From Georgenia yuyongxinii (GTDB lineage Bacteria > Actinomycetota > Actinomycetes > Actinomycetales > Actinomycetaceae): 64,000 nucleotides of DNA. The notes under the pieces are model-generated. The model did not search any database and had not been told where the DNA came from. It saw only the letters and a list, made by a program, of their open reading frames with translations. The position numbers and the translations under genes were made by a program. Location: positions 3,162,001 through 3,226,000 of the forward strand of contig NZ_CP040915.1 of the NCBI RefSeq assembly GCF_006352065.1, written 5' to 3'. How positions within the stretch are numbered: the first letter of the stretch is position 1; every line of letters begins with the position of its first letter. Positions 1 to 64,000 of the stretch are shown piece by piece.

Positions 1-645
1 GCCGTCCCGGCCGACGGCGGATCCACCCTCACCACGGCGCCTCGCCGCGGTGAACGGCAGTCCGTCGCGGAGGCGAGCGGGAATGCGCGAGCCATCGCCG
101 ACCTGCAGAACGCCATCTTCCGCACCCTGCAGCGGGCCGACCGGGCGAATGCCGGCTTCAACGCCGCCCTGGTGAGCGATCCGCACAAGGTGTGGCGCTA
201 CGCACCGCTCGTCGCCCGCGCCCTGGACGCCCAGCAGGTCGACGGCCCCTCGATCGCCTTCCGCGCGGCCGCGGACGAGCTGGACGACGTGTCGGGGATG
301 TCCGCGCTGGCCACGCTCAACCTCGTCGCGGGGGCCCTGTCCATCGCCGCGGGGCTCACGGCCGCGGCCCCGCCCGTCGCCTTGGCGTTCGCGGTGGCCA
401 GCGCCGTGCTGGGTGCGGCCGAGACCCTGGAGGACTACTTCAGGCGCGCGGAGCAGGAGGACGCCTTCAACGCCGTGCTGGATCCCGGCAAGGCCGTGGC
501 CGCCGCGCCCGGCTACCTCGGCATCGTGGTCGGCGTCGTCTTCTCGGTGCTCGACGTCAAGGGCGTGATGGACGCCGTCGCGGCCGCACGCGCGTTCCGC
601 AGCGCGTCGGCGGCCACCGCGGCGGCTGAGCTGGTGTCACCGTGA
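1..645 (+). CDS. Hypothetical protein with toxin-like hydrophobic segments (5' end outside window)
   Basis: The frame is open from the first base, so the gene starts upstream of the window; a GTG at 172 is an internal valine more probably than the start. The visible 214 residues begin with a polar, Ala/Arg-rich helical part. Two hydrophobic Ala/Gly/Val stretches follow, around visible residues 100-140 and 165-190, with a short charged piece containing EDYFRRAEQED between them. The segment SVLDVKGVMDAVAAARAF resembles the linkers that precede toxin regions in polymorphic or contractile-injection cargo proteins; this is a resemblance by eye, not a match. Its stop overlaps the next GTG start by 4 bp, so it is translationally coupled to the next gene. 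I do not recognise the family. Confidence 0.75.
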   Translation, partial: AVPADGGSTLTTAPRRGERQSVAEASGNARAIADLQNAIFRTLQRADRANAGFNAALVSDPHKVWRYAPLVARALDAQQVDGPSIAFRAAADELDDVSGMSALATLNLVAGALSIAAGLTAAAPPVALAFAVASAVLGAAETLEDYFRRAEQEDAFNAVLDPGKAVAAAPGYLGIVVGVVFSVLDVKGVMDAVAAARAFRSASAATAAAELVSP

Positions 646-1901
646 AGCCGGCCGGCCTGGCGTCGCTCGCCGCCGAGCCGGTCTCCGCCGCGGCGGTGAA
701 GTTCGAGATGCGCAGCCACGGCGCGGGGCTGCGTCCGTTCGCCGCGCTGCTCGCCCGGTTCGGCAAGGCGGCCGCGCGCGACGTCCAGCTGGTCGACCGG
801 GTGCTGCGGACCGCGAGCAACACCGTGCTCACCGAGTCCGCGTCCGGCGAGGCGTGGGCGGCCGTGCGGCGGCTCGCCGAGCGTGCCGAGACGATTGCGG
901 ACGGCCCCGAGCGGCTGCGCACGGCGGTGGAGCTCGAGCGGGCGATGCTGGCCCTGCTCAGCCGCGAGAGCGGGTTCGCCGAGGCCTTCTCGGACGGTGT
1001 CGCAGCGGCAGCCCGAGAGGCACGCGACCTCAAGGACGCGGCGGCGGTCAAGGCCGCCGGCAAGCACCTGCTCCACACGCCGGCGCCCACGACCGCCTCG
1101 AAGGTGCTCGGCCGCATGGCCACCCTGGTCGACGCTGGTGACCCGCTGCTCGCCCGTCTGTGGCGGCGCTACCGAGCCGTGGCGGGCGCACCCGCGGGGC
1201 TGGAGCGGGCCGCCGCCGTCGCGGCCCAGCAGGCCGACGCGATGGCAGCCGTGCTGCGGCGCAAGGGCCTGAGCACGGTCGAGCGGCGCCTGAAGCTGTG
1301 GGGGTATCTGTCGAAGATCCGTGGCGAGCTCGGGGAGGCCTATGCGCTCGGGAACCGGGTCTGGCTCGGCGAGGTGGAGAAGGAGCTCGCCCGCGCCTGG
1401 GCGATCGCCGCGCAGCTGGGGCCCGGGCACACCGTCGAGTACCTGACGCAGGCCGCGCACGGCCTGCGGGTCAACGGGCGCGAGGGTGCGGACGCGATGA
1501 TCGTGATCGTCGACCACGCCAACAAGGTGGTCTACGACACCATGCGCGGCCAGGTCAAGATCGCCACCTTCAGCGAGGGGGCCGGCCAGAGCGCCAACGA
1601 CGTGTTCCGGGCCATCGGTCTCGAGCGCGGGGCCGCCCCCGGTGTCGCCTCCCTGGAGTTCCGCTCGAGCACCACGGGCCTGACCGAGGCGTACACGCTC
1701 GCCAGCCGGCCGGAGGTGAGCACCCGGCTCTACCTCCTCAACGCCGCCGGGAGCGTCACCCCGGCGCAGGATCTCGCAGATCTGGCGGCGCTGGGCTATC
1801 CGGTCACCGAGATCGTCCTCGACATGACGGTCAGCCAGTTCACCCACCTCGCGATCTCGGTCGCGGAGAGCGCCGTCAAGCTCGTGACGGTCGGCCCCTG
1901 A
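642..1901 (+). CDS. Hypothetical protein, 419 aa, alpha-helical
   Basis: I do not recognise this protein. The GTG start overlaps the upstream stop in GTGA. Residues 1-280 are rich in Ala, Arg, Glu and Leu and should be largely helical. The last 140 residues look alpha/beta, with a strand-like MIVIVDHANKVVYDTM and a second hydrophobic VTEIVLDMTVSQF. There is no signal peptide and no clear membrane span, so it is probably cytoplasmic or exported by a specialised route. It sits between the toxin-like gene and the 897-aa protein, with 9 bp to the next start, and the three should be co-transcribed. Codon use is normal for the window. Confidence 0.75.
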   Translation: MKPAGLASLAAEPVSAAAVKFEMRSHGAGLRPFAALLARFGKAAARDVQLVDRVLRTASNTVLTESASGEAWAAVRRLAERAETIADGPERLRTAVELERAMLALLSRESGFAEAFSDGVAAAAREARDLKDAAAVKAAGKHLLHTPAPTTASKVLGRMATLVDAGDPLLARLWRRYRAVAGAPAGLERAAAVAAQQADAMAAVLRRKGLSTVERRLKLWGYLSKIRGELGEAYALGNRVWLGEVEKELARAWAIAAQLGPGHTVEYLTQAAHGLRVNGREGADAMIVIVDHANKVVYDTMRGQVKIATFSEGAGQSANDVFRAIGLERGAAPGVASLEFRSSTTGLTEAYTLASRPEVSTRLYLLNAAGSVTPAQDLADLAALGYPVTEIVLDMTVSQFTHLAISVAESAVKLVTVGP

Positions 1902-1910
1902 GGACACCCC

Positions 1911-4604
1911 ATGGACATCGCCGAGTTCGCGGCCATCCGGCCGGCGCGCACCGTCGAACCGGAACGGTTGATCCGGCTCGAACCCTCGTTCGTCCTGCCA
2001 CGGCCGGCCGGGGTGATGACCCACGTCCCCCCGCCACTCATCCTCTCGGGGGAGTCGATGCCGCCCGGCCTGGGCGACCCGGCGTGGGACCCGCTGCGCG
2101 AGTACGACAACGTCGCCGACGCGTCCCTCATCGCCCGCATCCATGCTCTCGTCCGGGCCTGCGAGCGCGCCCTCACCGCGGCCGACGACCGGCTCGACGC
2201 GGCCGGCCTGGTCGCCGTGGTGCAGCGCGAGGTCAAGGTGCACGAGCTCGATGCCGTGGACTGGAAGCTGGCGACCGGCGGCACGACCGACGCCACGGTG
2301 ATATTCCCTATCGCCCGGGTGCTCGTGCGCCAGGCGCTGATCACGACCCTTTCCGCCAACCCACCGGACTACGAGCGCGCGCACCGGCTGACGCGACTGG
2401 CGCTCGTCGCCCACGCACTGTGCGAGCTGCTCCGTCACCCGAAGATGCGGGCGGAGCAGATTTACGACCTCCTCCACCGACGTCCGTTGGTCATCCCCGG
2501 GCTGGCCGACGCCGTCCTGGCCCCTGCACCGAAGATCAAGCTCATCCGGGAGACCACCGTCCGTGACCTGCAGGTGGTGCGGCGCGAGTGGGCCGGCTAC
2601 GTCGCCGGGGAGGTCGCGAACGTCCGCAACGTGATGGCCGGGGAGAGCTTCAGCCAGCACGAGATGTCCACCCGGGAGACGGAGACGACGACCACGGCGC
2701 TGACCGAACGGCGCGAGGAGACCGAGACGGAGTCGGAGGCGAAGCAGACCAGCGAGCTCACCGCCTCGGTCTCCAACCAGCTGGGGGTGACCATCAACGG
2801 CCACGCCGAGGTCTCCGCGGAGTACCGCTACCCCGTGGTCACCGCCCGCATCAGCGGCGGCGTCGACGCCGGGCTGACGCTGCAACGCAGCGACCAGCAG
2901 TCGAGCAAGATCGCACGCGAGGCGGTCGCCCGGGCCACCAGCCGGGTGGAGTCGCTGACCCGCGAGACCCGGATGCGCCGCGAGCTGGCCCGCACCGAGG
3001 AGGGCTACACCTACGCGTTGCGCAACAGCACCGACAAGCACGTCCACGGCGTCTACCGCTGGGTCGACCGCATCGACACCTACCAGCTCTTCCGGTACAC
3101 CGATCGCCTCCAGCTCGAGTTCCAGATCCCCGAGCCGGCCGAGTTCTACCGGTGGCGGCGCGACCGCCAGGAGGCCGCAGCCACCGCGGTGGACGCCCCG
3201 CCCGAATGGACCCTCACCGCGGACGCCATCAAGGCCGAGGACCTCATCACGCTCGCGAAGACCTACCACGCCACGAACGTGCCGCCTCCGCTCGAACCGA
3301 CGGTGACCGTGGTGCGGACCGTCACGGTGGAGACGGCCGCGCCGGCGCCCGGGAGCGGCAAGCCGTGGAATCCCCCGACCGGCGCGAAGGAGCTCGACAT
3401 CCCGATACCGACGGACTACGCCACGTCGTCGGTCTCCTTCGAGGGCGAGGGGTTCCCGGCCGCCGGGGAATGGACGGACGAGACCGGCAAGGAGGTCAAG
3501 GGCGTGCGTTCGGCCTTCGCCGCCGTCGCCGTCGGCAGCGAGAGCCACTTCTTCTGGAACGGCGGGATCTGGTACGGCCCGCTGCGCTTCCTGGCCACCC
3601 ACGGCAACGTCAAGGACATCGGCGTCGCCAACGCGGTGCAGCGAGGTGAGCCACCGTACGGGCGGTCGTTCCTGCCGATCGGATCCGACGCCGGGCTGCA
3701 TCCCAACCCGGTCACCGCGCCGCTGTCCGGTGCTCAGAACGTGCTGAAGGTCGCCCTGACAACCTTGGGGCTGCTGACGTGCACCGTCACCTTCGCGGTG
3801 AAGTGCGTTCCGACCTCGTCCGCCCAGCACGCGTGGCGGCTCAGCGTGTACGACGCCCTGTTCGCAGCCTGGTCGCAGTGGAAGCGCGACTACGAGTCCC
3901 GCCAGGTGCGGGGGCAGCTGCTCGGCGAGAGCGCGGCGGCCGATGCCGGCAGCAGCCAGCGCAACGAGCAGGTCATCCTCGAGGAGCTCAAGCGCAGCGT
4001 GATCGCCTGGCTCCTCGACGACGCTGAGTTCGCCGGGCGCCCCGCCCTGAAGCCGCGGAAGAAGGACGCGACCGGGGTGGAGACCGACTTCGCCAACATG
4101 GACATCCCTCAGGCCATCCTCGACGCTCCGACCATCCAGTTCCTGGAGCAGGCGTTCGAGTGGTCGAACCTGGCATACGTCTTCTACCCGTACTTCTGGG
4201 CTGCGCGAAGCCGGTGGGAGGTGCTCTCCGAGGTCACCGCCAACGACCCGGTCTTCGAGCGGTTCCTGCGCGCCGGGTCGGCCCGGGTCGTCGTCCCGGC
4301 CCGCCCGAGCTTCGAGAGTGCGGTGAAGAACTGGCTGATGACCGGCGTCCCGTTCCTCAACGGCGACCTGCCGACGCCGGACAAGAAGCTGTACATCTCG
4401 ATCGACACCGAGGTCCGGGAGATCAGCGCACCGCAGCGCGGCGGGATCCCCGGCGACCACTGGCAGTCACGGCTGACCACGACGCTGGTGTACCTGGAGA
4501 GCAAGGGCGACCTGCCCTTCACCAACCAGCTGCACCAGCTGCCCGCGCCCGTCGGCGCTCCGTACGAGCCCGGTGACATCCTGGATCTGGACGAGGAGAC
4601 GTAG
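1911..4604 (+). CDS. Large hypothetical protein with Thr/Glu-rich helix and a YRWVD module
   Basis: This 897-aa protein starts at ATG 1911, seven bases after GAGGAC. Residues 1-230 are globular. Around 245-290 is a striking Thr/Glu/Ser repeat region containing TRETETTTTALTERREETETE, which should form a long polar helix. Next is a Ser/Val beta region, then VYRWVDRIDTYQLFRYTDRL followed by LEFQIPEPAEFYRWRRDRQE near 380-425. I remember similar HGVYRWVD...EFQIPEPAEF segments from other large uncharacterised bacterial proteins, but cannot confirm this without a search. The C-terminal half is mixed alpha/beta with a hydrophobic stretch near 615-630. There is no signal peptide. The operon context with a toxin-like partner suggests a secreted or injected complex; function is unknown. 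Confidence 0.8.
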   Translation: MDIAEFAAIRPARTVEPERLIRLEPSFVLPRPAGVMTHVPPPLILSGESMPPGLGDPAWDPLREYDNVADASLIARIHALVRACERALTAADDRLDAAGLVAVVQREVKVHELDAVDWKLATGGTTDATVIFPIARVLVRQALITTLSANPPDYERAHRLTRLALVAHALCELLRHPKMRAEQIYDLLHRRPLVIPGLADAVLAPAPKIKLIRETTVRDLQVVRREWAGYVAGEVANVRNVMAGESFSQHEMSTRETETTTTALTERREETETESEAKQTSELTASVSNQLGVTINGHAEVSAEYRYPVVTARISGGVDAGLTLQRSDQQSSKIAREAVARATSRVESLTRETRMRRELARTEEGYTYALRNSTDKHVHGVYRWVDRIDTYQLFRYTDRLQLEFQIPEPAEFYRWRRDRQEAAATAVDAPPEWTLTADAIKAEDLITLAKTYHATNVPPPLEPTVTVVRTVTVETAAPAPGSGKPWNPPTGAKELDIPIPTDYATSSVSFEGEGFPAAGEWTDETGKEVKGVRSAFAAVAVGSESHFFWNGGIWYGPLRFLATHGNVKDIGVANAVQRGEPPYGRSFLPIGSDAGLHPNPVTAPLSGAQNVLKVALTTLGLLTCTVTFAVKCVPTSSAQHAWRLSVYDALFAAWSQWKRDYESRQVRGQLLGESAAADAGSSQRNEQVILEELKRSVIAWLLDDAEFAGRPALKPRKKDATGVETDFANMDIPQAILDAPTIQFLEQAFEWSNLAYVFYPYFWAARSRWEVLSEVTANDPVFERFLRAGSARVVVPARPSFESAVKNWLMTGVPFLNGDLPTPDKKLYISIDTEVREISAPQRGGIPGDHWQSRLTTTLVYLESKGDLPFTNQLHQLPAPVGAPYEPGDILDLDEET

Positions 4605-4634
4605 CAGGACGCGTCAGAGCGGCCGCCCTGCTCG

Positions 4635-4660
4635 CCGGTACACCTCCCGAGGTGTACCGG
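4635..4660. terminator. Bidirectional hairpin between convergent genes
   Basis: A perfect 11-bp stem (CCGGTACACCT) with a CCCG loop lies between the stops of the 897-aa gene and the convergent gene at 4667. No clear T-run follows, as is common in high-GC actinobacteria. It probably ends transcription from both sides. Confidence 0.7.
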
Positions 4661-4666
4661 GCACAG

Positions 4667-5509
4667 CTAGGGCAGCACGTGCCCCAGCTCGCGGCGGGCC
4701 ACGCTGGCGGCGGGTGTGTGGTGCCGCGCCTCGAGGGCGGCATGCCAGGTGTAGCAGGCGGTGATGAGCTCGTCGAGGCGGTCGTCACCCTGGCCCTCGT
4801 CGAAGGCCAGCACCGCGGCCAACGCTTCCGCGCCCCGCAGGGCAACCCGCTGCAGCGCGCTGAACCCCTCGCGGGTGAGCCGGTGCTCGGGGCCCGCGAG
4901 CTGCCGCCCGATCTCCTCGACCACCTTGTCGCCGTTCGCGTCCTCCTGGTATGGCCACTCACGCGCGGGTGTGCCCGTCAGCCCGAAGACGGCGATGAGG
5001 TCGCGGTCACGGAGCACGGGATACGCCTCGTTGTCGGCGATGGCGGGCAGGGCCCGCTTTCTGCTCCAGTCGACGGTCGCACCCGAGACCCCGCGGAGGT
5101 ACTCGCGCAGCGGTCGGTGCGCGGTCCGCACCCGGGCGCGCAGCATCGGGATGCCGGTGGCCTGGCTCCACTCGGCGAACGCGGCGGCAGCGGCCAGGAG
5201 CCCGTCCCTGAGCCGTTCGAAGTCGCTGTCGCCGGAACCCATGCCGAAGACGGGCTCGTACATGGCGCGCCGCTGGTCGGCGGACGGGTACCACTCCGAG
5301 TGCCCCACCCGGCTCCTGAGCCGCGCGAGCCGCGCCGGCATGTCCTCGTCACCCAGGCTGACGTACAGCTGGGGGCGCGCGAAGAAGTCGGCGGCCACGT
5401 GGCAGGCGAGCTCGATCAGCGGGTCCAGCTGGGCGTACGCGTACAGCCCCGCGACCGCCTTGTCGCCGCCGGTCACGTCCTTGAACGATTCAGGTCCTGA
5501 GATCGGCAT
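4667..5509 (-). CDS. Hypothetical protein, 280 aa, helical
   Basis: The ATG at 5509 was chosen because GGAGG lies eight bases upstream and the protein then begins MPISGPESFKDV. A longer reading to 5695 adds only Arg-rich non-conserved sequence. The protein is soluble, rich in Ala, Arg and Leu, and predicted mostly helical, without signal peptide or membrane spans. It contains WSQATG, an YLRGVSG segment and a late DELITACYTWHAAL helix. I do not recognise the family. It faces the three-gene operon and shares its terminator, so it could be an accessory or immunity-type gene, but nothing in the sequence proves a link. Confidence 0.6.
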   Translation of the reverse strand: MPISGPESFKDVTGGDKAVAGLYAYAQLDPLIELACHVAADFFARPQLYVSLGDEDMPARLARLRSRVGHSEWYPSADQRRAMYEPVFGMGSGDSDFERLRDGLLAAAAAFAEWSQATGIPMLRARVRTAHRPLREYLRGVSGATVDWSRKRALPAIADNEAYPVLRDRDLIAVFGLTGTPAREWPYQEDANGDKVVEEIGRQLAGPEHRLTREGFSALQRVALRGAEALAAVLAFDEGQGDDRLDELITACYTWHAALEARHHTPAASVARRELGHVLP

Positions 5510-5684
5510 CGAGATCGCCTCCGCTAGGAGATGCCCGGCCCATCGTGCGCGGGCCCGCGTTACTGCCTCGTTACCGCGAAGCGCACTGCGCGGTGCACCT
5601 CCCGGGCGCCGGCCGCTGCCGCAGACCGTCAGCCGCCGCAGGCGATGACGTCGATCAGCGGCGCGCCGTCGATAGAGATGTGAA

Positions 5685-5714
5685 GGACCCCGCACCCACC
5701 AGGGTGCGGGGTCC
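5685..5714 (-). terminator. Strong hairpin downstream of the CWB2 remnant
   Basis: A perfect 13-bp stem (GGACCCCGCACCC) with an ACCA loop lies 41 bp past the stop of the decayed CWB2 gene. It is the likely terminator left from the intact gene. Confidence 0.7.
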
Positions 5715-5755
5715 GCGTCAGCTGCGCGCCGGGGCAGGTCCGGCGCGGAGCCGTA

Positions 5756-6053
5756 CTACTTGATCGAGGCCTCGATAGCGGCCTCGACCTGCGCGGAGAC
5801 GGCCGCCTCACCGAAGAGGTACAGGTTGGTCTTCGTCTCCGCCGAGGTCAGCCAGCCCAGGTGCGCGGAGGTGTGCGCGGGAAGCGTGCTGGGCTTGGTC
5901 ATCAAGAAGCGGGCCCTCCTGGTTCGCGATGAACGCCGCAGCGACGACGACGTCGGCCGAGCTGAGCCCGGACGCCTCCGCTGTGGAACGTGCAAGGTTG
6001 GCACCCAGAACTCTTCGGATGCGCAGGTGTAGTTCGTGTGCCACATCACTCAT
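5756..6053 (-). pseudogene. Frameshifted C-terminal remnant of a CWB2 surface protein
   Basis: Two overlapping minus-strand frames each carry half of a cell wall-binding repeat 2. The upstream frame reads ADVVVAAAFIANQEGPLL. The downstream frame continues MTKPSTLPAHTSAHLGWL and ends in a canonical LYLFGEAAVSAQVEAAIEA. Joining them needs a single-base correction near 5904-5909 (CCGCTTC before TTGATGACC). The joined fragment aligns with the last repeat of the intact protein at 27368-28516 (VVASGFVANRDGPLLLTRADSLPAATASYL). The signal peptide and the first repeats are absent, so the gene has been both truncated and frameshifted. CWB2 domains normally anchor exported proteins to cell-wall polymers in Gram-positive bacteria. 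Confidence 0.75.
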
Positions 6054-6116
6054 GATGGGGACGTACGGCTGTCGTTATTGGAGCCGTCACTTGTCTGCGC
6101 ACAAAGGGGTGTATCC

Positions 6117-8090
6117 ATGTCTTCAAAGTCCGTTGCTCCGGCCCCGGTCATCACGCCACCGGCCCATCCATTGGCGGCACTGACAGCCGATGAGATTCGT
6201 GCGGCAGTCGCGCTGGCCAAGGAGTCGGGCCGGCTCACGGACCGGGCCCGGTTCGTCACGGTGGCGCTCTGGGAGGACAAGGAGGCGACCCTCGCCCGGC
6301 AACCGGGCGAGACGGTGGACCGCCTGGTGGAGCTCGTCATCATCGACAAGGCGACCCGGGAGACGCACGAGGTCGTGGTCAACCTGTCGTCATCCGAGGT
6401 GGCGCGATGGGATGTCGCCCCCAAGGGGTCCGAGCCCATGATCCTCTGGGAGGAGTGGGACGAGGCCGAGCAGATCGCCAAGGCCGACCCCCGGTTCGTC
6501 GACGCCCTCGCCCGCCGTGGCATCGACGTCGCGAACGTGTTCGTCGACCCCCTCTCCCCCGGCAACTTCGCCCGGCCCGAGGAGGCGGGCCGCCGCCTCA
6601 TCCGCGGCCTGGTGTACTGGCGCGAGGACGGCACCGACAACGGCTACGCCCACCCGGTGGAAGGCCTCGTCCCGGTGCTCGACCTCTACGAGCGCAAGAT
6701 GATCAGCCTGCTGGACGAGGCGGACGCACCGCCGATGCCGACCGAGACGGGGCGGTACGACGCCGCCACCGTCGAGTCGACCTGGGGGCCGCTCCGCACC
6801 GACCTCAAGCCGCTGGACATCGTCCAGCCCGAGGGTGTGAGCTTCGCGCTCGACGGCAACGTCCTGGAGTGGCAGAAGTGGAAGGTCGTCATCCAGTTCC
6901 ACTCGCGTGAGGGACTGGTCCTGAGCGACATCACCTACGACGGACGCTCGGTGCTCTACCGCGCGAGCCTGTCGGAGATGGCGGTCCCGTACGGTGAGCC
7001 CTCGGAGGCGCGCTACTACCAGGCGCCGCTCGACGTCGGCGAGTACGGCATCGGCAAGCTGACGAACTCCCTCGAGCTGGGCTGTGACTGCCTCGGCGAG
7101 ATCCGGTACATGGACGCGGTCCTGGCGGACGAGCTCGGCGAGCCGATGACGATCAAGAACGCGATCTGCCTCCACGAGGAGGACGCCGGCATCCTGTGGA
7201 AGCACTTCGACCCCCGCGCCAACCAGGCCGAGGTCCGCCGGAGCCGGAAGATGGTGATCTCCTCGATCTGCACCATCGGCAACTACGACTACGCCTTCTA
7301 CTGGAACTTCTACCAGGACGGCATGATCGAGCACACCGTCAAGGCCACAGGCATCATGCACACGCGCGCCCTCGCCGACGGCGAGACCTCGCCCTACGCC
7401 CCGCTCGTCGCCCCCAACCTCGGCGGCACGAACCACCAGCACTTCTTCAACTACCGGCTCGACTTCGCCGTCGACGGCGTGCGCAACTCGGTCGTCGAGG
7501 TCGACTCGACCGTGCTGCCGATCAGCGACGAGAACCCCTACGGCAACGCCATGACCACGACGGAGACGGTCCTCGCGCGCGAGTCCGGGGCGGCCCGCGA
7601 CATGAGCCTGGAGCGGAACAGGTACTGGAAGGTCATCAACCCCGAGGTGCACAACCGGCTCGGCCAGCCGGTGGCGTACAAGCTGATGCCGGGCAACAAC
7701 AGCACCTACCTGATGCACCCGGACTCCTCGCTCGGACGGCGGGCCGAGTTCGCGCGGCACCACCTGTGGGTGACCAAGTACGACCAGAACGAGCGTTACG
7801 CGGCGGGTGAGTACCCCAACCAGTCCAACCCCGAGGACCGGCCGGGCCTGCCCTCCTTCCAGGAGCAGGACCGGGCCCTGGAGAACGAGGACGTCGTCCT
7901 GTGGTACTCGTTCGGCCTGACCCACACGCCGCGGCCCGAGGACTGGCCCATCATGCCGAGCGACCCCATGTCGTTCTGGATCAAGCCCCACGGGTTCTTC
8001 GACCGCAACCCCGCGCTCGACGCCCCGCTGCCGCGGGCGGCGCAGTGCTGCAGCACCACGTCCGGCGGCCACGGCTGCCAGTGCCACTAG
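6117..8090 (+). CDS. tynA: Copper-containing primary amine oxidase (TPQ)
   Basis: The 657-aa protein belongs to the copper amine oxidases, which oxidise primary amines to aldehydes with release of ammonia and hydrogen peroxide. The topaquinone motif N-Y-D-Y is at 389-392, with Tyr390 as cofactor precursor. Copper ligands are His440 and His442 (NHQHFF) and most likely His603 (LTHTPRPEDWP). The likely catalytic-base Asp is in YMDAVLAD. The C terminus ends in a Cys/His-rich tail (CCSTTSGGHGCQCH). The ATG at 6117 follows AAAGGGG; an earlier ATG at 6036 adds a non-conserved leader and overlaps the remnant gene. There is no signal peptide, so it is probably cytoplasmic, like the Arthrobacter phenethylamine and histamine oxidases. 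The neighbouring permease and PucR regulator fit amine uptake and control. Confidence 0.95.
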   Translation: MSSKSVAPAPVITPPAHPLAALTADEIRAAVALAKESGRLTDRARFVTVALWEDKEATLARQPGETVDRLVELVIIDKATRETHEVVVNLSSSEVARWDVAPKGSEPMILWEEWDEAEQIAKADPRFVDALARRGIDVANVFVDPLSPGNFARPEEAGRRLIRGLVYWREDGTDNGYAHPVEGLVPVLDLYERKMISLLDEADAPPMPTETGRYDAATVESTWGPLRTDLKPLDIVQPEGVSFALDGNVLEWQKWKVVIQFHSREGLVLSDITYDGRSVLYRASLSEMAVPYGEPSEARYYQAPLDVGEYGIGKLTNSLELGCDCLGEIRYMDAVLADELGEPMTIKNAICLHEEDAGILWKHFDPRANQAEVRRSRKMVISSICTIGNYDYAFYWNFYQDGMIEHTVKATGIMHTRALADGETSPYAPLVAPNLGGTNHQHFFNYRLDFAVDGVRNSVVEVDSTVLPISDENPYGNAMTTTETVLARESGAARDMSLERNRYWKVINPEVHNRLGQPVAYKLMPGNNSTYLMHPDSSLGRRAEFARHHLWVTKYDQNERYAAGEYPNQSNPEDRPGLPSFQEQDRALENEDVVLWYSFGLTHTPRPEDWPIMPSDPMSFWIKPHGFFDRNPALDAPLPRAAQCCSTTSGGHGCQCH

Positions 8091-8105
8091 CGGCTGCCAC
8101 CACCG

Positions 8106-8159
8106 CCCCCGAACCCGTCAGGACCGCCGCGCCGGCGGCGGTCCTGACGGGTTCGGGGG
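8106..8159. terminator. Very long perfect hairpin between convergent genes
   Basis: Perfect inverted repeat with 25-bp arms (8106-8130 and 8135-8159) and a GCCG loop, starting 16 bp after the amine oxidase stop and 40 bp before the end of the convergent PucR-type gene. It should terminate both. Confidence 0.85.
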
Positions 8160-8198
8160 CGGCGCCGTGCGAACGGCTGGCACCCGTGCGGGGTTCGC

Positions 8199-9425
8199 CT
8201 ACCGGTCGAGCTCGCCCAGCTTGAGACCCATCGACAGCAGGAGCAGGTCGTCGGGGTCCGCCGGGTCCAGGCCGGTCAGCTCGTGCACGCGACGCAACCG
8301 ATAGGTGACGGTGTTCGGGTGGACGTGGAGCAGGTTCGCGCTGCGAGTCAGGCTGTACCGCGTCTCGTAGAAGGTGCGAAGGGTCTGCACCAACGTGGTG
8401 TTCCGCTCGTCGTCGTACTTCCTGAGCGGGACGAGCGTGTCCTCGATGAGCGAGTGCGAGAAGCGGCTCGCCCGGGCGAGGTGGTCGAGCAGGACCTCAC
8501 GGAAGTGCGTGACCCTGCCGAACCTCTCGAGCGAGACGGCGATCGCCGCCGCTTCCGCGGCCTCGCCGTAGCTCATCTCGATGCCCTGCACACCCTCGTG
8601 CCGGCGCCCGACGCCGACGACGTACTGGTGGAGGCCTACCGCGACCGCCTCGCAGCGTTCCTCGATCTCGCCCTCGCGCTCGGTCGCCGTCGTGGGGTAG
8701 ACGACGACCAGCTCCTGGCCGCGTGCCCCGATGAGCAGCCGTTCCTTGTCCGGACGCAGCTTCTCCCGCACGTGGTCCACGGCCGATCGCAGGGAGTAGG
8801 ACCCGCTGTTGAACCGGTCCTCGGTGTGGAGCACGAGCACGACGTAGGAACCGGACAGCTCCTTGCTCATCGCGGCCAGGCGCCGCTCGACCTCGGCGCT
8901 GGCGGGCGCGTCACCCAGAAGCGCGTCGAGCAGGTCCCCCCGCACGATCGACCTGTCGGCCCGCACCCCGGAGACCTCGGCGAAGAAGGCCTGGGCGACG
9001 ACGACCGACGTGTGGTCGACGTAGGTCATGATCCGCTCCGCGACCTCGAGCCCCGACGCGACCTCGACGGGATCCTCGGGCCGGATGACCGCCTTGATCT
9101 CGTTCCAGACCAGGCGGCCCCAGAGCCGGTACGACTGAAGCAGGCCCTCGATGGACACACCTTGGTGGAACCGACGGACGGCGCTGTCCCGTAGCTGCTC
9201 GTCGAACTCCGGGTCCACGTCGGACAGCGTGGTGATGCTGGTGAGCAGGTGCTCCACCAGGCTCAGGGAGTTGGGCAGGACGTCGTTCTCGATGACCGCC
9301 GCGGACAGCTTCGAGTAGTCCGGCACCTCGGCGCGGTAGACCGCGACGATCCGGGTCGCCAGCTCCTGGCTCAGCTCGATCCGCTGGATCAGCCGGCGGA
9401 TCGTCGAGTCGAGAGATTCGGTCAC
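8199..9425 (-). CDS. PucR-type helix-turn-helix transcriptional regulator
   Basis: This 408-aa regulator has the usual PucR/CdaR layout: an N-terminal helical sensor region (residues 1-150), a central GGDEF-like/PucR region, and a C-terminal HTH. The HTH reads SLTRSANLLHVHPNTVTYRL, followed by RRVHELTG near 360-385. GTG 9425 was chosen because GGAAGG lies six bases upstream; an alternative upstream start at 9455 adds only Arg/Cys-rich residues. Members of this family commonly control catabolism of purines, amino acids or amines. It lies between the amine oxidase (convergent) and the APC permease (same strand, upstream), so these are its likely targets. The permease terminator separates the two genes, so it probably has its own promoter in 9426-9595. 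Confidence 0.85.
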   Translation of the reverse strand: MTESLDSTIRRLIQRIELSQELATRIVAVYRAEVPDYSKLSAAVIENDVLPNSLSLVEHLLTSITTLSDVDPEFDEQLRDSAVRRFHQGVSIEGLLQSYRLWGRLVWNEIKAVIRPEDPVEVASGLEVAERIMTYVDHTSVVVAQAFFAEVSGVRADRSIVRGDLLDALLGDAPASAEVERRLAAMSKELSGSYVVLVLHTEDRFNSGSYSLRSAVDHVREKLRPDKERLLIGARGQELVVVYPTTATEREGEIEERCEAVAVGLHQYVVGVGRRHEGVQGIEMSYGEAAEAAAIAVSLERFGRVTHFREVLLDHLARASRFSHSLIEDTLVPLRKYDDERNTTLVQTLRTFYETRYSLTRSANLLHVHPNTVTYRLRRVHELTGLDPADPDDLLLLSMGLKLGELDR

Positions 9426-9595
9426 GTCGCACCTTCCGCAAGCCCGCCGCCGCACCCGCGCGGCCCACCGCCCCGTGCACAGATGAGCCGGACGTTGGTG
9501 CAGTATGGCCCGCGCCGGCGCGGTCGGTCGTGGAGTCTCAGCGCTACGGCCCCGAACCGGCTGACGGCGCCTGGTCCTGTTCCGGCGGACAACGG

Positions 9596-9639
9596 CGTTG
9601 GGACCGCCGCCCCTCGGTGCGGGTGCAGCGGTCCCAACG
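9596..9639 (-). terminator. Terminator of the APC permease gene
   Basis: A 12-bp perfect stem (CGTTGGGACCGC) with a 20-base GC-rich loop begins 20 bp beyond the permease stop. It separates the permease gene from the PucR-type gene on the same strand. Confidence 0.6.
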
Positions 9640-9658
9640 TCATGTCGGTCGGATCAGG

Positions 9659-11110
9659 TCACTCCAGGGAGATCGGGCGCTTGGCCGCGAGGACCCAGCC
9701 CCCGACGAACGCGGCTCCCAGCAGGCAGAGGATCCCGATCGCGATCGGCTTGGAGTCTCCCACCAGGCCTGGCAAGTTCTGCAGGACCAGGATCGTGACA
9801 CCGACGAGCCCGAGCACCGCCAGACCAGGCGCCACGAACGCCCGTCCCACGCTGTGGGTCAGCTGGCCGGCCTTGCGCTGACGGTTGAAGAACACGAGCA
9901 CGGCGGTGCTCGTACCGAGGAGAAGAAGGATAAAGGCCACGGTGGTCGTGCCGGCGAACCACGCGTAGAGCTGGTTCGCCGGATCGAGCCCGACCAGGGC
10001 GGCACCGATGATGAAGACGATAGCGACGACGGTCAGCATGGCGGACGCCGTGTGGGGCGAGCCGTGCTTGGCGTGCGGCTTCCCGAACAGGGCGGGAAGG
10101 GCGCCGCGGTTCGACAGCGTGAAGGTGTACCGGGTCACGATGTTGTGGAACGAGAGCACGCAGGCGAACAGGCTCGACACGTAGAGCGCCTGGACGAGGT
10201 GGAACGCCATCGTGCCGAGGTAGCGCTCGGTGGCCAGCGGCAGCATCGAGTCCGGGGCCGTCGATGCGACCTCCAGCGCGGCCTGGTCCCCCCACGCGGA
10301 GATCAGCGCCCACGTCGAGATCACGTAGAAGACGCCGATGACGATGACGGCGGTGTACGTCGCGCGCGGGATGGTCCGGTCCGGGTCGCGCGCCTCGTCG
10401 CGGAAGACCGCGGTCGCCTCGAATCCGAGGAACCCGAGGAAGGCGAAGAGCAGCGCCAGGCCCGGCGCTCCCGACAGGACCGTGCTCGGCTCGAGGAAGC
10501 CGGTGGAGAGCCCGCTGTCGCCCCCGGTGACGAACACGGCCGTGTCGAGGGCGACGATGATGACGACCTCGGCGATGAGGAGAACCCCGAGCACACGCTT
10601 GGAGAGGTCGATGTTCCGGTGCCCGAGGTACGCGACCCCGAGGCAGGCGAGGATCGCCCAGAACGCCCAGTGCACGTCCAGCCCCCAAGAGCTGAACAGG
10701 TTGTCCGCGCCCCCGCCGAGGAGCCCGTAGACCGCGATCACCTCGGCCGTGTAGGCCAGGAGAGCGACGAACGCGGCGCCGAAGCCGGTCTTCCTGCCCA
10801 GCCCCGCCCCGATGTACGAGTAGAAGGCACCGGCGTTGCGCACGTAGGGCGTCAGCGCCGTGAACCCGGCTGCGAAGAGCAGCAGGATGATCGCGCCGGC
10901 GGCGAACGCGGCCGGGAAGCCCGCGCCGTTGCCGAAGCCCAGCCCGATGGGCACGGTGCCGCCCATCACCCCCAGGGGCGCGGCCGCCGCGACGACGATG
11001 AAGACGATTCCCCACACTCCGAGCGAACCCCTGAGCCGGGCTCGTTCGGGCCGTTCAGCGACGCCTGCTGCCGGCGGCCCCGCCGGCTCGAAGTCGAGAT
11101 CCTTGGTCAT
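9659..11110 (-). CDS. APC-superfamily amino acid/amine permease
   Basis: A 483-aa inner-membrane transporter with about twelve hydrophobic spans, starting at GSLGVWGIVFIVVAAAAPLG. This is the conserved first helix of APC amino acid permeases, with the unwound Gly-rich binding segment. Later landmarks are the FAFLGFLGFEATAVFRDEARDP helix, with the typical E-A...P-x-R-x-I-P loop (RTIPRATY), and a charged cytoplasmic tail. The ATG at 11110 has GAGGAGG upstream. It probably imports an amino acid or amine by proton symport. The adjacent amine oxidase suggests an amine substrate (phenethylamine, tyramine or an aliphatic amine); that is inference. Confidence 0.88.
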   Translation of the reverse strand: MTKDLDFEPAGPPAAGVAERPERARLRGSLGVWGIVFIVVAAAAPLGVMGGTVPIGLGFGNGAGFPAAFAAGAIILLLFAAGFTALTPYVRNAGAFYSYIGAGLGRKTGFGAAFVALLAYTAEVIAVYGLLGGGADNLFSSWGLDVHWAFWAILACLGVAYLGHRNIDLSKRVLGVLLIAEVVIIVALDTAVFVTGGDSGLSTGFLEPSTVLSGAPGLALLFAFLGFLGFEATAVFRDEARDPDRTIPRATYTAVIVIGVFYVISTWALISAWGDQAALEVASTAPDSMLPLATERYLGTMAFHLVQALYVSSLFACVLSFHNIVTRYTFTLSNRGALPALFGKPHAKHGSPHTASAMLTVVAIVFIIGAALVGLDPANQLYAWFAGTTTVAFILLLLGTSTAVLVFFNRQRKAGQLTHSVGRAFVAPGLAVLGLVGVTILVLQNLPGLVGDSKPIAIGILCLLGAAFVGGWVLAAKRPISLE

Positions 11111-11225
11111 TTCCTGCCTCCTCGATGCGCCACGCTGCGCTCATCGGACCTGCATTGTCGGACAGGGAACCGAACGTCCCTTGACCTCGTGGCGACCATA
11201 GGGCGGCCAGTTTGGGCTGTCTGTA

Positions 11226-11236
11226 GAGAAATTCTC
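11226..11236. promoter_or_regulatory. Short AT-rich palindrome in divergent promoter region
   Basis: GAGAAATTCTC is an 11-bp palindrome in the 287-bp gap between the divergent APC permease and 4-TM protein genes. It is an AT-rich island in high-GC sequence and could be an operator. The rest of the gap shows no gene; a TTGACC near 11181 could be a -35 box. Confidence 0.3.
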
Positions 11237-11397
11237 AACACTTGACACTTCGACCTCGTGAATCACGCAAGAGGCGCCACATATGGCGGCGCTCCGCAAA
11301 GAACGAGGCGCCCCCCTGCAAAGGACGCGAGGACTCCGGCAAACGTTCTCGATTTCCCCAGTTCCACCGCGGTGCGCGTGCCACTACGACTAGTCCT

Positions 11398-11820
11398 ATG
11401 AACTTCGAGAAATCCGGCAAGGTTGCCGCATTGATCGCGGGCGCCAGCGTCGTCGCCCACCTCGTCGCGGCTGTGCAGATGCCCCTGCAGGGGTTCGGCA
11501 CCGCACTGATGCTGGTGATGGCGTTCGGGTGCCTCGTGTGCGTATGGCACCTGTGGAAGGCACCGAGCGCCAGGCGATGGGCCCAGACGTTGCTGATGTA
11601 CGGCGCCATGCTGCTGGCGCACCTGCTCATACCGATGGACCACATGCACGGACACCACGGACACGAGGCGAGCGGCGGGTCCACCATGCTCTCCCTGAGC
11701 CTGGCCCTGATGGTCGTCATGGCCGTCGTCGCCGCCGTCAACCTTCTGCTCCTCGCGATCCGGCACAGCGGCGCCCCCCGCCGAACGGCGGCACCCGTTC
11801 CCGAGGCCTCACGGCCCTGA
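11398..11820 (+). CDS. Small four-helix membrane protein with His-rich loop
   Basis: I do not recognise this 140-aa protein. It has four hydrophobic spans (about residues 8-28, 34-50, 64-82 and 95-122). The loop between spans 3 and 4 reads MDHMHGHHGHEASGG, a cluster of His and Met typical of metal contact. No Shine-Dalgarno is visible before ATG 11398, and the transcript may be leaderless. An in-frame upstream extension to 11242 is polar and Arg-rich and unlikely to be translated. It lies 44 bp ahead of the aldehyde dehydrogenase operon and may be co-transcribed. Copper handling for the nearby amine oxidase is a speculation only. Confidence 0.6.
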   Translation: MNFEKSGKVAALIAGASVVAHLVAAVQMPLQGFGTALMLVMAFGCLVCVWHLWKAPSARRWAQTLLMYGAMLLAHLLIPMDHMHGHHGHEASGGSTMLSLSLALMVVMAVVAAVNLLLLAIRHSGAPRRTAAPVPEASRP

Positions 11821-11864
11821 CCGGTCCAGCTCACACTCAGCCCGCGCCCAACGAAGGGATACCC

Positions 11865-13373
11865 ATGACCGCCATCGACACCCGGCCTCACGACATCAGC
11901 GACATCCTCGAGCGAGAGCCCAAGCTGCTCATCGACGGGGAGCTCGTGGACTCCCACTCGGGCGAGACGCTCGACGTCCTCGACCCCGCCACCGGGCAGA
12001 AGGTCGCGACCGCGGCGTCCGCGGACGCCACCGACGTCGACCGGGCCGTCCGTGCCGCCCACCGCGCCTTCGACCTCAGGGCACCGTGGCGGCGGATGAG
12101 CGCGCTGGACCGCGGGCGGGCGATCATCCGACTCGCACGGCTCGTCGAGCAGCACGCCGACGAGCTGGCCGAGATCGAGGTCGTCGACGGCGGCTGGCTG
12201 CGCCAGGCGGCACGCGACGTCGAGATCGACCTGACGGTCCGGCACCTGGACTACTTCGGTGGCTGGCCCACGAAGATCGAGGGCAACACCATCCCCGTCT
12301 CCATCCCGGACGTGATGGTGCGCACCGAGCGCGAGCCGGTCGGCGTCGTCGCCCAGATCGTGCCGTGGAACTACCCGCTGCTCATGGCGATCTGGAAGGT
12401 CGCGCCTGCGCTGGCCGCGGGCTGCACCATCGTCCTCAAGCCGGCGGAGAACACCCCCCTGATCGCCATGCGGCTCGGTGAGCTGGCGCTCGAGGCGGGT
12501 ATCCCCCCCGGTGTCCTCAACATTCTCCCGGGCCTCGGCAGCGTCGCCGGGGAGGCCCTGGTCGAGCACCCGCTGGTGGACAAGGTGGCGTTCACCGGGT
12601 CGACCGCCGTCGGCACCCACATCGCCGCGAAGTGCGCGCCGATGGTCAAGCGCGTCACCCTCGAGATGGGCGGCAAGAGCCCGAACATCATCTTCGGTGA
12701 CGCCCCGCTCGAGTCCGCCGTGGCCGGCGCCGCGTCAGCGATCTTCTTCAACGCCGGGCAGGCCTGCTCGGCGGGGTCGCGCCTGTACGTGGAGTCCGGG
12801 ATCTTCGACGACGTCGTGGCGGGCCTCGCGGACACCGCAGATCGCATGGTCGTCGGACCGGGCAGCGACCCCCGCTCCCAGGTCGGCCCGCTCATCAGCG
12901 GCCGGCAGCTGGACCGGGTCCGCTCCTACATCGACGACACGGTCGAGCGCGGCGGACGTGCCGTCGCCGGCGGCTCCGGCACACCCGACGGCGTCGACCC
13001 CTCCGGGTACTTCGTCCGGCCGACGGTCCTGGTCGACGTGGACGAGACCATGCCGGCCGTCCGGGAGGAGATCTTCGGACCGGTCGTCGTCGTCCAGCCC
13101 TTCGACACCCTGGAGGACATCGCCCGCCGTGCCAACGACTCCGACTACGGGCTGGCGGCGGGGATCTGGACCCGGGACATCGGCCGCGCCAACACCCTCG
13201 CCGGGATGCTGCGCGCCGGTTCGGTCTACATCAACACCTACGGTCTGACCGACGCGGCCGCCCCCTTCGGCGGCTTCCGGCGGTCGGGGTACGGACGCGA
13301 CATGGGCCACCAGAACCTCGAGTCCTACCTCGAGACGCGGACCGTGTGGACCGCGCTGGACGGCGAAGGCTGA
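11865..13373 (+). CDS. NAD(P)-dependent aldehyde dehydrogenase
   Basis: This 502-aa enzyme has all hallmarks of the ALDH superfamily: the PWNYPL segment ([16 protein letters not shown]), the general-base Glu267 in LEMGGKSP and the nucleophile Cys301 in GQACSAGS. It oxidises an aldehyde to the acid. The ATG at 11865 has GAAGGG upstream; longer readings have no coding character. It is the first gene of a compact operon (gap of 2 bp to the next gene) and could take the aldehyde made by the amine oxidase at 6117-8090, though nothing ties the two directly. Confidence 0.92.
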
Positions 13374-13375
13374 CC

Positions 13376-15349
13376 ATGACGATCTCACCAGTCAAGGACG
13401 TCGCCGTGGACACCGGCAAGGTCATGTGGTCGCCTGACCCGGCGGAGGCGGCGGAGAGCAACCTCGCCCGGTTCATGGCGGCCACCGGCTTCCCGGGCGC
13501 GGCGTACGACGAGCTGCATGCCTGGTCGGTCGCAGAGCCGGGCGAGTTCTGGTCGGCGGTATGGGAGTTCACGGGCGTCGTCGGCGACCGGGGAGCCACC
13601 GCGTTCGTCCGGGACCAGGACGCGCCGATGACGGGGTCCCGCTTCTTCCCGGACGCGACGCTCAACCTGGCCGAGAACCTGCTCCAGGGCCCGGCCGACG
13701 CCGTCGCTGTCCTCCAGGCCGACGAGACGGGCGCCGTCACCGAGGTCACCCGGGACGAGCTGCGCATCCGGGTGGGCCGGGCGCAGCGGATGCTCGCCGG
13801 GCTCGGGGTCCAGCCCGGGGACCGGGTGGCCGGCATCCTGCCGAACACGGTGGACGCTCTTACCCACACGCTGGCCGCGCTGTCCCTCGGTGCCATCTGG
13901 ACCTCGTGCGCCCCTGAGTTCGGGGTGCAGGGGGTGCTCGACCGGTTCGGGCAGGTCGACCCGGCTGTGCTCGTGGTCTCCGCGGGGTACGTGTACAACG
14001 GCAGGCGCCACTCGCTCGTCGACAAGGGCCTCAAGGTGGGGGCGGCGCTGCCGGGGCTCCGGCACGTGGTCATCCTGGGCGGGACGTCGTCCGCGTCGAC
14101 GACCGGCACCGCGCGCGTGCACGGCGCGGCCGACCTCACCGACGAGCTCGAGACGGCGCCGCAGTTCCGGCGTCTGCCCTTCGACCACCCGGCCTACATC
14201 GTCTACACGTCCGGCACCACGGGGCTGCCGAAGTCGATCGTGCACCGAGCCGGCGGGGTGCTCCTGAACACCGTCAAGGAGCACGTGCTCCACGGTGACG
14301 TCCGGCCCGGGGACCGGATGCTCTACTTCACCAACACCGCCTGGATGATGTACCACTGGTCGATCGCGGCGCTGGCCTGCGGTGCCTCGGTGGTGCTCTA
14401 CGACGGCGCGGCCATCCCCAAGGACGACCCGGCGGTCCTCTTCCGCCTGGTCCAGGACACCCGCGCCACCCACTTCGGCACGTCGCCGAAGTACCTGGCC
14501 ACCCAGGACAAGCTCGGGATCAGGCCCCAGGACACCTTCCAGCTCGAGCGGCTGCGGATGATCTGCTCGGCGGGCGCCCCGCTCACCGACGACCACTTCG
14601 CCTACGTCTACGGCGCGGTCAAGCAGGACCTCATCCTGGCGTCCATCTCCGGCGGCACCGAGATCCTCGGCTGCTTCGTCCTCGGCAACCCGCTGCTCCC
14701 GGTGCGTAGCGGAGAGATCCAGTGCAAGGGGCTGGGCCTGGCCGTCGCGACACTCGACGACCGGCAGGTCCCGGTCATCGGGCGGCCCGGCGACCTGGTG
14801 TGCACCGAGCCGTTCCCCTCGATGCCGCTGCGCTTCTGGGGCGAGGACGGGTGGGAGCGGTACGTGGGCACCTACTTCGCCACCAAGCCCGAGGTCTGGT
14901 ACCACGGCGACCTCGCGGAGATTCGCCCGCACGGCGGAGTGGTCGTCTCGGGCCGCACGGACACCACCCTGAAGCCGGGCGGTGTGCGCATCGGCACCAG
15001 CGAGATCTACCGCGTCGTCGAGACCACCCCCGGTGTCGCCGACTCCGTCGTCGTCGGCTTCCCGGTCGAGGACGACATGGAGATCTGGCTCTTCGTGGTC
15101 CCCGAGGCGGGCCGGAGCGTCGACTACGCCGAGGTGCGGCACCGGCTGCGCACGCAGGCGTCCCCGCGGCACGTCCCGGCCCGGATCTTCACGGTCCCGG
15201 CCGTGCCGTACAACCTCGCAGGGAAGAAGGTCGAGGCGGCCGTGCTGCAGACCCTCCTGGGCAAGGAGATCAAGAACCGGGAGTCCCTCGTGGACGCGGG
15301 AGACCTCGAGCACTACCGGCTCGAGATGCTCACGGAGGTCGTGGCATGA
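13376..15349 (+). CDS. aacS: Acetoacetyl-CoA synthetase (acetoacetate-CoA ligase)
   Basis: A 657-aa member of the acyl-adenylate family. The N terminus (VMWSPDPAEAAESNLARFM) is the acetoacetate-CoA ligase signature. The AMP-binding P-loop YTSGTTGLPKSIVH lies near residue 275, followed by WMMYHWSIAAL and the FWGEDGWERY...YHGDLAEI region. The C-terminal lysine loop is in YNLAGKKVE. Known members convert acetoacetate plus ATP and CoA to acetoacetyl-CoA. In this operon the product can feed the thiolases. The ATG at 13376 follows the ALDH stop by two bases. A related beta-keto acid as true substrate is possible. Confidence 0.92.
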   Translation: MTISPVKDVAVDTGKVMWSPDPAEAAESNLARFMAATGFPGAAYDELHAWSVAEPGEFWSAVWEFTGVVGDRGATAFVRDQDAPMTGSRFFPDATLNLAENLLQGPADAVAVLQADETGAVTEVTRDELRIRVGRAQRMLAGLGVQPGDRVAGILPNTVDALTHTLAALSLGAIWTSCAPEFGVQGVLDRFGQVDPAVLVVSAGYVYNGRRHSLVDKGLKVGAALPGLRHVVILGGTSSASTTGTARVHGAADLTDELETAPQFRRLPFDHPAYIVYTSGTTGLPKSIVHRAGGVLLNTVKEHVLHGDVRPGDRMLYFTNTAWMMYHWSIAALACGASVVLYDGAAIPKDDPAVLFRLVQDTRATHFGTSPKYLATQDKLGIRPQDTFQLERLRMICSAGAPLTDDHFAYVYGAVKQDLILASISGGTEILGCFVLGNPLLPVRSGEIQCKGLGLAVATLDDRQVPVIGRPGDLVCTEPFPSMPLRFWGEDGWERYVGTYFATKPEVWYHGDLAEIRPHGGVVVSGRTDTTLKPGGVRIGTSEIYRVVETTPGVADSVVVGFPVEDDMEIWLFVVPEAGRSVDYAEVRHRLRTQASPRHVPARIFTVPAVPYNLAGKKVEAAVLQTLLGKEIKNRESLVDAGDLEHYRLEMLTEVVA

Positions 15350-16494
15350 GCGGGGCCATCGTCGGCATCGGGGAGCTCGCCCCGCGGCGGTACTCCGAAG
15401 GGGCCACCACGCTGAGCATGCTGGCCGAGGCCAGCATCCGCGCCATCACCGATGCCGGGCTGACGCCCGACGCCGTCGACGGCCTGCTGGTGGGGCCGCA
15501 GGTGGGCGAGACACCCCAGCACGTGCCGGCCACCGTGGCGGAGTACCTGGGGCTGCGGCCGACGATGGCCGGCATCGTCGACCTCGGCGGGGCGACCGCC
15601 GCGGGCATGGCCTGGCGCGCGGCCGCGGCGATCGAGGCGGGGATGTGCGAGACGGTGCTGTGCGTCCTGGGCAACGTCAACGAGCGCGGCCGCAGCGCAC
15701 GCTCCCCGAACCGCAACCCCATCCGGGAGTTCGACGTCCCGTTCGGGGCGTCCGGGGCGAACACCTCCTATGCGTTCCTCGCCAGCCGGCACATGGCCGA
15801 GTACGGCACCACGAGCGAGCAGCTCGCCCGGCCGGTCGTGGCCCAGCGGCACAACGCCCAGCTCAACCCGGCGGCCGTGTTCCACGGCCAGCCGCTGACG
15901 GTCGAGGATGTTCTCGCCTCGCCGATGGTCGTCGAGCCGCTCCGGCTCCTGGAGATCGTCATGCCGTGCGCGGGGGCCGCGGCGTTCGTGGTCACGAGCG
16001 AGAAGCGGGCCAGGTCGTTCCCGCACCCGGCCGTGCTCATCGCCGGAGCGGGCGAGAAGGTGACCCACCGCGCCATGTCCTCCGCGCCGTCGCTGACGTC
16101 CGGGCCCCTGAAGCCCGCCATCGCGCGGGCGTACGCCCAGAGCGGCACCGGGCCCGCGGACATGGACCTCATGCAGCTCTACGACTGCTACTCCATCGTC
16201 ATCGCGATCACCCTCGAGGACGCGCAGGTCTGCGCCCCGGGCCAGTCCGGGCCGTGGATGGCGGAGCACGACCTCACCTGGGCCGGCGACACACCGCTGA
16301 ACACCCACGGCGGGCAGCTCTCGTTCGGCCAGGCCGACCTGGCCGGCGGGATGTCCCACATCACCGAGGCGGTGGTCCAGCTGCGCCACCAGGCGGGCGA
16401 GCGCCAGGTGCGCGACGCCGGCACCGCGCTGGTGACCGGCAACGGCGCCACCCTGAGCGAAGCCACCGCGCTCGTGCTGCGGCGCGCGGACTAG
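15346..16494 (+). CDS. SCP2/lipid-transfer-type thiolase-fold protein
   Basis: A 382-aa thiolase-fold protein that overlaps the previous gene by ATGA. It contains the thiolase-like blocks AGIVDLGGATAAGMAWRAAAA, MQLYDCYSIVIAITLE and NTHGGQLSFGQADLAGGM. The usual nucleophilic Cys of biosynthetic or degradative thiolases is not in its place; the block around GMCETVLCVLGNVNERG differs. This matches the SCP2-type thiolases that partner with a Zn-ribbon/OB (DUF35) protein, as seen here in the next gene. In steroid and other pathways such pairs act as thiolase or retro-aldolase complexes. Substrate is unknown. Confidence 0.85.
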   Translation: MSGAIVGIGELAPRRYSEGATTLSMLAEASIRAITDAGLTPDAVDGLLVGPQVGETPQHVPATVAEYLGLRPTMAGIVDLGGATAAGMAWRAAAAIEAGMCETVLCVLGNVNERGRSARSPNRNPIREFDVPFGASGANTSYAFLASRHMAEYGTTSEQLARPVVAQRHNAQLNPAAVFHGQPLTVEDVLASPMVVEPLRLLEIVMPCAGAAAFVVTSEKRARSFPHPAVLIAGAGEKVTHRAMSSAPSLTSGPLKPAIARAYAQSGTGPADMDLMQLYDCYSIVIAITLEDAQVCAPGQSGPWMAEHDLTWAGDTPLNTHGGQLSFGQADLAGGMSHITEAVVQLRHQAGERQVRDAGTALVTGNGATLSEATALVLRRAD

Positions 16495-16504
16495 AGGAGA
16501 CCCG

Positions 16505-16927
16505 ATGGACAAGACGATCCCGTTCCCGGCCCCGACCCCCACCCCGATCAGCCAGCCGTTCTGGGACGGCGCGGCCGAGCAGGAGCTGCGCTTCCAGCGC
16601 TGCCGATCCTGTGAGAGCGCCATCTTCCCGCCCCGGGCGCACTGCCCGCGGTGCTGGCACGCCGACCTGACGTGGGAGGTGAGCGGCGGGCGCGGCCGGC
16701 TCGCCTCCCGCGCGGTCGTCCACAAGCCCGGCCATCCGGCCTTCGCTGCGCTGGCGCCCTTCGCGCTGGCGCTCGTGGACCTGGACGAGGGCTTCCGGAT
16801 GCTCACGCGCCTGGTGGGTCCCGGCGCGGACGAGCTCCCGGTGGAGGCACCGGTACAGGTGCGCTGGGAGCCGCAGGGCGACGTGACCCTGCCGCTGTTC
16901 GGCACTGACGACGGCGAGCTGTCGTGA
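16505..16927 (+). CDS. Zn-ribbon/OB-fold (DUF35) partner protein
   Basis: A 140-aa protein with a rubredoxin-like zinc ribbon CRSCESAIFPPRAHCPRCW (residues ~31-49) followed by an OB-fold (RLASRAVVHKPGHPAF...FALALVDLDEGFRMLTRLVG). Proteins of this type are obligate partners of SCP2-type thiolases and bind acyl-CoA. ATG 16505 follows GAGGAGACCCG. Its stop overlaps the GTG of the next thiolase, so it lies between two thiolase genes and probably forms a complex with the upstream one. Confidence 0.9.
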   Translation: MDKTIPFPAPTPTPISQPFWDGAAEQELRFQRCRSCESAIFPPRAHCPRCWHADLTWEVSGGRGRLASRAVVHKPGHPAFAALAPFALALVDLDEGFRMLTRLVGPGADELPVEAPVQVRWEPQGDVTLPLFGTDDGELS

Positions 16928-18096
16928 CGACGGCGGAGCGCACCCCCGTCCTGCTCGACGGCGTGCGCACGCCCTTCGGCAAGTACCTCAAGGGGCTGAG
17001 CACGCTGCCCTCCCGTGAGCTCGGTGCCCAGGCGCTGCGCGCCCTGCTGGAGCGGCACGAACATCTGCGCCGCTGCGACGGGGTGCTCCTGGCCCAGGTG
17101 CTCCAGGGCGGGCAGGGGCAGAACCCGGCCCGGCAGGTGGCGGCGAGCGCCGGTGTCGACCCGATCGTGCCGGCCCTGACCCTCAACAACGTCTGCCTGG
17201 GCGGCATGGCCGCGGTGGCGGACGCGTCCCGGCGGGTCCGCCTCGGCGAGGGGACGTCGTACGTGGTGGGCGGGGTCGACTCGATGAGCCGGGCCCCGCA
17301 TGTCGGCTACCTGCGCCAGGGCGCCTCGATGAGCGGCCTGAACCTCATCGACTCGCTGTCCACCGACGGGCTGTGGTGCGCACTCGTCGACGAGTCCATG
17401 GGCGTGCTCTCCGAGCGGGCGAACGCCGAGCTGGACATCGACCGGCACGTCCAGGACGACATCGCCCTGCGCTCCCACGAGCGCGCGGCGGCGGCCCGCG
17501 ACGCCGGCCGGCTCGCCGAGGAGATCGTCACCGTGCACGTGGACGGACGCACGGTCGAGCACGACGAGGGCATCAGAGACACGAGCCGCGAGCGCCTGGC
17601 CGCGCTCCGGCCGGCGTTCGCCGAGGACGGCACCATCACGGCCGGCAACTCCTCGCAGATGACCGACGGCGCGTCGATCGGTGCCGTGACCTCAGCGGCC
17701 GCCGCGGAGCGTGCGGGGACGCGGCCGCTCGCGCGGATCGCCGGCTACGCCGAGGTCGCCGGCCCGGACGCCTCCTTGCACCTCAAGCCGGCGGTCGCCG
17801 TGGAGCAGGTGCTCGAGCGTGCCGGCGTGCCGCTGAGCGCCGTGGCTCTGCTGGAGATCAACGAGGCCTTCGCCGGCGTCGTGGAGGCCAGCCGCCGTCG
17901 CCTGTCCGTCCCGCTGGACATCGTCAACCCCAACGGCGGCGCGATCGCCCTGGGCCACCCGCTCGGCGGAACCGGCTTCCGGCTGGTGCTCACCCTCGCC
18001 CGCGAGCTGGCCCGGCGGGGCGAACGCTACGGCGTGGCCAGCATGTGCGGCGGCGGCGGGCAAGGCGCCGCCGTCCTCCTGGAGAACCTCAACTAG
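16924..18096 (+). CDS. Thiolase (acetyl-CoA acetyltransferase family)
   Basis: A complete 390-aa thiolase. Catalytic residues are visible: Cys91 in NNVCLGGMAA, the NEAFAG loop, His345 in GHPLGGTG and Cys375 in SMCGGGGQG. It should cleave a 3-ketoacyl-CoA with CoA, for example acetoacetyl-CoA to two acetyl-CoA, or run the reverse. The GTG start at 16924 overlaps the preceding stop (GTGA). Following acetoacetyl-CoA synthetase in the same operon, it completes a route from a beta-keto acid to acetyl-CoA. Confidence 0.93.
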   Translation: MTTAERTPVLLDGVRTPFGKYLKGLSTLPSRELGAQALRALLERHEHLRRCDGVLLAQVLQGGQGQNPARQVAASAGVDPIVPALTLNNVCLGGMAAVADASRRVRLGEGTSYVVGGVDSMSRAPHVGYLRQGASMSGLNLIDSLSTDGLWCALVDESMGVLSERANAELDIDRHVQDDIALRSHERAAAARDAGRLAEEIVTVHVDGRTVEHDEGIRDTSRERLAALRPAFAEDGTITAGNSSQMTDGASIGAVTSAAAAERAGTRPLARIAGYAEVAGPDASLHLKPAVAVEQVLERAGVPLSAVALLEINEAFAGVVEASRRRLSVPLDIVNPNGGAIALGHPLGGTGFRLVLTLARELARRGERYGVASMCGGGGQGAAVLLENLN

Positions 18097-18111
18097 CAAA
18101 GGGGCACGACC

Positions 18112-18564
18112 ATGACCGAGACCAGCACCCGCGCCATCGGCTGGGAGGGCACCCGACTGGGCATGCCCCAGGTGGGCGCGTCGGCGAGCATCACCAAGAC
18201 GCTGGGGGCCCACGAGGTGGAGCTCTTCAGCGAGATGACCGGTGACTACAACCCGCTCCACGTGGACGAGGCCGCCGCCAAGGCGTCGCGGTTCGGCGCG
18301 CTGATCACCCAGGGTGGCGTCACCTCCGGCCTGCTCAACGCGGTCGTCGCGGAGAAGCTCCCCGGGCCCGGCACGGTGTTCCTGTCGGTCAGCTGGAGCT
18401 TCAAGCGGCCCACCTACTTCGGGGAGACCATGACGGCCACCGTCACGGTCACGAAGGTGCGCGAGGACAAGCCGATCTGCACCGTCCAGACCACGGTGAC
18501 GAACGCCGACGGGGAGGTCTGCATCGAGGGCGAGGCGGTGACCTTCACCGTCACCCTGGACTGA
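18112..18564 (+). CDS. MaoC-like (R)-specific enoyl-CoA hydratase
   Basis: A 150-aa single hotdog domain with the hydratase-2 motif: SEMTGDYNPLHVDEAAAKASRFG contains the catalytic Asp/His pair, followed by LITQGGVTSGL. Family members hydrate 2-enoyl-CoA to (R)-3-hydroxyacyl-CoA. RBS AAAGGGGC precedes ATG 18112. It is the sixth gene of the operon beginning with the aldehyde dehydrogenase, and its stop shares a base with the next ATG (TGATG). Confidence 0.88.
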   Translation: MTETSTRAIGWEGTRLGMPQVGASASITKTLGAHEVELFSEMTGDYNPLHVDEAAAKASRFGALITQGGVTSGLLNAVVAEKLPGPGTVFLSVSWSFKRPTYFGETMTATVTVTKVREDKPICTVQTTVTNADGEVCIEGEAVTFTVTLD

Positions 18565-19796
18565 TGACCAGCGCCGAGGTCCCGCCGGGCGCCTACCGCG
18601 GCCTGGCGGCGCTGGGACTGGCCATGCTCCTGGGCATGGCCACGTGGTTCTCCGCGAGCGCCGTCGTGCCGCAGCTCAGCGTGCAGTACGACCTGTCCAG
18701 CGGCGCCTCGGCATGGCTGACCATCGGCGTCCAGGTCGGGTTCGTCATCGGCGCCGTCCTGCTGGCCCTCACGAGCGCCGCCGACCGCTTCGGCCCCCGC
18801 CAGCTCATGGCGGCGGGGGCCGCACTGGCGGGGGCGGCGAACCTGGGCCTGCTGGTCGTCGAGACCGGCGCCGGGGCCATCGGCGTCCGCCTGCTCACCG
18901 GCGCGTGCCTGGCCGGTGTCTACCCACCGGCCATGAAGGCGATCGCCACCTGGTTCAGGGCGTCCCGGGCGACGGCGCTCGCCGTCCTCATCGGGGCGCT
19001 CACCCTGGGCTCGGCGAGCCCGCACCTCGCCGCCGCGGCGGGCGGGCTGGACTGGCGCTTCGTCGTCGTGGCGAGCAGCGTCCTCAGCGCCCTCGGGGCG
19101 GCGACGGCGTTCCTCGTGGCGAGCGACGGGCCCTTTCCGTTCCCGCGCACCACGTTCCGGCTAGGCGATGCGCTCCGTGCCTTCAGCGACCGGCGGGTGC
19201 TGCTCACGTCGCTCGGCTACTTCGGGCACATGTGGGAGCTGTACGCCATGTGGGCGTGGTTCGGGGTGTTCTTCGGCTCGGTGCTCGCGGCGGGCGGCAC
19301 ACCGGAGACCGGGCGCCTCGGCAGCCTTGTCACCTTCGTGGTGATCGGGATCGGCGCGATCGGCTGCTGGTTCGGCGGACGTCTCGCCGAGCGCATCGGC
19401 AGTGCCCGGACCGCCATCATCTCGATGCTGATCTCGGGCTCCTGCGCGCTCCTGATCGGCTGGCTCGCCGGCGGGCCGGTGTGGCTCGTCGTCGTCGTCG
19501 CCCTGGTGTGGGGGTTCTGGGTCATCCCGGACTCCGCACAGTTCTCCGCGCTGATCACGCAGGTGGCCGACCAGCGTTACGTCGGCAGCATGCTCACCCT
19601 GCAGATGGCGTGCGGCTACATCGTCACGGTGCCGATCGTGTGGCTCACTCCCCTGCTCCAGGAGAGCAGCGGGTGGGGCTGGACCTTCACGGTGCTGGCG
19701 CTGGGCCCGGCCGTCGGGGCGCTCGCGATCCGGGCGCTCGTGCGAGTCGGCACGGGAGACGACTCGGAGCCGGCCGTCAAGGGCCTCACCGGATGA
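18564..19796 (+). CDS. MFS transporter
   Basis: A 410-aa major facilitator with twelve predicted spans. Landmarks are the first helix GLAMLLGMATWFSASAVVP, the loop-2 motif region ADRFGPRQLMAAGA, and the second-half repeat FGGRLAERIGSARTAI. It resembles NarK/CynX-type importers in general layout. It ends the catabolic operon and may import the pathway substrate or export an intermediate. The start shares a base with the upstream stop. Confidence 0.88.
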   Translation: MTSAEVPPGAYRGLAALGLAMLLGMATWFSASAVVPQLSVQYDLSSGASAWLTIGVQVGFVIGAVLLALTSAADRFGPRQLMAAGAALAGAANLGLLVVETGAGAIGVRLLTGACLAGVYPPAMKAIATWFRASRATALAVLIGALTLGSASPHLAAAAGGLDWRFVVVASSVLSALGAATAFLVASDGPFPFPRTTFRLGDALRAFSDRRVLLTSLGYFGHMWELYAMWAWFGVFFGSVLAAGGTPETGRLGSLVTFVVIGIGAIGCWFGGRLAERIGSARTAIISMLISGSCALLIGWLAGGPVWLVVVVALVWGFWVIPDSAQFSALITQVADQRYVGSMLTLQMACGYIVTVPIVWLTPLLQESSGWGWTFTVLALGPAVGALAIRALVRVGTGDDSEPAVKGLTG

Positions 19797-19808
19797 GACC
19801 GGCCCCCG

Positions 19809-20213
19809 TCAGCCGGCGTAGCCGATCGCGTCGATCTCGATCCGGAACTCGGGCTTCACCAGCCGCTCGATCACGAGCAGGGTGTTGGGCGGGTACTTCC
19901 CGTTCGGGAAGAGCTCGGGGAAGATCTGGGCGCGCACCTCGTAGAAGGGGGCGATGTCGTCGGCGTCGACCAGGTAGGTGGTCAGCCTGGCGATGTTCTC
20001 CAGGCCCATCCCCTCGGACTCCAGCGCCATCCGGATGTTCGCGAACGCCTGACGGGTCTGGGCCATGACGTCCTCGCCGGCCAGCTCCCCGTCGGGCGCG
20101 ACGCCCACCTGGCCGGCCACGTAGACCGTGTCCCCGGCGCGGCTGACGTGGGAGTACGGGCCGAGGGGGGTGCCGAGGGCCTCCGGGTTGGTCAGTACGG
20201 GTGCGGTGCTCAT
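19809..20213 (-). CDS. RidA/YjgF family protein
   Basis: A 134-aa Rid protein. The conserved blocks are GPYSHVSRAGDTVYVAGQ, the ITRLTTYLVDADD-like segment and the C-terminal FRIEIDAIGYAG with the Arg that binds carboxylates. RidA hydrolyses reactive imine/enamine products of amino-acid metabolism; several relatives work in specific catabolic operons. Its ATG overlaps the stop of the FAH-family gene (ATGA), making it the last gene of the operon that begins with DUF1989. The gap to the convergent MFS gene is only 12 bp. Confidence 0.9.
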   Translation of the reverse strand: MSTAPVLTNPEALGTPLGPYSHVSRAGDTVYVAGQVGVAPDGELAGEDVMAQTRQAFANIRMALESEGMGLENIARLTTYLVDADDIAPFYEVRAQIFPELFPNGKYPPNTLLVIERLVKPEFRIEIDAIGYAG

Positions 20214-21145
20214 GCCTGCTCCTTCGTGGTGGATGTTGTGGGTACCGCCGCCAGGGTGCGGCAGGTGTTGGTGAGCGTGCCGATGCGCTCGATCTCGACC
20301 TCGATCGTGTCCCCGTCGCGCAGGAACACCGGCGGGGTGCGGAAGGCCCCCACCCCGAGCGGCGTCCCGGTGGCGATCACGTCACCCGGCACGAGGGTGA
20401 GGGAGGCCGAGAGGTAGGAGATGAGCTCCGCGACCGGGAAGATCATCTCCGCCGTGCTCGAGTCCTGCATGACTTGGCCGTTGAGCCGGCTGCGGATGGC
20501 CAGGGCCTGGGGGTCCGGGATCTCGCGCGCCGGGACGATTACCGGGCCCATGGGGCAGAACGTGTCGAGGCTCTTCGCCCGCACCCACTGCGCCTCCGCC
20601 TTCTGGATGTCCCGGGCCGTGACGTCGTTGACCACCGTGTAGCCGAACACGGCGTCCAGGGCCTCGGCCACCGAGACGTTGCGGGTGCGGCGGCCGATGA
20701 CGACGCCGAGCTCGGCCTCCCAGTCCACGGCGTCGGTAATGTCGGTGGACCAGGTGATGGCGTCGCCGTCGCCGAGCACGGACTGGGGGGCCTTGGTGAA
20801 GATCACCGGAGTGTCCGGCGGGGTGGTGCCGAACTCGCGGCAGTGGTCGGCGTAGTTCAGGCCGATCGCGAGGACGGACGACGGCGTGAGCAGCGGGCTG
20901 AGGGTGCGCGTCCCGTCCGGCGCGGGCGCCGCCCCGTCTGAGCGGGCTCCTCCACCGATCGGGCGCGCCCCTCCCCCGTCCGCGAGCGCCGCCTCGATCC
21001 GGTCCAGCCAGTCCTCCGGCGAGCGGACCAGCTCGTCCAGGGTGGCCGGGGCGCCGGGCAGGGCGTCGGGGACGACCAGTCGAACGCCGTCGTCCTCCGC
21101 GAAGAGCCGGGGCCCGGCGGGGGTGTGCACATGACCGAGTCGCAA
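20210..21145 (-). CDS. Fumarylacetoacetate hydrolase (FAH)-fold protein
   Basis: A 311-aa protein with the FAH catalytic core: LNYADHCREFG, the metal-binding DWEAELGVVIG, NDVTARDIQ and the late GTPLGVG. Members hydrolyse C-C bonds in beta-diketo acids, or decarboxylate or tautomerise oxaloacetate-like compounds. The TTG start at 21145 is supported by AGGGAGAG about six bases upstream; no ATG or GTG fits the conserved start MRLGHVH. It follows the ABC permease by 22 bp and overlaps RidA. In this operon it probably handles the carbon skeleton after nitrogen removal. Confidence 0.88.
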   Translation of the reverse strand: MRLGHVHTPAGPRLFAEDDGVRLVVPDALPGAPATLDELVRSPEDWLDRIEAALADGGGARPIGGGARSDGAAPAPDGTRTLSPLLTPSSVLAIGLNYADHCREFGTTPPDTPVIFTKAPQSVLGDGDAITWSTDITDAVDWEAELGVVIGRRTRNVSVAEALDAVFGYTVVNDVTARDIQKAEAQWVRAKSLDTFCPMGPVIVPAREIPDPQALAIRSRLNGQVMQDSSTAEMIFPVAELISYLSASLTLVPGDVIATGTPLGVGAFRTPPVFLRDGDTIEVEIERIGTLTNTCRTLAAVPTTSTTKEQA

Positions 21146-21167
21146 CGTTCTCTCCCTTGGTAGACGT

Positions 21168-21974
21168 TCAGCGGGCCCAGGCCGTGAGCCGGCGTTCGAG
21201 CGTGCCGAAGACGAGCGCGTCCACGGCCCGCATGAGGACGATGAACAGGACGGCGACGGCGATCAGCTCGTCAGCGCGCAGCAGGCGAAAGGCGGTGTAG
21301 ATCTGGGCGCCGGCCCCGAGCGGCTGGCTGATGGCCTCGACGAGCACCACGATCTTCCAGGCGAACGCGAACGAGGTGCGGGCGGCGACCACCAGGCCGG
21401 GGGCGACCTGCCGACCCAGCACGTGGGTGAGGTAGGGCCGGCGGCCGAGGCGGTACACCCGGCTCATGTCGTCCAGCGACCGGTCCCGCGCCTTCACGGC
21501 GCCGTGCACGATGGTGATGACGAACGGCAGGACCGCCAGGGTCAGCGCGATCACCCCGCTGGACTCGGCGGTGCCGAGGATGAGGATGGCGAAGATGATG
21601 TAGACGGGGTCGGGGATGGCGAGCGCGATCACCGTCAGCGGCCGGAAGAAGGCCTCCGCCCAGCGGTTCAGGCCCATGAAGGTCCCGATCGCGAACCCTA
21701 CCGCCGTCGCGCCGACGAAGGCCTGGGCGATGCGCCAGGACGTGATGCGCACGCCCTCCCAGAACTCCCCGGTCTGGACCACCTTGACCATCGCGGCGAA
21801 GATCTCGCCCACGGACGGGATCCAGCCGTCGGAGATCCACGTGGCGAGCTGCCAGACCACCAGGCCCAGCACGAGCGCAACGACGGCGGACAGCGCGGTC
21901 ATCCCGCGGCGTCCCGGTGCCGACGACTGCCGTGCGAGCACCGCACGCGGGGACCGGATGCTCGTGGCGGTCAC
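21168..21974 (-). CDS. ABC transporter permease (nitrate/sulfonate/taurine type), second permease
   Basis: A 268-aa permease with six hydrophobic spans and the EAA loop that contacts the ATPase (DMSRVYRLGRRPYLTHVLG). GTG 21974 overlaps the ATPase stop (GTGA). Together with the separate permease at 22771-23568 this importer has two different permeases. Most SsuC/TauC systems have one, used as a homodimer, so a heterodimeric channel is likely here. Substrate unknown; the flanking enzymes point to a small nitrogen-containing compound. Confidence 0.88.
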   Translation of the reverse strand: MTATSIRSPRAVLARQSSAPGRRGMTALSAVVALVLGLVVWQLATWISDGWIPSVGEIFAAMVKVVQTGEFWEGVRITSWRIAQAFVGATAVGFAIGTFMGLNRWAEAFFRPLTVIALAIPDPVYIIFAILILGTAESSGVIALTLAVLPFVITIVHGAVKARDRSLDDMSRVYRLGRRPYLTHVLGRQVAPGLVVAARTSFAFAWKIVVLVEAISQPLGAGAQIYTAFRLLRADELIAVAVLFIVLMRAVDALVFGTLERRLTAWAR

Positions 21975-22774
21975 GGCGTGTCCGCGGGTCGCTGGTCGTC
22001 TCCCCACACCGCCATGACGCGGTCGACGATCTCGGCCTCGACGGCGGTCAGGGCTGGGTCCTCGTAGCGCCGTGGCCGCCCGATCGGCACCACGACCTCC
22101 TCCAGCAGCGTCGCCGGGCCACGGGTGAGGATGACGATCCGGTCGGCCAGGAAGACGGCCTCGCGGATGGAGTGCGTCACGAAGATCACCGCGCCCGGCC
22201 GGGCCATCCACAGCTCGGAGAGCTGCTGGCGCATCACGCGCGCGGTGACCTCGTCGAGCGTGCTGAACGGTTCGTCCATGAGCATGACCGCCGGCTCGAC
22301 CGCCAGCGCTCGCGCGATCGAGACGCGCTGGCGCTGGCCGCCGGAGAGCTGCATGGGCCAGCTGTCCACGTACGGCTCGACCTGGAGCATCGTGAGGTAC
22401 TTGGTGATCCGGCCGGGCCACTCGGCGCGGGGCACGCCGGCGGCCGCGAGCACGATCTCGAGGTTCTGTCGGACGGACCGCCACGGCAGCAGGCGGTGGT
22501 CCTGGAAGACGTACCCCACCCGGAGCCGCTCCCCGGCCACCCGGGTGACATCGTGACCGGCGATGGCCGCCGAGCCAGCGGACGGCGGGAGCAGCCCGCT
22601 GAGCACCTGTAAGAGGGTCGACTTCCCGCACCCGCTGGGCCCGAGGACCGCCACGAACTCTGTCTCCCCGACGTCCATGCTGAGCCCGCCGAGCGCCTCC
22701 CTGCCGTTCTCGTAGGCGACCTTCAGGTTCTGGACCGAGATGTAGTCCTTCGGGGGTGCCTGAACCATGCTCAT
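21971..22774 (-). CDS. ABC transporter ATP-binding protein (SsuB/TauB type)
   Basis: A 267-aa ATPase with Walker [11 protein letters not shown]-loop YVFQDHRLLPW, signature LSGGQRQR, Walker B VMLMDEP and the switch His in VTHSIREA. It resembles the nitrate/sulfonate/taurine ATPases. ATG 22774 overlaps the end of the first permease (ATGA). It energises import together with the two permeases and the lipoprotein encoded upstream. Confidence 0.92.
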   Translation of the reverse strand: MSMVQAPPKDYISVQNLKVAYENGREALGGLSMDVGETEFVAVLGPSGCGKSTLLQVLSGLLPPSAGSAAIAGHDVTRVAGERLRVGYVFQDHRLLPWRSVRQNLEIVLAAAGVPRAEWPGRITKYLTMLQVEPYVDSWPMQLSGGQRQRVSIARALAVEPAVMLMDEPFSTLDEVTARVMRQQLSELWMARPGAVIFVTHSIREAVFLADRIVILTRGPATLLEEVVVPIGRPRRYEDPALTAVEAEIVDRVMAVWGDDQRPADTP

Positions 22775-23568
22775 GCCTCACCTCCACGCCAGCGCAGGAC
22801 GAACCGCTCCAGGGGCCGCAGCACCAGGTACTCGGTGCCCAGGAGCAGCGCGATGAACGTCAGCAACCAGAGGCACACGTCCATCAGCAGGAAGCGGTCG
22901 TAGGCCTGGATGAACCGCCGCCCGATCCCGCTGTTCACCGAAAACACCTCGGCGAGCACCACCACGCGCCACGCGTGCGCGTACTCGTTGCGCACCGCGG
23001 AGAGCGTGTAGGGCACCAGGTGCGGGACCGAGACGTGCCGCATCGTGCGCCACGGCCCCAGCCCGTACACCGAGGCCATCCCCGTCAGGTGCCCGCCGGC
23101 CGCCCGCAGGCCCTGGCTCAGGGCGATGGCGACGAAGGGGAACGTCGCCAGCGCCACCACGACGAACACGCCGATCTCGGAGCGCTTGAAGATGAACAGC
23201 GCGAGCAGCGCGGCGATCGTGCTCGGCAGCCCCAGCGCGAGGTCGACGTACCGGCTGACCACCCGGCCCCAGAACCGGCCCCGGGCCATGACCACGGCGG
23301 CCGCGAGGCCGGCGACGATCGCCAGCACGAGCGCACCCACCACCCGCATCAGGCTGACGAGGATGTCGCGGTAGATCGTGGTGTCGGCCAGGAACGCCGG
23401 GATCTCGGCCAGCACGTCGGTCACCGGCGGGATGAACGCCGTCTGCTCGCTGCCCACCCACCACAGCGCGATGAAGCTGGCCACCCCGGCCACGCCGACC
23501 AGCGCGGTGTTGGGGCCGTGCCGGCTCCGGACCCGGCGCGGCCGGACGGCGAGGCCCGCGGCCGTCAA
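22771..23568 (-). CDS. ABC transporter permease, first permease
   Basis: A 265-aa permease with six spans and an EAA-type loop (GMASVYGLGPWRTMRHVSVP). The TTG at 23568 was chosen because it overlaps the stop of the substrate-binding lipoprotein (TTGA), matching the coupling of the other genes. A longer reading to 23940 would overlap the lipoprotein gene with no conserved sequence. It should pair with the permease at 21168-21974. Confidence 0.85.
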   Translation of the reverse strand: MTAAGLAVRPRRVRSRHGPNTALVGVAGVASFIALWWVGSEQTAFIPPVTDVLAEIPAFLADTTIYRDILVSLMRVVGALVLAIVAGLAAAVVMARGRFWGRVVSRYVDLALGLPSTIAALLALFIFKRSEIGVFVVVALATFPFVAIALSQGLRAAGGHLTGMASVYGLGPWRTMRHVSVPHLVPYTLSAVRNEYAHAWRVVVLAEVFSVNSGIGRRFIQAYDRFLLMDVCLWLLTFIALLLGTEYLVLRPLERFVLRWRGGEA

Positions 23569-24614
23569 CTCTGGAGCTCCTCGAGTCGGATGGCCACCGG
23601 CTCCGGTGCCCGCTCCTCGATCAGGATCTGGTGCTTGACCATGAGGTCGAGCCAGTCGTTGAGGTGGGCGATGTCCTCGTCCGTCCACGAGGTGAGGAAG
23701 CACGGCAGGTCGGCGCAGTACTCGATGAAGCCCTGGAGCTCCTCGTCGCTCCCGGGGGCGAGGAACGTGGCGTAGGGCTCCTCGGCGAAGATCTCGTAGT
23801 TGCTCTCCTCGATCACCCCCACGGCCTCGATCCACGCGTCGCGCACGTTGATCGCGAGGTCGAGATTGTCGTTCAGCCAGTCGGTGCGGGCGGCGAGGTT
23901 GGTGAGGTAGGGCGACCAGCCGCCCGTGGCGCCCGCCCACTCCTTGGCGGGCTCGAACACGTACCGGCCCGGACCCTCGATGACGGCCCGCAGCGCGAGC
24001 GGCTCGTAGTCGAGGATCGCCTCGACCTCCCCGCTCTTGAGCAGCTCGGGCAGCGCGGCGGGCCCCGCCTCGCGGAGGTCGTAGTCGGTGAACAGGTCGA
24101 TGTCGTACAGCTCACGGAGCATGACGGCGATCACCGACGTGGTGCCGGAGTCGACACCGAAGTGGCCCACCTTCTTGCCGATGAGGTCCTCGGGGCTCTG
24201 GTAGGGCGAGTCCTCCAGCACGACCATCGACATCATCGTGTTCAGCACCGGGAAGAACACCACGCCCTCCTCGCCCTGCTGCTGGGCGAGCGTCATGGTG
24301 ACCGCGTCCTGCTCCATGGCGACGTCGCTCTCGCCGAGCAGGAGTGTGTTGGCCGCGGCGTCCGGGTCGACCTCGAGGAACTCGGCGTCGAACCCGTACT
24401 TGGTGTCGATGCCCTGGTCCTCCATCACGAGCATGGGCAGGGCGGCCGGGTCGGCCGGCAGGCCCTGCATGCGTACGACGGGCAGGTCGGTGCCGCTCTC
24501 CCCGGCGGCCGGCTCGCCGTCGTCGCTGCTGCCGCAGGCCGCGAGCGCCAGGACGGCGGTGAGGGTCGCCGCGGCGGCGGCACGGACCGGGACGGTGGGT
24601 CGTCGTTGACTCAT
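23565..24614 (-). CDS. ABC transporter substrate-binding lipoprotein
   Basis: A 349-aa extracytoplasmic solute receptor. Residues 1-27 form a lipoprotein signal with lipobox LAAC. The mature part has the NMT1/SsuA-like fold, for example LLGESDVAMEQDAVTMT, the DLIGKKVGHFGVDSGTTS loop and VEAILDYEPLALRAV. ATG 24614 has AGGAGG seven bases upstream. Four acidic Glu/Asp-rich stretches suggest a cationic or neutral ligand; that is weak inference. It lies 38 bp after the DUF1989 gene. Confidence 0.88.
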   Translation of the reverse strand: MSQRRPTVPVRAAAAATLTAVLALAACGSSDDGEPAAGESGTDLPVVRMQGLPADPAALPMLVMEDQGIDTKYGFDAEFLEVDPDAAANTLLLGESDVAMEQDAVTMTLAQQQGEEGVVFFPVLNTMMSMVVLEDSPYQSPEDLIGKKVGHFGVDSGTTSVIAVMLRELYDIDLFTDYDLREAGPAALPELLKSGEVEAILDYEPLALRAVIEGPGRYVFEPAKEWAGATGGWSPYLTNLAARTDWLNDNLDLAINVRDAWIEAVGVIEESNYEIFAEEPYATFLAPGSDEELQGFIEYCADLPCFLTSWTDEDIAHLNDWLDLMVKHQILIEERAPEPVAIRLEELQS

Positions 24615-24652
24615 GACTGGTCCTCCTAGGGCTGGGTCGGCGGGGCCGGCCC

Positions 24653-25282
24653 TCAGGACATGTCGGCAGTGCTCTGGACCGAGATGCCCAACGGGGTGGG
24701 GTTGAACCCGGTGCACGGGTTGTTCTCCTGAGGGCAGTTGGAGATGGCCACAAGGAGGTCCATCTCCGCGCGCAGCACCATGTAGTCCCCGGCGGTGGAG
24801 GGTGCCGGGTGGTCGATGGACACCACACCGGTCTCCTCGACGGGGTAGCGCAGGAAGATGTTGAAGCACATGGGGATGTCCTTGCGGCGCAGGCCCCACG
24901 GGGCGATCGCCGCCTCGAAGTTCTCCATGCACCCCGGCTTGGCCTTCTCGGTGCCGTACCGCACGACGTCGAGGGCGTAGCTGCAGGAGCCGCAGATGAC
25001 ATCGTTGACGCCGACGGTGTCTTCGATGATCGTCATCATCGGGTTGGCCAGAGTCGAGTACAGCACGTGGCCGGTGGAGAGATAGATGGTGCCGTTGAGC
25101 TTGGCGGAGTGGGCGGCCCAGAACCCCTCGTCGAGGTTGTCCAGGTTGTAGCAGATGAGGTCGACGGCCTGTTGGCCCTCAAGGTCCTCGATCCGCAGGG
25201 TCTGGCCCTTGGCCATCGGGAACGCCGTGCGTCCGCGTGCGGGAATGACCTCGGTCAGGCTGTCGGGGATGTCGTGGACCAC
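24653..25282 (-). CDS. DUF1989 / urea carboxylase-associated family protein (carboxyguanidine deiminase-like)
   Basis: A 209-aa protein of the DUF1989 family. Conserved features are FPMAKGQTLRIEDLEGQQAVDL, the cysteines in CGSCSYAL and CMENFEAA, CFNIFLRYPVEE, and the terminal NCPQENNPCTGFNPTPL. In guanidine catabolism two DUF1989 proteins (CgdA/CgdB) form carboxyguanidine deiminase beside urea carboxylase; here only one copy is present and there is no carboxylase. It may therefore deaminate another amidine or ureido compound. GTG 25282 has GAGGGA upstream. It is the first gene of the operon with the ABC importer, FAH protein and RidA. Confidence 0.82.
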   Translation of the reverse strand: MVHDIPDSLTEVIPARGRTAFPMAKGQTLRIEDLEGQQAVDLICYNLDNLDEGFWAAHSAKLNGTIYLSTGHVLYSTLANPMMTIIEDTVGVNDVICGSCSYALDVVRYGTEKAKPGCMENFEAAIAPWGLRRKDIPMCFNIFLRYPVEETGVVSIDHPAPSTAGDYMVLRAEMDLLVAISNCPQENNPCTGFNPTPLGISVQSTADMS

Positions 25283-25438
25283 GTTGTCCCTCTTCCTTGA
25301 GAGCCACGCAATTGAACATCGTATACCGCGTACGGGCCACTATTGCGGTGCCCGACACGTGCTGTCAAGCCTCGTCCGCACGCCGTCGCGCACGGCTACG
25401 GCATGAGCGCGCATGGACAAACCGTGCGGCGTGCGGGG

Positions 25439-26167
25439 TTATCGCGTGAGCTTGCCCGCGTAGTAGTCCTCGACGATCGCCAGCGTGGAGCGCAGGTGCT
25501 CGTTTGTCTTCCGTGCCGCGAGGTCGGCGTCCCCGGCCCGGAACGCCGCGAGGATCCGGGCGTGCTCGTCGTTCCCGGTGAGCATCCGGTCGCGGTACGC
25601 CCAGATCGACTGGGCCACCGGCACCGCCGCGGCATCGCGCAGCATGCCGATCATGTTGCGCAGCCACGTCGAGGGCGCGGCGTCCATGAAGACCGCATGG
25701 AACTGCCGGTTGAGCTCCACCCACTGCCCGATGTCATCCACGGCCAACATCCGCTCGTGGAGCTCGCCGGCCCGGTCCAGGTCCGCCGGCGTGAGCCGAG
25801 GCATCGCGGAGGTGACCGCGAGCGGCTCGAGGGCGAGCCGGAGCTCGTAGATCTCCCGGGCCTCCTCGACCGTGCCCTGATGAACCACCGGGCTGCGGTA
25901 GGCGTCGAAGTCCACCAGCCCCTCAGTGGAAAGATCGCGGATCGCCTCGCGGATGGGGGTCCGGCTCGTCCCGAGCTGCTCGCTGAGCTCGGAGAGGATC
26001 AGCGGGGTGCCGGGCGCCAGGACACCGCGCAGGATGGCCAGGCGCAGCTGCTCGCGCACCATCTGGTGCGCGGTCTGCCGGCGTACGTCCTTCAGGCCCT
26101 CGAGACGCCCGGGCGCCGTGTGGCGTGGCGCGAGCGGATGGTTCGACGGTGACGCCATGCGTCGCAT
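25439..26167 (-). CDS. GntR-family (FCD) transcriptional regulator
   Basis: A 242-aa repressor-type protein. Residues ~30-100 hold the GntR winged helix (LRLAILRGVLAPGTPLILSE, QLGTSRTPIREAIRDL). The rest is the helical FCD ligand domain with metal-type residues (ELHERML, FHAVFMDAAP, EHARILAAF). ATG 26167 was kept, although ATG 26158 is possible. Neither has a good RBS, and the -10-like TATATC ends seven bases upstream, so the mRNA may be leaderless. It is divergent from the asparaginase and upstream of the DUF1989 operon, and likely controls both. Confidence 0.88.
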   Translation of the reverse strand: MRRMASPSNHPLAPRHTAPGRLEGLKDVRRQTAHQMVREQLRLAILRGVLAPGTPLILSELSEQLGTSRTPIREAIRDLSTEGLVDFDAYRSPVVHQGTVEEAREIYELRLALEPLAVTSAMPRLTPADLDRAGELHERMLAVDDIGQWVELNRQFHAVFMDAAPSTWLRNMIGMLRDAAAVPVAQSIWAYRDRMLTGNDEHARILAAFRAGDADLAARKTNEHLRSTLAIVEDYYAGKLTR

Positions 26168-26172
26168 CGTAC

Positions 26173-26183
26173 CTGATATACAG
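26173..26183. promoter_or_regulatory. Shared divergent -10 region/operator palindrome
   Basis: CTGATATACAG is a near-perfect palindrome in the 23-bp gap between the divergent GntR and asparaginase genes. On the plus strand TATACA (26177-26182) lies eight bases before the asparaginase ATG. On the minus strand TATATC lies seven bases before the regulator ATG. Both transcripts could start at their start codons, and a GntR dimer on this site would block both. Confidence 0.5.
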
Positions 26184-26190
26184 TCGATTC

Positions 26191-27189
26191 ATGACGGGCC
26201 TTTGGACGGTGGAGGTCATCGGTCTGGGCGGGACCATCGCGATGCCCCGCTCCGACGACGGCGGCGGCGGCGCCGTACCGAGCCTGACCGCCGAGGACCT
26301 GGCCGCGGCCACCCCGGGACTTCTCGACGTCGCGGACCTCAACGTCTCCACCCCGCACCTGCTGCCCGGCGCCTCGCTGACGTTCGAGCTCTTGCGCGAC
26401 GTCACGGCGCAGGCGCGACAGGCTGTCGACGGCGGCGCCGCGGGCGTGGTGCTCACCCAGGGCACCGACACCATCGAAGAGACCGCCTACCTGTTGGACC
26501 TGCTCTGGGACCGCGACCAGCCGCTCGTGGTCACCGGCGCCATGCGACCGCCGGGCACCGCGGGCGCCGACGGCCCGGGCAACCTGCTCGCCGCCGTCGC
26601 GGTCGCGGTGGCTCCGGAGAGCCGCCGGCGGGGCGTGCTGGTGGTGTTCGGCGACGAGGTGCACGCGGCCCGGCGGGTGGCGAAGGTGCACAGCTCCCGG
26701 CTCGCCGCGTTCGCGTCCCCGGCGGCGGGGCCGGTCGGCGGCGTCACCGAGGGCATCGTGCGCTACTGGTCACCACCCCCCGCCCGCCGCTCGACCCTCA
26801 CCGTCGGGAACGGGCCGGCGCCCGCGGTGGCACTCGTACCGGCGGTCCTGGGCGACACCGGCGCCGCGCTGCGCGCCACCGCCGCCGCCAGCGAGGGCGT
26901 CGTCCTCGCGGCGATGGGCGGCGGTCACGTACCGGCCGCGATGGTCGACGCGCTGGCGGCGGTCGTCGCGGCGAAGCCGTTGGCTGCGGCCACCCGCACG
27001 GGCGCGGGTCCTCTCCTCCGCGACACCTACGGTTTTCCCGGCTCCGAGCGGGACCTGCACCGCCTCGGCGTGCTCGACGCCGGCGACCTGCCGCCGCTCA
27101 AGGCGCGCATCCTGCTCACCGCGGTGATGTGGGCGCACGGCGCACGCGCAGAGCAGGAGGCGGCCTTTCGGCGCGGCGCCGACGTCTGA
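26191..27189 (+). CDS. L-asparaginase-family amidohydrolase
   Basis: A 332-aa asparaginase. The first catalytic Thr is in GLGGTIAMP and the second in VLTQGTDTIEETAY. VTGAMRPPGTAGADGPGNL is also conserved. The enzyme hydrolyses a side-chain or substrate amide to acid plus ammonia. ATG 26191 has no RBS but a well-placed -10 box, consistent with a leaderless mRNA. It is divergent from the GntR regulator of the DUF1989/ABC/FAH/RidA operon, so a non-asparagine amide may be the real substrate. Confidence 0.88.
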   Translation: MTGLWTVEVIGLGGTIAMPRSDDGGGGAVPSLTAEDLAAATPGLLDVADLNVSTPHLLPGASLTFELLRDVTAQARQAVDGGAAGVVLTQGTDTIEETAYLLDLLWDRDQPLVVTGAMRPPGTAGADGPGNLLAAVAVAVAPESRRRGVLVVFGDEVHAARRVAKVHSSRLAAFASPAAGPVGGVTEGIVRYWSPPPARRSTLTVGNGPAPAVALVPAVLGDTGAALRATAAASEGVVLAAMGGGHVPAAMVDALAAVVAAKPLAAATRTGAGPLLRDTYGFPGSERDLHRLGVLDAGDLPPLKARILLTAVMWAHGARAEQEAAFRRGADV

Positions 27190-27221
27190 GCCGGCCTTCC
27201 GGCGCGGCGCCGAGGTCTGAG
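27161..27221 (+). repeat. Tandem duplication of the asparaginase 3' end
   Basis: A 30-bp unit (27161-27190) holding the last codons and stop of the asparaginase gene is repeated at 27192-27221 with only about two mismatches. The second copy is outside the gene. Confidence 0.8.
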
Positions 27222-27300
27222 CCGGTCCAGCCCGCGGGCTCACCGACGATCGCGCGGCTCACGGACGAACATCGCCGATGCCCGAGCCTCACACCAGCAA

Positions 27301-27343
27301 CGGGGAACTTTCGGCAGGCAGTGCCTGATGAAGTTGCCCCGAT
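27301..27343 (+). repeat. 43-bp palindromic repeat, copy 1
   Basis: Begins CGGGGAACTTTCGG and ends AAGTTGCCCCGAT, with CAGGCA/TGCCTG in the middle. The arms pair as CGGGG/CCCCG, AACTT/AAGTT and CAGGCA/TGCCTG. It lies 24 bp past the end of the CWB2 gene (27368-28516), so it could also serve as its terminator. Copies 2 and 3 lie on the other side of that gene in the same orientation. Confidence 0.8.
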
Positions 27344-27367
27344 CTCACGTCCCAGCGGTCCTGCCTG

Positions 27368-28516
27368 CTAGCTGATCGCCTCGCTCAGCGACGCCACGAC
27401 CCCGGGCGCGACGGCCCCGGGACCGCCGAACACCCGAACCAGCGACGTCGTCTCTGGCGAGGAGACGGAGGCGAGGTAGGAAGCGGTGGCCGCGGGGAGC
27501 GAGTCGGCCCTCGTCAGCAGCAACGGGCCGTCCCGGTTGGCGACGAAACCCGACGCGACGACGGCGTCGGCGAAGTCCTCGCCCGACGCGACAGCGATCG
27601 TCCTCACGCCGTCGGGGAAGAACGTCACCGAGCGTGCGACGAGCGCGGCGGTCTCGTACCGGTCCTTGCCGACGAAGGACGTCCCCCTGCCATGGAGCAC
27701 CTTCGTCGCCGGGCCGCCGACCGTGTAGACGGGTCCGGTGATCACCTCGCCCTCCTCGCCGAGCATGAAGGACTGCGTGTATCCGCGCTGCCGCCATGGT
27801 CCGGTGTGGCTGTGAAGGTCCAACTGGTCCCCCTTGGTAAGGAGGACGACGCCGTTCACCTGGGCCGCTGCGGCGCCCGCGGCGAGGGCGTCCGGGTAGT
27901 CAAGGCCGGTCGCGAGGAACACGGGCGTGTCGCGGCGCTGCTCCCACTCCTCGTTCGGCCCCATGGTCGCGGGGTCCGGCGGCGCCGTCGACTCGCCCTG
28001 CCCGGCGGAGGTGATCGTCCACAGTGCGAGGGCGGCGGCGGTGGCGTACCGGTCGGGGCCGGCAATCCGGTGGACGGACTGAGCCCCCACGATCGCGCCG
28101 AGGTCCTCCTCGGCCGTCACTGAGACCGTCCCCGGGCCTCCCGCGATGACCACGTGTGCCGCCGAGAGCCGCCTGATCTCGGTGGCGACCCGGTCGTCGA
28201 GCGCCTTTCCGCTCGGGGTGATCAGGATCGGCGCGTCCAGCTGGTCAGCCAGCGGCACGGCGGTGAGTGCGTCCGGGAAGTCGTCGGAGCGGGTGACGAT
28301 CACGGTGCCGGTTCCGGGGGCGAAGGCGTGCGGCCTCTGCGCCTGGGACGCCGCGACCGCGGTGTCGATACGGTCGTCTCCATGGATGCGGATCACTTCA
28401 TCCGCCTCTGCGGTCACCGCAGTGTCCGGGCTCGCGGTCGCGGTCGTCGCTCCGGCGCACACGAGGGCCGCCGCCAGGGCAGCTGCGATGGAACCAACAC
28501 AGGCACGTCTGAGCAT
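27368..28516 (-). CDS. Secreted CWB2-repeat cell-wall protein
   Basis: A 382-aa exported protein. Residues 1-29 are a Sec signal peptide ending near ATASPDTA. Three cell wall-binding repeats (CWB2) follow. Repeat 1 starts at IRIHGDDRIDTAVAAS, repeat 2 at VHRIAGPDRYATAAAL, and repeat 3 at FVGKDRYETAALVARS with VASGEDFADAVVASGF. ATG 28516 has GGGGGG upstream; a longer reading to 28576 has no signal peptide at its start. CWB2 repeats normally anchor proteins to secondary wall polymers. There is no other recognisable domain, so it is all anchor. It is flanked by 43-bp palindromic repeats and resembles the remnant at 5756-6053. Confidence 0.9.
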   Translation of the reverse strand: MLRRACVGSIAAALAAALVCAGATTATASPDTAVTAEADEVIRIHGDDRIDTAVAASQAQRPHAFAPGTGTVIVTRSDDFPDALTAVPLADQLDAPILITPSGKALDDRVATEIRRLSAAHVVIAGGPGTVSVTAEEDLGAIVGAQSVHRIAGPDRYATAAALALWTITSAGQGESTAPPDPATMGPNEEWEQRRDTPVFLATGLDYPDALAAGAAAAQVNGVVLLTKGDQLDLHSHTGPWRQRGYTQSFMLGEEGEVITGPVYTVGGPATKVLHGRGTSFVGKDRYETAALVARSVTFFPDGVRTIAVASGEDFADAVVASGFVANRDGPLLLTRADSLPAATASYLASVSSPETTSLVRVFGGPGAVAPGVVASLSEAIS

Positions 28517-28707
28517 CTCGCCCCCCACGAAGCGTTCGACGGCCGGCACAGACGCCGAATGCCATCGACACAGCACATTACCGTCGATCTCCGTCCATTG
28601 TGCATCGGTAGCCGCGGTGGGCCACAGACGTTCACGGCGTCTTTTCCGGTCACGACGGCCGCGCGCCCGGGCCCGCGCCCGGGCCGACTGCAGCCCACCG
28701 CCCGCAT

Positions 28708-28750
28708 CGGGGTACTTCCGAAAGGCAGGACCTGACGGAGTTTCCCCGAC
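28708..28750 (+). repeat. 43-bp palindromic repeat, copy 2
   Basis: Begins CGGGGTACTTCCG, has the central CAGGACCTG palindrome, and ends CGGAGTTTCCCCGAC. It is closest to copy 3 at 28824-28866 (about six differences). Confidence 0.85.
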
Positions 28751-28823
28751 GAGGCGCGCGGCAGCCCGGGGAGATGCACAGCCTGGCCCGCTGCGCGCGG
28801 CACGGCTGGAATCCCGGCCGGAT

Positions 28824-28866
28824 CGGGGTAGTTCCGTAAGGCAGGACCTGACGGTCTTTCCCCGAT
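28824..28866 (+). repeat. 43-bp palindromic repeat, copy 3
   Basis: Begins CGGGGTAGTTCCG and ends TCTTTCCCCGAT with the same CAGGACCTG core. It ends 24 bp before the ATG of the glycosyltransferase at 28891, inside its likely promoter or leader. Confidence 0.85.
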
Positions 28867-28890
28867 GACGTCAGCGGGACAGCTGACCCC

Positions 28891-29937
28891 ATGGCCCAGA
28901 CCAAAACTCCCAACCCGCCCGCCCCACGTAAGGTCGTGTCCGTGACCGACCCCGCCGTCCTGCACTTCAACGACTGCGCGAACGTGGGCGCGAATCTCGT
29001 GCGCGCGGCCCGCGCGCAGGGCTGGCGCTGGGGCTACGTCCCGCCCGCCAAGGTCCGCCCGGCTGCCACACCCGAGCAGCTGCGCGGCGTCGGCAAGGCC
29101 CGGTACCTGCCCTTCCTCGCGCACCGCCGCCAGGCCCTGCAGCGGGCCGACGTCGTCCACGTCCACTACGCCACGTCCGCCCGGTTGCTGCGGGAGCGCT
29201 TCATGCCGCGGCGCCCGTACTTCCTGCACCTGCACGGCACAGACATCCGCACCCAGTGGCTCGACCCCGCCTACCACGAGGAGGTCCGCCGGGCCGCCGG
29301 CGAGGCGGTGGGCGTCTTCTACACCACCCCGGACAACCGGGAGCACGCCCTGCAGGCCCGCGCCGACGCGGAGTACATGCCAGTGTTCGTCAACTTCGAC
29401 GAGCTGCCCGCCTGGCAGCCGGCGGACCGGCCGCGGGTGGTCTTCGTGTCCCGGTGGGAGGACGTCAAGGGCCTCGCCGACCAGCTCGCCACCGCCGAGC
29501 AGCTCGCCAACGCCAGCGGCCCGGACGTCGAGCTGGTCGGGCTCGACTGGGGTCCGGGCGCCGACGCCGCCAGGCGGGCCGGGGTGCGTCTCATCGCGCC
29601 GCTCCCCCACCCGGAGTATCTCGACCTGCTCGCGTCCGCACACGTCACGGTCGGGCAGTCCACGGCGATCCTCAGCGTCAGCGAGCTCGAGGCGATGGCC
29701 ATCGGCGTCCCGCTCGCCGCCTCGGGTGAGCACTACCCCATGCCCGACGGCGGGACCCCCCCGATCCTCACCGGCACGGTCGGGGAGACGGTCGAGCAGG
29801 TCGTCGCCGCCCTGGCGGACCCGTCCGCCACCGCGCGGACCCTCGACGTCGCCCGGTGGGTCCGCGACCACCACGACGCCGCCGATCACGTCGCGGGGCT
29901 CGAGGCCCGTTACCGCGCGGCGACCGCGAGCGCCTGA
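28891..29937 (+). CDS. GT-B glycosyltransferase (GT4-like)
   Basis: A 348-aa cytoplasmic glycosyltransferase with the GT-B two-domain layout. The N-terminal half has the GT4-like NVGANLVRAARAQGW, ADVVHVHYATSARLL and FLHLHGTDIR. The second half has VVFVSRWEDVKGL and the nucleotide-sugar binding SVSELEAMAIGVPLAASGEH. It probably transfers a sugar to a lipid-linked or nascent surface polysaccharide. A GTG at 28939 is an alternative start, since residues 1-16 are Pro-rich and unconserved. It is the first plus-strand gene after the 43-bp repeats. Confidence 0.82.
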   Translation: MAQTKTPNPPAPRKVVSVTDPAVLHFNDCANVGANLVRAARAQGWRWGYVPPAKVRPAATPEQLRGVGKARYLPFLAHRRQALQRADVVHVHYATSARLLRERFMPRRPYFLHLHGTDIRTQWLDPAYHEEVRRAAGEAVGVFYTTPDNREHALQARADAEYMPVFVNFDELPAWQPADRPRVVFVSRWEDVKGLADQLATAEQLANASGPDVELVGLDWGPGADAARRAGVRLIAPLPHPEYLDLLASAHVTVGQSTAILSVSELEAMAIGVPLAASGEHYPMPDGGTPPILTGTVGETVEQVVAALADPSATARTLDVARWVRDHHDAADHVAGLEARYRAATASA

Positions 29938-29966
29938 CGCGCGCGGCGGCCACGAGCGCCTGACGC
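29915..29966 (+). repeat. Tandem duplication of the glycosyltransferase 3' end
   Basis: A 26-bp unit spanning the last codons and stop (29915-29940) is followed directly by a second copy (29941-29966) with about three mismatches. It has the same architecture as the repeat at the asparaginase end. Confidence 0.75.
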
Positions 29967-30018
29967 GCGGCGGCGCACCAGATCGTCCTTGGCCGTCATG
30001 CAGATGCACCAACGAAAC

Positions 30019-30046
30019 GGGGCCCCTGCCCGAAGGCAGGAGCCCC
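30019..30046. terminator. Hairpin between convergent genes
   Basis: A 12-bp stem (GGGGCCCCTGCC, one mismatch) with a CGAA tetraloop lies between the glycosyltransferase and the convergent CWB2 protein gene. It is probably bidirectional. Confidence 0.65.
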
Positions 30047-30094
30047 ACTCCTGGTTCAGCTGCCCGAGGGCAGCGCCGCTACTGCATCAGCGGG

Positions 30095-31708
30095 TCAGGC
30101 GCCCGCCGTCGGCGCGGGGGCCGGAACCGGCTTCGCAGCGGTGACCGTCACCGGGAACGCGTTCGGCGCACCCGCCAGCGTGGCCGAGATCGTGTAGGAG
30201 CCCTCCGTGATGGGGTCGACCTTGGCGTCCTTGACCTCGAAGGTGTACACGCCGTTGGCGTCGGCCTTCACGGTCGCAGCCTTCGCCCAGTCGACGTCCG
30301 CACCAGTGCCGGCGGCGATCTTGACGTCCGCGCCCGGGGTGGCCTTGCCGGTGATCTTGGTGGCGTCGGTCGTCACCGTGGCGGCGTCCGCAGAGAGCAC
30401 GACGGGCGCCTTGATGAAGACAGCCGTCTCGGCGCCGTTGGTCGCAACTGCCGAGAGGACGAGCACCTCGCCGGCCGGCACGCCGGCCTTGAGGGTCACG
30501 ATCGTCTCTTCGTCGGTGTCTGCGGTCTGGCTGGCGACAACCGCACCCGCCTTCGTGGTCACGGTCAGCTTGGCGCTCGGCGTCGACTTGACCGTCAGGG
30601 TACGGGCGGCGTCGCTGGTCGACGTCGCGAAGACGCCGCTGACCGGCGTCGCGCCGAGCGTGGCCTTGACGGCGTCGGCGACGCCCTTGGAGACGGCGCC
30701 GGTCTCACCGAAGACGGTGACGTCGGCGTTGCCGTTGGCCGTGAAGTACACGGTGGTGAACGGCGAGGTCTCCGTGGCCTTGGTGAGCAGCACCGGGGCG
30801 TCGTTCGCGGCCGCCCAGGCGCCCGCCACGACGGCGTCGGGGAAGTTCTGGCCGCTGGCCAGCGCCACACGCGGTGCAGAGTCGAACGTCTCCGCGACGA
30901 TCTTGGCAGTCTCGTAGCGGTCCACGCCGGAGAGCTTCACGCCGGCCTTGGTCCCGGCCGCGGTGACGGCGGAGCCGCCGACTGCGACGACGTTCGCCGA
31001 GGCGACCGCGTTGTTGTTGAAGTAGTCGTTCGTGAAGAACTCCAGCTTGTCGCCGCGGGTGAGCAGCACGACGCCGCCCTTCTCGGCTGCGGCAGCGCCG
31101 GCGGCGAGCGCGTCGGCGAAGTCGTCGCCGCGGGCAAGGTAGACCTGCGGCGTCGGGACCGCGGAGACGCCCGCGAGGGTCGTCGAGCCGATCTTGCCGG
31201 TCTTGATGACGTCGGCGATGAGCGTGGCGGTCTCGTACCGGTCCGCGCCGCCCACGCGGAAGACGTTGGCCGAGCCGACGGCGGAGACGAGCTCCTGCTC
31301 GGCGGCGGCGGAGACGGCGCCCTTCTCGCTACCGGCGATGATGACGCGCAGGGTGGCGTCGCCGTTCTCGGTGTTGAGGCGCTTGATCTCGGCGAGGACG
31401 CGGGCGTCCAGGCCCTTGCCCGGCTGGGTGAGCAGGATCGGGGCGTTGCCGGCGACCTCGGCCAGCGGGGTGGCGGCGAGCGCGTCGGCGTAGACGTCGT
31501 AGCGGGCGACGACGACGTAGCTCGCCTTGGAGTTGTTCGTCTCCGTGTCCGGGTAGACGTTCTTGGACGCCGCGATGGCGGTGTCGATGCGGTCCTGACC
31601 ACCGAGGCGGTTCACGGTGTCCGCGGCCGTGGCGCCGGTGGCGCCGGCCAGGACGACCGCGATGGCGGCAGTTGCGGCAAGCGAGCCGCGGCGGATGAGC
31701 TTGTTCAT
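30095..31708 (-). CDS. Secreted CWB2 protein with C-terminal Ig-like domains
   Basis: A 537-aa exported surface protein. Residues 1-29 are a signal peptide (MNKLIRRGSLAATAAIAVVL...). Three CWB2 repeats start near 31 (VNRLGGQDRIDTAIAAS), 150 (VFRVGGADRYETATLIA) and 255 (KLSGVDRYETAKIVAE). The region from ~355 is beta-rich. It contains ITGKATPGADVKIAAG, a hallmark of bacterial Ig-like domains, and the tail PAPAPTAGA. RBS GGAGGTCACTC precedes ATG 31708. The acidic, Lys-tolerant composition and regular codons suggest high expression. It may be a major wall or S-layer-like protein anchored to the polymer made by neighbouring genes; this is inference. Confidence 0.9.
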   Translation of the reverse strand: MNKLIRRGSLAATAAIAVVLAGATGATAADTVNRLGGQDRIDTAIAASKNVYPDTETNNSKASYVVVARYDVYADALAATPLAEVAGNAPILLTQPGKGLDARVLAEIKRLNTENGDATLRVIIAGSEKGAVSAAAEQELVSAVGSANVFRVGGADRYETATLIADVIKTGKIGSTTLAGVSAVPTPQVYLARGDDFADALAAGAAAAEKGGVVLLTRGDKLEFFTNDYFNNNAVASANVVAVGGSAVTAAGTKAGVKLSGVDRYETAKIVAETFDSAPRVALASGQNFPDAVVAGAWAAANDAPVLLTKATETSPFTTVYFTANGNADVTVFGETGAVSKGVADAVKATLGATPVSGVFATSTSDAARTLTVKSTPSAKLTVTTKAGAVVASQTADTDEETIVTLKAGVPAGEVLVLSAVATNGAETAVFIKAPVVLSADAATVTTDATKITGKATPGADVKIAAGTGADVDWAKAATVKADANGVYTFEVKDAKVDPITEGSYTISATLAGAPNAFPVTVTAAKPVPAPAPTAGA

Positions 31709-31979
31709 GAGTGACCTCCAAGATCACGGGTGTTCGGGTCCCCCCTGCCTCGAGGAGGCCGCACCACGGAAGCGTGGGCGATCCTCGACGTCACGAGCGA
31801 TGACCGAGGCAGGTATTCCGGACTCTATCCTTCGGGACTGACACCGTCCTGATATGGCTCTCCCGGGTAGTCACATGGCGGTAGTCCGGCGGCAAAGGCT
31901 TCATGAGCACCGCCGTGACCTGGGAGGACACTCCCGGGATGCGCCTACGGCGTGGCGTGCCTCACTGAGACGAATCGAT

Positions 31980-33254
31980 TCAGTGGGCTGCGGCGGTTCG
32001 CTGCGCCCGCTTGTCCCACTCCCCCGCCACCCAGAGCGCCAACCCGATGAAGACCACCAGCAACCCCGCCATCTCGATAGCGATCAGCGTCACCACCGCC
32101 TCGATGCCGCCCTCGGCGAGCAGGAGCGTGAGCAGCGGGACAGCCATGTAGATCACCGAGAACGCCAGCGAGACGCCCTGGCGCTCCACGACGAGGAAGA
32201 CCGTGGACAACGGCGAGGTGATGAAGTTCAGGTACAGCCACGGCACCAGCAGCTCGGCGAGACGCCCGGCCAGGCGCCACTGCTCCCCGAAGACGAACGC
32301 GAACGCCGGCTCGGCGAGGAAGAACAGCGCCGCGAACGGCACCACGCCCAGCAGCGTCGACCGCGAGACGCACCACCAGGCCAGCGCGCGCATCCCGCCG
32401 CGCTCGGTGGTGGCGAAGCGCTGGTAGTAGATCTGCGACAGCGCGCCGTTGACGAGCGTCAGCGGCGCCTGCACGGTGCGCCACGCGAGGGAGAACTGCC
32501 CGAGCAGCGCGTTGCCGAAGATCCGCCCGATGAGCACGTTGATGCCGTTGAGCCGGAACGCGTCGATGAGCGCCGTCGGCCCGTTGAGCACCGGCATGCG
32601 CCAGTACCGGCGCAGCAGCCCCGCCGTCTCGGCGGGCGCCGCCCCGGGTTCGGGCCGCGCACGCCGGGCGAGCAGGGCCAGCCCGAGCGCCGGTCCCACG
32701 AACGTGCCGCCGATCAGGCCCGGCGCTCCCGCGCCGGCGAACCCCGCGGCGAGCTGGGTGCCGGTGGTCCCGACGGCCTGCAGCATGCGGTTGCCGCTCA
32801 TCGTGGCGTAGCTCTTCCGGCGGTTGAGCCAGCTGATGTAGATCTGAATGTGGCCGAGGACGAGGATGTTCAGGCCGGCCAGGTACAGCCACGGCTGCAG
32901 TGCGGGCGCGTCCAGCCACTGCGCGATGGGTCCCGCGAGCGGCAGCATCACCAGGGTGAGGACGACGGCGGTCACCGTCACCAACCGCGACGAGAGCCGC
33001 ACGAGCCCGCGCCCCTCAGCGTCGGAGCGGGGCAGCACGATGGCGACGTCGTAGCGCCAGGCCGCCATGGTCGCGATCGCCGAGACGATCGAGGTGTACA
33101 GCGCGAGCACGCCGTAGTCGGCGGGCTCGTAGAGGCGTGTGAGGACGACGGACGCGGCGATCGGGATGGCCTGCGCGATCGCGGAGCCGGAGAAGAGGGT
33201 GAGGAAGTGGCGCGCGAACTCGTGCTCGCCCACGTACCGCCGGATCCGGTTCAT
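31980..33254 (-). CDS. Wzx-type polysaccharide flippase
   Basis: A 424-aa membrane protein with about twelve to fourteen spans and the MATE/Wzx start FLTLFSGSAIAQAIPIAASVVLTRLYEPADYG. It is expected to move lipid-linked oligosaccharide units across the membrane. ATG 33254 is preferred over 33272 because AGGA lies about nine bases upstream and no RBS precedes the longer form. The C terminus is short and basic. It is followed on the same strand, upstream, by the C5-epimerase-like gene, consistent with one polysaccharide operon. Confidence 0.85.
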   Translation of the reverse strand: MNRIRRYVGEHEFARHFLTLFSGSAIAQAIPIAASVVLTRLYEPADYGVLALYTSIVSAIATMAAWRYDVAIVLPRSDAEGRGLVRLSSRLVTVTAVVLTLVMLPLAGPIAQWLDAPALQPWLYLAGLNILVLGHIQIYISWLNRRKSYATMSGNRMLQAVGTTGTQLAAGFAGAGAPGLIGGTFVGPALGLALLARRARPEPGAAPAETAGLLRRYWRMPVLNGPTALIDAFRLNGINVLIGRIFGNALLGQFSLAWRTVQAPLTLVNGALSQIYYQRFATTERGGMRALAWWCVSRSTLLGVVPFAALFFLAEPAFAFVFGEQWRLAGRLAELLVPWLYLNFITSPLSTVFLVVERQGVSLAFSVIYMAVPLLTLLLAEGGIEAVVTLIAIEMAGLLVVFIGLALWVAGEWDKRAQRTAAAH

Positions 33255-33299
33255 CGTGCTCGATCCTGGCATGGCATGCGCGCGTGATCGGACACCGAG

Positions 33300-34346
33300 C
33301 TACCGCAGCGCGAGGCTCGAGTCGTAATAGTCCTCACGCAGCATCTTCGCGTCCCGCTCGAACTGCGACTCACCCGTGATGAGGCCGAGCAGCCGGAGCT
33401 GGTGGATGTGGATCATGTGGTAGACGTCGGTCTGCCACCGCTCACCTTCGCAGACGACCCCGTCCACGCAGTACCGGGAGATCTCACCGGGCTCGCGGAA
33501 GTCCTCGAAGACGTCGAGCACGGTGGTCGCACCCGCGTCGAACAACGCCGCGGCCCGCGGATCCTCGGTGAGGACGTAGTAGTCGTACAGCCCGAACAGC
33601 GCGAAGTTCTGTCCGTTGATGACCAGCAGCGGCTCGGTGTTGCCGGCGTACTCCTCGAACCAGAGGTTGCCGCCGTCGACCAGGGTGAAGCCGAGCCCGG
33701 TTGTCTCGTCGCGCTCCACGAGGAACGACTCCATCGTCCGGTCGGCGGCTTGGCGCCACCGCTCCTCGCCGGTCTCCTCGTACATCCGCACAAACAGCGA
33801 CAGGGCCTGCCCCTGCGCCATGCCCGAGTACCACGGGGCGCGGATGACGTTGTTGCCGATGCCGCCCAGGACGTAGTCGCGGTCGTAGGAGAACCACAGC
33901 GCGCCCTCGCGAAGCTCGCCGTGATCCAGTAGCTCCTCGGCGTTCGCGGTGGCGCGGCGCAGGTGCTCCGCCCGGCCCTCGCGGTGGTACGACGCCAGCG
34001 CGTGCAGGGCGTACTGCGCCGTGGCGACCGGGTGCACCCAGCGGGTTCCAGTCTCCTTGCCGTCCACGCCGGCCCACATGACGACGACGCCGTCCTCGTC
34101 GATCTCGAACTCGGGATCGGCGAGGTCGAGATCACGGCGCTCGGCGTCGTAGGGCCGCGGCTCGATCTCGCGGAGCACGAAGCCGCTGGTGCGGTAGGGC
34201 GTGGACAGCCGCGGCGGCTTCTGCGCCAGCTCGACGCGGCGGCTCACCTCGGCCGCAGCCCCGGCACCGGCCGCCGGCAGCACCACGCAGCCGGTCAGGC
34301 TGAGCGCCACCGCCGCCAGGACGCCAACCAGCCCAGCCCGTCTCAT
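33300..34346 (-). CDS. D-glucuronyl C5-epimerase-like lipoprotein
   Basis: A 348-aa protein with lipobox LTGC near residue 19, so it should be anchored outside the membrane. The C-terminal half matches the C5-epimerase fold: WYSGMAQGQALSLFVRMYEET, LWFEEYAGNTEPLLVINGQNF and ALFGLYDYYVLT. It ends in YHMIHIHQLRLLG. Animal and bacterial enzymes of this family turn glucuronic into iduronic acid units in heparosan-type chains. RBS GGGGGAG precedes ATG 34346. It suggests that the local polysaccharide contains a uronic acid that is modified after export. Confidence 0.8.
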   Translation of the reverse strand: MRRAGLVGVLAAVALSLTGCVVLPAAGAGAAAEVSRRVELAQKPPRLSTPYRTSGFVLREIEPRPYDAERRDLDLADPEFEIDEDGVVVMWAGVDGKETGTRWVHPVATAQYALHALASYHREGRAEHLRRATANAEELLDHGELREGALWFSYDRDYVLGGIGNNVIRAPWYSGMAQGQALSLFVRMYEETGEERWRQAADRTMESFLVERDETTGLGFTLVDGGNLWFEEYAGNTEPLLVINGQNFALFGLYDYYVLTEDPRAAALFDAGATTVLDVFEDFREPGEISRYCVDGVVCEGERWQTDVYHMIHIHQLRLLGLITGESQFERDAKMLREDYYDSSLALR

Positions 34347-34450
34347 GCCCGCTCCCCCCGGCCCGGTGCGTGACGATCACGCGGTGGACACGGCCTTCGA
34401 CGGTAGTTCGAGACGGGTGCCGTCCTCCAGAAAGCGGAGGTGTTTGTGGG

Positions 34451-35524
34451 CTATCGCACGAGCAGTGAAGCGGCCATGAACCGCGCCGGGCCTTCGCGGG
34501 CGAGCAGTCCGCGCGGGTCCCGCGTCAGCACCGTGCTCGGCCGGCCGTGGCGGCGCCGCGCCCGGGCGCCGGCAATCAGCTCCTCGGCCAGCGCCGCGGG
34601 GTCGGCCGCCGCGTCGAGCACGCGGCGGTCCGCGAGCGAGAGCACCCGCTCGTAGCCCGGCGCCGCCTCGGCCAGCCGCCGGGTGACGGCCGCGAGCGCG
34701 GCGCGCTCCTCGGCAGTCCAGATCGCGGCGTCCTGCCGGTGGAACACCGCCCCGAAGAGATGGATGCGGGCCACCTTCACCGCGACGGCCTGCCGTGCCC
34801 GCAGCGGGTAGGCGGCGAACCACGGCTGGTCGAACAGGTGGTGCACGAACGCCAGCTCGACGGCGATCGGCCGGGGCGCGTAGGTCACCCGGTCGGCGGC
34901 GTCCTCGCCGATGACGTAGGCGGGACCGCCGCGGTCGACGGCCACCTTCGACTCGAACCACAGCCGGGTGACGTAGGGGACGTCGTCGCCCACCGCCAAC
35001 CCCTCGGCGAGCTCGGCCCCGAGCCGTGCCCGGGCGGCGGTGGACACCAGTCCGAGCGGGGCGCTGCGGTAGCTGAGCCGGTCGGCCAGGGGGTCGGAGA
35101 GTCCGCGCAACCTGGGCCGGGTGGGCGGGGTGGGCACGATGGTCCGGCGCGCCCCGCGCACCAGGCGGGCCACCACGGTCTCGGCACCGGTGCGCCGGGC
35201 CAGCGCGAGCCAGGAGGCGACGGCGCCCGGCTCCATCGTGTCGTCCGAGCCCATGATCGAGACGAACTCGCCATCGGCGGCCCGCATACCGGCGTTGAAC
35301 GGCCCGGCCGCGCTGCGGACAGAATCCCGGTGCTCGAGGAACCGCACCTGCTCGCGGTGGCCGGGCGGCACCTCGGCGGCGATCTGGTCGGCGTCGATGT
35401 TGTGGCACACCACGCTGAGCCGCACGCCCTGGCCGTTGCCGTCCAGCACCGAGGCCACCGCCCGGGCGATGGGCCGGGTGGGGGTGTGGACCGCGATGAC
35501 GACGTCGACGGCCGGGTCAGCCAC
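34451..35524 (-). CDS. Glycosyltransferase family 2
   Basis: A 357-aa GT-A enzyme. It begins with VDVVIAVHTPTRPIARAVASV and has the DXD-like block GEFVSIMGSDDTMEPGAV near 85-105, expected to bind UDP-sugar and metal. The C-terminal part is helical and Arg-rich. The GTG at 35524 overlaps the end of the MarR gene by 8 bp, which is odd for a polysaccharide gene next to a transporter regulator. It probably extends the surface polysaccharide encoded around it. Confidence 0.85.
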   Translation of the reverse strand: MADPAVDVVIAVHTPTRPIARAVASVLDGNGQGVRLSVVCHNIDADQIAAEVPPGHREQVRFLEHRDSVRSAAGPFNAGMRAADGEFVSIMGSDDTMEPGAVASWLALARRTGAETVVARLVRGARRTIVPTPPTRPRLRGLSDPLADRLSYRSAPLGLVSTAARARLGAELAEGLAVGDDVPYVTRLWFESKVAVDRGGPAYVIGEDAADRVTYAPRPIAVELAFVHHLFDQPWFAAYPLRARQAVAVKVARIHLFGAVFHRQDAAIWTAEERAALAAVTRRLAEAAPGYERVLSLADRRVLDAAADPAALAEELIAGARARRRHGRPSTVLTRDPRGLLAREGPARFMAASLLVR

Positions 35525-36071
35525 GCCGCTCCCCGACGCCGACGCCCTCCACGTCCGCGCCGTGGTCGAACTCGTTCATGGCGGTGAGGTTGGCGTGCAT
35601 CCTGCGCAGCATGCCGATGAGCAGCTCCCGCTCCTCCTCGTCCAGGCCGTCGAGGAGGATCTGCTCCCGGCGCACTGCGATCGGCAGGATCCTGTCATGC
35701 AGGGCGACCCCGTCCTCGGTGAGGTAGATGCGCCGTGCGCCGTCGGCGCTGTCGAGCCCCACGAGCCCCTTGTCCTGGAGGGTCTTCAGGCTGCGGCTCA
35801 CGACCGCCTTGTTGGTGCGCAGGAACCGGCTGACGTCGGCCGCGGTGCACCCCGGTTCGTTGGCCACGTGCGCCATCAGCCGCCACTCGTTCACCCCGAC
35901 CCCGAAGCGTCGCAGGTACCCCAGGGCGCTGCCCCAGGAGATCGCGTTGCCGATCGTCACCAGGTAGTACGGCGTGGACGTCCATCCCGCCGCGGTGCGC
36001 GGCAGCCTGGCCCGCCGGAGCTCACTGGTCTTCACAAGGCTTCTTTGTACGCCATCGCCCCGCGCATCCAC
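35517..36071 (-). CDS. MarR-family transcriptional regulator
   Basis: A 184-aa regulator with a MarR winged helix (residues ~60-125): NEWRLMAHVANEPGCTAADV, RFLRTNKAVVSRSLKTLQDK and the wing SADGARRIYLTEDG. Start 36071 is a GTG 12 bp after the M24 stop; the GTG at 36035 is also possible and has AAGAAG upstream. It is the fourth gene of the TRAP operon, and the likely target is the twin palindrome at 40395-40437 upstream of the TRAP receptor. Confidence 0.85.
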   Translation of the reverse strand: MDARGDGVQRSLVKTSELRRARLPRTAAGWTSTPYYLVTIGNAISWGSALGYLRRFGVGVNEWRLMAHVANEPGCTAADVSRFLRTNKAVVSRSLKTLQDKGLVGLDSADGARRIYLTEDGVALHDRILPIAVRREQILLDGLDEEERELLIGMLRRMHANLTAMNEFDHGADVEGVGVGERRG

Positions 36072-36083
36072 GTATCCGCCGCC

Positions 36084-37298
36084 TCACCAGTGGTTCCGCA
36101 TCGGGAACTGGTCGAGCGGGCTGGCCCCGTCCTCGGTGAGGTGAACGAGCCGCTCGGTCCGCAGGCCGCCCACGCCGGGCTTGTTGATGGTGGCCTTGAG
36201 CGTGAAGACCATCCCTGGCTCGAGCACGTCGTCGTTCGTGGGCCCGATCCAGGGGTACTCCTCCTCCGGGTCCATCCCCGTGCCGTGGCCGGTGCCCCGC
36301 CCGCGCGCTTCGATGGAGTACTCCGCGTAGCCGCGGTCGACGAGCACCCCCTGGATCTCGTGGTTCAGGGCGGACGCCGTCACGCCCGGCCGCGCATAGG
36401 CGAGCCCGGCCTCGACGGCGCAGACGGATGCGTCGACCACGTCGAGGACCGCCTCGGAGACCTCACCGACGGTGAAGCCGCGTCCGCCGTCGGCCACGTA
36501 GTTGCCGTAACGCGCGCCGATGTCGGTCAGGACGAGGTCTCCCGGTGCGATCGTCCGGCCGGACGGCAGCGCCAGGCTGAAGGACGACCGTGGGCCGGAC
36601 TGCACCATGGAAAGGAATGCCACGCCGTCTGCCCCGGCTCCGATCATCGCCATGTCCGCCTCGCGGGCGAGGTCGCGCTCGGTGCACCGCTCACCGGAGG
36701 CGACGATCTCCTCCAGCCGGGCGATCGCCACGTCGGTCAGCGCGGCGGCATGGCGCAGCTGGCTGACCTCCCAGTCCGACTTCACCGCCTTGGTGCGGGC
36801 CAGCACGTCGGTGTCCGTCACGCGGCAGCCGTCCAGCGCGGCCTCGAGCGTTGCCCGGACCGGGGCGGGCACTTGCCCAGAACCGGCGAAGCCGACCCTC
36901 CCCTTCGTCCAGACGCCGGCCTTTGCCGTGGAGATGCCCGGAAGTTCGCTGAGCAGGTGGACCGGAAACGGCGTGGTCTCCTGAGCGGCGTCGAGGCATC
37001 CGTCGGCGACGAACAGCTGCGGGTCGCCGGCCAGCGGAAAGAGCAGGACGGCCTGCTCGATGCCGTTGATGCCGTCCACCGGACGGAAGTCGGTGAAGTA
37101 CCTCGTGTTCGCGGTCCGCCAGGCGTCGCCGTAGCAGACGAGCAGGTCGAGGTGGTTGACCGCCATGGCCGAGCGGAGGCGGTACTGCCGGTCCTCGTAC
37201 TCCGCGCGCGGTGTCGGTCCGGGGGGCGGGATGTGCACGGGGGTGAGCTCCTTCGTCGTGGTCACGGTCGTGGTGGGTGCGGGGCGCGCCGCGGCCAT
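36084..37298 (-). CDS. M24 (creatinase/prolidase-fold) protein with altered metal ligand
   Basis: A 404-aa pita-bread-fold protein. Asp259 and Asp270 keep the D-x10-D spacing (TDIGARYGNYVADGG), and His338 is in GHGTGMDPEEEYPW. The usual Glu of the I-E-P-G block is Lys368 (FTLKATI), while the final Glu382 is present. Loss of one dinuclear-site ligand argues against a normal aminopeptidase and for a mononuclear or metal-free hydrolase or lyase. ATG 37298 overlaps the TRAP permease stop (ATGA). Being in a TRAP operon, it should act on the imported acid or amide. Creatinase-like or DddP-like chemistry is possible. Confidence 0.82.
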   Translation of the reverse strand: MAAARPAPTTTVTTTKELTPVHIPPPGPTPRAEYEDRQYRLRSAMAVNHLDLLVCYGDAWRTANTRYFTDFRPVDGINGIEQAVLLFPLAGDPQLFVADGCLDAAQETTPFPVHLLSELPGISTAKAGVWTKGRVGFAGSGQVPAPVRATLEAALDGCRVTDTDVLARTKAVKSDWEVSQLRHAAALTDVAIARLEEIVASGERCTERDLAREADMAMIGAGADGVAFLSMVQSGPRSSFSLALPSGRTIAPGDLVLTDIGARYGNYVADGGRGFTVGEVSEAVLDVVDASVCAVEAGLAYARPGVTASALNHEIQGVLVDRGYAEYSIEARGRGTGHGTGMDPEEEYPWIGPTNDDVLEPGMVFTLKATINKPGVGGLRTERLVHLTEDGASPLDQFPMRNHW

Positions 37299-39238
37299 CA
37301 GCCGAAGCCCAGCGTGGTCGGAAGCCAGAGGGACAAGGCCGGGAAGAGGACGAGCAACAGGAGCACGACGGCGACGGGCAGGTAAAGCCACCGCGCCTCC
37401 CAGTAGACGGAGGCCACCTTCGCCCTAGCGACGGCGGCGGCGATGAAGATCAGGCCGCCGACCGGCGGGGTGATCTGGCCGAGCATGATCGACAGGACGA
37501 GCACGACGCCGAGCCAGACGAGGTCGATGCCGGCTGCCTCGGCGATCGGGGCGAGGATCGGCACGACGAGCACCATCGCCGGCGGCGGCTCGAGCACGAG
37601 CCCGACCACCAGCAGGAAGACAACGATGAGCACCATGAGAAGGGCCTGGTTGTCGATTCCCTCCAGGCGGCGCGCGACATTGGCGGGGACCTGCTCGGCG
37701 ATGAGGAGCCACGCGAGCGGCCCGGACGCGGCGAGCAGGAAGAGGATCACCGCAGTGTCGTTGGCCGACTCCTTTGCCGCGGCCCAGAAGGAGCCGAGCG
37801 AGACCCTGCGGTACACGAACGTGCCGATGACGACCGCGAATAGGCAGGCGACCGCACCGGCCTCCGTGGCGGTGACGGCGCCCTGGCGCAGCAGCATGAG
37901 AATCCCGAGCGGCAGGAGCAGTGCCGGGAGGGCGTAAACCAAGGCACGTCCCTTCTGCGACCACCCGCTCCTGGGCTCGGCCCGGATGCCGCGGTAGACC
38001 CGCCCGGCCAGCAACCAGACGGCGACCATCAGTGCGGCCGCGAAGATCAGGCCCGGGATGACGCCGGCCATGAACAGCGCGCCGACCGAGACGCCGGCGA
38101 GCGAGGCGTAGAGCAGGAACGAGATCGACGGCGGGATCATCGTCGTCGTGATGGAGCCCATGGCGGTCAGCGCCGCGGCGAACGCGCGCGGATAACCGGC
38201 CTGCTCCATAGGCCGCACCAGCAGCTTCGCCACCATGGCGGAGTCGGCCGAGCTGGACCCGGACAGCCCGCCCAGCAGCGTCGAAGTGGCGATGTTGACC
38301 TGTCCGAGGCCGCCGCGCAGGTGGCCCACCAGGGACAGGGCAAGGTCGATGATTGCCCGGGTGATCCCGCCGGCGTTCATGAGCGCGCCCATGAAGATGA
38401 AGAACGGGATGGCGAGCAGCGTGAAGTTGGTGCTGACCGCGGAGGCGAAGTGGTTTGCGATGACCACTTCCGGCAGGTCGCCCGCGGCGAAGGCGACCGC
38501 CGCGCCGAGGAGCAGCGCGTGGGCCACAGGGGCACCGAGTGCGAGCAGCAGCATCGATGCCACCAGCGACAGGACGGTCGCGTCGAGGACGACGAGGTAG
38601 GAGTACTGGACCCCCTCGAGCACGACGAAGGCCAGCACTGCACCAACGGCCACGGTCGCCGGGACCGCCCACCGCGGCACGCCGGTCACGTCCGCCCGCA
38701 GCAGGTTCAGCAGCGAGAGGAGCGCACCGACCGGCAGGGCGAGGTAGAGCCACTCGTAGGAGACGTGACCGCTGATGGAGAACCCTGTGGTCTCCGCCAT
38801 GAGTCCGATGCCGAGGTAGCCCACAAGCGCCAACGCCGACGCCGAGAGCGCGATGCCGAGGAGGTCCGTGTACGGCCGGGTCCGAGTCGGCAAGAGGTGC
38901 ACGAACATTGACATCCGGATGTGGCTGCCGGTCCGGGTGACAGTGACACAGCCGAGCATCACCAACCACATGAAGGCCCAGCGGGACATCTCCTCCGGCC
39001 ACGCCAGGGGCGCGTCCATCACGTAGCGCATGAACACCTGCGTGATGGCGACGCCGACCATGGCTATCAGCAGCAACGCGGTCGCCGTCTCGATCGTCCG
39101 GTCGAACAGGACTACGGCCTGGAGCCGCGGGGCGCGGGCGGCGGGCAGGTCCTCGGACTCGTGCAGCTCGTCGAGCTTCGTCGACTCCTCGGGGGGCGCG
39201 ACGGCGTTCCCGCGGCGCTCCGTGGGCGCGATGGTCAC
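37298..39238 (-). CDS. TRAP transporter fused small and large permease (DctQ-DctM)
   Basis: A 646-aa membrane protein. The N-terminal DctQ-like part (residues ~40-190) has four spans including VAITQVFMRYVMDAPLAWPEEMSR. The DctM-like part has about twelve spans, with GLSGSSSADSAMVAKLLVRPM and the late GQITPPVGGLIFIAAAVARA. GTG 39238 follows GAGGAGG by eight bases and lies 13 bp after the receptor stop. TRAP systems import acids, often carboxylates, by sodium or proton gradient. Confidence 0.92.
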   Translation of the reverse strand: MTIAPTERRGNAVAPPEESTKLDELHESEDLPAARAPRLQAVVLFDRTIETATALLLIAMVGVAITQVFMRYVMDAPLAWPEEMSRWAFMWLVMLGCVTVTRTGSHIRMSMFVHLLPTRTRPYTDLLGIALSASALALVGYLGIGLMAETTGFSISGHVSYEWLYLALPVGALLSLLNLLRADVTGVPRWAVPATVAVGAVLAFVVLEGVQYSYLVVLDATVLSLVASMLLLALGAPVAHALLLGAAVAFAAGDLPEVVIANHFASAVSTNFTLLAIPFFIFMGALMNAGGITRAIIDLALSLVGHLRGGLGQVNIATSTLLGGLSGSSSADSAMVAKLLVRPMEQAGYPRAFAAALTAMGSITTTMIPPSISFLLYASLAGVSVGALFMAGVIPGLIFAAALMVAVWLLAGRVYRGIRAEPRSGWSQKGRALVYALPALLLPLGILMLLRQGAVTATEAGAVACLFAVVIGTFVYRRVSLGSFWAAAKESANDTAVILFLLAASGPLAWLLIAEQVPANVARRLEGIDNQALLMVLIVVFLLVVGLVLEPPPAMVLVVPILAPIAEAAGIDLVWLGVVLVLSIMLGQITPPVGGLIFIAAAVARAKVASVYWEARWLYLPVAVVLLLLVLFPALSLWLPTTLGFG

Positions 39239-39251
39239 GGCGTCGTCCTCC

Positions 39252-40304
39252 TCAGTTGGACGCGAGGGACTTGACATCGGCGATGAACTCCTCGGCCTCC
39301 GGGAACTTCGCGAAGTACTGCTCGTCGTAGGTGGCGGACCGCGCCTTCCACTCGTCAAGGTCCGTCGGCTCCTCGAGCACCGTGACACCCTCGGCCTGGA
39401 GCTTCTCGAGCGTCTCCGCCTCGAGCTGCCGGCTGGTGGTCCGAACCTCGTCGAACACCTCCTCGGCCGTGGTGGTCAGGCAGTCCTGCAGCTCCGGCTC
39501 GAGGGCGTTGAACCACTCGGCGTTCGCGCGCACCGGCTTGATGTTGAACCAGTGCTTGGTGTTGTTCAGGTGCGGGGCCGGCTCCCAGAACGCGTTCGCG
39601 TCGATCTGGGCCAGCGCACTCTCCCCGCCCTCGATCACACCGGTCTCCAGCGCGTTGTACATCTCCGTGAACGGCACGGGCGTCGGTGCGGCGCCGAGCG
39701 CGGTCCACAGGCCGAGCGGGATCTCAGCCTCGGGGACGCGGATCTTCAGGCCGGCGAGGTCGTCGAGGTTGGCCACCGGTCGGGTGCTGAACGTCCAGCG
39801 CCAGCCGTCCTCCCCCATCCCGAGGATCGTCGCGCCGGTCGTGGCCTCGAGCTCCTCGGCCATCTGCGGCATCATCTCGTCGATGACCCGCTCGACGTGC
39901 TCCTCGTCCTCGAAGACGTAACCGAGCGAGAGGGCAGACAGGCTCGGAGCGAGCTCGCCCTCGACGTCGAAGCCGCCGCTGGTGATCTCGTACGTGCCGC
40001 TGCGGTTGCCGTCGATGAGGTCGACGAAGCCGCCAAGCTGACCGGCCGGAAAGTTCGTGCCGACGAGGCGGCCGTCCGAGCACTGCTCGACCTCCTCGAC
40101 GAACCGGTCGAAGCCGTCGTTCATGGGGGTCCCCACGCCTTCGATCGTGGCGACGCGGTACTCGATGACGTCCCCGGCGGCGGCACCATCGGTGCCGTCG
40201 GAAGAGCTCTCGGTGTCCGGTGCACAGGCCGCCAGCACGGCAACGCCGGCGCCGAGGGCCGTGAGGGTGGTGAGGTTCTTCCGCCGCCCAGAGGTGAGAA
40301 GCAT
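39252..40304 (-). CDS. TRAP transporter substrate-binding lipoprotein (DctP)
   Basis: A 350-aa receptor with a lipoprotein signal (lipobox LAAC near residue 27). The DctP fold is visible in NFPAGQLGGFVDLIDGNRSG, DLAGLKIRVPEAEI and TEMYNALETGVIEGGES. The Arg in KIRVPE usually holds the ligand carboxylate. ATG 40304 follows AAGGTCAGGAC; a longer reading lacks a signal. It is the first gene of the TRAP-M24-MarR-GT2 operon. Confidence 0.9.
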   Translation of the reverse strand: MLLTSGRRKNLTTLTALGAGVAVLAACAPDTESSSDGTDGAAAGDVIEYRVATIEGVGTPMNDGFDRFVEEVEQCSDGRLVGTNFPAGQLGGFVDLIDGNRSGTYEITSGGFDVEGELAPSLSALSLGYVFEDEEHVERVIDEMMPQMAEELEATTGATILGMGEDGWRWTFSTRPVANLDDLAGLKIRVPEAEIPLGLWTALGAAPTPVPFTEMYNALETGVIEGGESALAQIDANAFWEPAPHLNNTKHWFNIKPVRANAEWFNALEPELQDCLTTTAEEVFDEVRTTSRQLEAETLEKLQAEGVTVLEEPTDLDEWKARSATYDEQYFAKFPEAEEFIADVKSLASN

Positions 40305-40394
40305 GCGTCCTGACCTTTCTCGTCGTTGAGGCGCACACGGTCCAGCCGCGCGCAGGAGGAGATTCAAATCTGTCTCGATGCCCGACGGCAGCGA

Positions 40395-40437
40395 GTTGCA
40401 ATAGCAACTGTGCCACCGGCGTGGTTGCAATAGCAAC
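40395..40437. promoter_or_regulatory. Twin palindromic operators upstream of TRAP operon
   Basis: GTTGCAATAGCAAC occurs at 40395-40408 and again at 40424-40437. Each is a near-perfect palindrome (GTTGC/GCAAC), and the centres are 29 bp apart (about three helical turns). The first lies about 90 bp upstream of the DctP ATG. The TTGC-n4-GCAA form suits a MarR-type dimer, and a MarR gene is in the operon. Confidence 0.65.
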
Positions 40438-40516
40438 CCCGATGTGAGAAGTGCCGCGGCGAGCGCGTGCTCATGGGAGGGAAGCGCAGGTCACCGCGGC
40501 GGCCGGCGCCAGAAAC

Positions 40517-41650
40517 TCAGCTGTAGGTGCGTGCGCGCCGGGCGCGCACCTCGATCGCACGGCGGTAGGCCCGCTCGTACCCGACGGCCACCTGCTCGGC
40601 GGAGAACCGGTCCCCGATGGTGCCGGCGATCGTCTCGGCGCTCAGGCCCCGGGTGGCGGCGTCCACCCGCTCGATCGCGGCCGCGTACAGGTCCGGGTCC
40701 TGCCGGTCCACGAGCTCGCCCACGGCGTCGTCGATGTACTCCCCCTGCCCGCCGGTGGCGCCGACCACCACGGGCCGGCCGTGCACGAGCGCCTCGGCGG
40801 CGGAGACGCAGAAGTTGTCCGCGCGGGTGGGCAGGAAGAACAGGTCCGCGGCGGCCAGGGCGGCGGAGACGCCCGCGGTGGGCTGGTTCCCGGCGAGCGT
40901 CACACGGTCGGCGACGCCGAGCCGGGCGGCCTCGGCGCCGACCTCCTCGCGCAGCGACCCCTCCCCCACCCAGGTGAGGTGGGCGTCGGTGCCTCGCTCA
41001 CGCAGCGCGGCCACCGTCCGGACGGCGACGACAGGGTCCTTACGTTCCACCAGCCCGCCCACGCCGACCAGGCGCAGCATGCCGTCCCGCTCGCGCCGCC
41101 CCGGCACGGGGTCCAGCGGCGGCACGATGCACGGCACGATCTCCATCGCGCCTGGGCGGGAGCGGCGGATGGTCCGGGCGAGGAAGTCGCAGACGGCGGT
41201 GGTCACGTCCGGGCGGGCCTGGAGGCGGGCGAGCACCGGCAGCGCCACCCGCCACGTCAGGGGCAGGGTCGCGGGGGTGGTCAACCCGGACCAGTGCTCC
41301 GTGTGGACCCACGGCGCGGCCGGGCGCCACCAGGCCAGCGGCAGCAGCGTGGAGAAGGCCATGGTGTGGACGACGTCGGCGCCGTCGAGCAAGGGACGCA
41401 GCGCCCGGCCCGCGGCCAGGATCTGGTCCGGCCGGTTCGTCGCCATCGGGATCCGCCGGACCGGCAGGCCCTCGTGGTCGAGCGCGCGGGTGCCGTCGTC
41501 CTGGTGCGGCGGCACGAGATGGACGACGGCGACGTCGTGCCCCGCGGCGGCGATGGCGGCGACGTCTTTGGCCACGAAGGTGCCGGACGACGGGGCGCGG
41601 GTGGTGGGGAACCAGGTGGAGACAGCAACGACCCGCATGGGCCTCATCAT
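40517..41650 (-). CDS. GT4 glycosyltransferase
   Basis: A 377-aa GT-B enzyme. The N-terminal half has MRVVAVSTWFPTTRAPSSGT and GADVVHTMAFSTLLPLAWW. The C-terminal half has LVGVGGLVERKDPVVAV, DLFFLPTRADNFCVSAAEAL and VVGATGGQGEYI, the GT4 E-x7-E region. Alternative starts at 41647 or 41638 are possible. It is divergent from the IclR gene and probably belongs to the surface polysaccharide set, separated from it by the TRAP operon. Confidence 0.85.
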   Translation of the reverse strand: MMRPMRVVAVSTWFPTTRAPSSGTFVAKDVAAIAAAGHDVAVVHLVPPHQDDGTRALDHEGLPVRRIPMATNRPDQILAAGRALRPLLDGADVVHTMAFSTLLPLAWWRPAAPWVHTEHWSGLTTPATLPLTWRVALPVLARLQARPDVTTAVCDFLARTIRRSRPGAMEIVPCIVPPLDPVPGRRERDGMLRLVGVGGLVERKDPVVAVRTVAALRERGTDAHLTWVGEGSLREEVGAEAARLGVADRVTLAGNQPTAGVSAALAAADLFFLPTRADNFCVSAAEALVHGRPVVVGATGGQGEYIDDAVGELVDRQDPDLYAAAIERVDAATRGLSAETIAGTIGDRFSAEQVAVGYERAYRRAIEVRARRARTYS

Positions 41651-41817
41651 GCCAGCCGTGTCCGGAGTACTGATTTACGGACGTGCGCGCGTCCAGGCAA
41701 CGTGCACACATCTCCTGTCCCGAGGGGCGTACGCTCGAAAGTCATCCGGACCGGAGTACCGCTCACCGATCGAGCGTCCCTCCATCCTCCACAGGAGCGG
41801 GTGACCGAAGGACTTCG

Positions 41818-42588
41818 ATGACCGCAACGGTGCGCTCGGTGGCCAAGGCCGTGGCGATGCTGCAGGCGTTCGACAGCCAGCATCGCCTCCTCACCGTGCG
41901 CGAGCTCAGCGCCCTCACGGGCGTGCCACGCAGCACCTGCCACGCGCTGTGCCAGACCCTGGTGGAGACCGGGCTGCTGGAGATGCACGGCGCGGAGGGT
42001 TACCAGCTCGGCCAGTCGTTGGCAACGCTCGGTGGTCAGGTGATCGAGCGGACCGGGCTTGTCGACGCCACGCTCGGGCCTGTCTCGACGCAGCTCGCGT
42101 CCACCCGCACCGAGATCCACGTGGCCCAGTACGTCCCGACCGGCATCGTGTACCTCCTCCGCCTGCAGAACGGCCGGCGCCTGCCCAACAGGAACCGGAC
42201 CGGGCGGCACTGGCCGCTGCACGGGAGCGCCTGCGGCCTCGCCGTGTACGCCACCCTGCCGGCCAACGCCCGGGCCCCGCACCGCGAGGGACTGCCGGAG
42301 GAGACGCTCGCGCTGATGGACGAGGCCGCGGTCGCTTTCGTCAAGCGCGGCTACATCGTCACCGAGGTCAGCCAGGAGGGCTTCCGCAGCGTCGGGGCAC
42401 CCGTGCTCGACCAGCACGGCGACGTCGTCGGCGCCATCGGCACGGGCGACGCACGCAACCTCATGAACCCGCAACGTACGCACGAGATCGGTGTGGCGAT
42501 CCGCCGCGCCGCCGAGACTTCCTCACGCGCCCTCGGCTTCCTCCCGTCGCTCGCACCCGACGCCAGTCAGAAGCGCCGGCCCGCCTGA
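41818..42588 (+). CDS. IclR-family transcriptional regulator
   Basis: A 256-aa regulator. HTH residues ~10-60 read RSVAKAVAMLQAFDSQHRLL and ELSALTGVPRSTCHALCQTL. The IclR effector domain follows (IHVAQYVPTGIVYLLRLQNG, GSACGLAVYATLP, AVAFVKRGYIVTEVSQEGF). ATG 41818 has GAAGG upstream; the extended reading to 41683 is Arg-rich and unconserved. It precedes the M24-HyuB-HyuA-NCS1 operon on the same strand and is its likely regulator. Confidence 0.9.
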   Translation: MTATVRSVAKAVAMLQAFDSQHRLLTVRELSALTGVPRSTCHALCQTLVETGLLEMHGAEGYQLGQSLATLGGQVIERTGLVDATLGPVSTQLASTRTEIHVAQYVPTGIVYLLRLQNGRRLPNRNRTGRHWPLHGSACGLAVYATLPANARAPHREGLPEETLALMDEAAVAFVKRGYIVTEVSQEGFRSVGAPVLDQHGDVVGAIGTGDARNLMNPQRTHEIGVAIRRAAETSSRALGFLPSLAPDASQKRRPA

Positions 42589-42607
42589 TTCAGCGGTCAC
42601 CGCGCCA

Positions 42608-42687
42608 CCGCGAGCGCGACCAGATTGGCAATCTGGTCGCAAAATCGGGGGGCCGCGAGCGCGACCAGATTGGCAATCTGGTCGCAA
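42608..42687. promoter_or_regulatory. Two 25-bp palindromes in a 35-bp direct repeat (period 45 bp)
   Basis: The 35-bp unit at 42608-42642 recurs exactly at 42653-42687. Each holds a 25-bp palindrome (42616-42640 and 42661-42685) with perfect 12-bp arms (GCGACCAGATTG) around a central G. It sits upstream of the M24 gene, with ATTG/CAAT cores near the centres. It is a plausible operator for the IclR protein, or a mobile REP-like element. Confidence 0.75.
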
Positions 42688-42781
42688 CATGGGGGCTCCA
42701 GGTGGCCCACCTCACACCTCGTGTCCAGCGATACGGGACAGCCCGTGTGAGCGCGGTCACAGCCCTGCTTACTGTCACGCC

Positions 42782-43996
42782 ATGGTTCTCGACACACTCT
42801 CTCGCCAACGCGAGCACACGTCCCTTCCCGACCACCCCATCACCGCGCTCGCCGAGCGCGACCTGCGCTGGCGCCGCCTGCACGACGCCATGGCCGCCGA
42901 GGGCTACGACGCCCTCCTCTTCGCCGCCGCCGACTACCGCGGCCACAAGGGCAGCCTGCGCTACCTCTCCGACTACAACCTGGGCCACCGGTACGGCTAC
43001 GCCGTGATGTTCGCCGGCGAGGAGCCCATCGTGGTGCTCCCGCAGAACCTCGAGGCCGACCGCCGGCCGGCCGGCGGCTGGGTCTCCGACTACCGCTTCC
43101 CCTACAACCTCGGCGCCGGCCTCGCAGAGATCCTGCGGTCCAAGGGCGAGGCGCTGCGTGTGGGCATCGTCGGCCTAGGCCAGGTCATGAAGGTCGAGGA
43201 CTACCTCGCCGTCACCCAGGGCCTGCCGCGCAGCACCTTCACCGACGCCTCGGCGCTCTTCGACCGGGTCCGCGCCATCAAGAGCCCGGCCGAGACGCGC
43301 GCGGTCCGCGAGGGCGCCTACATCGTCGACCGCTGCTTCGACCGGCTCCTGGAGATCGCCAAGCCGGGCATGACCGAGCAGCAGGTCGCCGCCGAGATGT
43401 TCCGCGTGGGCGCCGAGCTCGGCGGCCAGGACCCGCTCTTCCTCACCATGTACGCCGAGGAGCGCGACGGCGTCACCCGCGCCACCTTCGGCCAGCCCCA
43501 GGACCGGGTGCTCGGCGTCAACGACGTCTTCACCTTCTCCTACGAGATCGTCGGCCCCTCCGGGTACTGGGTGGAGCTGTCCCGCATGGTCACCTTCGGC
43601 GAACCCGCCGCCAGCGTGGACCACATCGGCCGCGCCGTGGCCCTCGGCATGGACGCCGCCGCCGCGGCACTGCGCCCGGGCACCGGGTTCGACGCCGTGC
43701 AGCGGGCCGTCATCGACGCCGTCGAGAGCCAGGGCGTCCGCTCGGAGTACTGGTCCGGCCACGGCCTGGGCCTGGACGTCCTCGAGGAGCCCTGGGTGGG
43801 TCTCGACGTCGTCCAGGACGGCTCCAAGGCGGGCGCCGTCACCGCCGTCGAGCCCGGCATGGTCCTCGCCATCCACCCCACCCTGTGGGACGAGGACACC
43901 CGCGCCATGGGCTACATGGCCAACACCTACGTCATCGACGACGACGGCGCCCAGGCGCTGTCCCGTCACCCCGTCACCGTCCACCCGATCCCCTGA
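42782..43996 (+). CDS. M24-family creatinase-like hydrolase with altered metal site
   Basis: A 404-aa pita-bread-fold protein. His327 is in SGHGLGLDVLEEPW. The D-x10-D pair is replaced by an E-rich block (YEIVGPSGYWVELSR, Glu265 at the second position), and the I-E-P-G Glu is His365 (LAIHPTLW). Such losses are known in creatinase, which needs no metal. No RBS precedes ATG 42782, but a -10-like TACTGT ends six bases before it, so the mRNA may be leaderless. The following hydantoinase genes and NCS1 permease suggest action on creatine/creatinine-like or N-carbamoyl compounds. Confidence 0.82.
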   Translation: MVLDTLSRQREHTSLPDHPITALAERDLRWRRLHDAMAAEGYDALLFAAADYRGHKGSLRYLSDYNLGHRYGYAVMFAGEEPIVVLPQNLEADRRPAGGWVSDYRFPYNLGAGLAEILRSKGEALRVGIVGLGQVMKVEDYLAVTQGLPRSTFTDASALFDRVRAIKSPAETRAVREGAYIVDRCFDRLLEIAKPGMTEQQVAAEMFRVGAELGGQDPLFLTMYAEERDGVTRATFGQPQDRVLGVNDVFTFSYEIVGPSGYWVELSRMVTFGEPAASVDHIGRAVALGMDAAAAALRPGTGFDAVQRAVIDAVESQGVRSEYWSGHGLGLDVLEEPWVGLDVVQDGSKAGAVTAVEPGMVLAIHPTLWDEDTRAMGYMANTYVIDDDGAQALSRHPVTVHPIP

Positions 43997-44007
43997 GGGG
44001 CAGACCC

Positions 44008-45792
44008 ATGACCACCACCACACCCGCCGTCGACCCGATCCTCGCGTCGGTGCTCCAGCGCCGGCTCGACGCGATCTCCAAGGAGATGGCGACCCTGCTC
44101 ATGCGGTCCTCGCGCTCGCCGATCTTCAACGAGATCGGCGACCTCGTCACCGTCATCTTCGACGCCCACGGCCGCACCCTCGCCCAGGCCGAGTACGCCG
44201 CGATCATCGCCTTCGGCGCCCGGCCCCCGCTGGAGTACATCCTCGAGTACTTCGGGGACGACATCCACGAGGGCGACGTCATCATCCACAACGACGTCTT
44301 CACCGGCGGCAACCAGAACGCCGACACCGGCATCTACATGCCGATCTTCCACGACGGCGAGCTGGTGGCCTGGTCCGCCGCCAAGGGCCACCTGGCCGAC
44401 ATCGGCGGCATGACCGCCGGCGGGTACGACCCCAACGCCAAGGAGGTCTGGCAGGAGGCGTTCCGCATCCCGCCGGTGAAGATCTACGAGAGCGGCGTGC
44501 TGCGCAAGGACGTGTGGGACCTCGTCGCGGCGAACATCCGCTTCAGCTTCGTCATGGAGGACGTCAAGGCGATGGTGGGCGCGTGCGCGATCGGGCGCCG
44601 CCACATCCAGGCGCTGCTGGGCCGGTACGGGCGTGCCACGTTCGACACCCACATGGAGTACGTCCTCGACAGCTCCGAGCGGCAGGTGCGGGCGGAGATC
44701 TCGCGGTGGCCCGACGGCGTGTACCACGGCGAGAGCGAGATGGTCTCGGACGGCCTGGACCCCACCCGCCGCTACCGCATCGCCTGCGAGATCACGATCG
44801 ACGGCGAGGAGATCACCTTCGACTTCTCCCACACCGACGACCAGGCACCCGGCTTCACCAACATGCCGCCGGCCTCCGCCTCCGGGGCGGTGCGCATCGC
44901 CTTCCTCATGCTGGTGGCCGCCGGCGACATCGTCATCCCGACCAACGAGGGCCTGTTCGCGCCCATCCGCACCGTGTTCCGCAAGGGCTCCCTGCTCAAC
45001 CCGAACTTCCCGGCGGCCACGATCTTCGGCAACCAGATGAGCGACGAGGTCATGGAGTGCGTGATGTCCGCCCTCGCGGACGCCCTCCCCGACCGCGTCA
45101 CCGCCGGCTGGGCGAAGTACATGGCCACCGCGTTGCACGGCACGGACCCCGCCACCGGTGAGCCGTACGTGACCCTGACGGTGTTCCAGCGCACCGGGCC
45201 GGGTGCCATGAACGGTTCGAACGGCTGGGACGCCCTCGGCTTCTCCGGCACGGCCGGGCAGATGCGCGCGGCGGACCCGGAGATGTTCGAGATCACCTCC
45301 CCGCACTTCATGGAGTACCACGAGTACCTGCCGGACTCCGCCGGCGCCGGGCGCTGGCGCGGGGGTCTGGGCACGCGCTCGGCCTGGCGCAGCGACGGCG
45401 TGCACGCGCACGGCGTGACCATGGGCGAGGACATCGAGGCCGAGGGCGCCACGCCCGGGCTGGGCCTGTTCGGCGGCCACGACGCCGGCCTGAACCGGAT
45501 GCTGCTGGAGTACCCCGGCGGCTCCACCCACGAGTGGGGCTCGAAGGAGATCACCGACCTGCCTCAGGGCACCGTCATCCGCTCGTGGTGCGGCGGCGGC
45601 GCCGGGTACGGCGACCCGTTCGAGCGCGACGCCGCGGAGGTGGCCGAGGAGGTCCGCTCCGGCCTTCTCTCGGCCGCCAAGGCGCACGACGAGTACGGCG
45701 TCGTGGTCGACGCCGCCACCAACCTCACCGACGAGGCCGCCACCCGCGCACTCCGCGCGCTGCGCGCCACCACGACGAAGGAGAAGAACTGA
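44008..45792 (+). CDS. hyuB: Hydantoinase B / oxoprolinase family subunit
   Basis: A 594-aa protein with the HyuB landmarks FNEIGDLVTVIFDAHGRTLAQ, DVIIHNDVFTGGNQNADTG, HLADIGGMTAGGY and GAGRWRGGLGTRS. With HyuA it should form an ATP-dependent cyclic-amidase (N-methylhydantoinase, hydantoinase or 5-oxoprolinase class). ATG 44008 follows GAGGGG. Its stop shares a base with the HyuA start (TGATG), so the two are strictly coupled. Confidence 0.93.
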   Translation: MTTTTPAVDPILASVLQRRLDAISKEMATLLMRSSRSPIFNEIGDLVTVIFDAHGRTLAQAEYAAIIAFGARPPLEYILEYFGDDIHEGDVIIHNDVFTGGNQNADTGIYMPIFHDGELVAWSAAKGHLADIGGMTAGGYDPNAKEVWQEAFRIPPVKIYESGVLRKDVWDLVAANIRFSFVMEDVKAMVGACAIGRRHIQALLGRYGRATFDTHMEYVLDSSERQVRAEISRWPDGVYHGESEMVSDGLDPTRRYRIACEITIDGEEITFDFSHTDDQAPGFTNMPPASASGAVRIAFLMLVAAGDIVIPTNEGLFAPIRTVFRKGSLLNPNFPAATIFGNQMSDEVMECVMSALADALPDRVTAGWAKYMATALHGTDPATGEPYVTLTVFQRTGPGAMNGSNGWDALGFSGTAGQMRAADPEMFEITSPHFMEYHEYLPDSAGAGRWRGGLGTRSAWRSDGVHAHGVTMGEDIEAEGATPGLGLFGGHDAGLNRMLLEYPGGSTHEWGSKEITDLPQGTVIRSWCGGGAGYGDPFERDAAEVAEEVRSGLLSAAKAHDEYGVVVDAATNLTDEAATRALRALRATTTKEKN

Positions 45793-47909
45793 TGGGTACA
45801 CGTATCGGCATCGACGTCGGCGGCACATTCACCGACTTCCTCGTGGTGGGCCCGGACGGCTCTCGCCTGGTGCACAAGACCAGCTCCATCCCCTCCGACC
45901 CCGCCCGGGCGGTGACCCAGGGCCTGCGGGAGATCGCGGAGAACCGCGGCGAGAGCGTCGAGGAGTTCCTCGCCGGGGTCGACACCATCGTCCACGGCAC
46001 CACCGTGGCCACCAACGCCCTGCTCACCCGGCGCGGCGCGAAGACGGGCCTACTGGTCACCGAGGGCTTCCGCGACGTGCTCCCGCTGCGCGACGGCACC
46101 CGCGAGGAGCCCTACGACAACCGGCTCCAGCCGCCCGCCCCGCTCGTCAAGCGCGAGCACACCGCCCCGATCCCGGGCCGGTTCGACGTGCACGGCCAGG
46201 AGGTCACGCCGCTCGACGAGGACGCCGTGCGGCGCGCCGCCCGGCTGTTCAAGGACGAGGGCATCGGCGCCGTCGCCATCTCGTTCATGCACTCCTACAC
46301 CGACGACCGGCACGAGGTGCGCGCCGCCGAGATCCTCGCCGAGGAGCTCGGGGAGGCCTACGTCACCCGGTCCGCCGACCTGCTCGCCCAGGCCCGCTAC
46401 TACGACCGGACCAGCAGCACGGTGCTCAACTCCTACGTGGGCCCGATCATCCGCGAGTACATCCGGGTGCTCACGGCCACCCTGGAGGAGGCCTCCTTCC
46501 GCGGCGTCCTGCTGCTCATGCAGTCCAACGGCGGGGTCGCTACCCCCGAGGAGCTCAGCGCCCGTGCGGCGCTGTCCCTCCTGTCCGGCCCGGCGTCCGG
46601 GCCGACGGCGGGGCTGCTCGAGGTGGCCGCCCACGGCTGGGACCGGTGCCTGACGGTGGACATGGGCGGCACGAGCTTCGACGCGGCCATCGTCGACGGC
46701 GGCCGCCCGCTGGTCATGACCGACGGCAAGATCGACCGGTGGCGCATCGCCCTGCCCATGGTGGACATCCACACCATCGGCGCCGGCGGCGGCAGCATCG
46801 CGGCGGTCGACGACGGCGGGATGCTGCGCGTCGGCCCGCAGAGCGCCGGCGCCGTGCCCGGGCCGATCTCCTACCGCCGCGGCGGGCAGGTGCCCACCAC
46901 CACCGACGCCGACGTCGTGCTGGGCTACATCTCGCCGTCGAGCTTCCTCGGCGGGGGCATGAGCCTGGACGTCGACGCCGCCCGGCAGGCCATCGGGGAG
47001 CAGATCGGCAAGCCCCTGGGGCTGGACGCGATCCACGCGGCCGCCGGCATCTACGACGTCGTCAACGTCTCCATGGCCGCCGGGGTCCGCGAGATCACCG
47101 TGCGACGCGGGCTGGACCCGCGCGACTTCCCCATCGTGGTGGCCGGCGGCGCCGGCCCGGTCCACGCCGCGGCGATCGCCCGCGAGCTGGAGATCCCGCT
47201 GCTCGTGGTGCCGCGTGAGTCGTCCATCTTCTGCGCCGCCGGCATGCTCGTGTGCGACTTCAAGCACGACTACGTGCAGAGCCAGCACTGGGACCTCGCC
47301 CAGGTCGACTCCGCGGAGGTCGCCGCCATCTGGCGGTCCATGGCCGAGCGCGGCACGACCACGCTGCTCGGCGAGGGCGTGCCCGAGGACAAGATCGAGT
47401 ACGCCCCCTCGCTGGACATGCGCTACAAGGGCCAGTGGTTCGAGATCAACGTGCCCCTGCCCGCCGACGCCCTCGACACCCTGGACATCACCGCCGCGGC
47501 CCGGGAGTTCCACCGCCTGCACGACATCCAGTTCGGGTACCACACCGACGAGATGCCCATCGAGGTGCTCAACGTCCGGCTCACCGCCACCGGCCTGGTG
47601 GCCGGCTCGAGCGGCACCCCCACCTGGGGCGCCGCCGGGGTGGCCCAGGCGCACCGCGGGCAGCGGGACATCTGGTCCCCCGGTCAGCGGCGCATGGTCG
47701 CCGCCGACGTCTACGCCGGCCAGGACATGGTGCCGGGCGACGAGATCCAGGGCCCGGCGATCGTGGAGCTCGGCACCACCAGCATCGTGGTCCTGGACGA
47801 GTACGACGCCGTCGTCGACGTCACCGGATCGTTCGTGCTCTACCTGCGGGAGCGCGCGGAGGAGATGCGCGCGCGCATCCAGACCGGGCGGACGCCCGTG
47901 ACCGCCTGA
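45792..47909 (+). CDS. hyuA: Hydantoinase A / oxoprolinase family subunit
   Basis: A 705-aa ATP-binding subunit. The ASKHA-fold phosphate loops are RIGIDVGGTFTDFLVVG at the N terminus and TVDMGGTSFDAAIVDGG near 290. HTIGAGGGSIAAVDDGG and RRGLDPRDFPIVVAGGAGP are also diagnostic. It phosphorylates or activates the cyclic amide for opening by the HyuB partner. ATG 45792 overlaps the HyuB stop. Substrate cannot be decided between hydantoins, N-methylhydantoin and related lactams; the M24 partner and NCS1 permease favour hydantoin-like compounds. Confidence 0.93.
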   Translation: MGTRIGIDVGGTFTDFLVVGPDGSRLVHKTSSIPSDPARAVTQGLREIAENRGESVEEFLAGVDTIVHGTTVATNALLTRRGAKTGLLVTEGFRDVLPLRDGTREEPYDNRLQPPAPLVKREHTAPIPGRFDVHGQEVTPLDEDAVRRAARLFKDEGIGAVAISFMHSYTDDRHEVRAAEILAEELGEAYVTRSADLLAQARYYDRTSSTVLNSYVGPIIREYIRVLTATLEEASFRGVLLLMQSNGGVATPEELSARAALSLLSGPASGPTAGLLEVAAHGWDRCLTVDMGGTSFDAAIVDGGRPLVMTDGKIDRWRIALPMVDIHTIGAGGGSIAAVDDGGMLRVGPQSAGAVPGPISYRRGGQVPTTTDADVVLGYISPSSFLGGGMSLDVDAARQAIGEQIGKPLGLDAIHAAAGIYDVVNVSMAAGVREITVRRGLDPRDFPIVVAGGAGPVHAAAIARELEIPLLVVPRESSIFCAAGMLVCDFKHDYVQSQHWDLAQVDSAEVAAIWRSMAERGTTTLLGEGVPEDKIEYAPSLDMRYKGQWFEINVPLPADALDTLDITAAAREFHRLHDIQFGYHTDEMPIEVLNVRLTATGLVAGSSGTPTWGAAGVAQAHRGQRDIWSPGQRRMVAADVYAGQDMVPGDEIQGPAIVELGTTSIVVLDEYDAVVDVTGSFVLYLRERAEEMRARIQTGRTPVTA

Positions 47910-48005
47910 CCGCGTCACCACCCGCGCCACGTCCCGACGGCGTCCGGCTCGTCCCGCCGTCGCACCTCGCTCGATCCACACTCCAGAACCGCACATCGCT
48001 CCCCA

Positions 48006-48038
48006 GCCTCGTCGCGCGCGGTACGCGCGCGACGAGGC
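48006..48038 (+). promoter_or_regulatory. Intercistronic hairpin between hyuA and the NCS1 permease
   Basis: A perfect 15-bp stem (GCCTCGTCGCGCGCG) with a GTA loop in the 172-bp gap. It has no T-run and the permease RBS (GAAGGAG) follows 36 bp later. It may attenuate the permease or protect the upstream transcript. Confidence 0.6.
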
Positions 48039-48081
48039 CCGGGAGCCGTGCGCCCTCGGCTCGTATTCGAAGGAGAATGCC

Positions 48082-49557
48082 ATGAGCTCAGAGCGAACCA
48101 CCCCCACCCTGCGCGAACAGATGGAGGACAACGTCCTCAGCCCGGTCGCCGCCGCGGACCGGCAGGGCGGCTGGGCGCTGCTCTCCAACACCGCCGGCGT
48201 CGGCACCACCCTGGCGATGCTGCTGATCGGCGGCTCGGCCAGCTACATCGTCGGTGTGAAGTGGGCCATCGCCATGTCCCTCGTCTCGGCCCTGTTCGGG
48301 TCGGTGGTCGGCAGCCTGGTGGGCCGGGTGTCCCAGAGCACCGGGATGTCCTCGACCGTGACCAGCCGGTTCCACGGCCTCGGTGCCACCGGCTCGGTCG
48401 TGGCCTCGCTGATCTTCGCGTGGATGATCCTCAGCTTCCTCGCCCTGGAGAACGTGCTGCTCTACAACGGCACCCTGTTCATGCTGGGCTGGGCACCGAA
48501 CCTCGCGAACGCGATCGGCATCTACGGCGCGCTGACCGCGCTGTGGATCTTCCTCGCGCTGTTCGGCGTCAAGCTGGTCCAGAAGACCTCCCTCGTGCTC
48601 ACCCTCGTGGCGGGCGCGCTCATGATCGGGGTGGGCGTGCTGGCCTTCACCCGGTCCGAGCTGAGCGTGGGCCAGGTCTTCGGCGTCCAGCCGGAGCACG
48701 TGGGACCTGCCGAGATCATGGGTGTCCTGGCCGCCATGGTGGGCATGGCCGGGGCGCTGGCCCTCACCGGCGCGGACTTCGCCCGCTACGCCCGCACACC
48801 GAAGGACGTGCGGATCATGGCGATCGGCGGCAACATCATCGTCAACTTCGGCGTGGTCTCCCTCGGCGCCCTGCTCTACCAGGCGGGCGACACCGTGGTC
48901 TCCCGGTTCCTCGAGGACCCGGCCAACGCCGCGGTCGCCGCCGCGCAGGTCGGCGAGACCACCGCCGAGCAGGTGCAGTTCCTCGCCCACTCCAACGCCG
49001 GCGCCTACTTCATCCTCCTGGCCGGGGTGCTGGGCTTCGTGGTGATGTACGCGGCGCAGGTCAAGGCGCAGGTCATCAACGTGTACGCGGGCTCGCTGTC
49101 GCTGACGAACCTCGTCGACGCGCTCCTCGGCAAGAAGGTCAGCCGCATCCTCATGGTGCTGCTCGCCAACGCCATCGCGCTGCTCGCGGTGTGGGGCGGG
49201 ATCCTCGGTGTCCTGGTCCAGTTCCTCGGGGCCCTCGGCATCGCCACCTTCTCCCTCGCCGCCCTGGTGGTCACCGACTTCTACATCGTGCGCCAGCGCC
49301 GGCCCGCCCCGGTGGCGCGGGTGGAGAAGGTGAACTGGGCCGGGCTGATCGCCATGGCCGTGGGCTTCACCGTGTCCTACCTCCTCCTGGTGACCGGAGT
49401 GTTCGCTCTCGGCTTCGTGGTCACGCTCGTCCTCACGCCGCTGGTCTACGTGGCGCTGCGCGGCACGGTGCTGCCCGAGGGCCGGGGCACCCGGTTCGTG
49501 CCCGGCACGGCCGCGCTGAAGGAGGTGGAGGACCTCGAGGCGGCACCGGTGAACTGA
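48082..49557 (+). CDS. NCS1-family nucleobase/hydantoin permease
   Basis: A 491-aa transporter with about twelve spans and the NCS1 pattern (LLSNTAGVGTTLAMLLIGGS in helix 1, MAGALALTGADFARYARTPKD in the middle). Relatives carry cytosine, purines, allantoin or hydantoins by proton or sodium symport. ATG 48082 follows GAAGGAG. The preceding hyuBA genes make hydantoins the leading guess, but cytosine or allantoin fit equally by sequence. Confidence 0.88.
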   Translation: MSSERTTPTLREQMEDNVLSPVAAADRQGGWALLSNTAGVGTTLAMLLIGGSASYIVGVKWAIAMSLVSALFGSVVGSLVGRVSQSTGMSSTVTSRFHGLGATGSVVASLIFAWMILSFLALENVLLYNGTLFMLGWAPNLANAIGIYGALTALWIFLALFGVKLVQKTSLVLTLVAGALMIGVGVLAFTRSELSVGQVFGVQPEHVGPAEIMGVLAAMVGMAGALALTGADFARYARTPKDVRIMAIGGNIIVNFGVVSLGALLYQAGDTVVSRFLEDPANAAVAAAQVGETTAEQVQFLAHSNAGAYFILLAGVLGFVVMYAAQVKAQVINVYAGSLSLTNLVDALLGKKVSRILMVLLANAIALLAVWGGILGVLVQFLGALGIATFSLAALVVTDFYIVRQRRPAPVARVEKVNWAGLIAMAVGFTVSYLLLVTGVFALGFVVTLVLTPLVYVALRGTVLPEGRGTRFVPGTAALKEVEDLEAAPVN

Positions 49558-49568
49558 CATCGACAGCT

Positions 49569-49602
49569 GGGTGTGCCCCCTCCCGTGGGAGGGGGCACAC
49601 CC
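49569..49602 (+). terminator. Strong terminator after NCS1 permease
   Basis: A perfect 16-bp stem (GGGTGTGCCCCCTCCC) with a GT loop starts 11 bp past the permease stop. It should end the IclR-M24-hyuBA-NCS1 transcription unit. Confidence 0.85.
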
Positions 49603-49634
49603 GTGCTCGGCCGGCTATCCGACGGTCGCGTCCA

Positions 49635-49768
49635 TGCGGTCACCAGACCTGCGCCATGCTCGACGACGTGCTCGAGGCTCACCAGCCCGACTGCGTGCTC
49701 GTCTACGGCGACACCAACTCCAGCCTCGCCGGCCCGGTCTCGGCGGTGAACCTGCACGTGGGGATGTC
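49635..49768 (+). pseudogene. wecB: Fragment of UDP-GlcNAc 2-epimerase
   Basis: A ~45-codon open stretch reads CGHQTCAMLDDVLEAHQPDC followed by VLVYGDTNSSLAGPVSAVNLHV. This is the WecB signature (QT...VLVYGDTNST-LAG). The rest of the ~370-aa enzyme is missing on both sides, and the next ABC permease gene starts in the opposite direction immediately after. It is a dead scrap of a polysaccharide-precursor gene. Confidence 0.8.
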
Positions 49769-49773
49769 CACCG

Positions 49774-50616
49774 TCAGGCCTCCGCCCGCCGGAAACCGAA
49801 CCGAGCCAGGACGGCCGACTCGATCAGGTTGACCACCATGTACAGGCTGATCGAGACGATGGTCGCCACGGCGGCGAGCGCCCACACCTCGCTCATCTTC
49901 GCCTGCGCGACAGCGGCGACGATCGCACGGCCCACGCCCTGCCCCGTCGCAAGCCACTCGGCGATGAGCGCCCCGGTGATCGATCCCGGCACGGCGATGC
50001 GCACGGCGCTGAACAGGGCCGGGACCGATGAGGGCAGCGCTACGCGCAGAAGCGTCGCCAGCGAACCCCCGCCGTACACACTCACCAGCTCGACCATGTA
50101 CGGGGAGACCGACCGGAGGCCGAACACGATCGTCACGAGGGCGGGGAAGACGACGACAAGGCCCCCCATCACCGCGACCGTGGCAGTCTCACGTCCGAAG
50201 ATGAGGATGATCAGCGGGGCGATCGCGATGAGCGGCATCGACTGCACGAGCAGTGCCAGCGGCATGATGGCGTGCTCGAGCGGCCGCACCAAGAGGAACA
50301 GCGCTGCCAGAAGGAGCGCCGCCCCCATGCCGGTAGAGAACCCGATGGAGGCATCGAGCAGAGTCTGACCGAGCTCGCCGAAGACGTAGGCGCGGTTCGC
50401 CTCCGCCTCCTCTCCCATGAAGAGGTATCTCCACACGTCGACCGGCCCCTTGCCCACGAAGGGCGGTACGCGAAGGAGCCAGATCGCTGCCATCCAGACG
50501 ATGATGAGGCTGCCCAGCGCGAGGATTGCCGTCAGCAGGCTGCTGCCCGTCGCACGCAGGACGCTGCTGGTGCCGCGCCGGCGAGCCGGGGCGGTGACCA
50601 TCGTGTTCTCGCTCAT
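49774..50616 (-). CDS. ABC transporter permease, second permease (NMT1 system)
   Basis: A 280-aa permease with six spans and an EAA loop (MVELVSVYGGGSLATLLRVALP). ATG 50616 overlaps the end of the other permease (ATGA). This system, like the one at 21168-23568, encodes two non-identical permeases, implying a heterodimeric channel. Confidence 0.88.
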   Translation of the reverse strand: MSENTMVTAPARRRGTSSVLRATGSSLLTAILALGSLIIVWMAAIWLLRVPPFVGKGPVDVWRYLFMGEEAEANRAYVFGELGQTLLDASIGFSTGMGAALLLAALFLLVRPLEHAIMPLALLVQSMPLIAIAPLIILIFGRETATVAVMGGLVVVFPALVTIVFGLRSVSPYMVELVSVYGGGSLATLLRVALPSSVPALFSAVRIAVPGSITGALIAEWLATGQGVGRAIVAAVAQAKMSEVWALAAVATIVSISLYMVVNLIESAVLARFGFRRAEA

Positions 50617-51455
50617 GCCTCGCTCCTGGATGTCCCGCGCGTCCAAGGGGTGACGAACCGCGAGATGATCGCGATCACCACGAAGCCCAGCCCCGAGCAG
50701 ATCCCCGTCACTAGGGCGATCGCCCACGCGCGGGGCGCCTGCAGGGTCTGCTGGGCGTTGACCAGTGCCGGTCCGATCCCCACGTCCACTCCCCCCATGT
50801 ACTCGCCGATGATCGCCCCGAGGAACGCCAGGGGGGCGGCGATCTTGAGGGCGTTGAGAACGCCCGGCAGCGCGGCGATGCTCCTCACCAGCACGAACTG
50901 CTTCCACCGGCCCCCGCCGTAGACGCGGATCAGATCCAGGCTCGCCGCGTCCGCGGCACGCAGTCCCACGAGTGTCCCGATGACCGTTGTGAAGACGACC
51001 AGCATGGCGCTGAGGAAGACGGCCGTGACGGACGGCTCCCCCGGCTTCGGACTGCCCGCGACGATCCGCACGATCGGCCCGATCGCCACCACCGGGATGC
51101 AGTAGCTCACGGTCGCTATGAGGGTGATGAACCCTTCGAGGCGCGGTGCGAGCACGACGACGCTTGCCAGCACGAGCGCAAGGCCCACACCCCAGGCGAA
51201 ACCGAGCAGCGCCTCGAGGCCGGTCACCGAGATGTGCCGGTACAGGTACGCGGGACCGACCTCCACGATCGCGCCGACCACCTCGGCCGGGTTGGGGATG
51301 GAGCCGCCCTGACCGTTCGGTGCGACCCCGACGTCGGCGAAGACAGTCTCGGCCAGGACCCACCAGGCGACGACGGTGCCGACCACGCCCAGTGCGCCGT
51401 ACAGGCGCTTGACGGGCCACATGCGGGCGGATCCCCTGAGTGTGGGCGCAGTCAC
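50613..51455 (-). CDS. ABC transporter permease, first permease (NMT1 system)
   Basis: A 280-aa permease with six spans and the EAA loop [23 protein letters not shown] 51455 overlaps the ATPase stop (GTGA). It pairs with the permease downstream. Confidence 0.88.
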
Positions 51456-52294
51456 ACCTCACCGTCCACCGGTGTGCCCGCCCCACCGAAGAGGAGGTCG
51501 GCGGCGTGGTCGTGGAGCTCGTGGAACTCGGGACTCCGCATGACGTCCGGTGTCCGTGGGCTCGGCAGGTTGATGTCCATGACCTCCTTGATGCGTCCCG
51601 GGCGGGCCGACATGACTGCCACCCGGTCAGACAGGAAGATTGCCTCGGCGATGCCGTGGGTCACCATGAGGGTGGTCACCGGCTTCTCGCTCCAGATCCG
51701 CAAGAGCTCGACGTTGAGGCGTTGGCGCGTCATGTCGTCCAGCGCACCGAACGGCTCGTCCAGCATCAGCACCGACGGCCGCATGACGAGGGCGCGGGCG
51801 ATCGAGACGCGCTGCCGCATGCCGCCGGAGAGCTGGCCCGGACGTGCCTTCTCGAATCCCCGCAGACCGACGAGGTCGATCAGCTCGTCGATGTAGTCAC
51901 GGTCGACCGAGACCCCAGAGACGTCGAACGGCAGGCGGATGTTCGCCTCGACCGTGCGCCACGGCAGCAGCGCCGAGTCCTGGAACGCGACACCGAGGCG
52001 GTTCTCGTCGCGCAGCTCCTTGGGTGCCTTGCCGTCCACCGTCACGGTGCCGGAGGTTGGTTCGTCGAGCCCAGAGAGCATCCGGAGGATGGTCGACTTC
52101 CCGCACCCGGACGGACCGAGCAGGGAGAGGAAGGTCCCTTGGTCCGTGTCCAGGTCGACGCCGTCGAGCGCGGTGACGGTTTGCCGTCCCTGGGTGAAGG
52201 TCTTGTTCAGGCCACGGAGCTGGATGCCCGTGGCCGTCGCGACACTCTCGTGCAGGCCCGCACGTGCTGTGGTCGAGATGGTCTCTGCCCTCAT
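51452..52294 (-). CDS. ABC transporter ATP-binding protein (NMT1 system)
   Basis: A 280-aa ATPase: Walker [11 protein letters not shown]-loop [11 protein letters not shown], signature LSGGMRQR, Walker B VLMLDEP and MVTHGIAEA. It belongs to the taurine/nitrate/riboflavin-type subfamily. ATG 52294 lies three bases past the receptor stop. Confidence 0.92.
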
Positions 52295-52297
52295 CGC

Positions 52298-53365
52298 TCA
52301 GCCCAGCAGCTCGGGGTTCTCTTCGTAGACCTCTTCCAGCAAGGAGAGGTCGAAGAGCTGGTCGGCAGTGATGTCGACGTCGGCGGCCCCGATGACGTCG
52401 ATGTTCGCCTGGAGGAGCTCTGGGGTGATGGTGAAGAGCCCGTTGCTGTCGGTGTCGGCGGAGACGAGGAGGTCGTTCGCGGCGACGGCCTGCCCGAGCT
52501 CGAGGTCGAAGTTCAGCCCCAGGTCGGCGCCGTACTCCTCCACGGCCAGCCGGGCCGACTCCTCAGAGTCGGCGATGGCGTCGTGCCAACCCCGGATCAT
52601 CGCGCGGAGGAACGCCTTGACCGCCTCCCGTTCGTTGTCGATGGAGTCCTGGGAGACGACCACGGCCTTGGCCACCAGGGGCAGCCCGTTGTCGGCGTAG
52701 AGGAGGTTCGCGACCTCGTAGCCCTGCGACTCCACGATCACGGCCTCGTTGGTGACGTACCCGAGGAAGCCGTCCACGTCACCGGTGATCAGCGACGAGG
52801 GGTCGTACTCGACCGGCACGATCGTGACCGAGTCTCGGTCCAGGCCGTTGGCCTCGAGCAGCGAGTAGAACAGCGGCTCGTTGCCCGTCTGGATCCCGAT
52901 CCGCTTCCCCACGAGGTCCTGTGGAGTGGTGATGTTCGCCTTGTCGGCCAGCGAGATGATCGAGAACGGACTCTTCTGGTACTGCGCTGCCACGATCTTC
53001 ACCGGGGCGCCTTCGTTGGCGACCGCCGGCGCGACCCGCGTGGGGTCGCTGATCCCGGCGAACGCCTGCCCGGAGGCCACGATCGACGGTGTCGCGGCCG
53101 GGCCGGGGATGAGCGTGACCTCGTCGAAGCCCTCCTCGGCGAAGTACCCCTTCGTGTCGGCGAAGTACTCGCCGGCGAACTCCACGGTCTTCACCCAGGA
53201 CAGCTGGACCGAGATGTCGCCGAAGTCGGCCGTCCCCTCGGTGGTTTCCTGCTCGGAAGGCGCGGAGGCAGAACTGCCACCACACGCGGCCATGAGGGTG
53301 GTCGCCGCCGCGAGAGCGAGGACGGACGTGGTGCGACGACGGTGTCGCGTCAGGCGCTGAGACAT
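52298..53365 (-). CDS. NMT1/THI5-like ABC substrate-binding lipoprotein
   Basis: A 355-aa receptor. Signal and lipobox LMAAC lie near residue 27. The mature part is NMT1/THI5-like: VQLSWVKTVEFAGEYFADTK, then GYFAEEGFDEV, and DGFLGYVTNEAVIVE. Relatives bind pyrimidines, riboflavin precursors or similar ring compounds. GAGGAG nine bases upstream supports ATG 53365. It heads the four-gene importer and is preceded by a shared promoter motif and a palindrome. Confidence 0.88.
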   Translation of the reverse strand: MSQRLTRHRRRTTSVLALAAATTLMAACGGSSASAPSEQETTEGTADFGDISVQLSWVKTVEFAGEYFADTKGYFAEEGFDEVTLIPGPAATPSIVASGQAFAGISDPTRVAPAVANEGAPVKIVAAQYQKSPFSIISLADKANITTPQDLVGKRIGIQTGNEPLFYSLLEANGLDRDSVTIVPVEYDPSSLITGDVDGFLGYVTNEAVIVESQGYEVANLLYADNGLPLVAKAVVVSQDSIDNEREAVKAFLRAMIRGWHDAIADSEESARLAVEEYGADLGLNFDLELGQAVAANDLLVSADTDSNGLFTITPELLQANIDVIGAADVDITADQLFDLSLLEEVYEENPELLG

Positions 53366-53424
53366 TGGGGGTACTCCTCGTCGATGGGGAGGGTCCGTCC
53401 GTCCACTAGGACAGGACGAATGCG

Positions 53425-53436
53425 AATCAATACCGA
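53425..53436 (-). promoter_or_regulatory. Promoter motif shared with the hydantoinase operon
   Basis: On the minus strand TCGGTATTGATT. The identical 12 bases occur at 59085-59096 upstream of the carbamoyl-amidase gene in the same orientation. It lies ~60 bp from the receptor ATG and may include the -10 box (TATTGA) or an operator. Confidence 0.5.
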
Positions 53437-53468
53437 ACAGTAGGGGTGGGACGCATCACATAGCAAGG

Positions 53469-53484
53469 ACTTCTGATCAGAAGT
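53469..53484. promoter_or_regulatory. 16-bp perfect palindrome
   Basis: ACTTCTGATCAGAAGT lies about 105 bp upstream of the NMT1 receptor ATG. It is a plausible dimer site for the XRE-cupin regulator encoded just behind it. Confidence 0.6.
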
Positions 53485-53748
53485 TCTAGCCGGTTACGAG
53501 CGGGTAAACGGGCTTGATCCAGTGCCCGGACGTGCGCCCGTGGTTACGCGCCCAAGGCGCGCACCGCAGGCCCGGACGGGTCGGCCTCAGCGCGCTGCTC
53601 TGTGCGCGTCCTGAAGCTGGTCCGCGGGGGAAGCACGTGGGTCACGACTGCGAGAACGGTGGCCAGGCGGGGCATCAACGGCGATGCCCGCCCGACGCGG
53701 ATCAGTCCCGCGGCCCGGACAAAGGAAGCGTCGGTCGAGTAGTGGGGG

Positions 53749-54354
53749 TCAGTAGATCGGCGGGGCGCTCGAGAAGAGGATCACGCAGGGAGCGTCCGCC
53801 TTGTTGGCGAAGCGGTGCGGGGTGGCGGGGTCGAAAGACAGGCAGTCACCCTCGTAGAGGGTCATCTCGTCCCCGTCGATGTTCACCTCCAGCTCGCCCT
53901 GCTCGACGATCATGCTCGTCTCACCGGAGCCGTAGGTGTGCATCTCGGGCCCGGTCGAACCGCCGGGAGCGACGACGGACCGGATGACCTGCAGGTGCGA
54001 GAAGTCTCGCGGGGTCAGGAGCGTCTCGTCCCACTGCCGGTTCGGGTGCACCAGCCGTGGTCCGTCACCCCGGCGGAGGAGCCGGGATGTCGAGTGGTGC
54101 TCGAACAGGCTGCCGATCGTCCGCCCGAGGGAGTTGGCGATCCTCATCAGGCTGGCGATCGAAGGGCTCGCCGTGCCGCGTTCGACCTGGGACAGGAAGC
54201 TCACCGACACATCGCTCTGGGCGGCGAGCGCCCGCAGCGACATGTTCTGCTTGAGCCGATACTCCCGGATCGTCGCGCCGAGCTCACGCTCGTCGAACGA
54301 CGCTTGAGTCGCCGAGAACTCGTGCGCAGGCAGCGGATTGGAGGGTTCAGCCAT
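53749..54354 (-). CDS. XRE-cupin transcriptional regulator
   Basis: A 201-aa regulator. The XRE HTH (residues ~27-80) reads ATIREYRLKQNMSLRALAAQ and DVSVSFLSQVERG. A cupin domain follows (GPEMHTYGSGETSMIVEQGE, GDCLSFDPATPHRFAN). Family members such as PuuR sense small amines or acids. ATG 54354 lies nine bases after the ATZ/TRZ gene stop, so it is the last gene of the six-gene operon. The nearby palindromes suggest it controls both this operon and the NMT1 importer. Confidence 0.88.
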   Translation of the reverse strand: MAEPSNPLPAHEFSATQASFDERELGATIREYRLKQNMSLRALAAQSDVSVSFLSQVERGTASPSIASLMRIANSLGRTIGSLFEHHSTSRLLRRGDGPRLVHPNRQWDETLLTPRDFSHLQVIRSVVAPGGSTGPEMHTYGSGETSMIVEQGELEVNIDGDEMTLYEGDCLSFDPATPHRFANKADAPCVILFSSAPPIY

Positions 54355-54363
54355 GCCGGTAGC

Positions 54364-55710
54364 CTAACTATTCTCGGGATGGGTGCCCGTGATGGGCGAC
54401 CATCGCGCGGTCAGTGCGTCCACCCGAGCGGCCGTTGCCTCGGTATCGATCGTGAGCACGCGTCCTTCCTCGACGACCGTCCGGCCTCCGACGAGCACCC
54501 GGTCGATCGCCTCAGGCAGCATCGAGTAGATGATGTTCTGGGTGACGGTTCGGCGCGGCCGCAGCGACAGGGCGGTGAGGTCGAGGGAGACGATGTCGGC
54601 CTTGTACCCAGGGGCGATCTTCCCGACGGGCATGCGCAGCGCCCGCCCGCCTGCGGAGGTGCCCATGCGCAGGACGTCGACAGCGGTCATCGCTCGGCCG
54701 TCGCGTGCGGTCGCCTTGGCCAGGAGCGCGGCCTGGCGCATCTCGTCGAAGAGCGAGCGGCGTGAGTTCGCGCCGCCGGCGTCCGTTCCCAGACACACCG
54801 GGATGCCCCGCTCGACCATCTGCGCGACCGGGGCGATCCCCCCGCCGAGGAACGCGTTCGTCGAGGGGTTGTGCACCACCCCCGAGCCGCCCTCGGCGAG
54901 CAGCGCCAGGTCGTCCTCGTCGACGCGGACCGCGTGCACGGCCAGGAGGCGCTCGTCGAGAACCCCGACGGCGTCGAGCCGGCCGACGGGGCTCTGCCCG
55001 AAGCGCTCCCGCGAGACGTCCACCTCCCCTTGGGAGTCCGCCACGTGGATGTGCAGGGGCACGTCGTACTCGCCGGCGAGCGCGGACCCGAGCCGGAGCA
55101 TCTCCTCGCTGGTGCCAAGGACCGAGTGGGGTGCGGGGTGCACCTCCAGCAGCGGATCGGCTGCGGTGGCCTCCCGGAGCTCGCGGAAGTTCCGCTCGAA
55201 GAGCTCGGGAGTCTCCAGGTACCTCGTCGGCCCACCCGCGGCGTCGAACATGCACCTGGCAAAGACCGTGCGCATGCCTACGCGCCGGCCGGCGTCGAGG
55301 ATCGCCCAGGCGTTCTCGTTCCCGCCGTCGTGGAGGTAGAAGTACTCCACCGCCGTCGTGATGCCCATCCGAAGCATCTCGGCGAAGTCGTACTCGGTGG
55401 CGAGTGCGAGCTCGTCGGAGCCGAGCTGGGCGGCGGTGGGGTGCACGAGGCCACCCATCCACGCCATGAATGGCTGGTCGTCACCGAACCCGCGCAGCAG
55501 GGTCTGGAAGGCATGCCCGTGCCCGTTGACGCCGCCGGGGACGATCGCCCGGTCGTCCCAGTGCTCGACGTCGCCCCCCGCCTCAGCGGGCAGGACCGCA
55601 TCGGCCCGGCCGGCGGCGACGATCTCGTCACCGTCGAGGACGACCGCCGCGCCGGCGAGCCACTCGTCGTCGACGAATGCCAGGGGCGCCGTAATCACCC
55701 GCCTGCTCAT
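54364..55710 (-). CDS. ATZ/TRZ-type amidohydrolase (aminohydrolase/deaminase)
   Basis: A 448-aa metal-dependent hydrolase. His64 and His66 are in NGHGHAF. The other metal and substrate residues are in LHIHVADSQGEVD, LLAVHAVRVDEDDL, VVHNPSTNAFLGGGI and LGTDAGGANS. The subfamily includes chlorohydrolases and cytosine, guanine and 8-oxoguanine deaminases, which remove exocyclic amino groups from N-heterocycles. ATG 55710 overlaps the NTF2-like stop. It probably prepares an aminated ring for the hydantoinase step. Confidence 0.88.
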   Translation of the reverse strand: MSRRVITAPLAFVDDEWLAGAAVVLDGDEIVAAGRADAVLPAEAGGDVEHWDDRAIVPGGVNGHGHAFQTLLRGFGDDQPFMAWMGGLVHPTAAQLGSDELALATEYDFAEMLRMGITTAVEYFYLHDGGNENAWAILDAGRRVGMRTVFARCMFDAAGGPTRYLETPELFERNFRELREATAADPLLEVHPAPHSVLGTSEEMLRLGSALAGEYDVPLHIHVADSQGEVDVSRERFGQSPVGRLDAVGVLDERLLAVHAVRVDEDDLALLAEGGSGVVHNPSTNAFLGGGIAPVAQMVERGIPVCLGTDAGGANSRRSLFDEMRQAALLAKATARDGRAMTAVDVLRMGTSAGGRALRMPVGKIAPGYKADIVSLDLTALSLRPRRTVTQNIIYSMLPEAIDRVLVGGRTVVEEGRVLTIDTEATAARVDALTARWSPITGTHPENS

Positions 55711-56111
55711 CGCGCCTCCGCGCCGAGCAGGGCGTCGACGGCGGCCTGGTCGGACTCGAAGAACCGCAGCGTCGCCAGTGCGCCGTCACGCACGGTCGAG
55801 ACGATCACCCGCTGCCACTCCACGGTCTCCCCCGCCACCGTGGCGCTGGCGCGGGCGTAGGTCACCACGTGGTCGTCGCTGGCGAGCAGGTCGATCGGCT
55901 CGAGCCGGAAGGTGCCGCCCGTCAGCTGCGCCATCGTCCTGCCGAAGGTGACGACCCCGTCGTGCCTCTCGTAACGGCCCGCGGCGGGATGGGCACCCGG
56001 CACGTCGAGGACGACGTCGTCGGCGTAGTAGGGCATGGCCGCCGGCGGCCCGCCCTCCTTCATCGCCTGGAAGTAGTCCCGCAGGACCTGGAGGTTCTGG
56101 TCGGCGCTCAT
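55707..56111 (-). CDS. NTF2/SnoaL-like protein
   Basis: A 134-aa cone-shaped alpha/beta-barrel protein beginning MSADQNLQVLRDYFQAMKEG. It contains YYADDVVLDVPGAHPAAGRY and a late VEWQRVIVSTVRDGALATLR. NTF2-like folds act as hydratases, isomerases or cyclases, or simply bind a ligand. Start ATG 56111 overlaps the preceding amidohydrolase stop (ATGA). Role in the pathway unknown; a spontaneous isomerisation step could be helped here. Confidence 0.82.
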   Translation of the reverse strand: MSADQNLQVLRDYFQAMKEGGPPAAMPYYADDVVLDVPGAHPAAGRYERHDGVVTFGRTMAQLTGGTFRLEPIDLLASDDHVVTYARASATVAGETVEWQRVIVSTVRDGALATLRFFESDQAAVDALLGAEAR

Positions 56112-57484
56112 GCCTTGTCCTTTCCACGCACGTACCGGCCGGTGCCCGGTGCGGCGATCAGCTCGTGGTCCTTCACGACGTGCTCCCCGCGCACGAAGGT
56201 GTGCCGGGCCCAACCTCGCAGCGGTTGCTCGGCGTAGATCGAGTAGTCGGAGTTGGTGCCGAGCCACTCGGGGTCGGCGACGCGCTCGTTCTCGAGGTCG
56301 ACGAGGGTCAGGTCGGCGTCGAAGCCGACGGAGATGTCGCCCTTGCGCTCGAGGCCGAGCAGCTCGGCGGGGCGCGCGCTGGTCAGCTCCGCGATGCGCC
56401 CCAGCGGGATGCCGCGCTCGAGGTGCCCGTGGGTGAGCAGGACGGGCAGGATCGTGGGTGAGCCGGGGAAGCCCGCGCTCGCGCTCCAGATGCTGCCGTC
56501 CTTCGTGGCCCGCTTCCGGCTGACGTGGTCGGAGGCGACGGTGTCGACGGTCCCGTCGGCGATCGCCTCCCAGATCGGCTCGACCTGGTCCGCCCGGCGC
56601 AGCGGCGGGTTGACCTTGCCCACGATGCCCTCGGAGTAGTCGACGGTGTGGGTGAGGTAGTGCGGGCAGGTCTCGACGGACATGTCGAGGTCGGGGAACT
56701 GCCCCCGAGCCGTGCGGATCTCCTCCAGGGACTCGCGGCTGCTGATGTGCACGAGGTACACGCGCGTGCCCAGCTCGTTGGCGAGGTACGCCACGCGCCG
56801 TACCGCCTCGGCCTCCACGTACGGGGGCCGGGCGTCGTCCCACGCTGCCAGGTCGTCCCGGCCGGCACGCTGCAGACCGTCCCGCAGGTACGAGACGACC
56901 TCCGGGTTCTCGGCGTGGACGAACAGCAGGTCGTCCAGCTCGGAGACGTCCCCGAAGATCTGGTACATCTTGCCGTCGTCGGTGCCCTCGACGCCGAGGT
57001 ACTTGCCCTCGTCGCCTCGGAAGTGCATGAAGTACTTGTAGACACCCACGTCGTAGCGCTCGCGCAGCGCTGGGAGCTCGGCCAGGTGCTCCGGCGTCAT
57101 CAAGGTGAGGTGGAACCCGAAGTCGATCCGTGACTGTGCCGAGGCGGACTCCAGGTGCTCGGCGAGCATGTCGCCGTAGGCCCCGCCGGTGGCGAGGATG
57201 TTGAACATGGTGGTCACCCCGCCGAGGGCCGCGGCCCCGGTCTCGGTGCTGTACTCCTCCAGGCCGTTGCCGGCGCCGAGGTGGGTGTGCCCGTCGACCA
57301 CCCCGGGCAGGATGGTGAGGCCGGTGGCGTCGAGCACCTCCTTGGCGTCCACCGGCGCGCCCGGCTCGAGGATCGCGCTGATGCGGCCGTCACGGATACA
57401 GATGTCGCTCGCGACCGCCTGCTGACGCGGTCGGGCGACGATGCCGCCTCGGATGACGAGGTCCGCCGGGGCGGTAGACGTCAT
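56108..57484 (-). CDS. D-hydantoinase/dihydropyrimidinase family amidohydrolase
   Basis: A 458-aa cyclic amidohydrolase. Metal ligands are His66 and His68 (DGHTHLG). The carbamylated Lys is Lys150 (GVYKYFMHF), as in classical hydantoinases. FVHAENPE, YLVHISSRES and VASDHVSRKR hold the remaining ligands. It should open a hydantoin, dihydropyrimidine or allantoin ring to an N-carbamoyl acid. ATG 57484 overlaps the next amidohydrolase stop (ATGA). Confidence 0.92.
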   Translation of the reverse strand: MTSTAPADLVIRGGIVARPRQQAVASDICIRDGRISAILEPGAPVDAKEVLDATGLTILPGVVDGHTHLGAGNGLEEYSTETGAAALGGVTTMFNILATGGAYGDMLAEHLESASAQSRIDFGFHLTLMTPEHLAELPALRERYDVGVYKYFMHFRGDEGKYLGVEGTDDGKMYQIFGDVSELDDLLFVHAENPEVVSYLRDGLQRAGRDDLAAWDDARPPYVEAEAVRRVAYLANELGTRVYLVHISSRESLEEIRTARGQFPDLDMSVETCPHYLTHTVDYSEGIVGKVNPPLRRADQVEPIWEAIADGTVDTVASDHVSRKRATKDGSIWSASAGFPGSPTILPVLLTHGHLERGIPLGRIAELTSARPAELLGLERKGDISVGFDADLTLVDLENERVADPEWLGTNSDYSIYAEQPLRGWARHTFVRGEHVVKDHELIAAPGTGRYVRGKDKA

Positions 57485-58359
57485 GATGGGTCCTTTCGTT
57501 CTGCGCTCAGCGCGGGGTGCAGGTCAGGGAAGAGGATGCTGAGGGGCCGCGCGTCGAGAATCTGGTCGACGAGCGGGGGTTCGACCGGCGGGGCGCCGGC
57601 AGGCGGGGACAAGACGAGGTCGCGGAGCTGGCGGATGCAGTCCGCCGGCGTGTAGATCGGGAAGTCGGAGCCGAAGAGCACGCGTTCGCCCACCCCGTAG
57701 TCGGTGAGCCCGCGCAGGATCGTGGCGAGCTGGTGCGGACGGCCGTAACGGGCGGACAGATCGGTCCACACGTTGGGGTTCTTGAACATCACCGCCGCCG
57801 TCTCATGGCTCCAGGGCTGGCCGGCGTGGGCGATGATGATGGAGGTGTCGCGGAAGCTGCGGGCGACCCGATCGAGCAGGATCGGCTGGGCGTACTCCAG
57901 GGCACCCCCGCGCAGGAAGACCCCTCCCTGGTGGAACATCAGCGCCAGCCCCCGGTCGGCGGCGGCGGTGTACACCGCCCACGCGGCGTCGCTGTGCGGG
58001 TGGAAGCCCTGGTAGGGCGGGGAGAGCTTCAGCCCGCGCAGGCCGAGGTCTGCGGCGTGGTGGACGCGGGCGACGGCGTGGGGATCGGCGGGGTCGACGC
58101 TGCCGAAGCCGACGATCCGCCCGGGGTGCGTCGCGGCGTACTCGGCGACGTACTCGTTCGGGATGTCGAGGTCGATCTCGCACGCCACGAGCGCGACCAC
58201 CACGGCGGCGTCGATCTCGCCCTCGGCCATGGCGAGCTGGTGGGCCTCCCAGGACCCGTCCCGGCTGGGGTGCGCGCCGACGTTCGCGTCGAGCTCCGGT
58301 CCCCAGGTGGGGCCGAGGTGTCGCGGCTCCCAGACGTGCGAGTGCCAGTCGACCCTCAC
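57481..58359 (-). CDS. Amidohydrolase-2 family metal-dependent hydrolase
   Basis: A 292-aa TIM-barrel hydrolase. The HxH motif is at the very start (DWHSHVWEP), GLKLSPPYQGFHPHSD is central, IIIAHAGQPWSHE carries a His, and LFGSDFPIYT holds the Asp. Relatives decarboxylate or hydrolyse ring-cleavage products (ACMSD/amidohydrolase-2). GTG 58359 overlaps the isochorismatase-type stop (GTGA). Substrate unknown. Confidence 0.85.
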   Translation of the reverse strand: MRVDWHSHVWEPRHLGPTWGPELDANVGAHPSRDGSWEAHQLAMAEGEIDAAVVVALVACEIDLDIPNEYVAEYAATHPGRIVGFGSVDPADPHAVARVHHAADLGLRGLKLSPPYQGFHPHSDAAWAVYTAAADRGLALMFHQGGVFLRGGALEYAQPILLDRVARSFRDTSIIIAHAGQPWSHETAAVMFKNPNVWTDLSARYGRPHQLATILRGLTDYGVGERVLFGSDFPIYTPADCIRQLRDLVLSPPAGAPPVEPPLVDQILDARPLSILFPDLHPALSAERKDPS

Positions 58360-59051
58360 CGGGCCGCCCGGGCCAGGTAGGAGACGGCGTCGGCGGCGGG
58401 CACGACGTCGGCGTACTTGCTCGCCAGGTCGAAGAGGGAGACCGCGTGCACGCGCTCGGTGCGGTCGTAGACGGCGTCGGCGACCACACCCACCTTGAAC
58501 CCGTAGGAGAAGGCGTCGACGGCGGAGGCGCGCACGCACCCGCTGGTGGTGGCGCCGGTGAGGATGACGGTGTCGACGCCGAGCTCGACCAGGTGGGTGA
58601 GCAGCCGGGTGGCGAAGAACGCGCTGGGGTGGTCCTTCGGCACGACCAGGTCACCCGGCTGCGGCGCCGTCTCGGCCGGGAACTCGTACGCCGTCGGCTC
58701 GGGCGAGGCCAGGCTCGGCGACTTGCCGCGGAACCCGCCGGGGGTGTCGCCGTCCTTGGGAGCCACGTGCGGGTAGAGCACGGGGACCCCGGCCGAACGG
58801 GCGGCGGTGAGCACCTCGGAGATCCGGTCGACAGCGGGCCAGCCGCGCTCGCCACATGCCGTGGGGTACTCGCGCATCGCCTCCTGGATCGGGGCGCGCT
58901 CATGCCCGAGCGTGCGGTACTGCACGTCGATGACCAGGACCGCCGGGCGCGTGCCGAACCCGGCGGTGCGCCCGAATCCGGCTGCGTCGTAGAGTTGGAC
59001 GTCTTCTTCGGAGATGTGGCCCAGCCACGGGGACGTCGTTGTCGCAAGCAT
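58356..59051 (-). CDS. Isochorismatase-fold cysteine hydrolase (N-carbamoylsarcosine amidase-like)
   Basis: A 231-aa alpha/beta hydrolase with the Asp42-Lys139-Cys172 triad (VIDVQYRT, VVPKDHPS, TTSGCVRAS). The block GCVRASAVDAFSYGFKVGVV resembles N-carbamoylsarcosine amidase and RutB-type ureidoacrylate hydrolase. It should hydrolyse an N-carbamoyl compound to amine, CO2 and NH3, the natural step after the hydantoinase. ATG 59051 was chosen over 59090 because the leader is Arg-rich. It is the first gene of the six-gene operon. Confidence 0.9.
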   Translation of the reverse strand: MLATTTSPWLGHISEEDVQLYDAAGFGRTAGFGTRPAVLVIDVQYRTLGHERAPIQEAMREYPTACGERGWPAVDRISEVLTAARSAGVPVLYPHVAPKDGDTPGGFRGKSPSLASPEPTAYEFPAETAPQPGDLVVPKDHPSAFFATRLLTHLVELGVDTVILTGATTSGCVRASAVDAFSYGFKVGVVADAVYDRTERVHAVSLFDLASKYADVVPAADAVSYLARAAR

Positions 59052-59084
59052 GTGGGGACCGTACCGACGCCGCCTCAGGGTGTC

Positions 59085-59096
59085 AATCAATACCGA
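59085..59096 (-). promoter_or_regulatory. Promoter motif shared with the NMT1 importer
   Basis: TCGGTATTGATT on the minus strand, 34 bp upstream of the carbamoyl-amidase ATG. It is identical to 53425-53436 and suggests co-regulation of the importer and the enzymes. Confidence 0.5.
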
Positions 59097-59115
59097 TCAA
59101 CTGTTCTGTCCTGAT

Positions 59116-59943
59116 TCACGAAGCTGGACGGGGCCCACCCCAACCGAACCCCGTCACGGCTACCGGGAGCTCGGTCGCCTGCGCCGGGCTCAGCAGCGCG
59201 TGCTGTGTCGCGGTGGCGACCACGGTGCCGCTGGCGTCCACCAGCTCCACCTGCCCGACAGCCAGGTCGCCGCACATTCGGGCGGTGACGCGCTGCCGCA
59301 GCCATGTCGAGCTCGTCAACGCGTGCACGGCGACCGCGAGCGACACCGTGGCGACACGGAACGGCCCTAACACCCCCGCGGCGAGGAGCGCCGGGCCGAT
59401 CACGTCCGCGGCCACGAGGTACCAGCGCGGATCCAACACGCGGCGCCCGCCGGCCTCGTACCACCACTCGTGGCGCGGCCGGATCCAGGCATCGACCACA
59501 CCGCGAGCCGCACCCGAACGTGTGCCCGCGGGCCACCCACCGACCAGCCGGAAGTCCGCCATCGGCGAGAGGTCACCGAAAGCCGGCTCGGCAGCCGGTG
59601 GCAGCTCGGCCGGCTCGACGGCGTCGGTCCGCACGAGGCGCTCCGGCGCCCCCCACGTGACATGGGCGCTGGCCAGCGCCTTCTGCTCACCCAGGACCAG
59701 CCGGGTGGTCGCCGTGGTACGGCCACGATGGACCGTCTCGACGCCGGCCGGCAGCACCCCCGTCGGCACGGGACGGTGGAAGCTCACGGCCACCATGAGC
59801 GGCACCCAGCTTCCGCCCAAGGCGCGCGCCCCGGCTCCCACCAGGCCGGCGGCGACCGCACCGCCGAACATCGCGCCGAGCGACCACGACTCGCTGAGCT
59901 CGACGAAGACACTCGCGGGGGCTCTTGCCATCATGCTCACCAT
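59116..59943 (-). CDS. Acyl-CoA thioesterase (hotdog, TesB-like)
   Basis: A ~275-aa double-hotdog thioesterase. The N-terminal part has ESWSLGAMFGGAVAAGLVGA and VAVSFHRPVPTGVL; the C-terminal part has TVSLAVAVHALTSSTWLRQR. It should hydrolyse an acyl-CoA to the free acid. Starts at 59943, 59934 or 59931 are all possible (ATG-rich region, no clear RBS). It is divergent from the LLM monooxygenase, with a palindrome between them. Confidence 0.75.
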   Translation of the reverse strand: MVSMMARAPASVFVELSESWSLGAMFGGAVAAGLVGAGARALGGSWVPLMVAVSFHRPVPTGVLPAGVETVHRGRTTATTRLVLGEQKALASAHVTWGAPERLVRTDAVEPAELPPAAEPAFGDLSPMADFRLVGGWPAGTRSGAARGVVDAWIRPRHEWWYEAGGRRVLDPRWYLVAADVIGPALLAAGVLGPFRVATVSLAVAVHALTSSTWLRQRVTARMCGDLAVGQVELVDASGTVVATATQHALLSPAQATELPVAVTGFGWGGPRPAS

Positions 59944-59965
59944 CGTGCAGTATTCGTGCAATCTT

Positions 59966-59982
59966 GTGAAGTAGCACTTCAC
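59966..59982. promoter_or_regulatory. 17-bp palindrome in divergent promoter
   Basis: GTGAAGT-AGC-ACTTCAC lies between the thioesterase and the LLM monooxygenase genes, 35 bp before ATG 60018. It is probably the operator for a regulator not in the window. Confidence 0.6.
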
Positions 59983-60017
59983 TACCCGCTACTCACCTCG
60001 ACGGAGAGGCACTCCCC

Positions 60018-61214
60018 ATGAAGTTCGACTACCTCTTTACGATGGACAACCCCGGCAACGTGTACCGGTACGGGGACCTGCTCGACATGGCGACCGAGCA
60101 GATCGTCTTCCTGGACGAGGCCGGCTTCGGCACCTTGTGGCAGGGGGAACACCACTTCGGTGGTGAGGGGTACGAGATCAACCCCAACCCTGTTCTTGCC
60201 GGAGCCTACGCCGCCGGCATCACGAAGAACCTGCGCTTGGGCACCGGCGCGGTCACGCCGCCGTTCTGGCACCCGCTTCGCCTCGCCGAGGATCTGGCCC
60301 TCCTGGACCAGTTCAGCAAGGGCCGGCTCGACGTCGGCGTGGCCCGTGGGATCCAGCCGCGCGAGGCGACCAACTTCAACCTGGCCGGGGACCGCCGCGA
60401 CGAGGAGAAAAACTGGCGGTTCTTCCTCGAGCAGCTCGACATCATCAAGAAGGCCTGGACGCAGGAGGGCTTCACCCACGAGGGCGAGTTCTACCGCTTC
60501 CCGCACCCTGGGGTGAAGGACTCCGCCACCTGGTACCCCCGGAACCCGCTGTGGCGCGACGAGAACGACGAGTACGTCGGCATGTCGATCATCCCCAAGC
60601 CGTACCAGAAGCCGTACCCCTCGATGTGGAACCTGCTCGACAAGACGCCCGGCTTCAAGCGGAGCGCCGAGGAGCGGATGAACGTGATCACGTGGCTTCG
60701 CTCCCGCGAGGGGCTGCGCGAGGTGATGGACGTCTACCAGGAGGCGCTCAGCGAGACCCTCGGTCGCCCGGCGTTGCGCGGCGAGGGCGTCTCGCTCATG
60801 CGGATGGTCTACGTGGCCGAGACCGACGAGCAGGCACACCGGGAGGCCCGCCAGCCCATCGAGCAGCTGTACAACTACGTCGGCGGCGTGCGCCCGCGCG
60901 ACATGTTCGCCAACCCGGGTGAGAAGCTCACCGACGAGGAGCAGACCGGCTCGTGGTGGGACTTCCTCTACCCGCGCGAGCACCTGTTCATCGGCTCCCC
61001 GGAGACCGTGCGCGCCCAGATCGAGCACCTGAACTCCGAGTACGGCGTCGACCGCGTCGTGCTGTGGTCCTGGATCCCGGGGCTCACGCAGGAGCAGGTC
61101 ATGCGTTCGAACACCTTGTTCGCCGACGAGGTCATGCCCCACTTCGGCCGCGAGTGCCTTCCCGCGGTCACGCCCGCGATGCCCGAGAACTTCGGCCCGC
61201 TGACGGGAGACTGA
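60018..61214 (+). CDS. LLM-class flavin-dependent monooxygenase
   Basis: A 398-aa TIM-barrel luciferase-like monooxygenase. GFGTLWQGEHHFGGEGYE, RLAEDLALLDQFSKGRLD and GVARGIQPREATNF are typical. These enzymes use reduced flavin and oxygen to oxidise or cleave small substrates. ATG 60018 follows GGAGAGGCACTCCCC. RidA follows after three bases, so the pair recalls RutA/RutC in uracil use, although the sequence is not RutA-like in detail. Confidence 0.88.
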   Translation: MKFDYLFTMDNPGNVYRYGDLLDMATEQIVFLDEAGFGTLWQGEHHFGGEGYEINPNPVLAGAYAAGITKNLRLGTGAVTPPFWHPLRLAEDLALLDQFSKGRLDVGVARGIQPREATNFNLAGDRRDEEKNWRFFLEQLDIIKKAWTQEGFTHEGEFYRFPHPGVKDSATWYPRNPLWRDENDEYVGMSIIPKPYQKPYPSMWNLLDKTPGFKRSAEERMNVITWLRSREGLREVMDVYQEALSETLGRPALRGEGVSLMRMVYVAETDEQAHREARQPIEQLYNYVGGVRPRDMFANPGEKLTDEEQTGSWWDFLYPREHLFIGSPETVRAQIEHLNSEYGVDRVVLWSWIPGLTQEQVMRSNTLFADEVMPHFGRECLPAVTPAMPENFGPLTGD

Positions 61215-61217
61215 CCG

Positions 61218-61616
61218 ATGCGCAGGATCATCCAGGTGGCCAATGGCCCCCAGTACGACGAGACCTACCCGCTGTCCCAGGGGGTGGAGACCGAGACGTT
61301 CGTCTTCGCCAACGGGATGGCGTTCGACAACGACACCCGTACCCGCATGGCAGAAGCGGTGACCATCGCGGACGAGACCCGCATCGTCATGGAGTCCATC
61401 GGCTCGGTCCTCGCCGACGCGGGCGCCACGATCAACGACATCGTCAAGACCACCGTCTACCTCTCGGAACGGTCGTACTACGACGAGATGAACTCGGTCT
61501 ACAAGACCTACTGGCAGCCGGGGCAGTACCCCACCCGGGCCACCGTCTACGTCGGCATCGGCAGCGAGTGCCGGGTCGAGATCGACGTGGTGGCGGTCAA
61601 GGGGGCGTCACGATGA
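61218..61616 (+). CDS. RidA/YjgF family protein
   Basis: A 132-aa Rid protein: LSQGVETETFVFANGMAFD, YPTRATVYVGI and ECRVEIDVVAVKG carry the trimer pocket and the key Arg. In Rut-type pathways RutC speeds breakdown of a reactive peracid or enamine. It overlaps the following ALDH start (ATGA). Confidence 0.9.
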   Translation: MRRIIQVANGPQYDETYPLSQGVETETFVFANGMAFDNDTRTRMAEAVTIADETRIVMESIGSVLADAGATINDIVKTTVYLSERSYYDEMNSVYKTYWQPGQYPTRATVYVGIGSECRVEIDVVAVKGASR

Positions 61617-63070
61617 CCGTCCTGACGCTTCCCGCTGTCGCCGCGTCGATCATCGGCGACGAGGAGATCACCGACGCCGCCGAGACCCTCGAGGTCACCA
61701 ACCCGGCCGACGGCAGCACGATCGGCCGGGTGCCGCTGGCGGACGCGGCACTCGTCGAGCACGCCGTCGCCACCGCTGCGGCAGCCTTCCCGGCCTGGGC
61801 CGCCACGCCCGCCACGACTCGCGCCCGGCTGCTCCTGGCGCTCGGCGCGGCACTCGAGGAGCGGTCACCGGAGCTCGCCGAGCTCATCAGCCTGGACAAC
61901 GGCAAGACGCTGGCCGACGCCCGGGCGGAGCTGGCCCGCGCCCGTGAGCACCTCGAGGCGGCCGCCACCGCGCCGGCGCTCCTCGCCGGCGACACCACGA
62001 TGGACGTCCTGCCCGGCCTCGACGCCGCCATGGTGCGGGAACCGATCGGGGTGTGCGCCGTCGTCGCCCCGTTCAACTTCCCCATCATGACGGGGCTCAT
62101 CTACTGGTCCTGGGCGCTGGCCTGCGGGAACACCGTCATCATCAAGGCGTCGGAGCAGGCGCCGTACGCGGCCACCCGCCTGGCGCGCATCGCCAGGGAG
62201 GTGGGCTTCCCCCCCGGCGTGATCAACGTCGTCCACGGCGCACGTGCCGCCGTCGAGGCGCTGTGCGACTCCCCCGGGGTCGCCGCGATCTCCCTGGTCG
62301 GCTCCTCGGCGACGGCGCAGGCGGTGTACGCCCGCGCCAGCGCCACGGGCAAGCGCGTGCACGCCGCCGGCGGCGCGCGCAACCCGCTGGTGGTCCTCCC
62401 GGACGCGCCGCTGGAGGGCACCGCCGACGCGATCGTCACGTCCGCCTACACCATGGCCGGGCAGCGGTGCCTGTCCGCCAGCATCGTCGTCACCGTCGGA
62501 GGCCGTCACGCCGAGCTCGTCGACCTCGTCGCGGAACGGACCCGCCGCCTCGTCGTCGGCCCCGGCTACGACGCCGCCACTCAGGTGCCGCCGCTCATCT
62601 CCGGGCACGCGGTGGAGGCGCTCGAGCGGACGGTCGCCGAGGCGATCGCCGCCGGCGCCACCGCCGTCGTGGACGGCCGCCACCCGGACGCGCCGGCGGG
62701 TGGGTACTACCACGGCCCCACCCTGCTCGACGGCGTGGCCCCGGACAGCGACCTGCTGGCCCGGGAGAGCTTCGGGCCGCTGGTGTCCGTCACCCACGCG
62801 GACGACCTCACCGGCGCACTCGAGATCGTCAACTCCAGCCCGTTCGGCAACGCCGCCTCGATCTTCACCGGGTCCGGCGCCGCCGCGCGGCGGTTCTCCC
62901 GCGAGGCGCAGGTGGGCAACGTCGGCGTGAACGTGGGCGTGGCCGCCCCCACGGCTCACGTCGGCTTCGGTGGCCGACGACGGTCGTTCTACGGGACGAT
63001 CCACTCCCAGGGCCGGCACGCCGTCGAGTTCTACACGGACATCAAGGCGGTGCTGACGCGATGGCCGTGA
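61613..63070 (+). CDS. Aldehyde dehydrogenase, MmsA-like (CoA-acylating type)
   Basis: A 485-aa ALDH. PFNFPIMTGLIYWSWAL, GGARNPLVVLPDAPL and AGQRCLSAS (catalytic Cys) match methylmalonate-semialdehyde dehydrogenases. The classical LELGGK Glu is absent, replaced by HAAGGARN, as in the CoA-dependent subfamily. It should turn a malonate- or methylmalonate-semialdehyde-like product into an acyl-CoA. The divergent thioesterase could release the acid. ATG 61613 overlaps RidA. Confidence 0.88.
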   Translation: MTVLTLPAVAASIIGDEEITDAAETLEVTNPADGSTIGRVPLADAALVEHAVATAAAAFPAWAATPATTRARLLLALGAALEERSPELAELISLDNGKTLADARAELARAREHLEAAATAPALLAGDTTMDVLPGLDAAMVREPIGVCAVVAPFNFPIMTGLIYWSWALACGNTVIIKASEQAPYAATRLARIAREVGFPPGVINVVHGARAAVEALCDSPGVAAISLVGSSATAQAVYARASATGKRVHAAGGARNPLVVLPDAPLEGTADAIVTSAYTMAGQRCLSASIVVTVGGRHAELVDLVAERTRRLVVGPGYDAATQVPPLISGHAVEALERTVAEAIAAGATAVVDGRHPDAPAGGYYHGPTLLDGVAPDSDLLARESFGPLVSVTHADDLTGALEIVNSSPFGNAASIFTGSGAAARRFSREAQVGNVGVNVGVAAPTAHVGFGGRRRSFYGTIHSQGRHAVEFYTDIKAVLTRWP

Positions 63071-64000
63071 CCCTGACCGAGGACGCGCGGGACCTCCTCA
63101 CGTTCCCGGTGCAGATCGGGCCCGCAAAGATCCGCAACCGGGTGTTCGTCGCGCCCCACACCACCAACTTCGGTCAGGCGGGCGCGAACCTGGTCACCGA
63201 CAGGCACCTGGACTACCACCGCGCTCGCGCGCGTGGCGGCGCGGGACTCATCATCACCGAGGGGATCCGGGTCCATCCCACGAGCCTGCGCCAGCTGGGC
63301 CTCCAGGCGTACTCCGACGACGCAGTGCCGGGCCTGACCGCCCTCACCGAGGCCGTGCACGCGGAGGGGGCCGCGATCTTCGCGCAGATCCTGCACACCG
63401 GCCGGCACTCGGGCGACGAGCACTACGGCTCCTGGGCGCCCTCCCCCACCCCGTGGGCCACGGGGGCACCGGTCCCGCACGCCATGAACGCCTTCGATCT
63501 CGAAACCCTCGTGGCGTCCTACGCCGCCACCGTGGAACGGGTGATCCAGGCCGGCTTCGACGGGATGGAGGTGCACCTCGGCCACGGCCACCTGCTGCAC
63601 CAGTTCCTCTCCCCCGTTACGAACGCCCGCGGCGACGGGTACGGCGGTGACCCGGCGAGCCGGCTTCGCCTCGCCCTAGAGGTGCTGCGCACGGTCCACG
63701 ACGTGGTCGCGGGCCGGGTGGCGCTGGGCGTGCGGCTCAGCGCCGACGAGTTCCTCCCGGGCGGGCTCGGGCCCGAGGAGATGGTGGACATCATCCGCCG
63801 GCTTCTCGGGGAGGTCCCGCTGGACTTCCTCCACGTGAGCCACGCCGCCTACATCGGCACGTCCTCGCTGTCGACCCAGATGGCGGACATGAGCTACGGC
63901 CGTGCGCCGTTCCGCCACCTGCCCGCGCGGTTCAAGCAGGAGTTTCCCGAGCTGACGGTGCTCGCGGTCTGCCGCCTCGACACCCCCGAGACCGGCGCCG
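63061..64000 (+). CDS. Old yellow enzyme / NADH:flavin oxidoreductase (3' end outside window)
   Basis: The first 313 residues of an FMN TIM-barrel enzyme, beginning MAVTLTEDARDLLTFPVQIG. The fold is shown by IRNRVFVAPHTTNFG, GLIITEGIRVHPTS, GFDGMEVHLGHGHLLHQFLSP and the late VLAVCRLDTPETGA. The His/His pair in HLGHGHLLHQF suits OYE and 2,4-dienoyl-CoA reductase or amine-demethylase types. ATG 63061 overlaps the ALDH stop by 10 bp. Whether it carries the C-terminal FAD/4Fe-4S domains cannot be seen. Confidence 0.88.
   Translation, partial: MAVTLTEDARDLLTFPVQIGPAKIRNRVFVAPHTTNFGQAGANLVTDRHLDYHRARARGGAGLIITEGIRVHPTSLRQLGLQAYSDDAVPGLTALTEAVHAEGAAIFAQILHTGRHSGDEHYGSWAPSPTPWATGAPVPHAMNAFDLETLVASYAATVERVIQAGFDGMEVHLGHGHLLHQFLSPVTNARGDGYGGDPASRLRLALEVLRTVHDVVAGRVALGVRLSADEFLPGGLGPEEMVDIIRRLLGEVPLDFLHVSHAAYIGTSSLSTQMADMSYGRAPFRHLPARFKQEFPELTVLAVCRLDTPETGA

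Follow-up and report, generated by a model that had tools for sequence, protein, structure and literature searches.

The reductive pyrimidine route uses dihydropyrimidinase and beta-ureidopropionase, the creatinine/N-methylhydantoin route uses N-carbamoylsarcosine amidase, and the lower 2-aminomuconate route runs through ACMSD, a dehydrogenase and a RidA-type deaminase. The Rut route yields malonate semialdehyde, according to PMC8113886. In the first RutA mechanism, as given in PMC7662398, peracid reduction was assigned to an adventitious or separate activity.

We analysed a 64,000-nucleotide stretch of the Georgenia yuyongxinii genome (the window). Six tightly coupled minus-strand genes (the amidase operon) and a four-gene NMT1 importer lay exactly where an earlier note had placed them (Table 1). 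The genes within the extent it gave, 49774-59051, are real, but they make up only about half of the system: a divergent operon, which it had missed, runs from 60018 to ~66867 (window coordinates), past the window end. Locus L041 (window coordinate = 61999 + x) supplied the genes beyond the window. The sequence itself shows which genes are present, their synteny across related loci, the conserved motif and the insertion. The cassette probably imports and degrades a nitrogen-containing ring compound. That its ~17 genes form an acquired regulon for the catabolism of an amino-substituted N-heterocycle, most likely a pyrimidine-like one, we regard as an even call; the substrate and the order of the steps are what we infer.

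Table 1. Features of the cassette and its surroundings, in window coordinates.
Feature	Position	Strand	Remark
M24	42491-43996		same insertion, left of cassette
HyuB/HyuA	43885-47909		same insertion, left of cassette
NCS1-like permease	48082-49557		same insertion, left of cassette
wecB remnant, 121 bp	49637-49757	+	left cassette edge; 81% identical to intact wecB
ABC permease 2	49774-50616	-	PF00528
ABC permease 1	50613-51455	-	PF00528
ABC transporter ATPase	51452-52294	-	PF00005
NMT1/THI5-type substrate-binding lipoprotein	52298-53365	-	Pfam PF09084, 2.9e-44
Motif TCGGTATTGATT, upstream of importer operon	53425-53436	-	exact; ends 59 nt from ATG
16-bp palindrome ACTTCTGATCAGAAGT	53469-53484	.	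unique in genome at <=2 mismatches
XRE-cupin regulator candidate	53749-54354	-	Pfam HTH_3 + Cupin_2
TRZ/ATZ-type deaminase-like amidohydrolase	54364-55710	-	PF01979, 3.3e-53
SnoaL-like/NTF2-fold protein	55707-56111	-	PF12680, 2.1e-11; start placed by ATGA overlap
Allantoinase/dihydropyrimidinase-like (hydantoinase-like) cyclic amidohydrolase	56108-57484	-	under all equivalog cut-offs among matches listed
Amidohydro_2 enzyme, decarboxylase or hydrolase	57481-58359	-	metal-ligand residues kept, 13/13 sequences
Isochorismatase-type cysteine amidase (N-carbamoylsarcosine amidase/RutB superfamily)	58356-59051	-	Pfam PF00857, 1.8e-30
Motif TCGGTATTGATT, upstream of amidase operon	59085-59096	-	exact; ends 33 nt from ATG
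Acyl-CoA thioesterase-like gene	59116-59982	-	optional member
Weak third motif copy CAGTATTCGTG, upstream of divergent operon	59948-59958	+	8/11 letters; shuffle p 0.053
Luciferase-like flavin monooxygenase (LLM)	60018-61214	+	
RidA-family enamine/imine deaminase	61218-61616	+	
Methylmalonate-semialdehyde-dehydrogenase-like ALDH (MMSDH-like)	61613-63070	+	
OYE-family flavoenzyme	63061 to ~65118	+	crosses window end at 64000
SDR	65115-65870		downstream of OYE gene
Ohr	65886-66359		downstream of SDR gene
Flavin reductase	66352-66867		downstream of Ohr gene

The genes of the amidase operon are joined by four 4-bp start/stop overlaps and, at the last junction, by a 9-nt gap. The amidase was nearer to N-carbamoylsarcosine amidohydrolase, its best PDB match (26st, 114 bits), than to RutB: it shared 26% identity with E. 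coli RutB (1e-13) and scored 47.2 bits against the RutB equivalog (cut-off 377.95), having only the superfamily in common. The hydantoinase-like protein, whose metal-ligand residues are kept as judged by eye, matched L-hydantoinase 1gkr in the PDB (1.7e-59) and stayed below the cut-offs of PRK06189 (280.7 bits vs 631) and dihydropyrimidinase TIGR02033 (236.6 vs 393.25). The ATZ-type protein scored 275.9 against PRK09045 (cut-off 540), and its PDB matches were 3lnp, 4dzh and 4f0r. The Amidohydro_2 enzyme is presumably COG2159-like. The thioesterase-like gene was matched in three of nine related loci (L005, L006 and L011).

The binding protein of the importer matched the formylaminopyrimidine-binding protein 3ix1 (4e-19) and 4nmy (2.2e-17) in the PDB, with 4nmy ahead when a profile was used for the search. 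The importer genes were also similar to sulfonate and nitrate importer families, under the cut-offs. An AlphaFold model of the binding protein (pLDDT 57) was too poor for pocket analysis and was discarded.

LLM was found in all nine related loci at 77-85% identity (partial in L011). It is distinct from RutA, as judged by a best blastp match of E 1.5 and by the absence of the RutA model among its 22 model matches. RidA carries the arginine of its PTRAT segment in 8/8 sequences; it scored 44.1 against the RutC model (cut-off 169.1) and shared 27% identity with E. coli RutC (2e-11). The ALDH scored 446.3 against TIGR01722 (MMSDH; cut-off 448.5), and its best 10 PDB matches were all MMSDH. The flavin reductase, 26% identical to E. 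coli RutF (8e-14), scored 55.7 against the RutF model (cut-off 254.75) and was nearer to HsaB/FerA. Ohr passed the cut-off of the Ohr family peroxiredoxin model TIGR03561 (163.3 vs 88.85). Among the matches listed, up to 25 per protein, this subfamily model alone was reached and no cassette protein reached an NCBIfam equivalog cut-off. A paper describing this gene set was likewise not found among the listed titles and abstract openings when open-licence PMC text was queried by strict term combinations, which is weak evidence of absence. Both results agree with the note, whose author knew of no named pathway with this set. The accompanying scheme, in which the operon would deaminate, open and decarbamoylate its substrate, is compatible with the amidase, whose D, K and C segments are intact in 9/9 sequences, and with the intact metal-ligand residues of the Amidohydro_2 enzyme, but it omitted the oxidative half, namely LLM, flavin reductase, Ohr, OYE, SDR, MMSDH-like ALDH and RidA.

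Thirteen core genes were syntenic in 8/8 full related actinobacterial loci, with amino-acid identities of 52-85%. OYE and SDR were each present in 8/8, Ohr in 7/8 and flavin reductase in 4/8, a count affected by several fetched flanks that stop there. The left operon, the importer and the divergent operon occurred together in all eight, from several actinobacterial genera, and the motif was conserved in both promoters; the amidase operon and the importer thus belong together, as had been proposed. The cassette is rare, being found in 1/394 genomes of the class and 1/9 of the genus. A search of 72,556 plasmid records for relatives of Amidohydro_2 and LLM (>=60% identity) found none and so gave no sign of a plasmid carrier. 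At wecB, a 25-kb insertion contains the cassette, which is apparently an acquired gene set; an intact wecB lies past the right edge, and its alignment with the wecB remnant spans 130 columns, including 9 gaps.

We searched the 4.17-Mb genome for TCGGTATTGATT and found exactly two exact copies, one per unit in equal orientation. The expected number per genome was 0.03 from base composition and 0.001 from trinucleotides, and a reversed-pattern control gave 0 matches. The motif upstream of both units, on one strand and within 60 bp of the starts, was as the earlier note had described it. In amidase promoters, the element ended 33-35 nt from the start in 8/9 cases (the window's own counted). A matrix made from these promoters had its best match on the same strand in 8/8 importer promoters, again with the window's own counted (shuffle p 0.003-0.050; the loci are related, hence not independent). 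The orientation before the amidase and importer genes was constant across related loci, and in L006 the motif still lies upstream of the importer operon despite the inversion of that operon. The third copy also had 8/11 letters in L006 and was not found in L011 (6/11 letters); the matrix test on LLM promoters was confounded in five Actinoplanes-type loci, in which the best match was the amidase-side site on the opposite strand of the same DNA. In the genomes of six relatives, exact CGGTATWGGTT gave seven matches, four of them at the cassette, and its reversed control gave six. As read from the promoter sequences, the element YCGGTATWGGTT is common to two, perhaps three, cassette promoters. The XRE-cupin protein is its likeliest binder, a pairing that we infer.

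It is rather unlikely that the motif is a mere part of ordinary promoters (-35/-10 elements) and no regulator site. The amidase-side copy does abut TTGACA, followed after 17 nt by TACGGT directly before ATG, and the motif spacing is constant; however, the importer-side copy has no adjoining TTGACA although its 11 letters are almost unchanged, and the genome has no further exact copy of the 12-mer. A consensus promoter and terminator scan found 0 promoters and 0 terminators, so TTGACA-N17-TACGGT and a leaderless reading of the amidase promoter are by eye only.

The palindrome ACTTCTGATCAGAAGT, which the earlier note had offered together with the XRE-cupin gene as a regulatory element, is real, but it is not conserved: no perfect palindrome of >=10 bp was present in the 150 nt upstream of the importer in 7/7 related loci examined (L004, a duplicate of L003, was left out). 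We rejected it as the operator on this ground, and it stands as a weak candidate because of this lack of conservation. A different inverted repeat, ATTCC-N9-GGAAT, was seen in 4/8 promoters examined, all Actinoplanes-type.

In the proposed pathway, the NMT1-type ABC system would import the compound and the ATZ-type enzyme would deaminate it. LLM, supplied by the flavin reductase, would then cleave a ring C-N bond oxidatively in a RutA-like manner, and Ohr may remove a peracid or hydroperoxide. The hydantoinase-like enzyme would open a cyclic (reduced) amide or ureide, perhaps following OYE/SDR reduction; the isochorismatase-type amidase would free the carbamoyl or amide nitrogen, RidA would hydrolyse the enamine, and the MMSDH-like dehydrogenase would convert a malonate-semialdehyde-type product to an acyl-CoA. 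Amidohydro_2 would probably remove a ring or side-chain carboxylate. By analogy, the RutB-, RutC- and RutF-like partners and the malonate-semialdehyde-type end enzyme point to a pyrimidine-like route as most likely, and the pyrimidine-binding protein among the solved relatives of the binding protein was counted for such a substrate. Weighing against this reading are the lack of a RutA match for LLM, the amidase's greater closeness to N-carbamoylsarcosine amidohydrolase, the likeness of the importer genes to sulfonate and nitrate families, the similar counts for CGGTATWGGTT and its reversed control, the weak third motif copy and the empty promoter scan. In a more specific version, which we hold to be improbable, a modified aminopyrimidine would be degraded oxidatively without RutA; Ohr would be the dedicated reducer of the LLM-made peracid, and the XRE-cupin protein would sense an intermediate and control all three promoters. 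The substrate may then be, for instance, the pyrimidine moiety of thiamin or of a similar vitamin or antimetabolite.

The substrate could instead have an aromatic or pyridine-type ring, opened by LLM, decarboxylated by Amidohydro_2, deaminated by RidA and oxidised by ALDH, as modelled on the lower 2-aminomuconate route, with the amidase acting on a maleamate-like half amide. We consider this unlikely. It is favoured by 14 more distant loci around Amidohydro_2 in which nothing matched the amidase, hydantoinase or ATZ gene, but of which 14/14 have RidA and 13/14 LLM, and by the fold of Amidohydro_2, which superposes on ACMSD and dihydroxybenzoate decarboxylases. However, the ALDH is nearest to the CoA-acylating MMSDH type, which fits a C3 unit, and ureide-type amidohydrolases would have no role.

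A creatinine, N-methylhydantoin or hydantoin route, built from an N-carbamoyl-amino-acid (N-carbamoylsarcosine-type) amidase, the hydantoinase-like enzyme and the adjoining HyuA/HyuB, M24 and NCS1, is doubtful at best. The best solved relative of the amidase agrees with it, and HyuB/HyuA, M24 and the NCS1-like permease do adjoin the cassette in the same insertion; yet such a route has no need of LLM, RidA, Ohr or an MMSDH-like enzyme, and at E 1e-5 nothing in the fetched flanks of 8/8 full related loci matched HyuA, HyuB, M24 or NCS1. These four were therefore rejected as core members despite the common insertion. It is very improbable that loosely related modules met by chance in an insertion hotspot, since the three operons stay together across genera and both main promoters have the motif in common, although the two modules of the island are separated by a wecB fragment.

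The preferred reading, a regulon for a pyrimidine-like compound, would, if confirmed, provide a new oxidative N-heterocycle pathway, give functions to anonymous subfamilies (the LLM here, Amidohydro_2, SnoaL and OYE) and could reveal the role of an Ohr protein within a catabolic operon. The cassette is a compact genetic unit of importer, regulator candidate, three operons and enzyme set, a block kept in several actinobacterial genera, yet rare.

Compared with known systems, the cassette shares the amidase family with the creatinine/N-methylhydantoin route, whose ATP-dependent-type HyuAB lies outside the conserved cassette. It resembles the reductive pyrimidine route in having a dihydropyrimidinase/allantoinase-family enzyme and a decarbamoylating-type amidase, but no dihydropyrimidine dehydrogenase or beta-ureidopropionase is among its annotated genes. 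Its NMT1/THI5-type binding protein and ABC partners are only distantly similar to the ThiXYZ-type formylaminopyrimidine importer. Another N-heterocycle cluster from an actinobacterium, kpi of Arthrobacter (PMC7356986), acts on 4-hydroxypyridine and likewise includes a monooxygenase together with an enzyme of the amidohydrolase family; its gene set is different, and isochorismatase, RidA and luciferase terms are absent from the text. With Rut (E. coli rutABCDEFG), the likeness lies in a flavin monooxygenase with flavin reductase, an isochorismatase-type amidase, a Rid-family deaminase, a malonate-semialdehyde-type end, and a dedicated importer and regulator. The cassette is not a Rut member because its monooxygenase is not RutA, and RutD had no match among its proteins. 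An ALDH replaces RutE and an ABC importer replaces RutG, and the cassette adds ATZ, hydantoinase-like, Amidohydro_2, SnoaL, OYE, SDR and Ohr proteins.

The cassette is a real, conserved and rare catabolic regulon, apparently acquired. Its G+C content and closest cassette relatives suggest that the host genome is actinobacterial. All genes named in the earlier note were found present. In the left operon, six genes follow one another with start/stop overlaps of 4 bp at four junctions and a gap of 9 nt at the fifth; the importer genes are spaced as tightly. Beyond the window, the divergent operon continues with genes for OYE, SDR, Ohr and a flavin reductase, which the earlier note had missed.

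Searching the genome collection with Amidohydro_2 as query yielded 23 loci. Eight of these (L003-L010) contained the complete set: LLM (luciferase-like flavin monooxygenase), RidA and ALDH, which run divergently, together with amidase, Amidohydro_2, hydantoinase-like, SnoaL, ATZ-type and XRE-cupin genes and the importer's binding protein, ATPase and two permeases; the sole exception to the common gene order was L006, in which the importer operon is inverted. The amidase, importer and LLM promoters of L003 and L004 were identical, leaving seven independent loci to count, and L004 was excluded from subsequent alignments and promoter counts. L011, a 3.9-kb contig, covers the middle part of the cassette only. 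OYE and SDR were found in all eight full related loci, Ohr in seven (none was seen in L005) and flavin reductase in four; the fetched stretches of L007, L008 and L010 end at or near the Ohr match, so that a reductase gene there would be beyond view. In the left flanks of L003, L005 and L008, the divergent operon contains a GMC oxidoreductase-like gene (MftG-like but under the cut-off in L003, the one locus scanned), and those of L003 and L008 a second ALDH; neither appeared among the right-arm ORFs of the window genome. In the stretch fetched around Amidohydro_2, the remaining 14 loci (L012-L025; 40-50% identity) had RidA (14/14) and LLM (13/14), but the amidase, hydantoinase-like, SnoaL, ATZ-type and binding-protein genes had no match there. 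They represent a wider Amidohydro_2 family with RidA and LLM close by, and a second RidA is frequent.

The proposal that the amidase and importer promoters share a motif in the same orientation was borne out. TCGGTATTGATT occurs exactly twice in the whole 4,171,640-base genome, where 0.03 (base composition) or 0.001 (trinucleotide model) copies are expected and its reversed control has none. In eight of nine amidase promoters, the window included, the end of the element lies 33-35 nt ahead of the start; L011 deviates. We trained a matrix on the nine amidase-promoter sites and tested it on the importer promoters of the window and seven loci. The best hit lay on the same strand in 8/8 (shuffle p 0.003-0.050, values not independent across loci because both sets share the window's 11-mer and five loci come from related Actinoplanes-type genomes), 59-65 nt from the start in six, 72 nt in L006 and 86 nt in L005; in L006 it precedes the inverted importer operon in the correct orientation. 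An ATTCC-N9-GGAAT inverted repeat lies directly downstream of the motif in four of the eight importer promoters examined (L003, L007, L008, L009).

For the LLM promoters, we used an 11-letter consensus picked by eye from the same promoters; shuffled promoters reached 8/11 letters in 21%, 9/11 in 2.5% and 10/11 in 0.2%. Five Actinoplanes-type loci had a 9-10/11 copy at 20-23 nt, and L005 a 9/11 copy; the window (matrix p 0.053) and L006 reached 8/11, and L011 6/11. Exact CGGTATWGGTT gave seven matches in six relatives' whole genomes, four of them at the cassette, against six for the reversed control, and these counts tell against conservation of the motif. The only two matches in one relative, G546, were both at the cassette; L031 and L033 were checked against L011. 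Judged from the promoter comparisons, the motif is conserved in the amidase and importer promoters of the related loci.

Coordinates of the motif copies and of the island (window numbering)
Feature	Position	Strand
TCGGTATTGATT, copy 1	53425-53436	minus
TCGGTATTGATT, copy 2	59085-59096	minus
Segment matched in L057 and L059	40536-41658	
Interval between conserved gene and wecB, ~25.5 kb (right end in L041, the right arm)	41,660-67,128	
Second N-compound module	42491-49557	
wecB remnant, 121 bp	49637-49757	

In two of the four same-genus genomes fetched (L057 and L059), the insertion site is empty: the island-flanking genes are adjacent, with the left match ~40 bp from the wecB match. In L058 and L060, wecB is present and the left-flank gene had no match. 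Between the cassette and the HyuAB/NCS1 module sits a wecB remnant of 81% identity, which makes at least two insertions likely. That second module, which encodes an M24/creatinase-like peptidase, HyuB, HyuA (caprolactamase-like) and an NCS1-like permease, is not conserved alongside the cassette in related loci. At E <= 1e-80, the Amidohydro_2 protein was found in 1/394 genomes of the class, 1/151 of a family sample including all nine of the genus, and 2/396 of a phylum sample (where the other match was 50% identical), the window's own genome counted each time, and in 6/67 genomes of an Actinoplanes-type genus.

Among solved proteins, the amidase is nearest to N-carbamoylsarcosine amidohydrolase and to the maleamate amidase entries 4l07/4l08 and 3ot4. 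Its D, K and C segments were kept in 9/9 sequences. Among the matches listed, the next two enzymes fell under equivalog cut-offs: the hydantoinase-like enzyme was closest to an L-hydantoinase and allantoinases, and the ATZ-type enzyme came close to two amidohydrolase groups, the methylthioadenosine/SAH deaminases and the 8-oxoguanine deaminases. The ALDH scored 446.3 against the methylmalonate-semialdehyde dehydrogenase (MMSDH) cut-off of 448.5, and its best 10 solved relatives were all MMSDH. Ordinary ALDHs carry a general-base glutamate; the cassette ALDH has alanine there in 8/8, which is consistent with CoA-dependent chemistry, and the second ALDH of L003 has LELGG. The AlphaFold model of Amidohydro_2 (pLDDT 82.8) superposed on decarboxylases, isoorotate decarboxylase and ACMSD among them. 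It fitted putative pyrone-dicarboxylate hydrolases and isoaspartyl dipeptidase as well, so that a decarboxylase role is only a lead. Solved relatives of the binding protein were 4nmy (first in the profile search), the formylaminopyrimidine protein 3ix1 (second) and yeast-type THI5 proteins. Our best guess for the substrate is a pyrimidine-like ring.

In E. coli uracil catabolism (Rut), as outlined in PMC8113886, RutA/F turns uracil into ureidoacrylate, RutB yields aminoacrylate and RutC malonate semialdehyde. According to passages of a review (PMC7662398), the first RutA mechanism assigned peracid reduction to an adventitious or separate activity, a role that the cassette's Ohr peroxiredoxin could fill; under the later flavin N5-oxide or N5-peroxide mechanisms described there, such a reductase would be less necessary. 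With E. coli K-12 proteins as reference, the amidase-RutB, RidA-RutC and reductase-RutF matches were significant (26-27% identity), whereas the LLM had no significant match to RutA. The logic of the cassette is Rut-like, yet it stands outside Rut membership.
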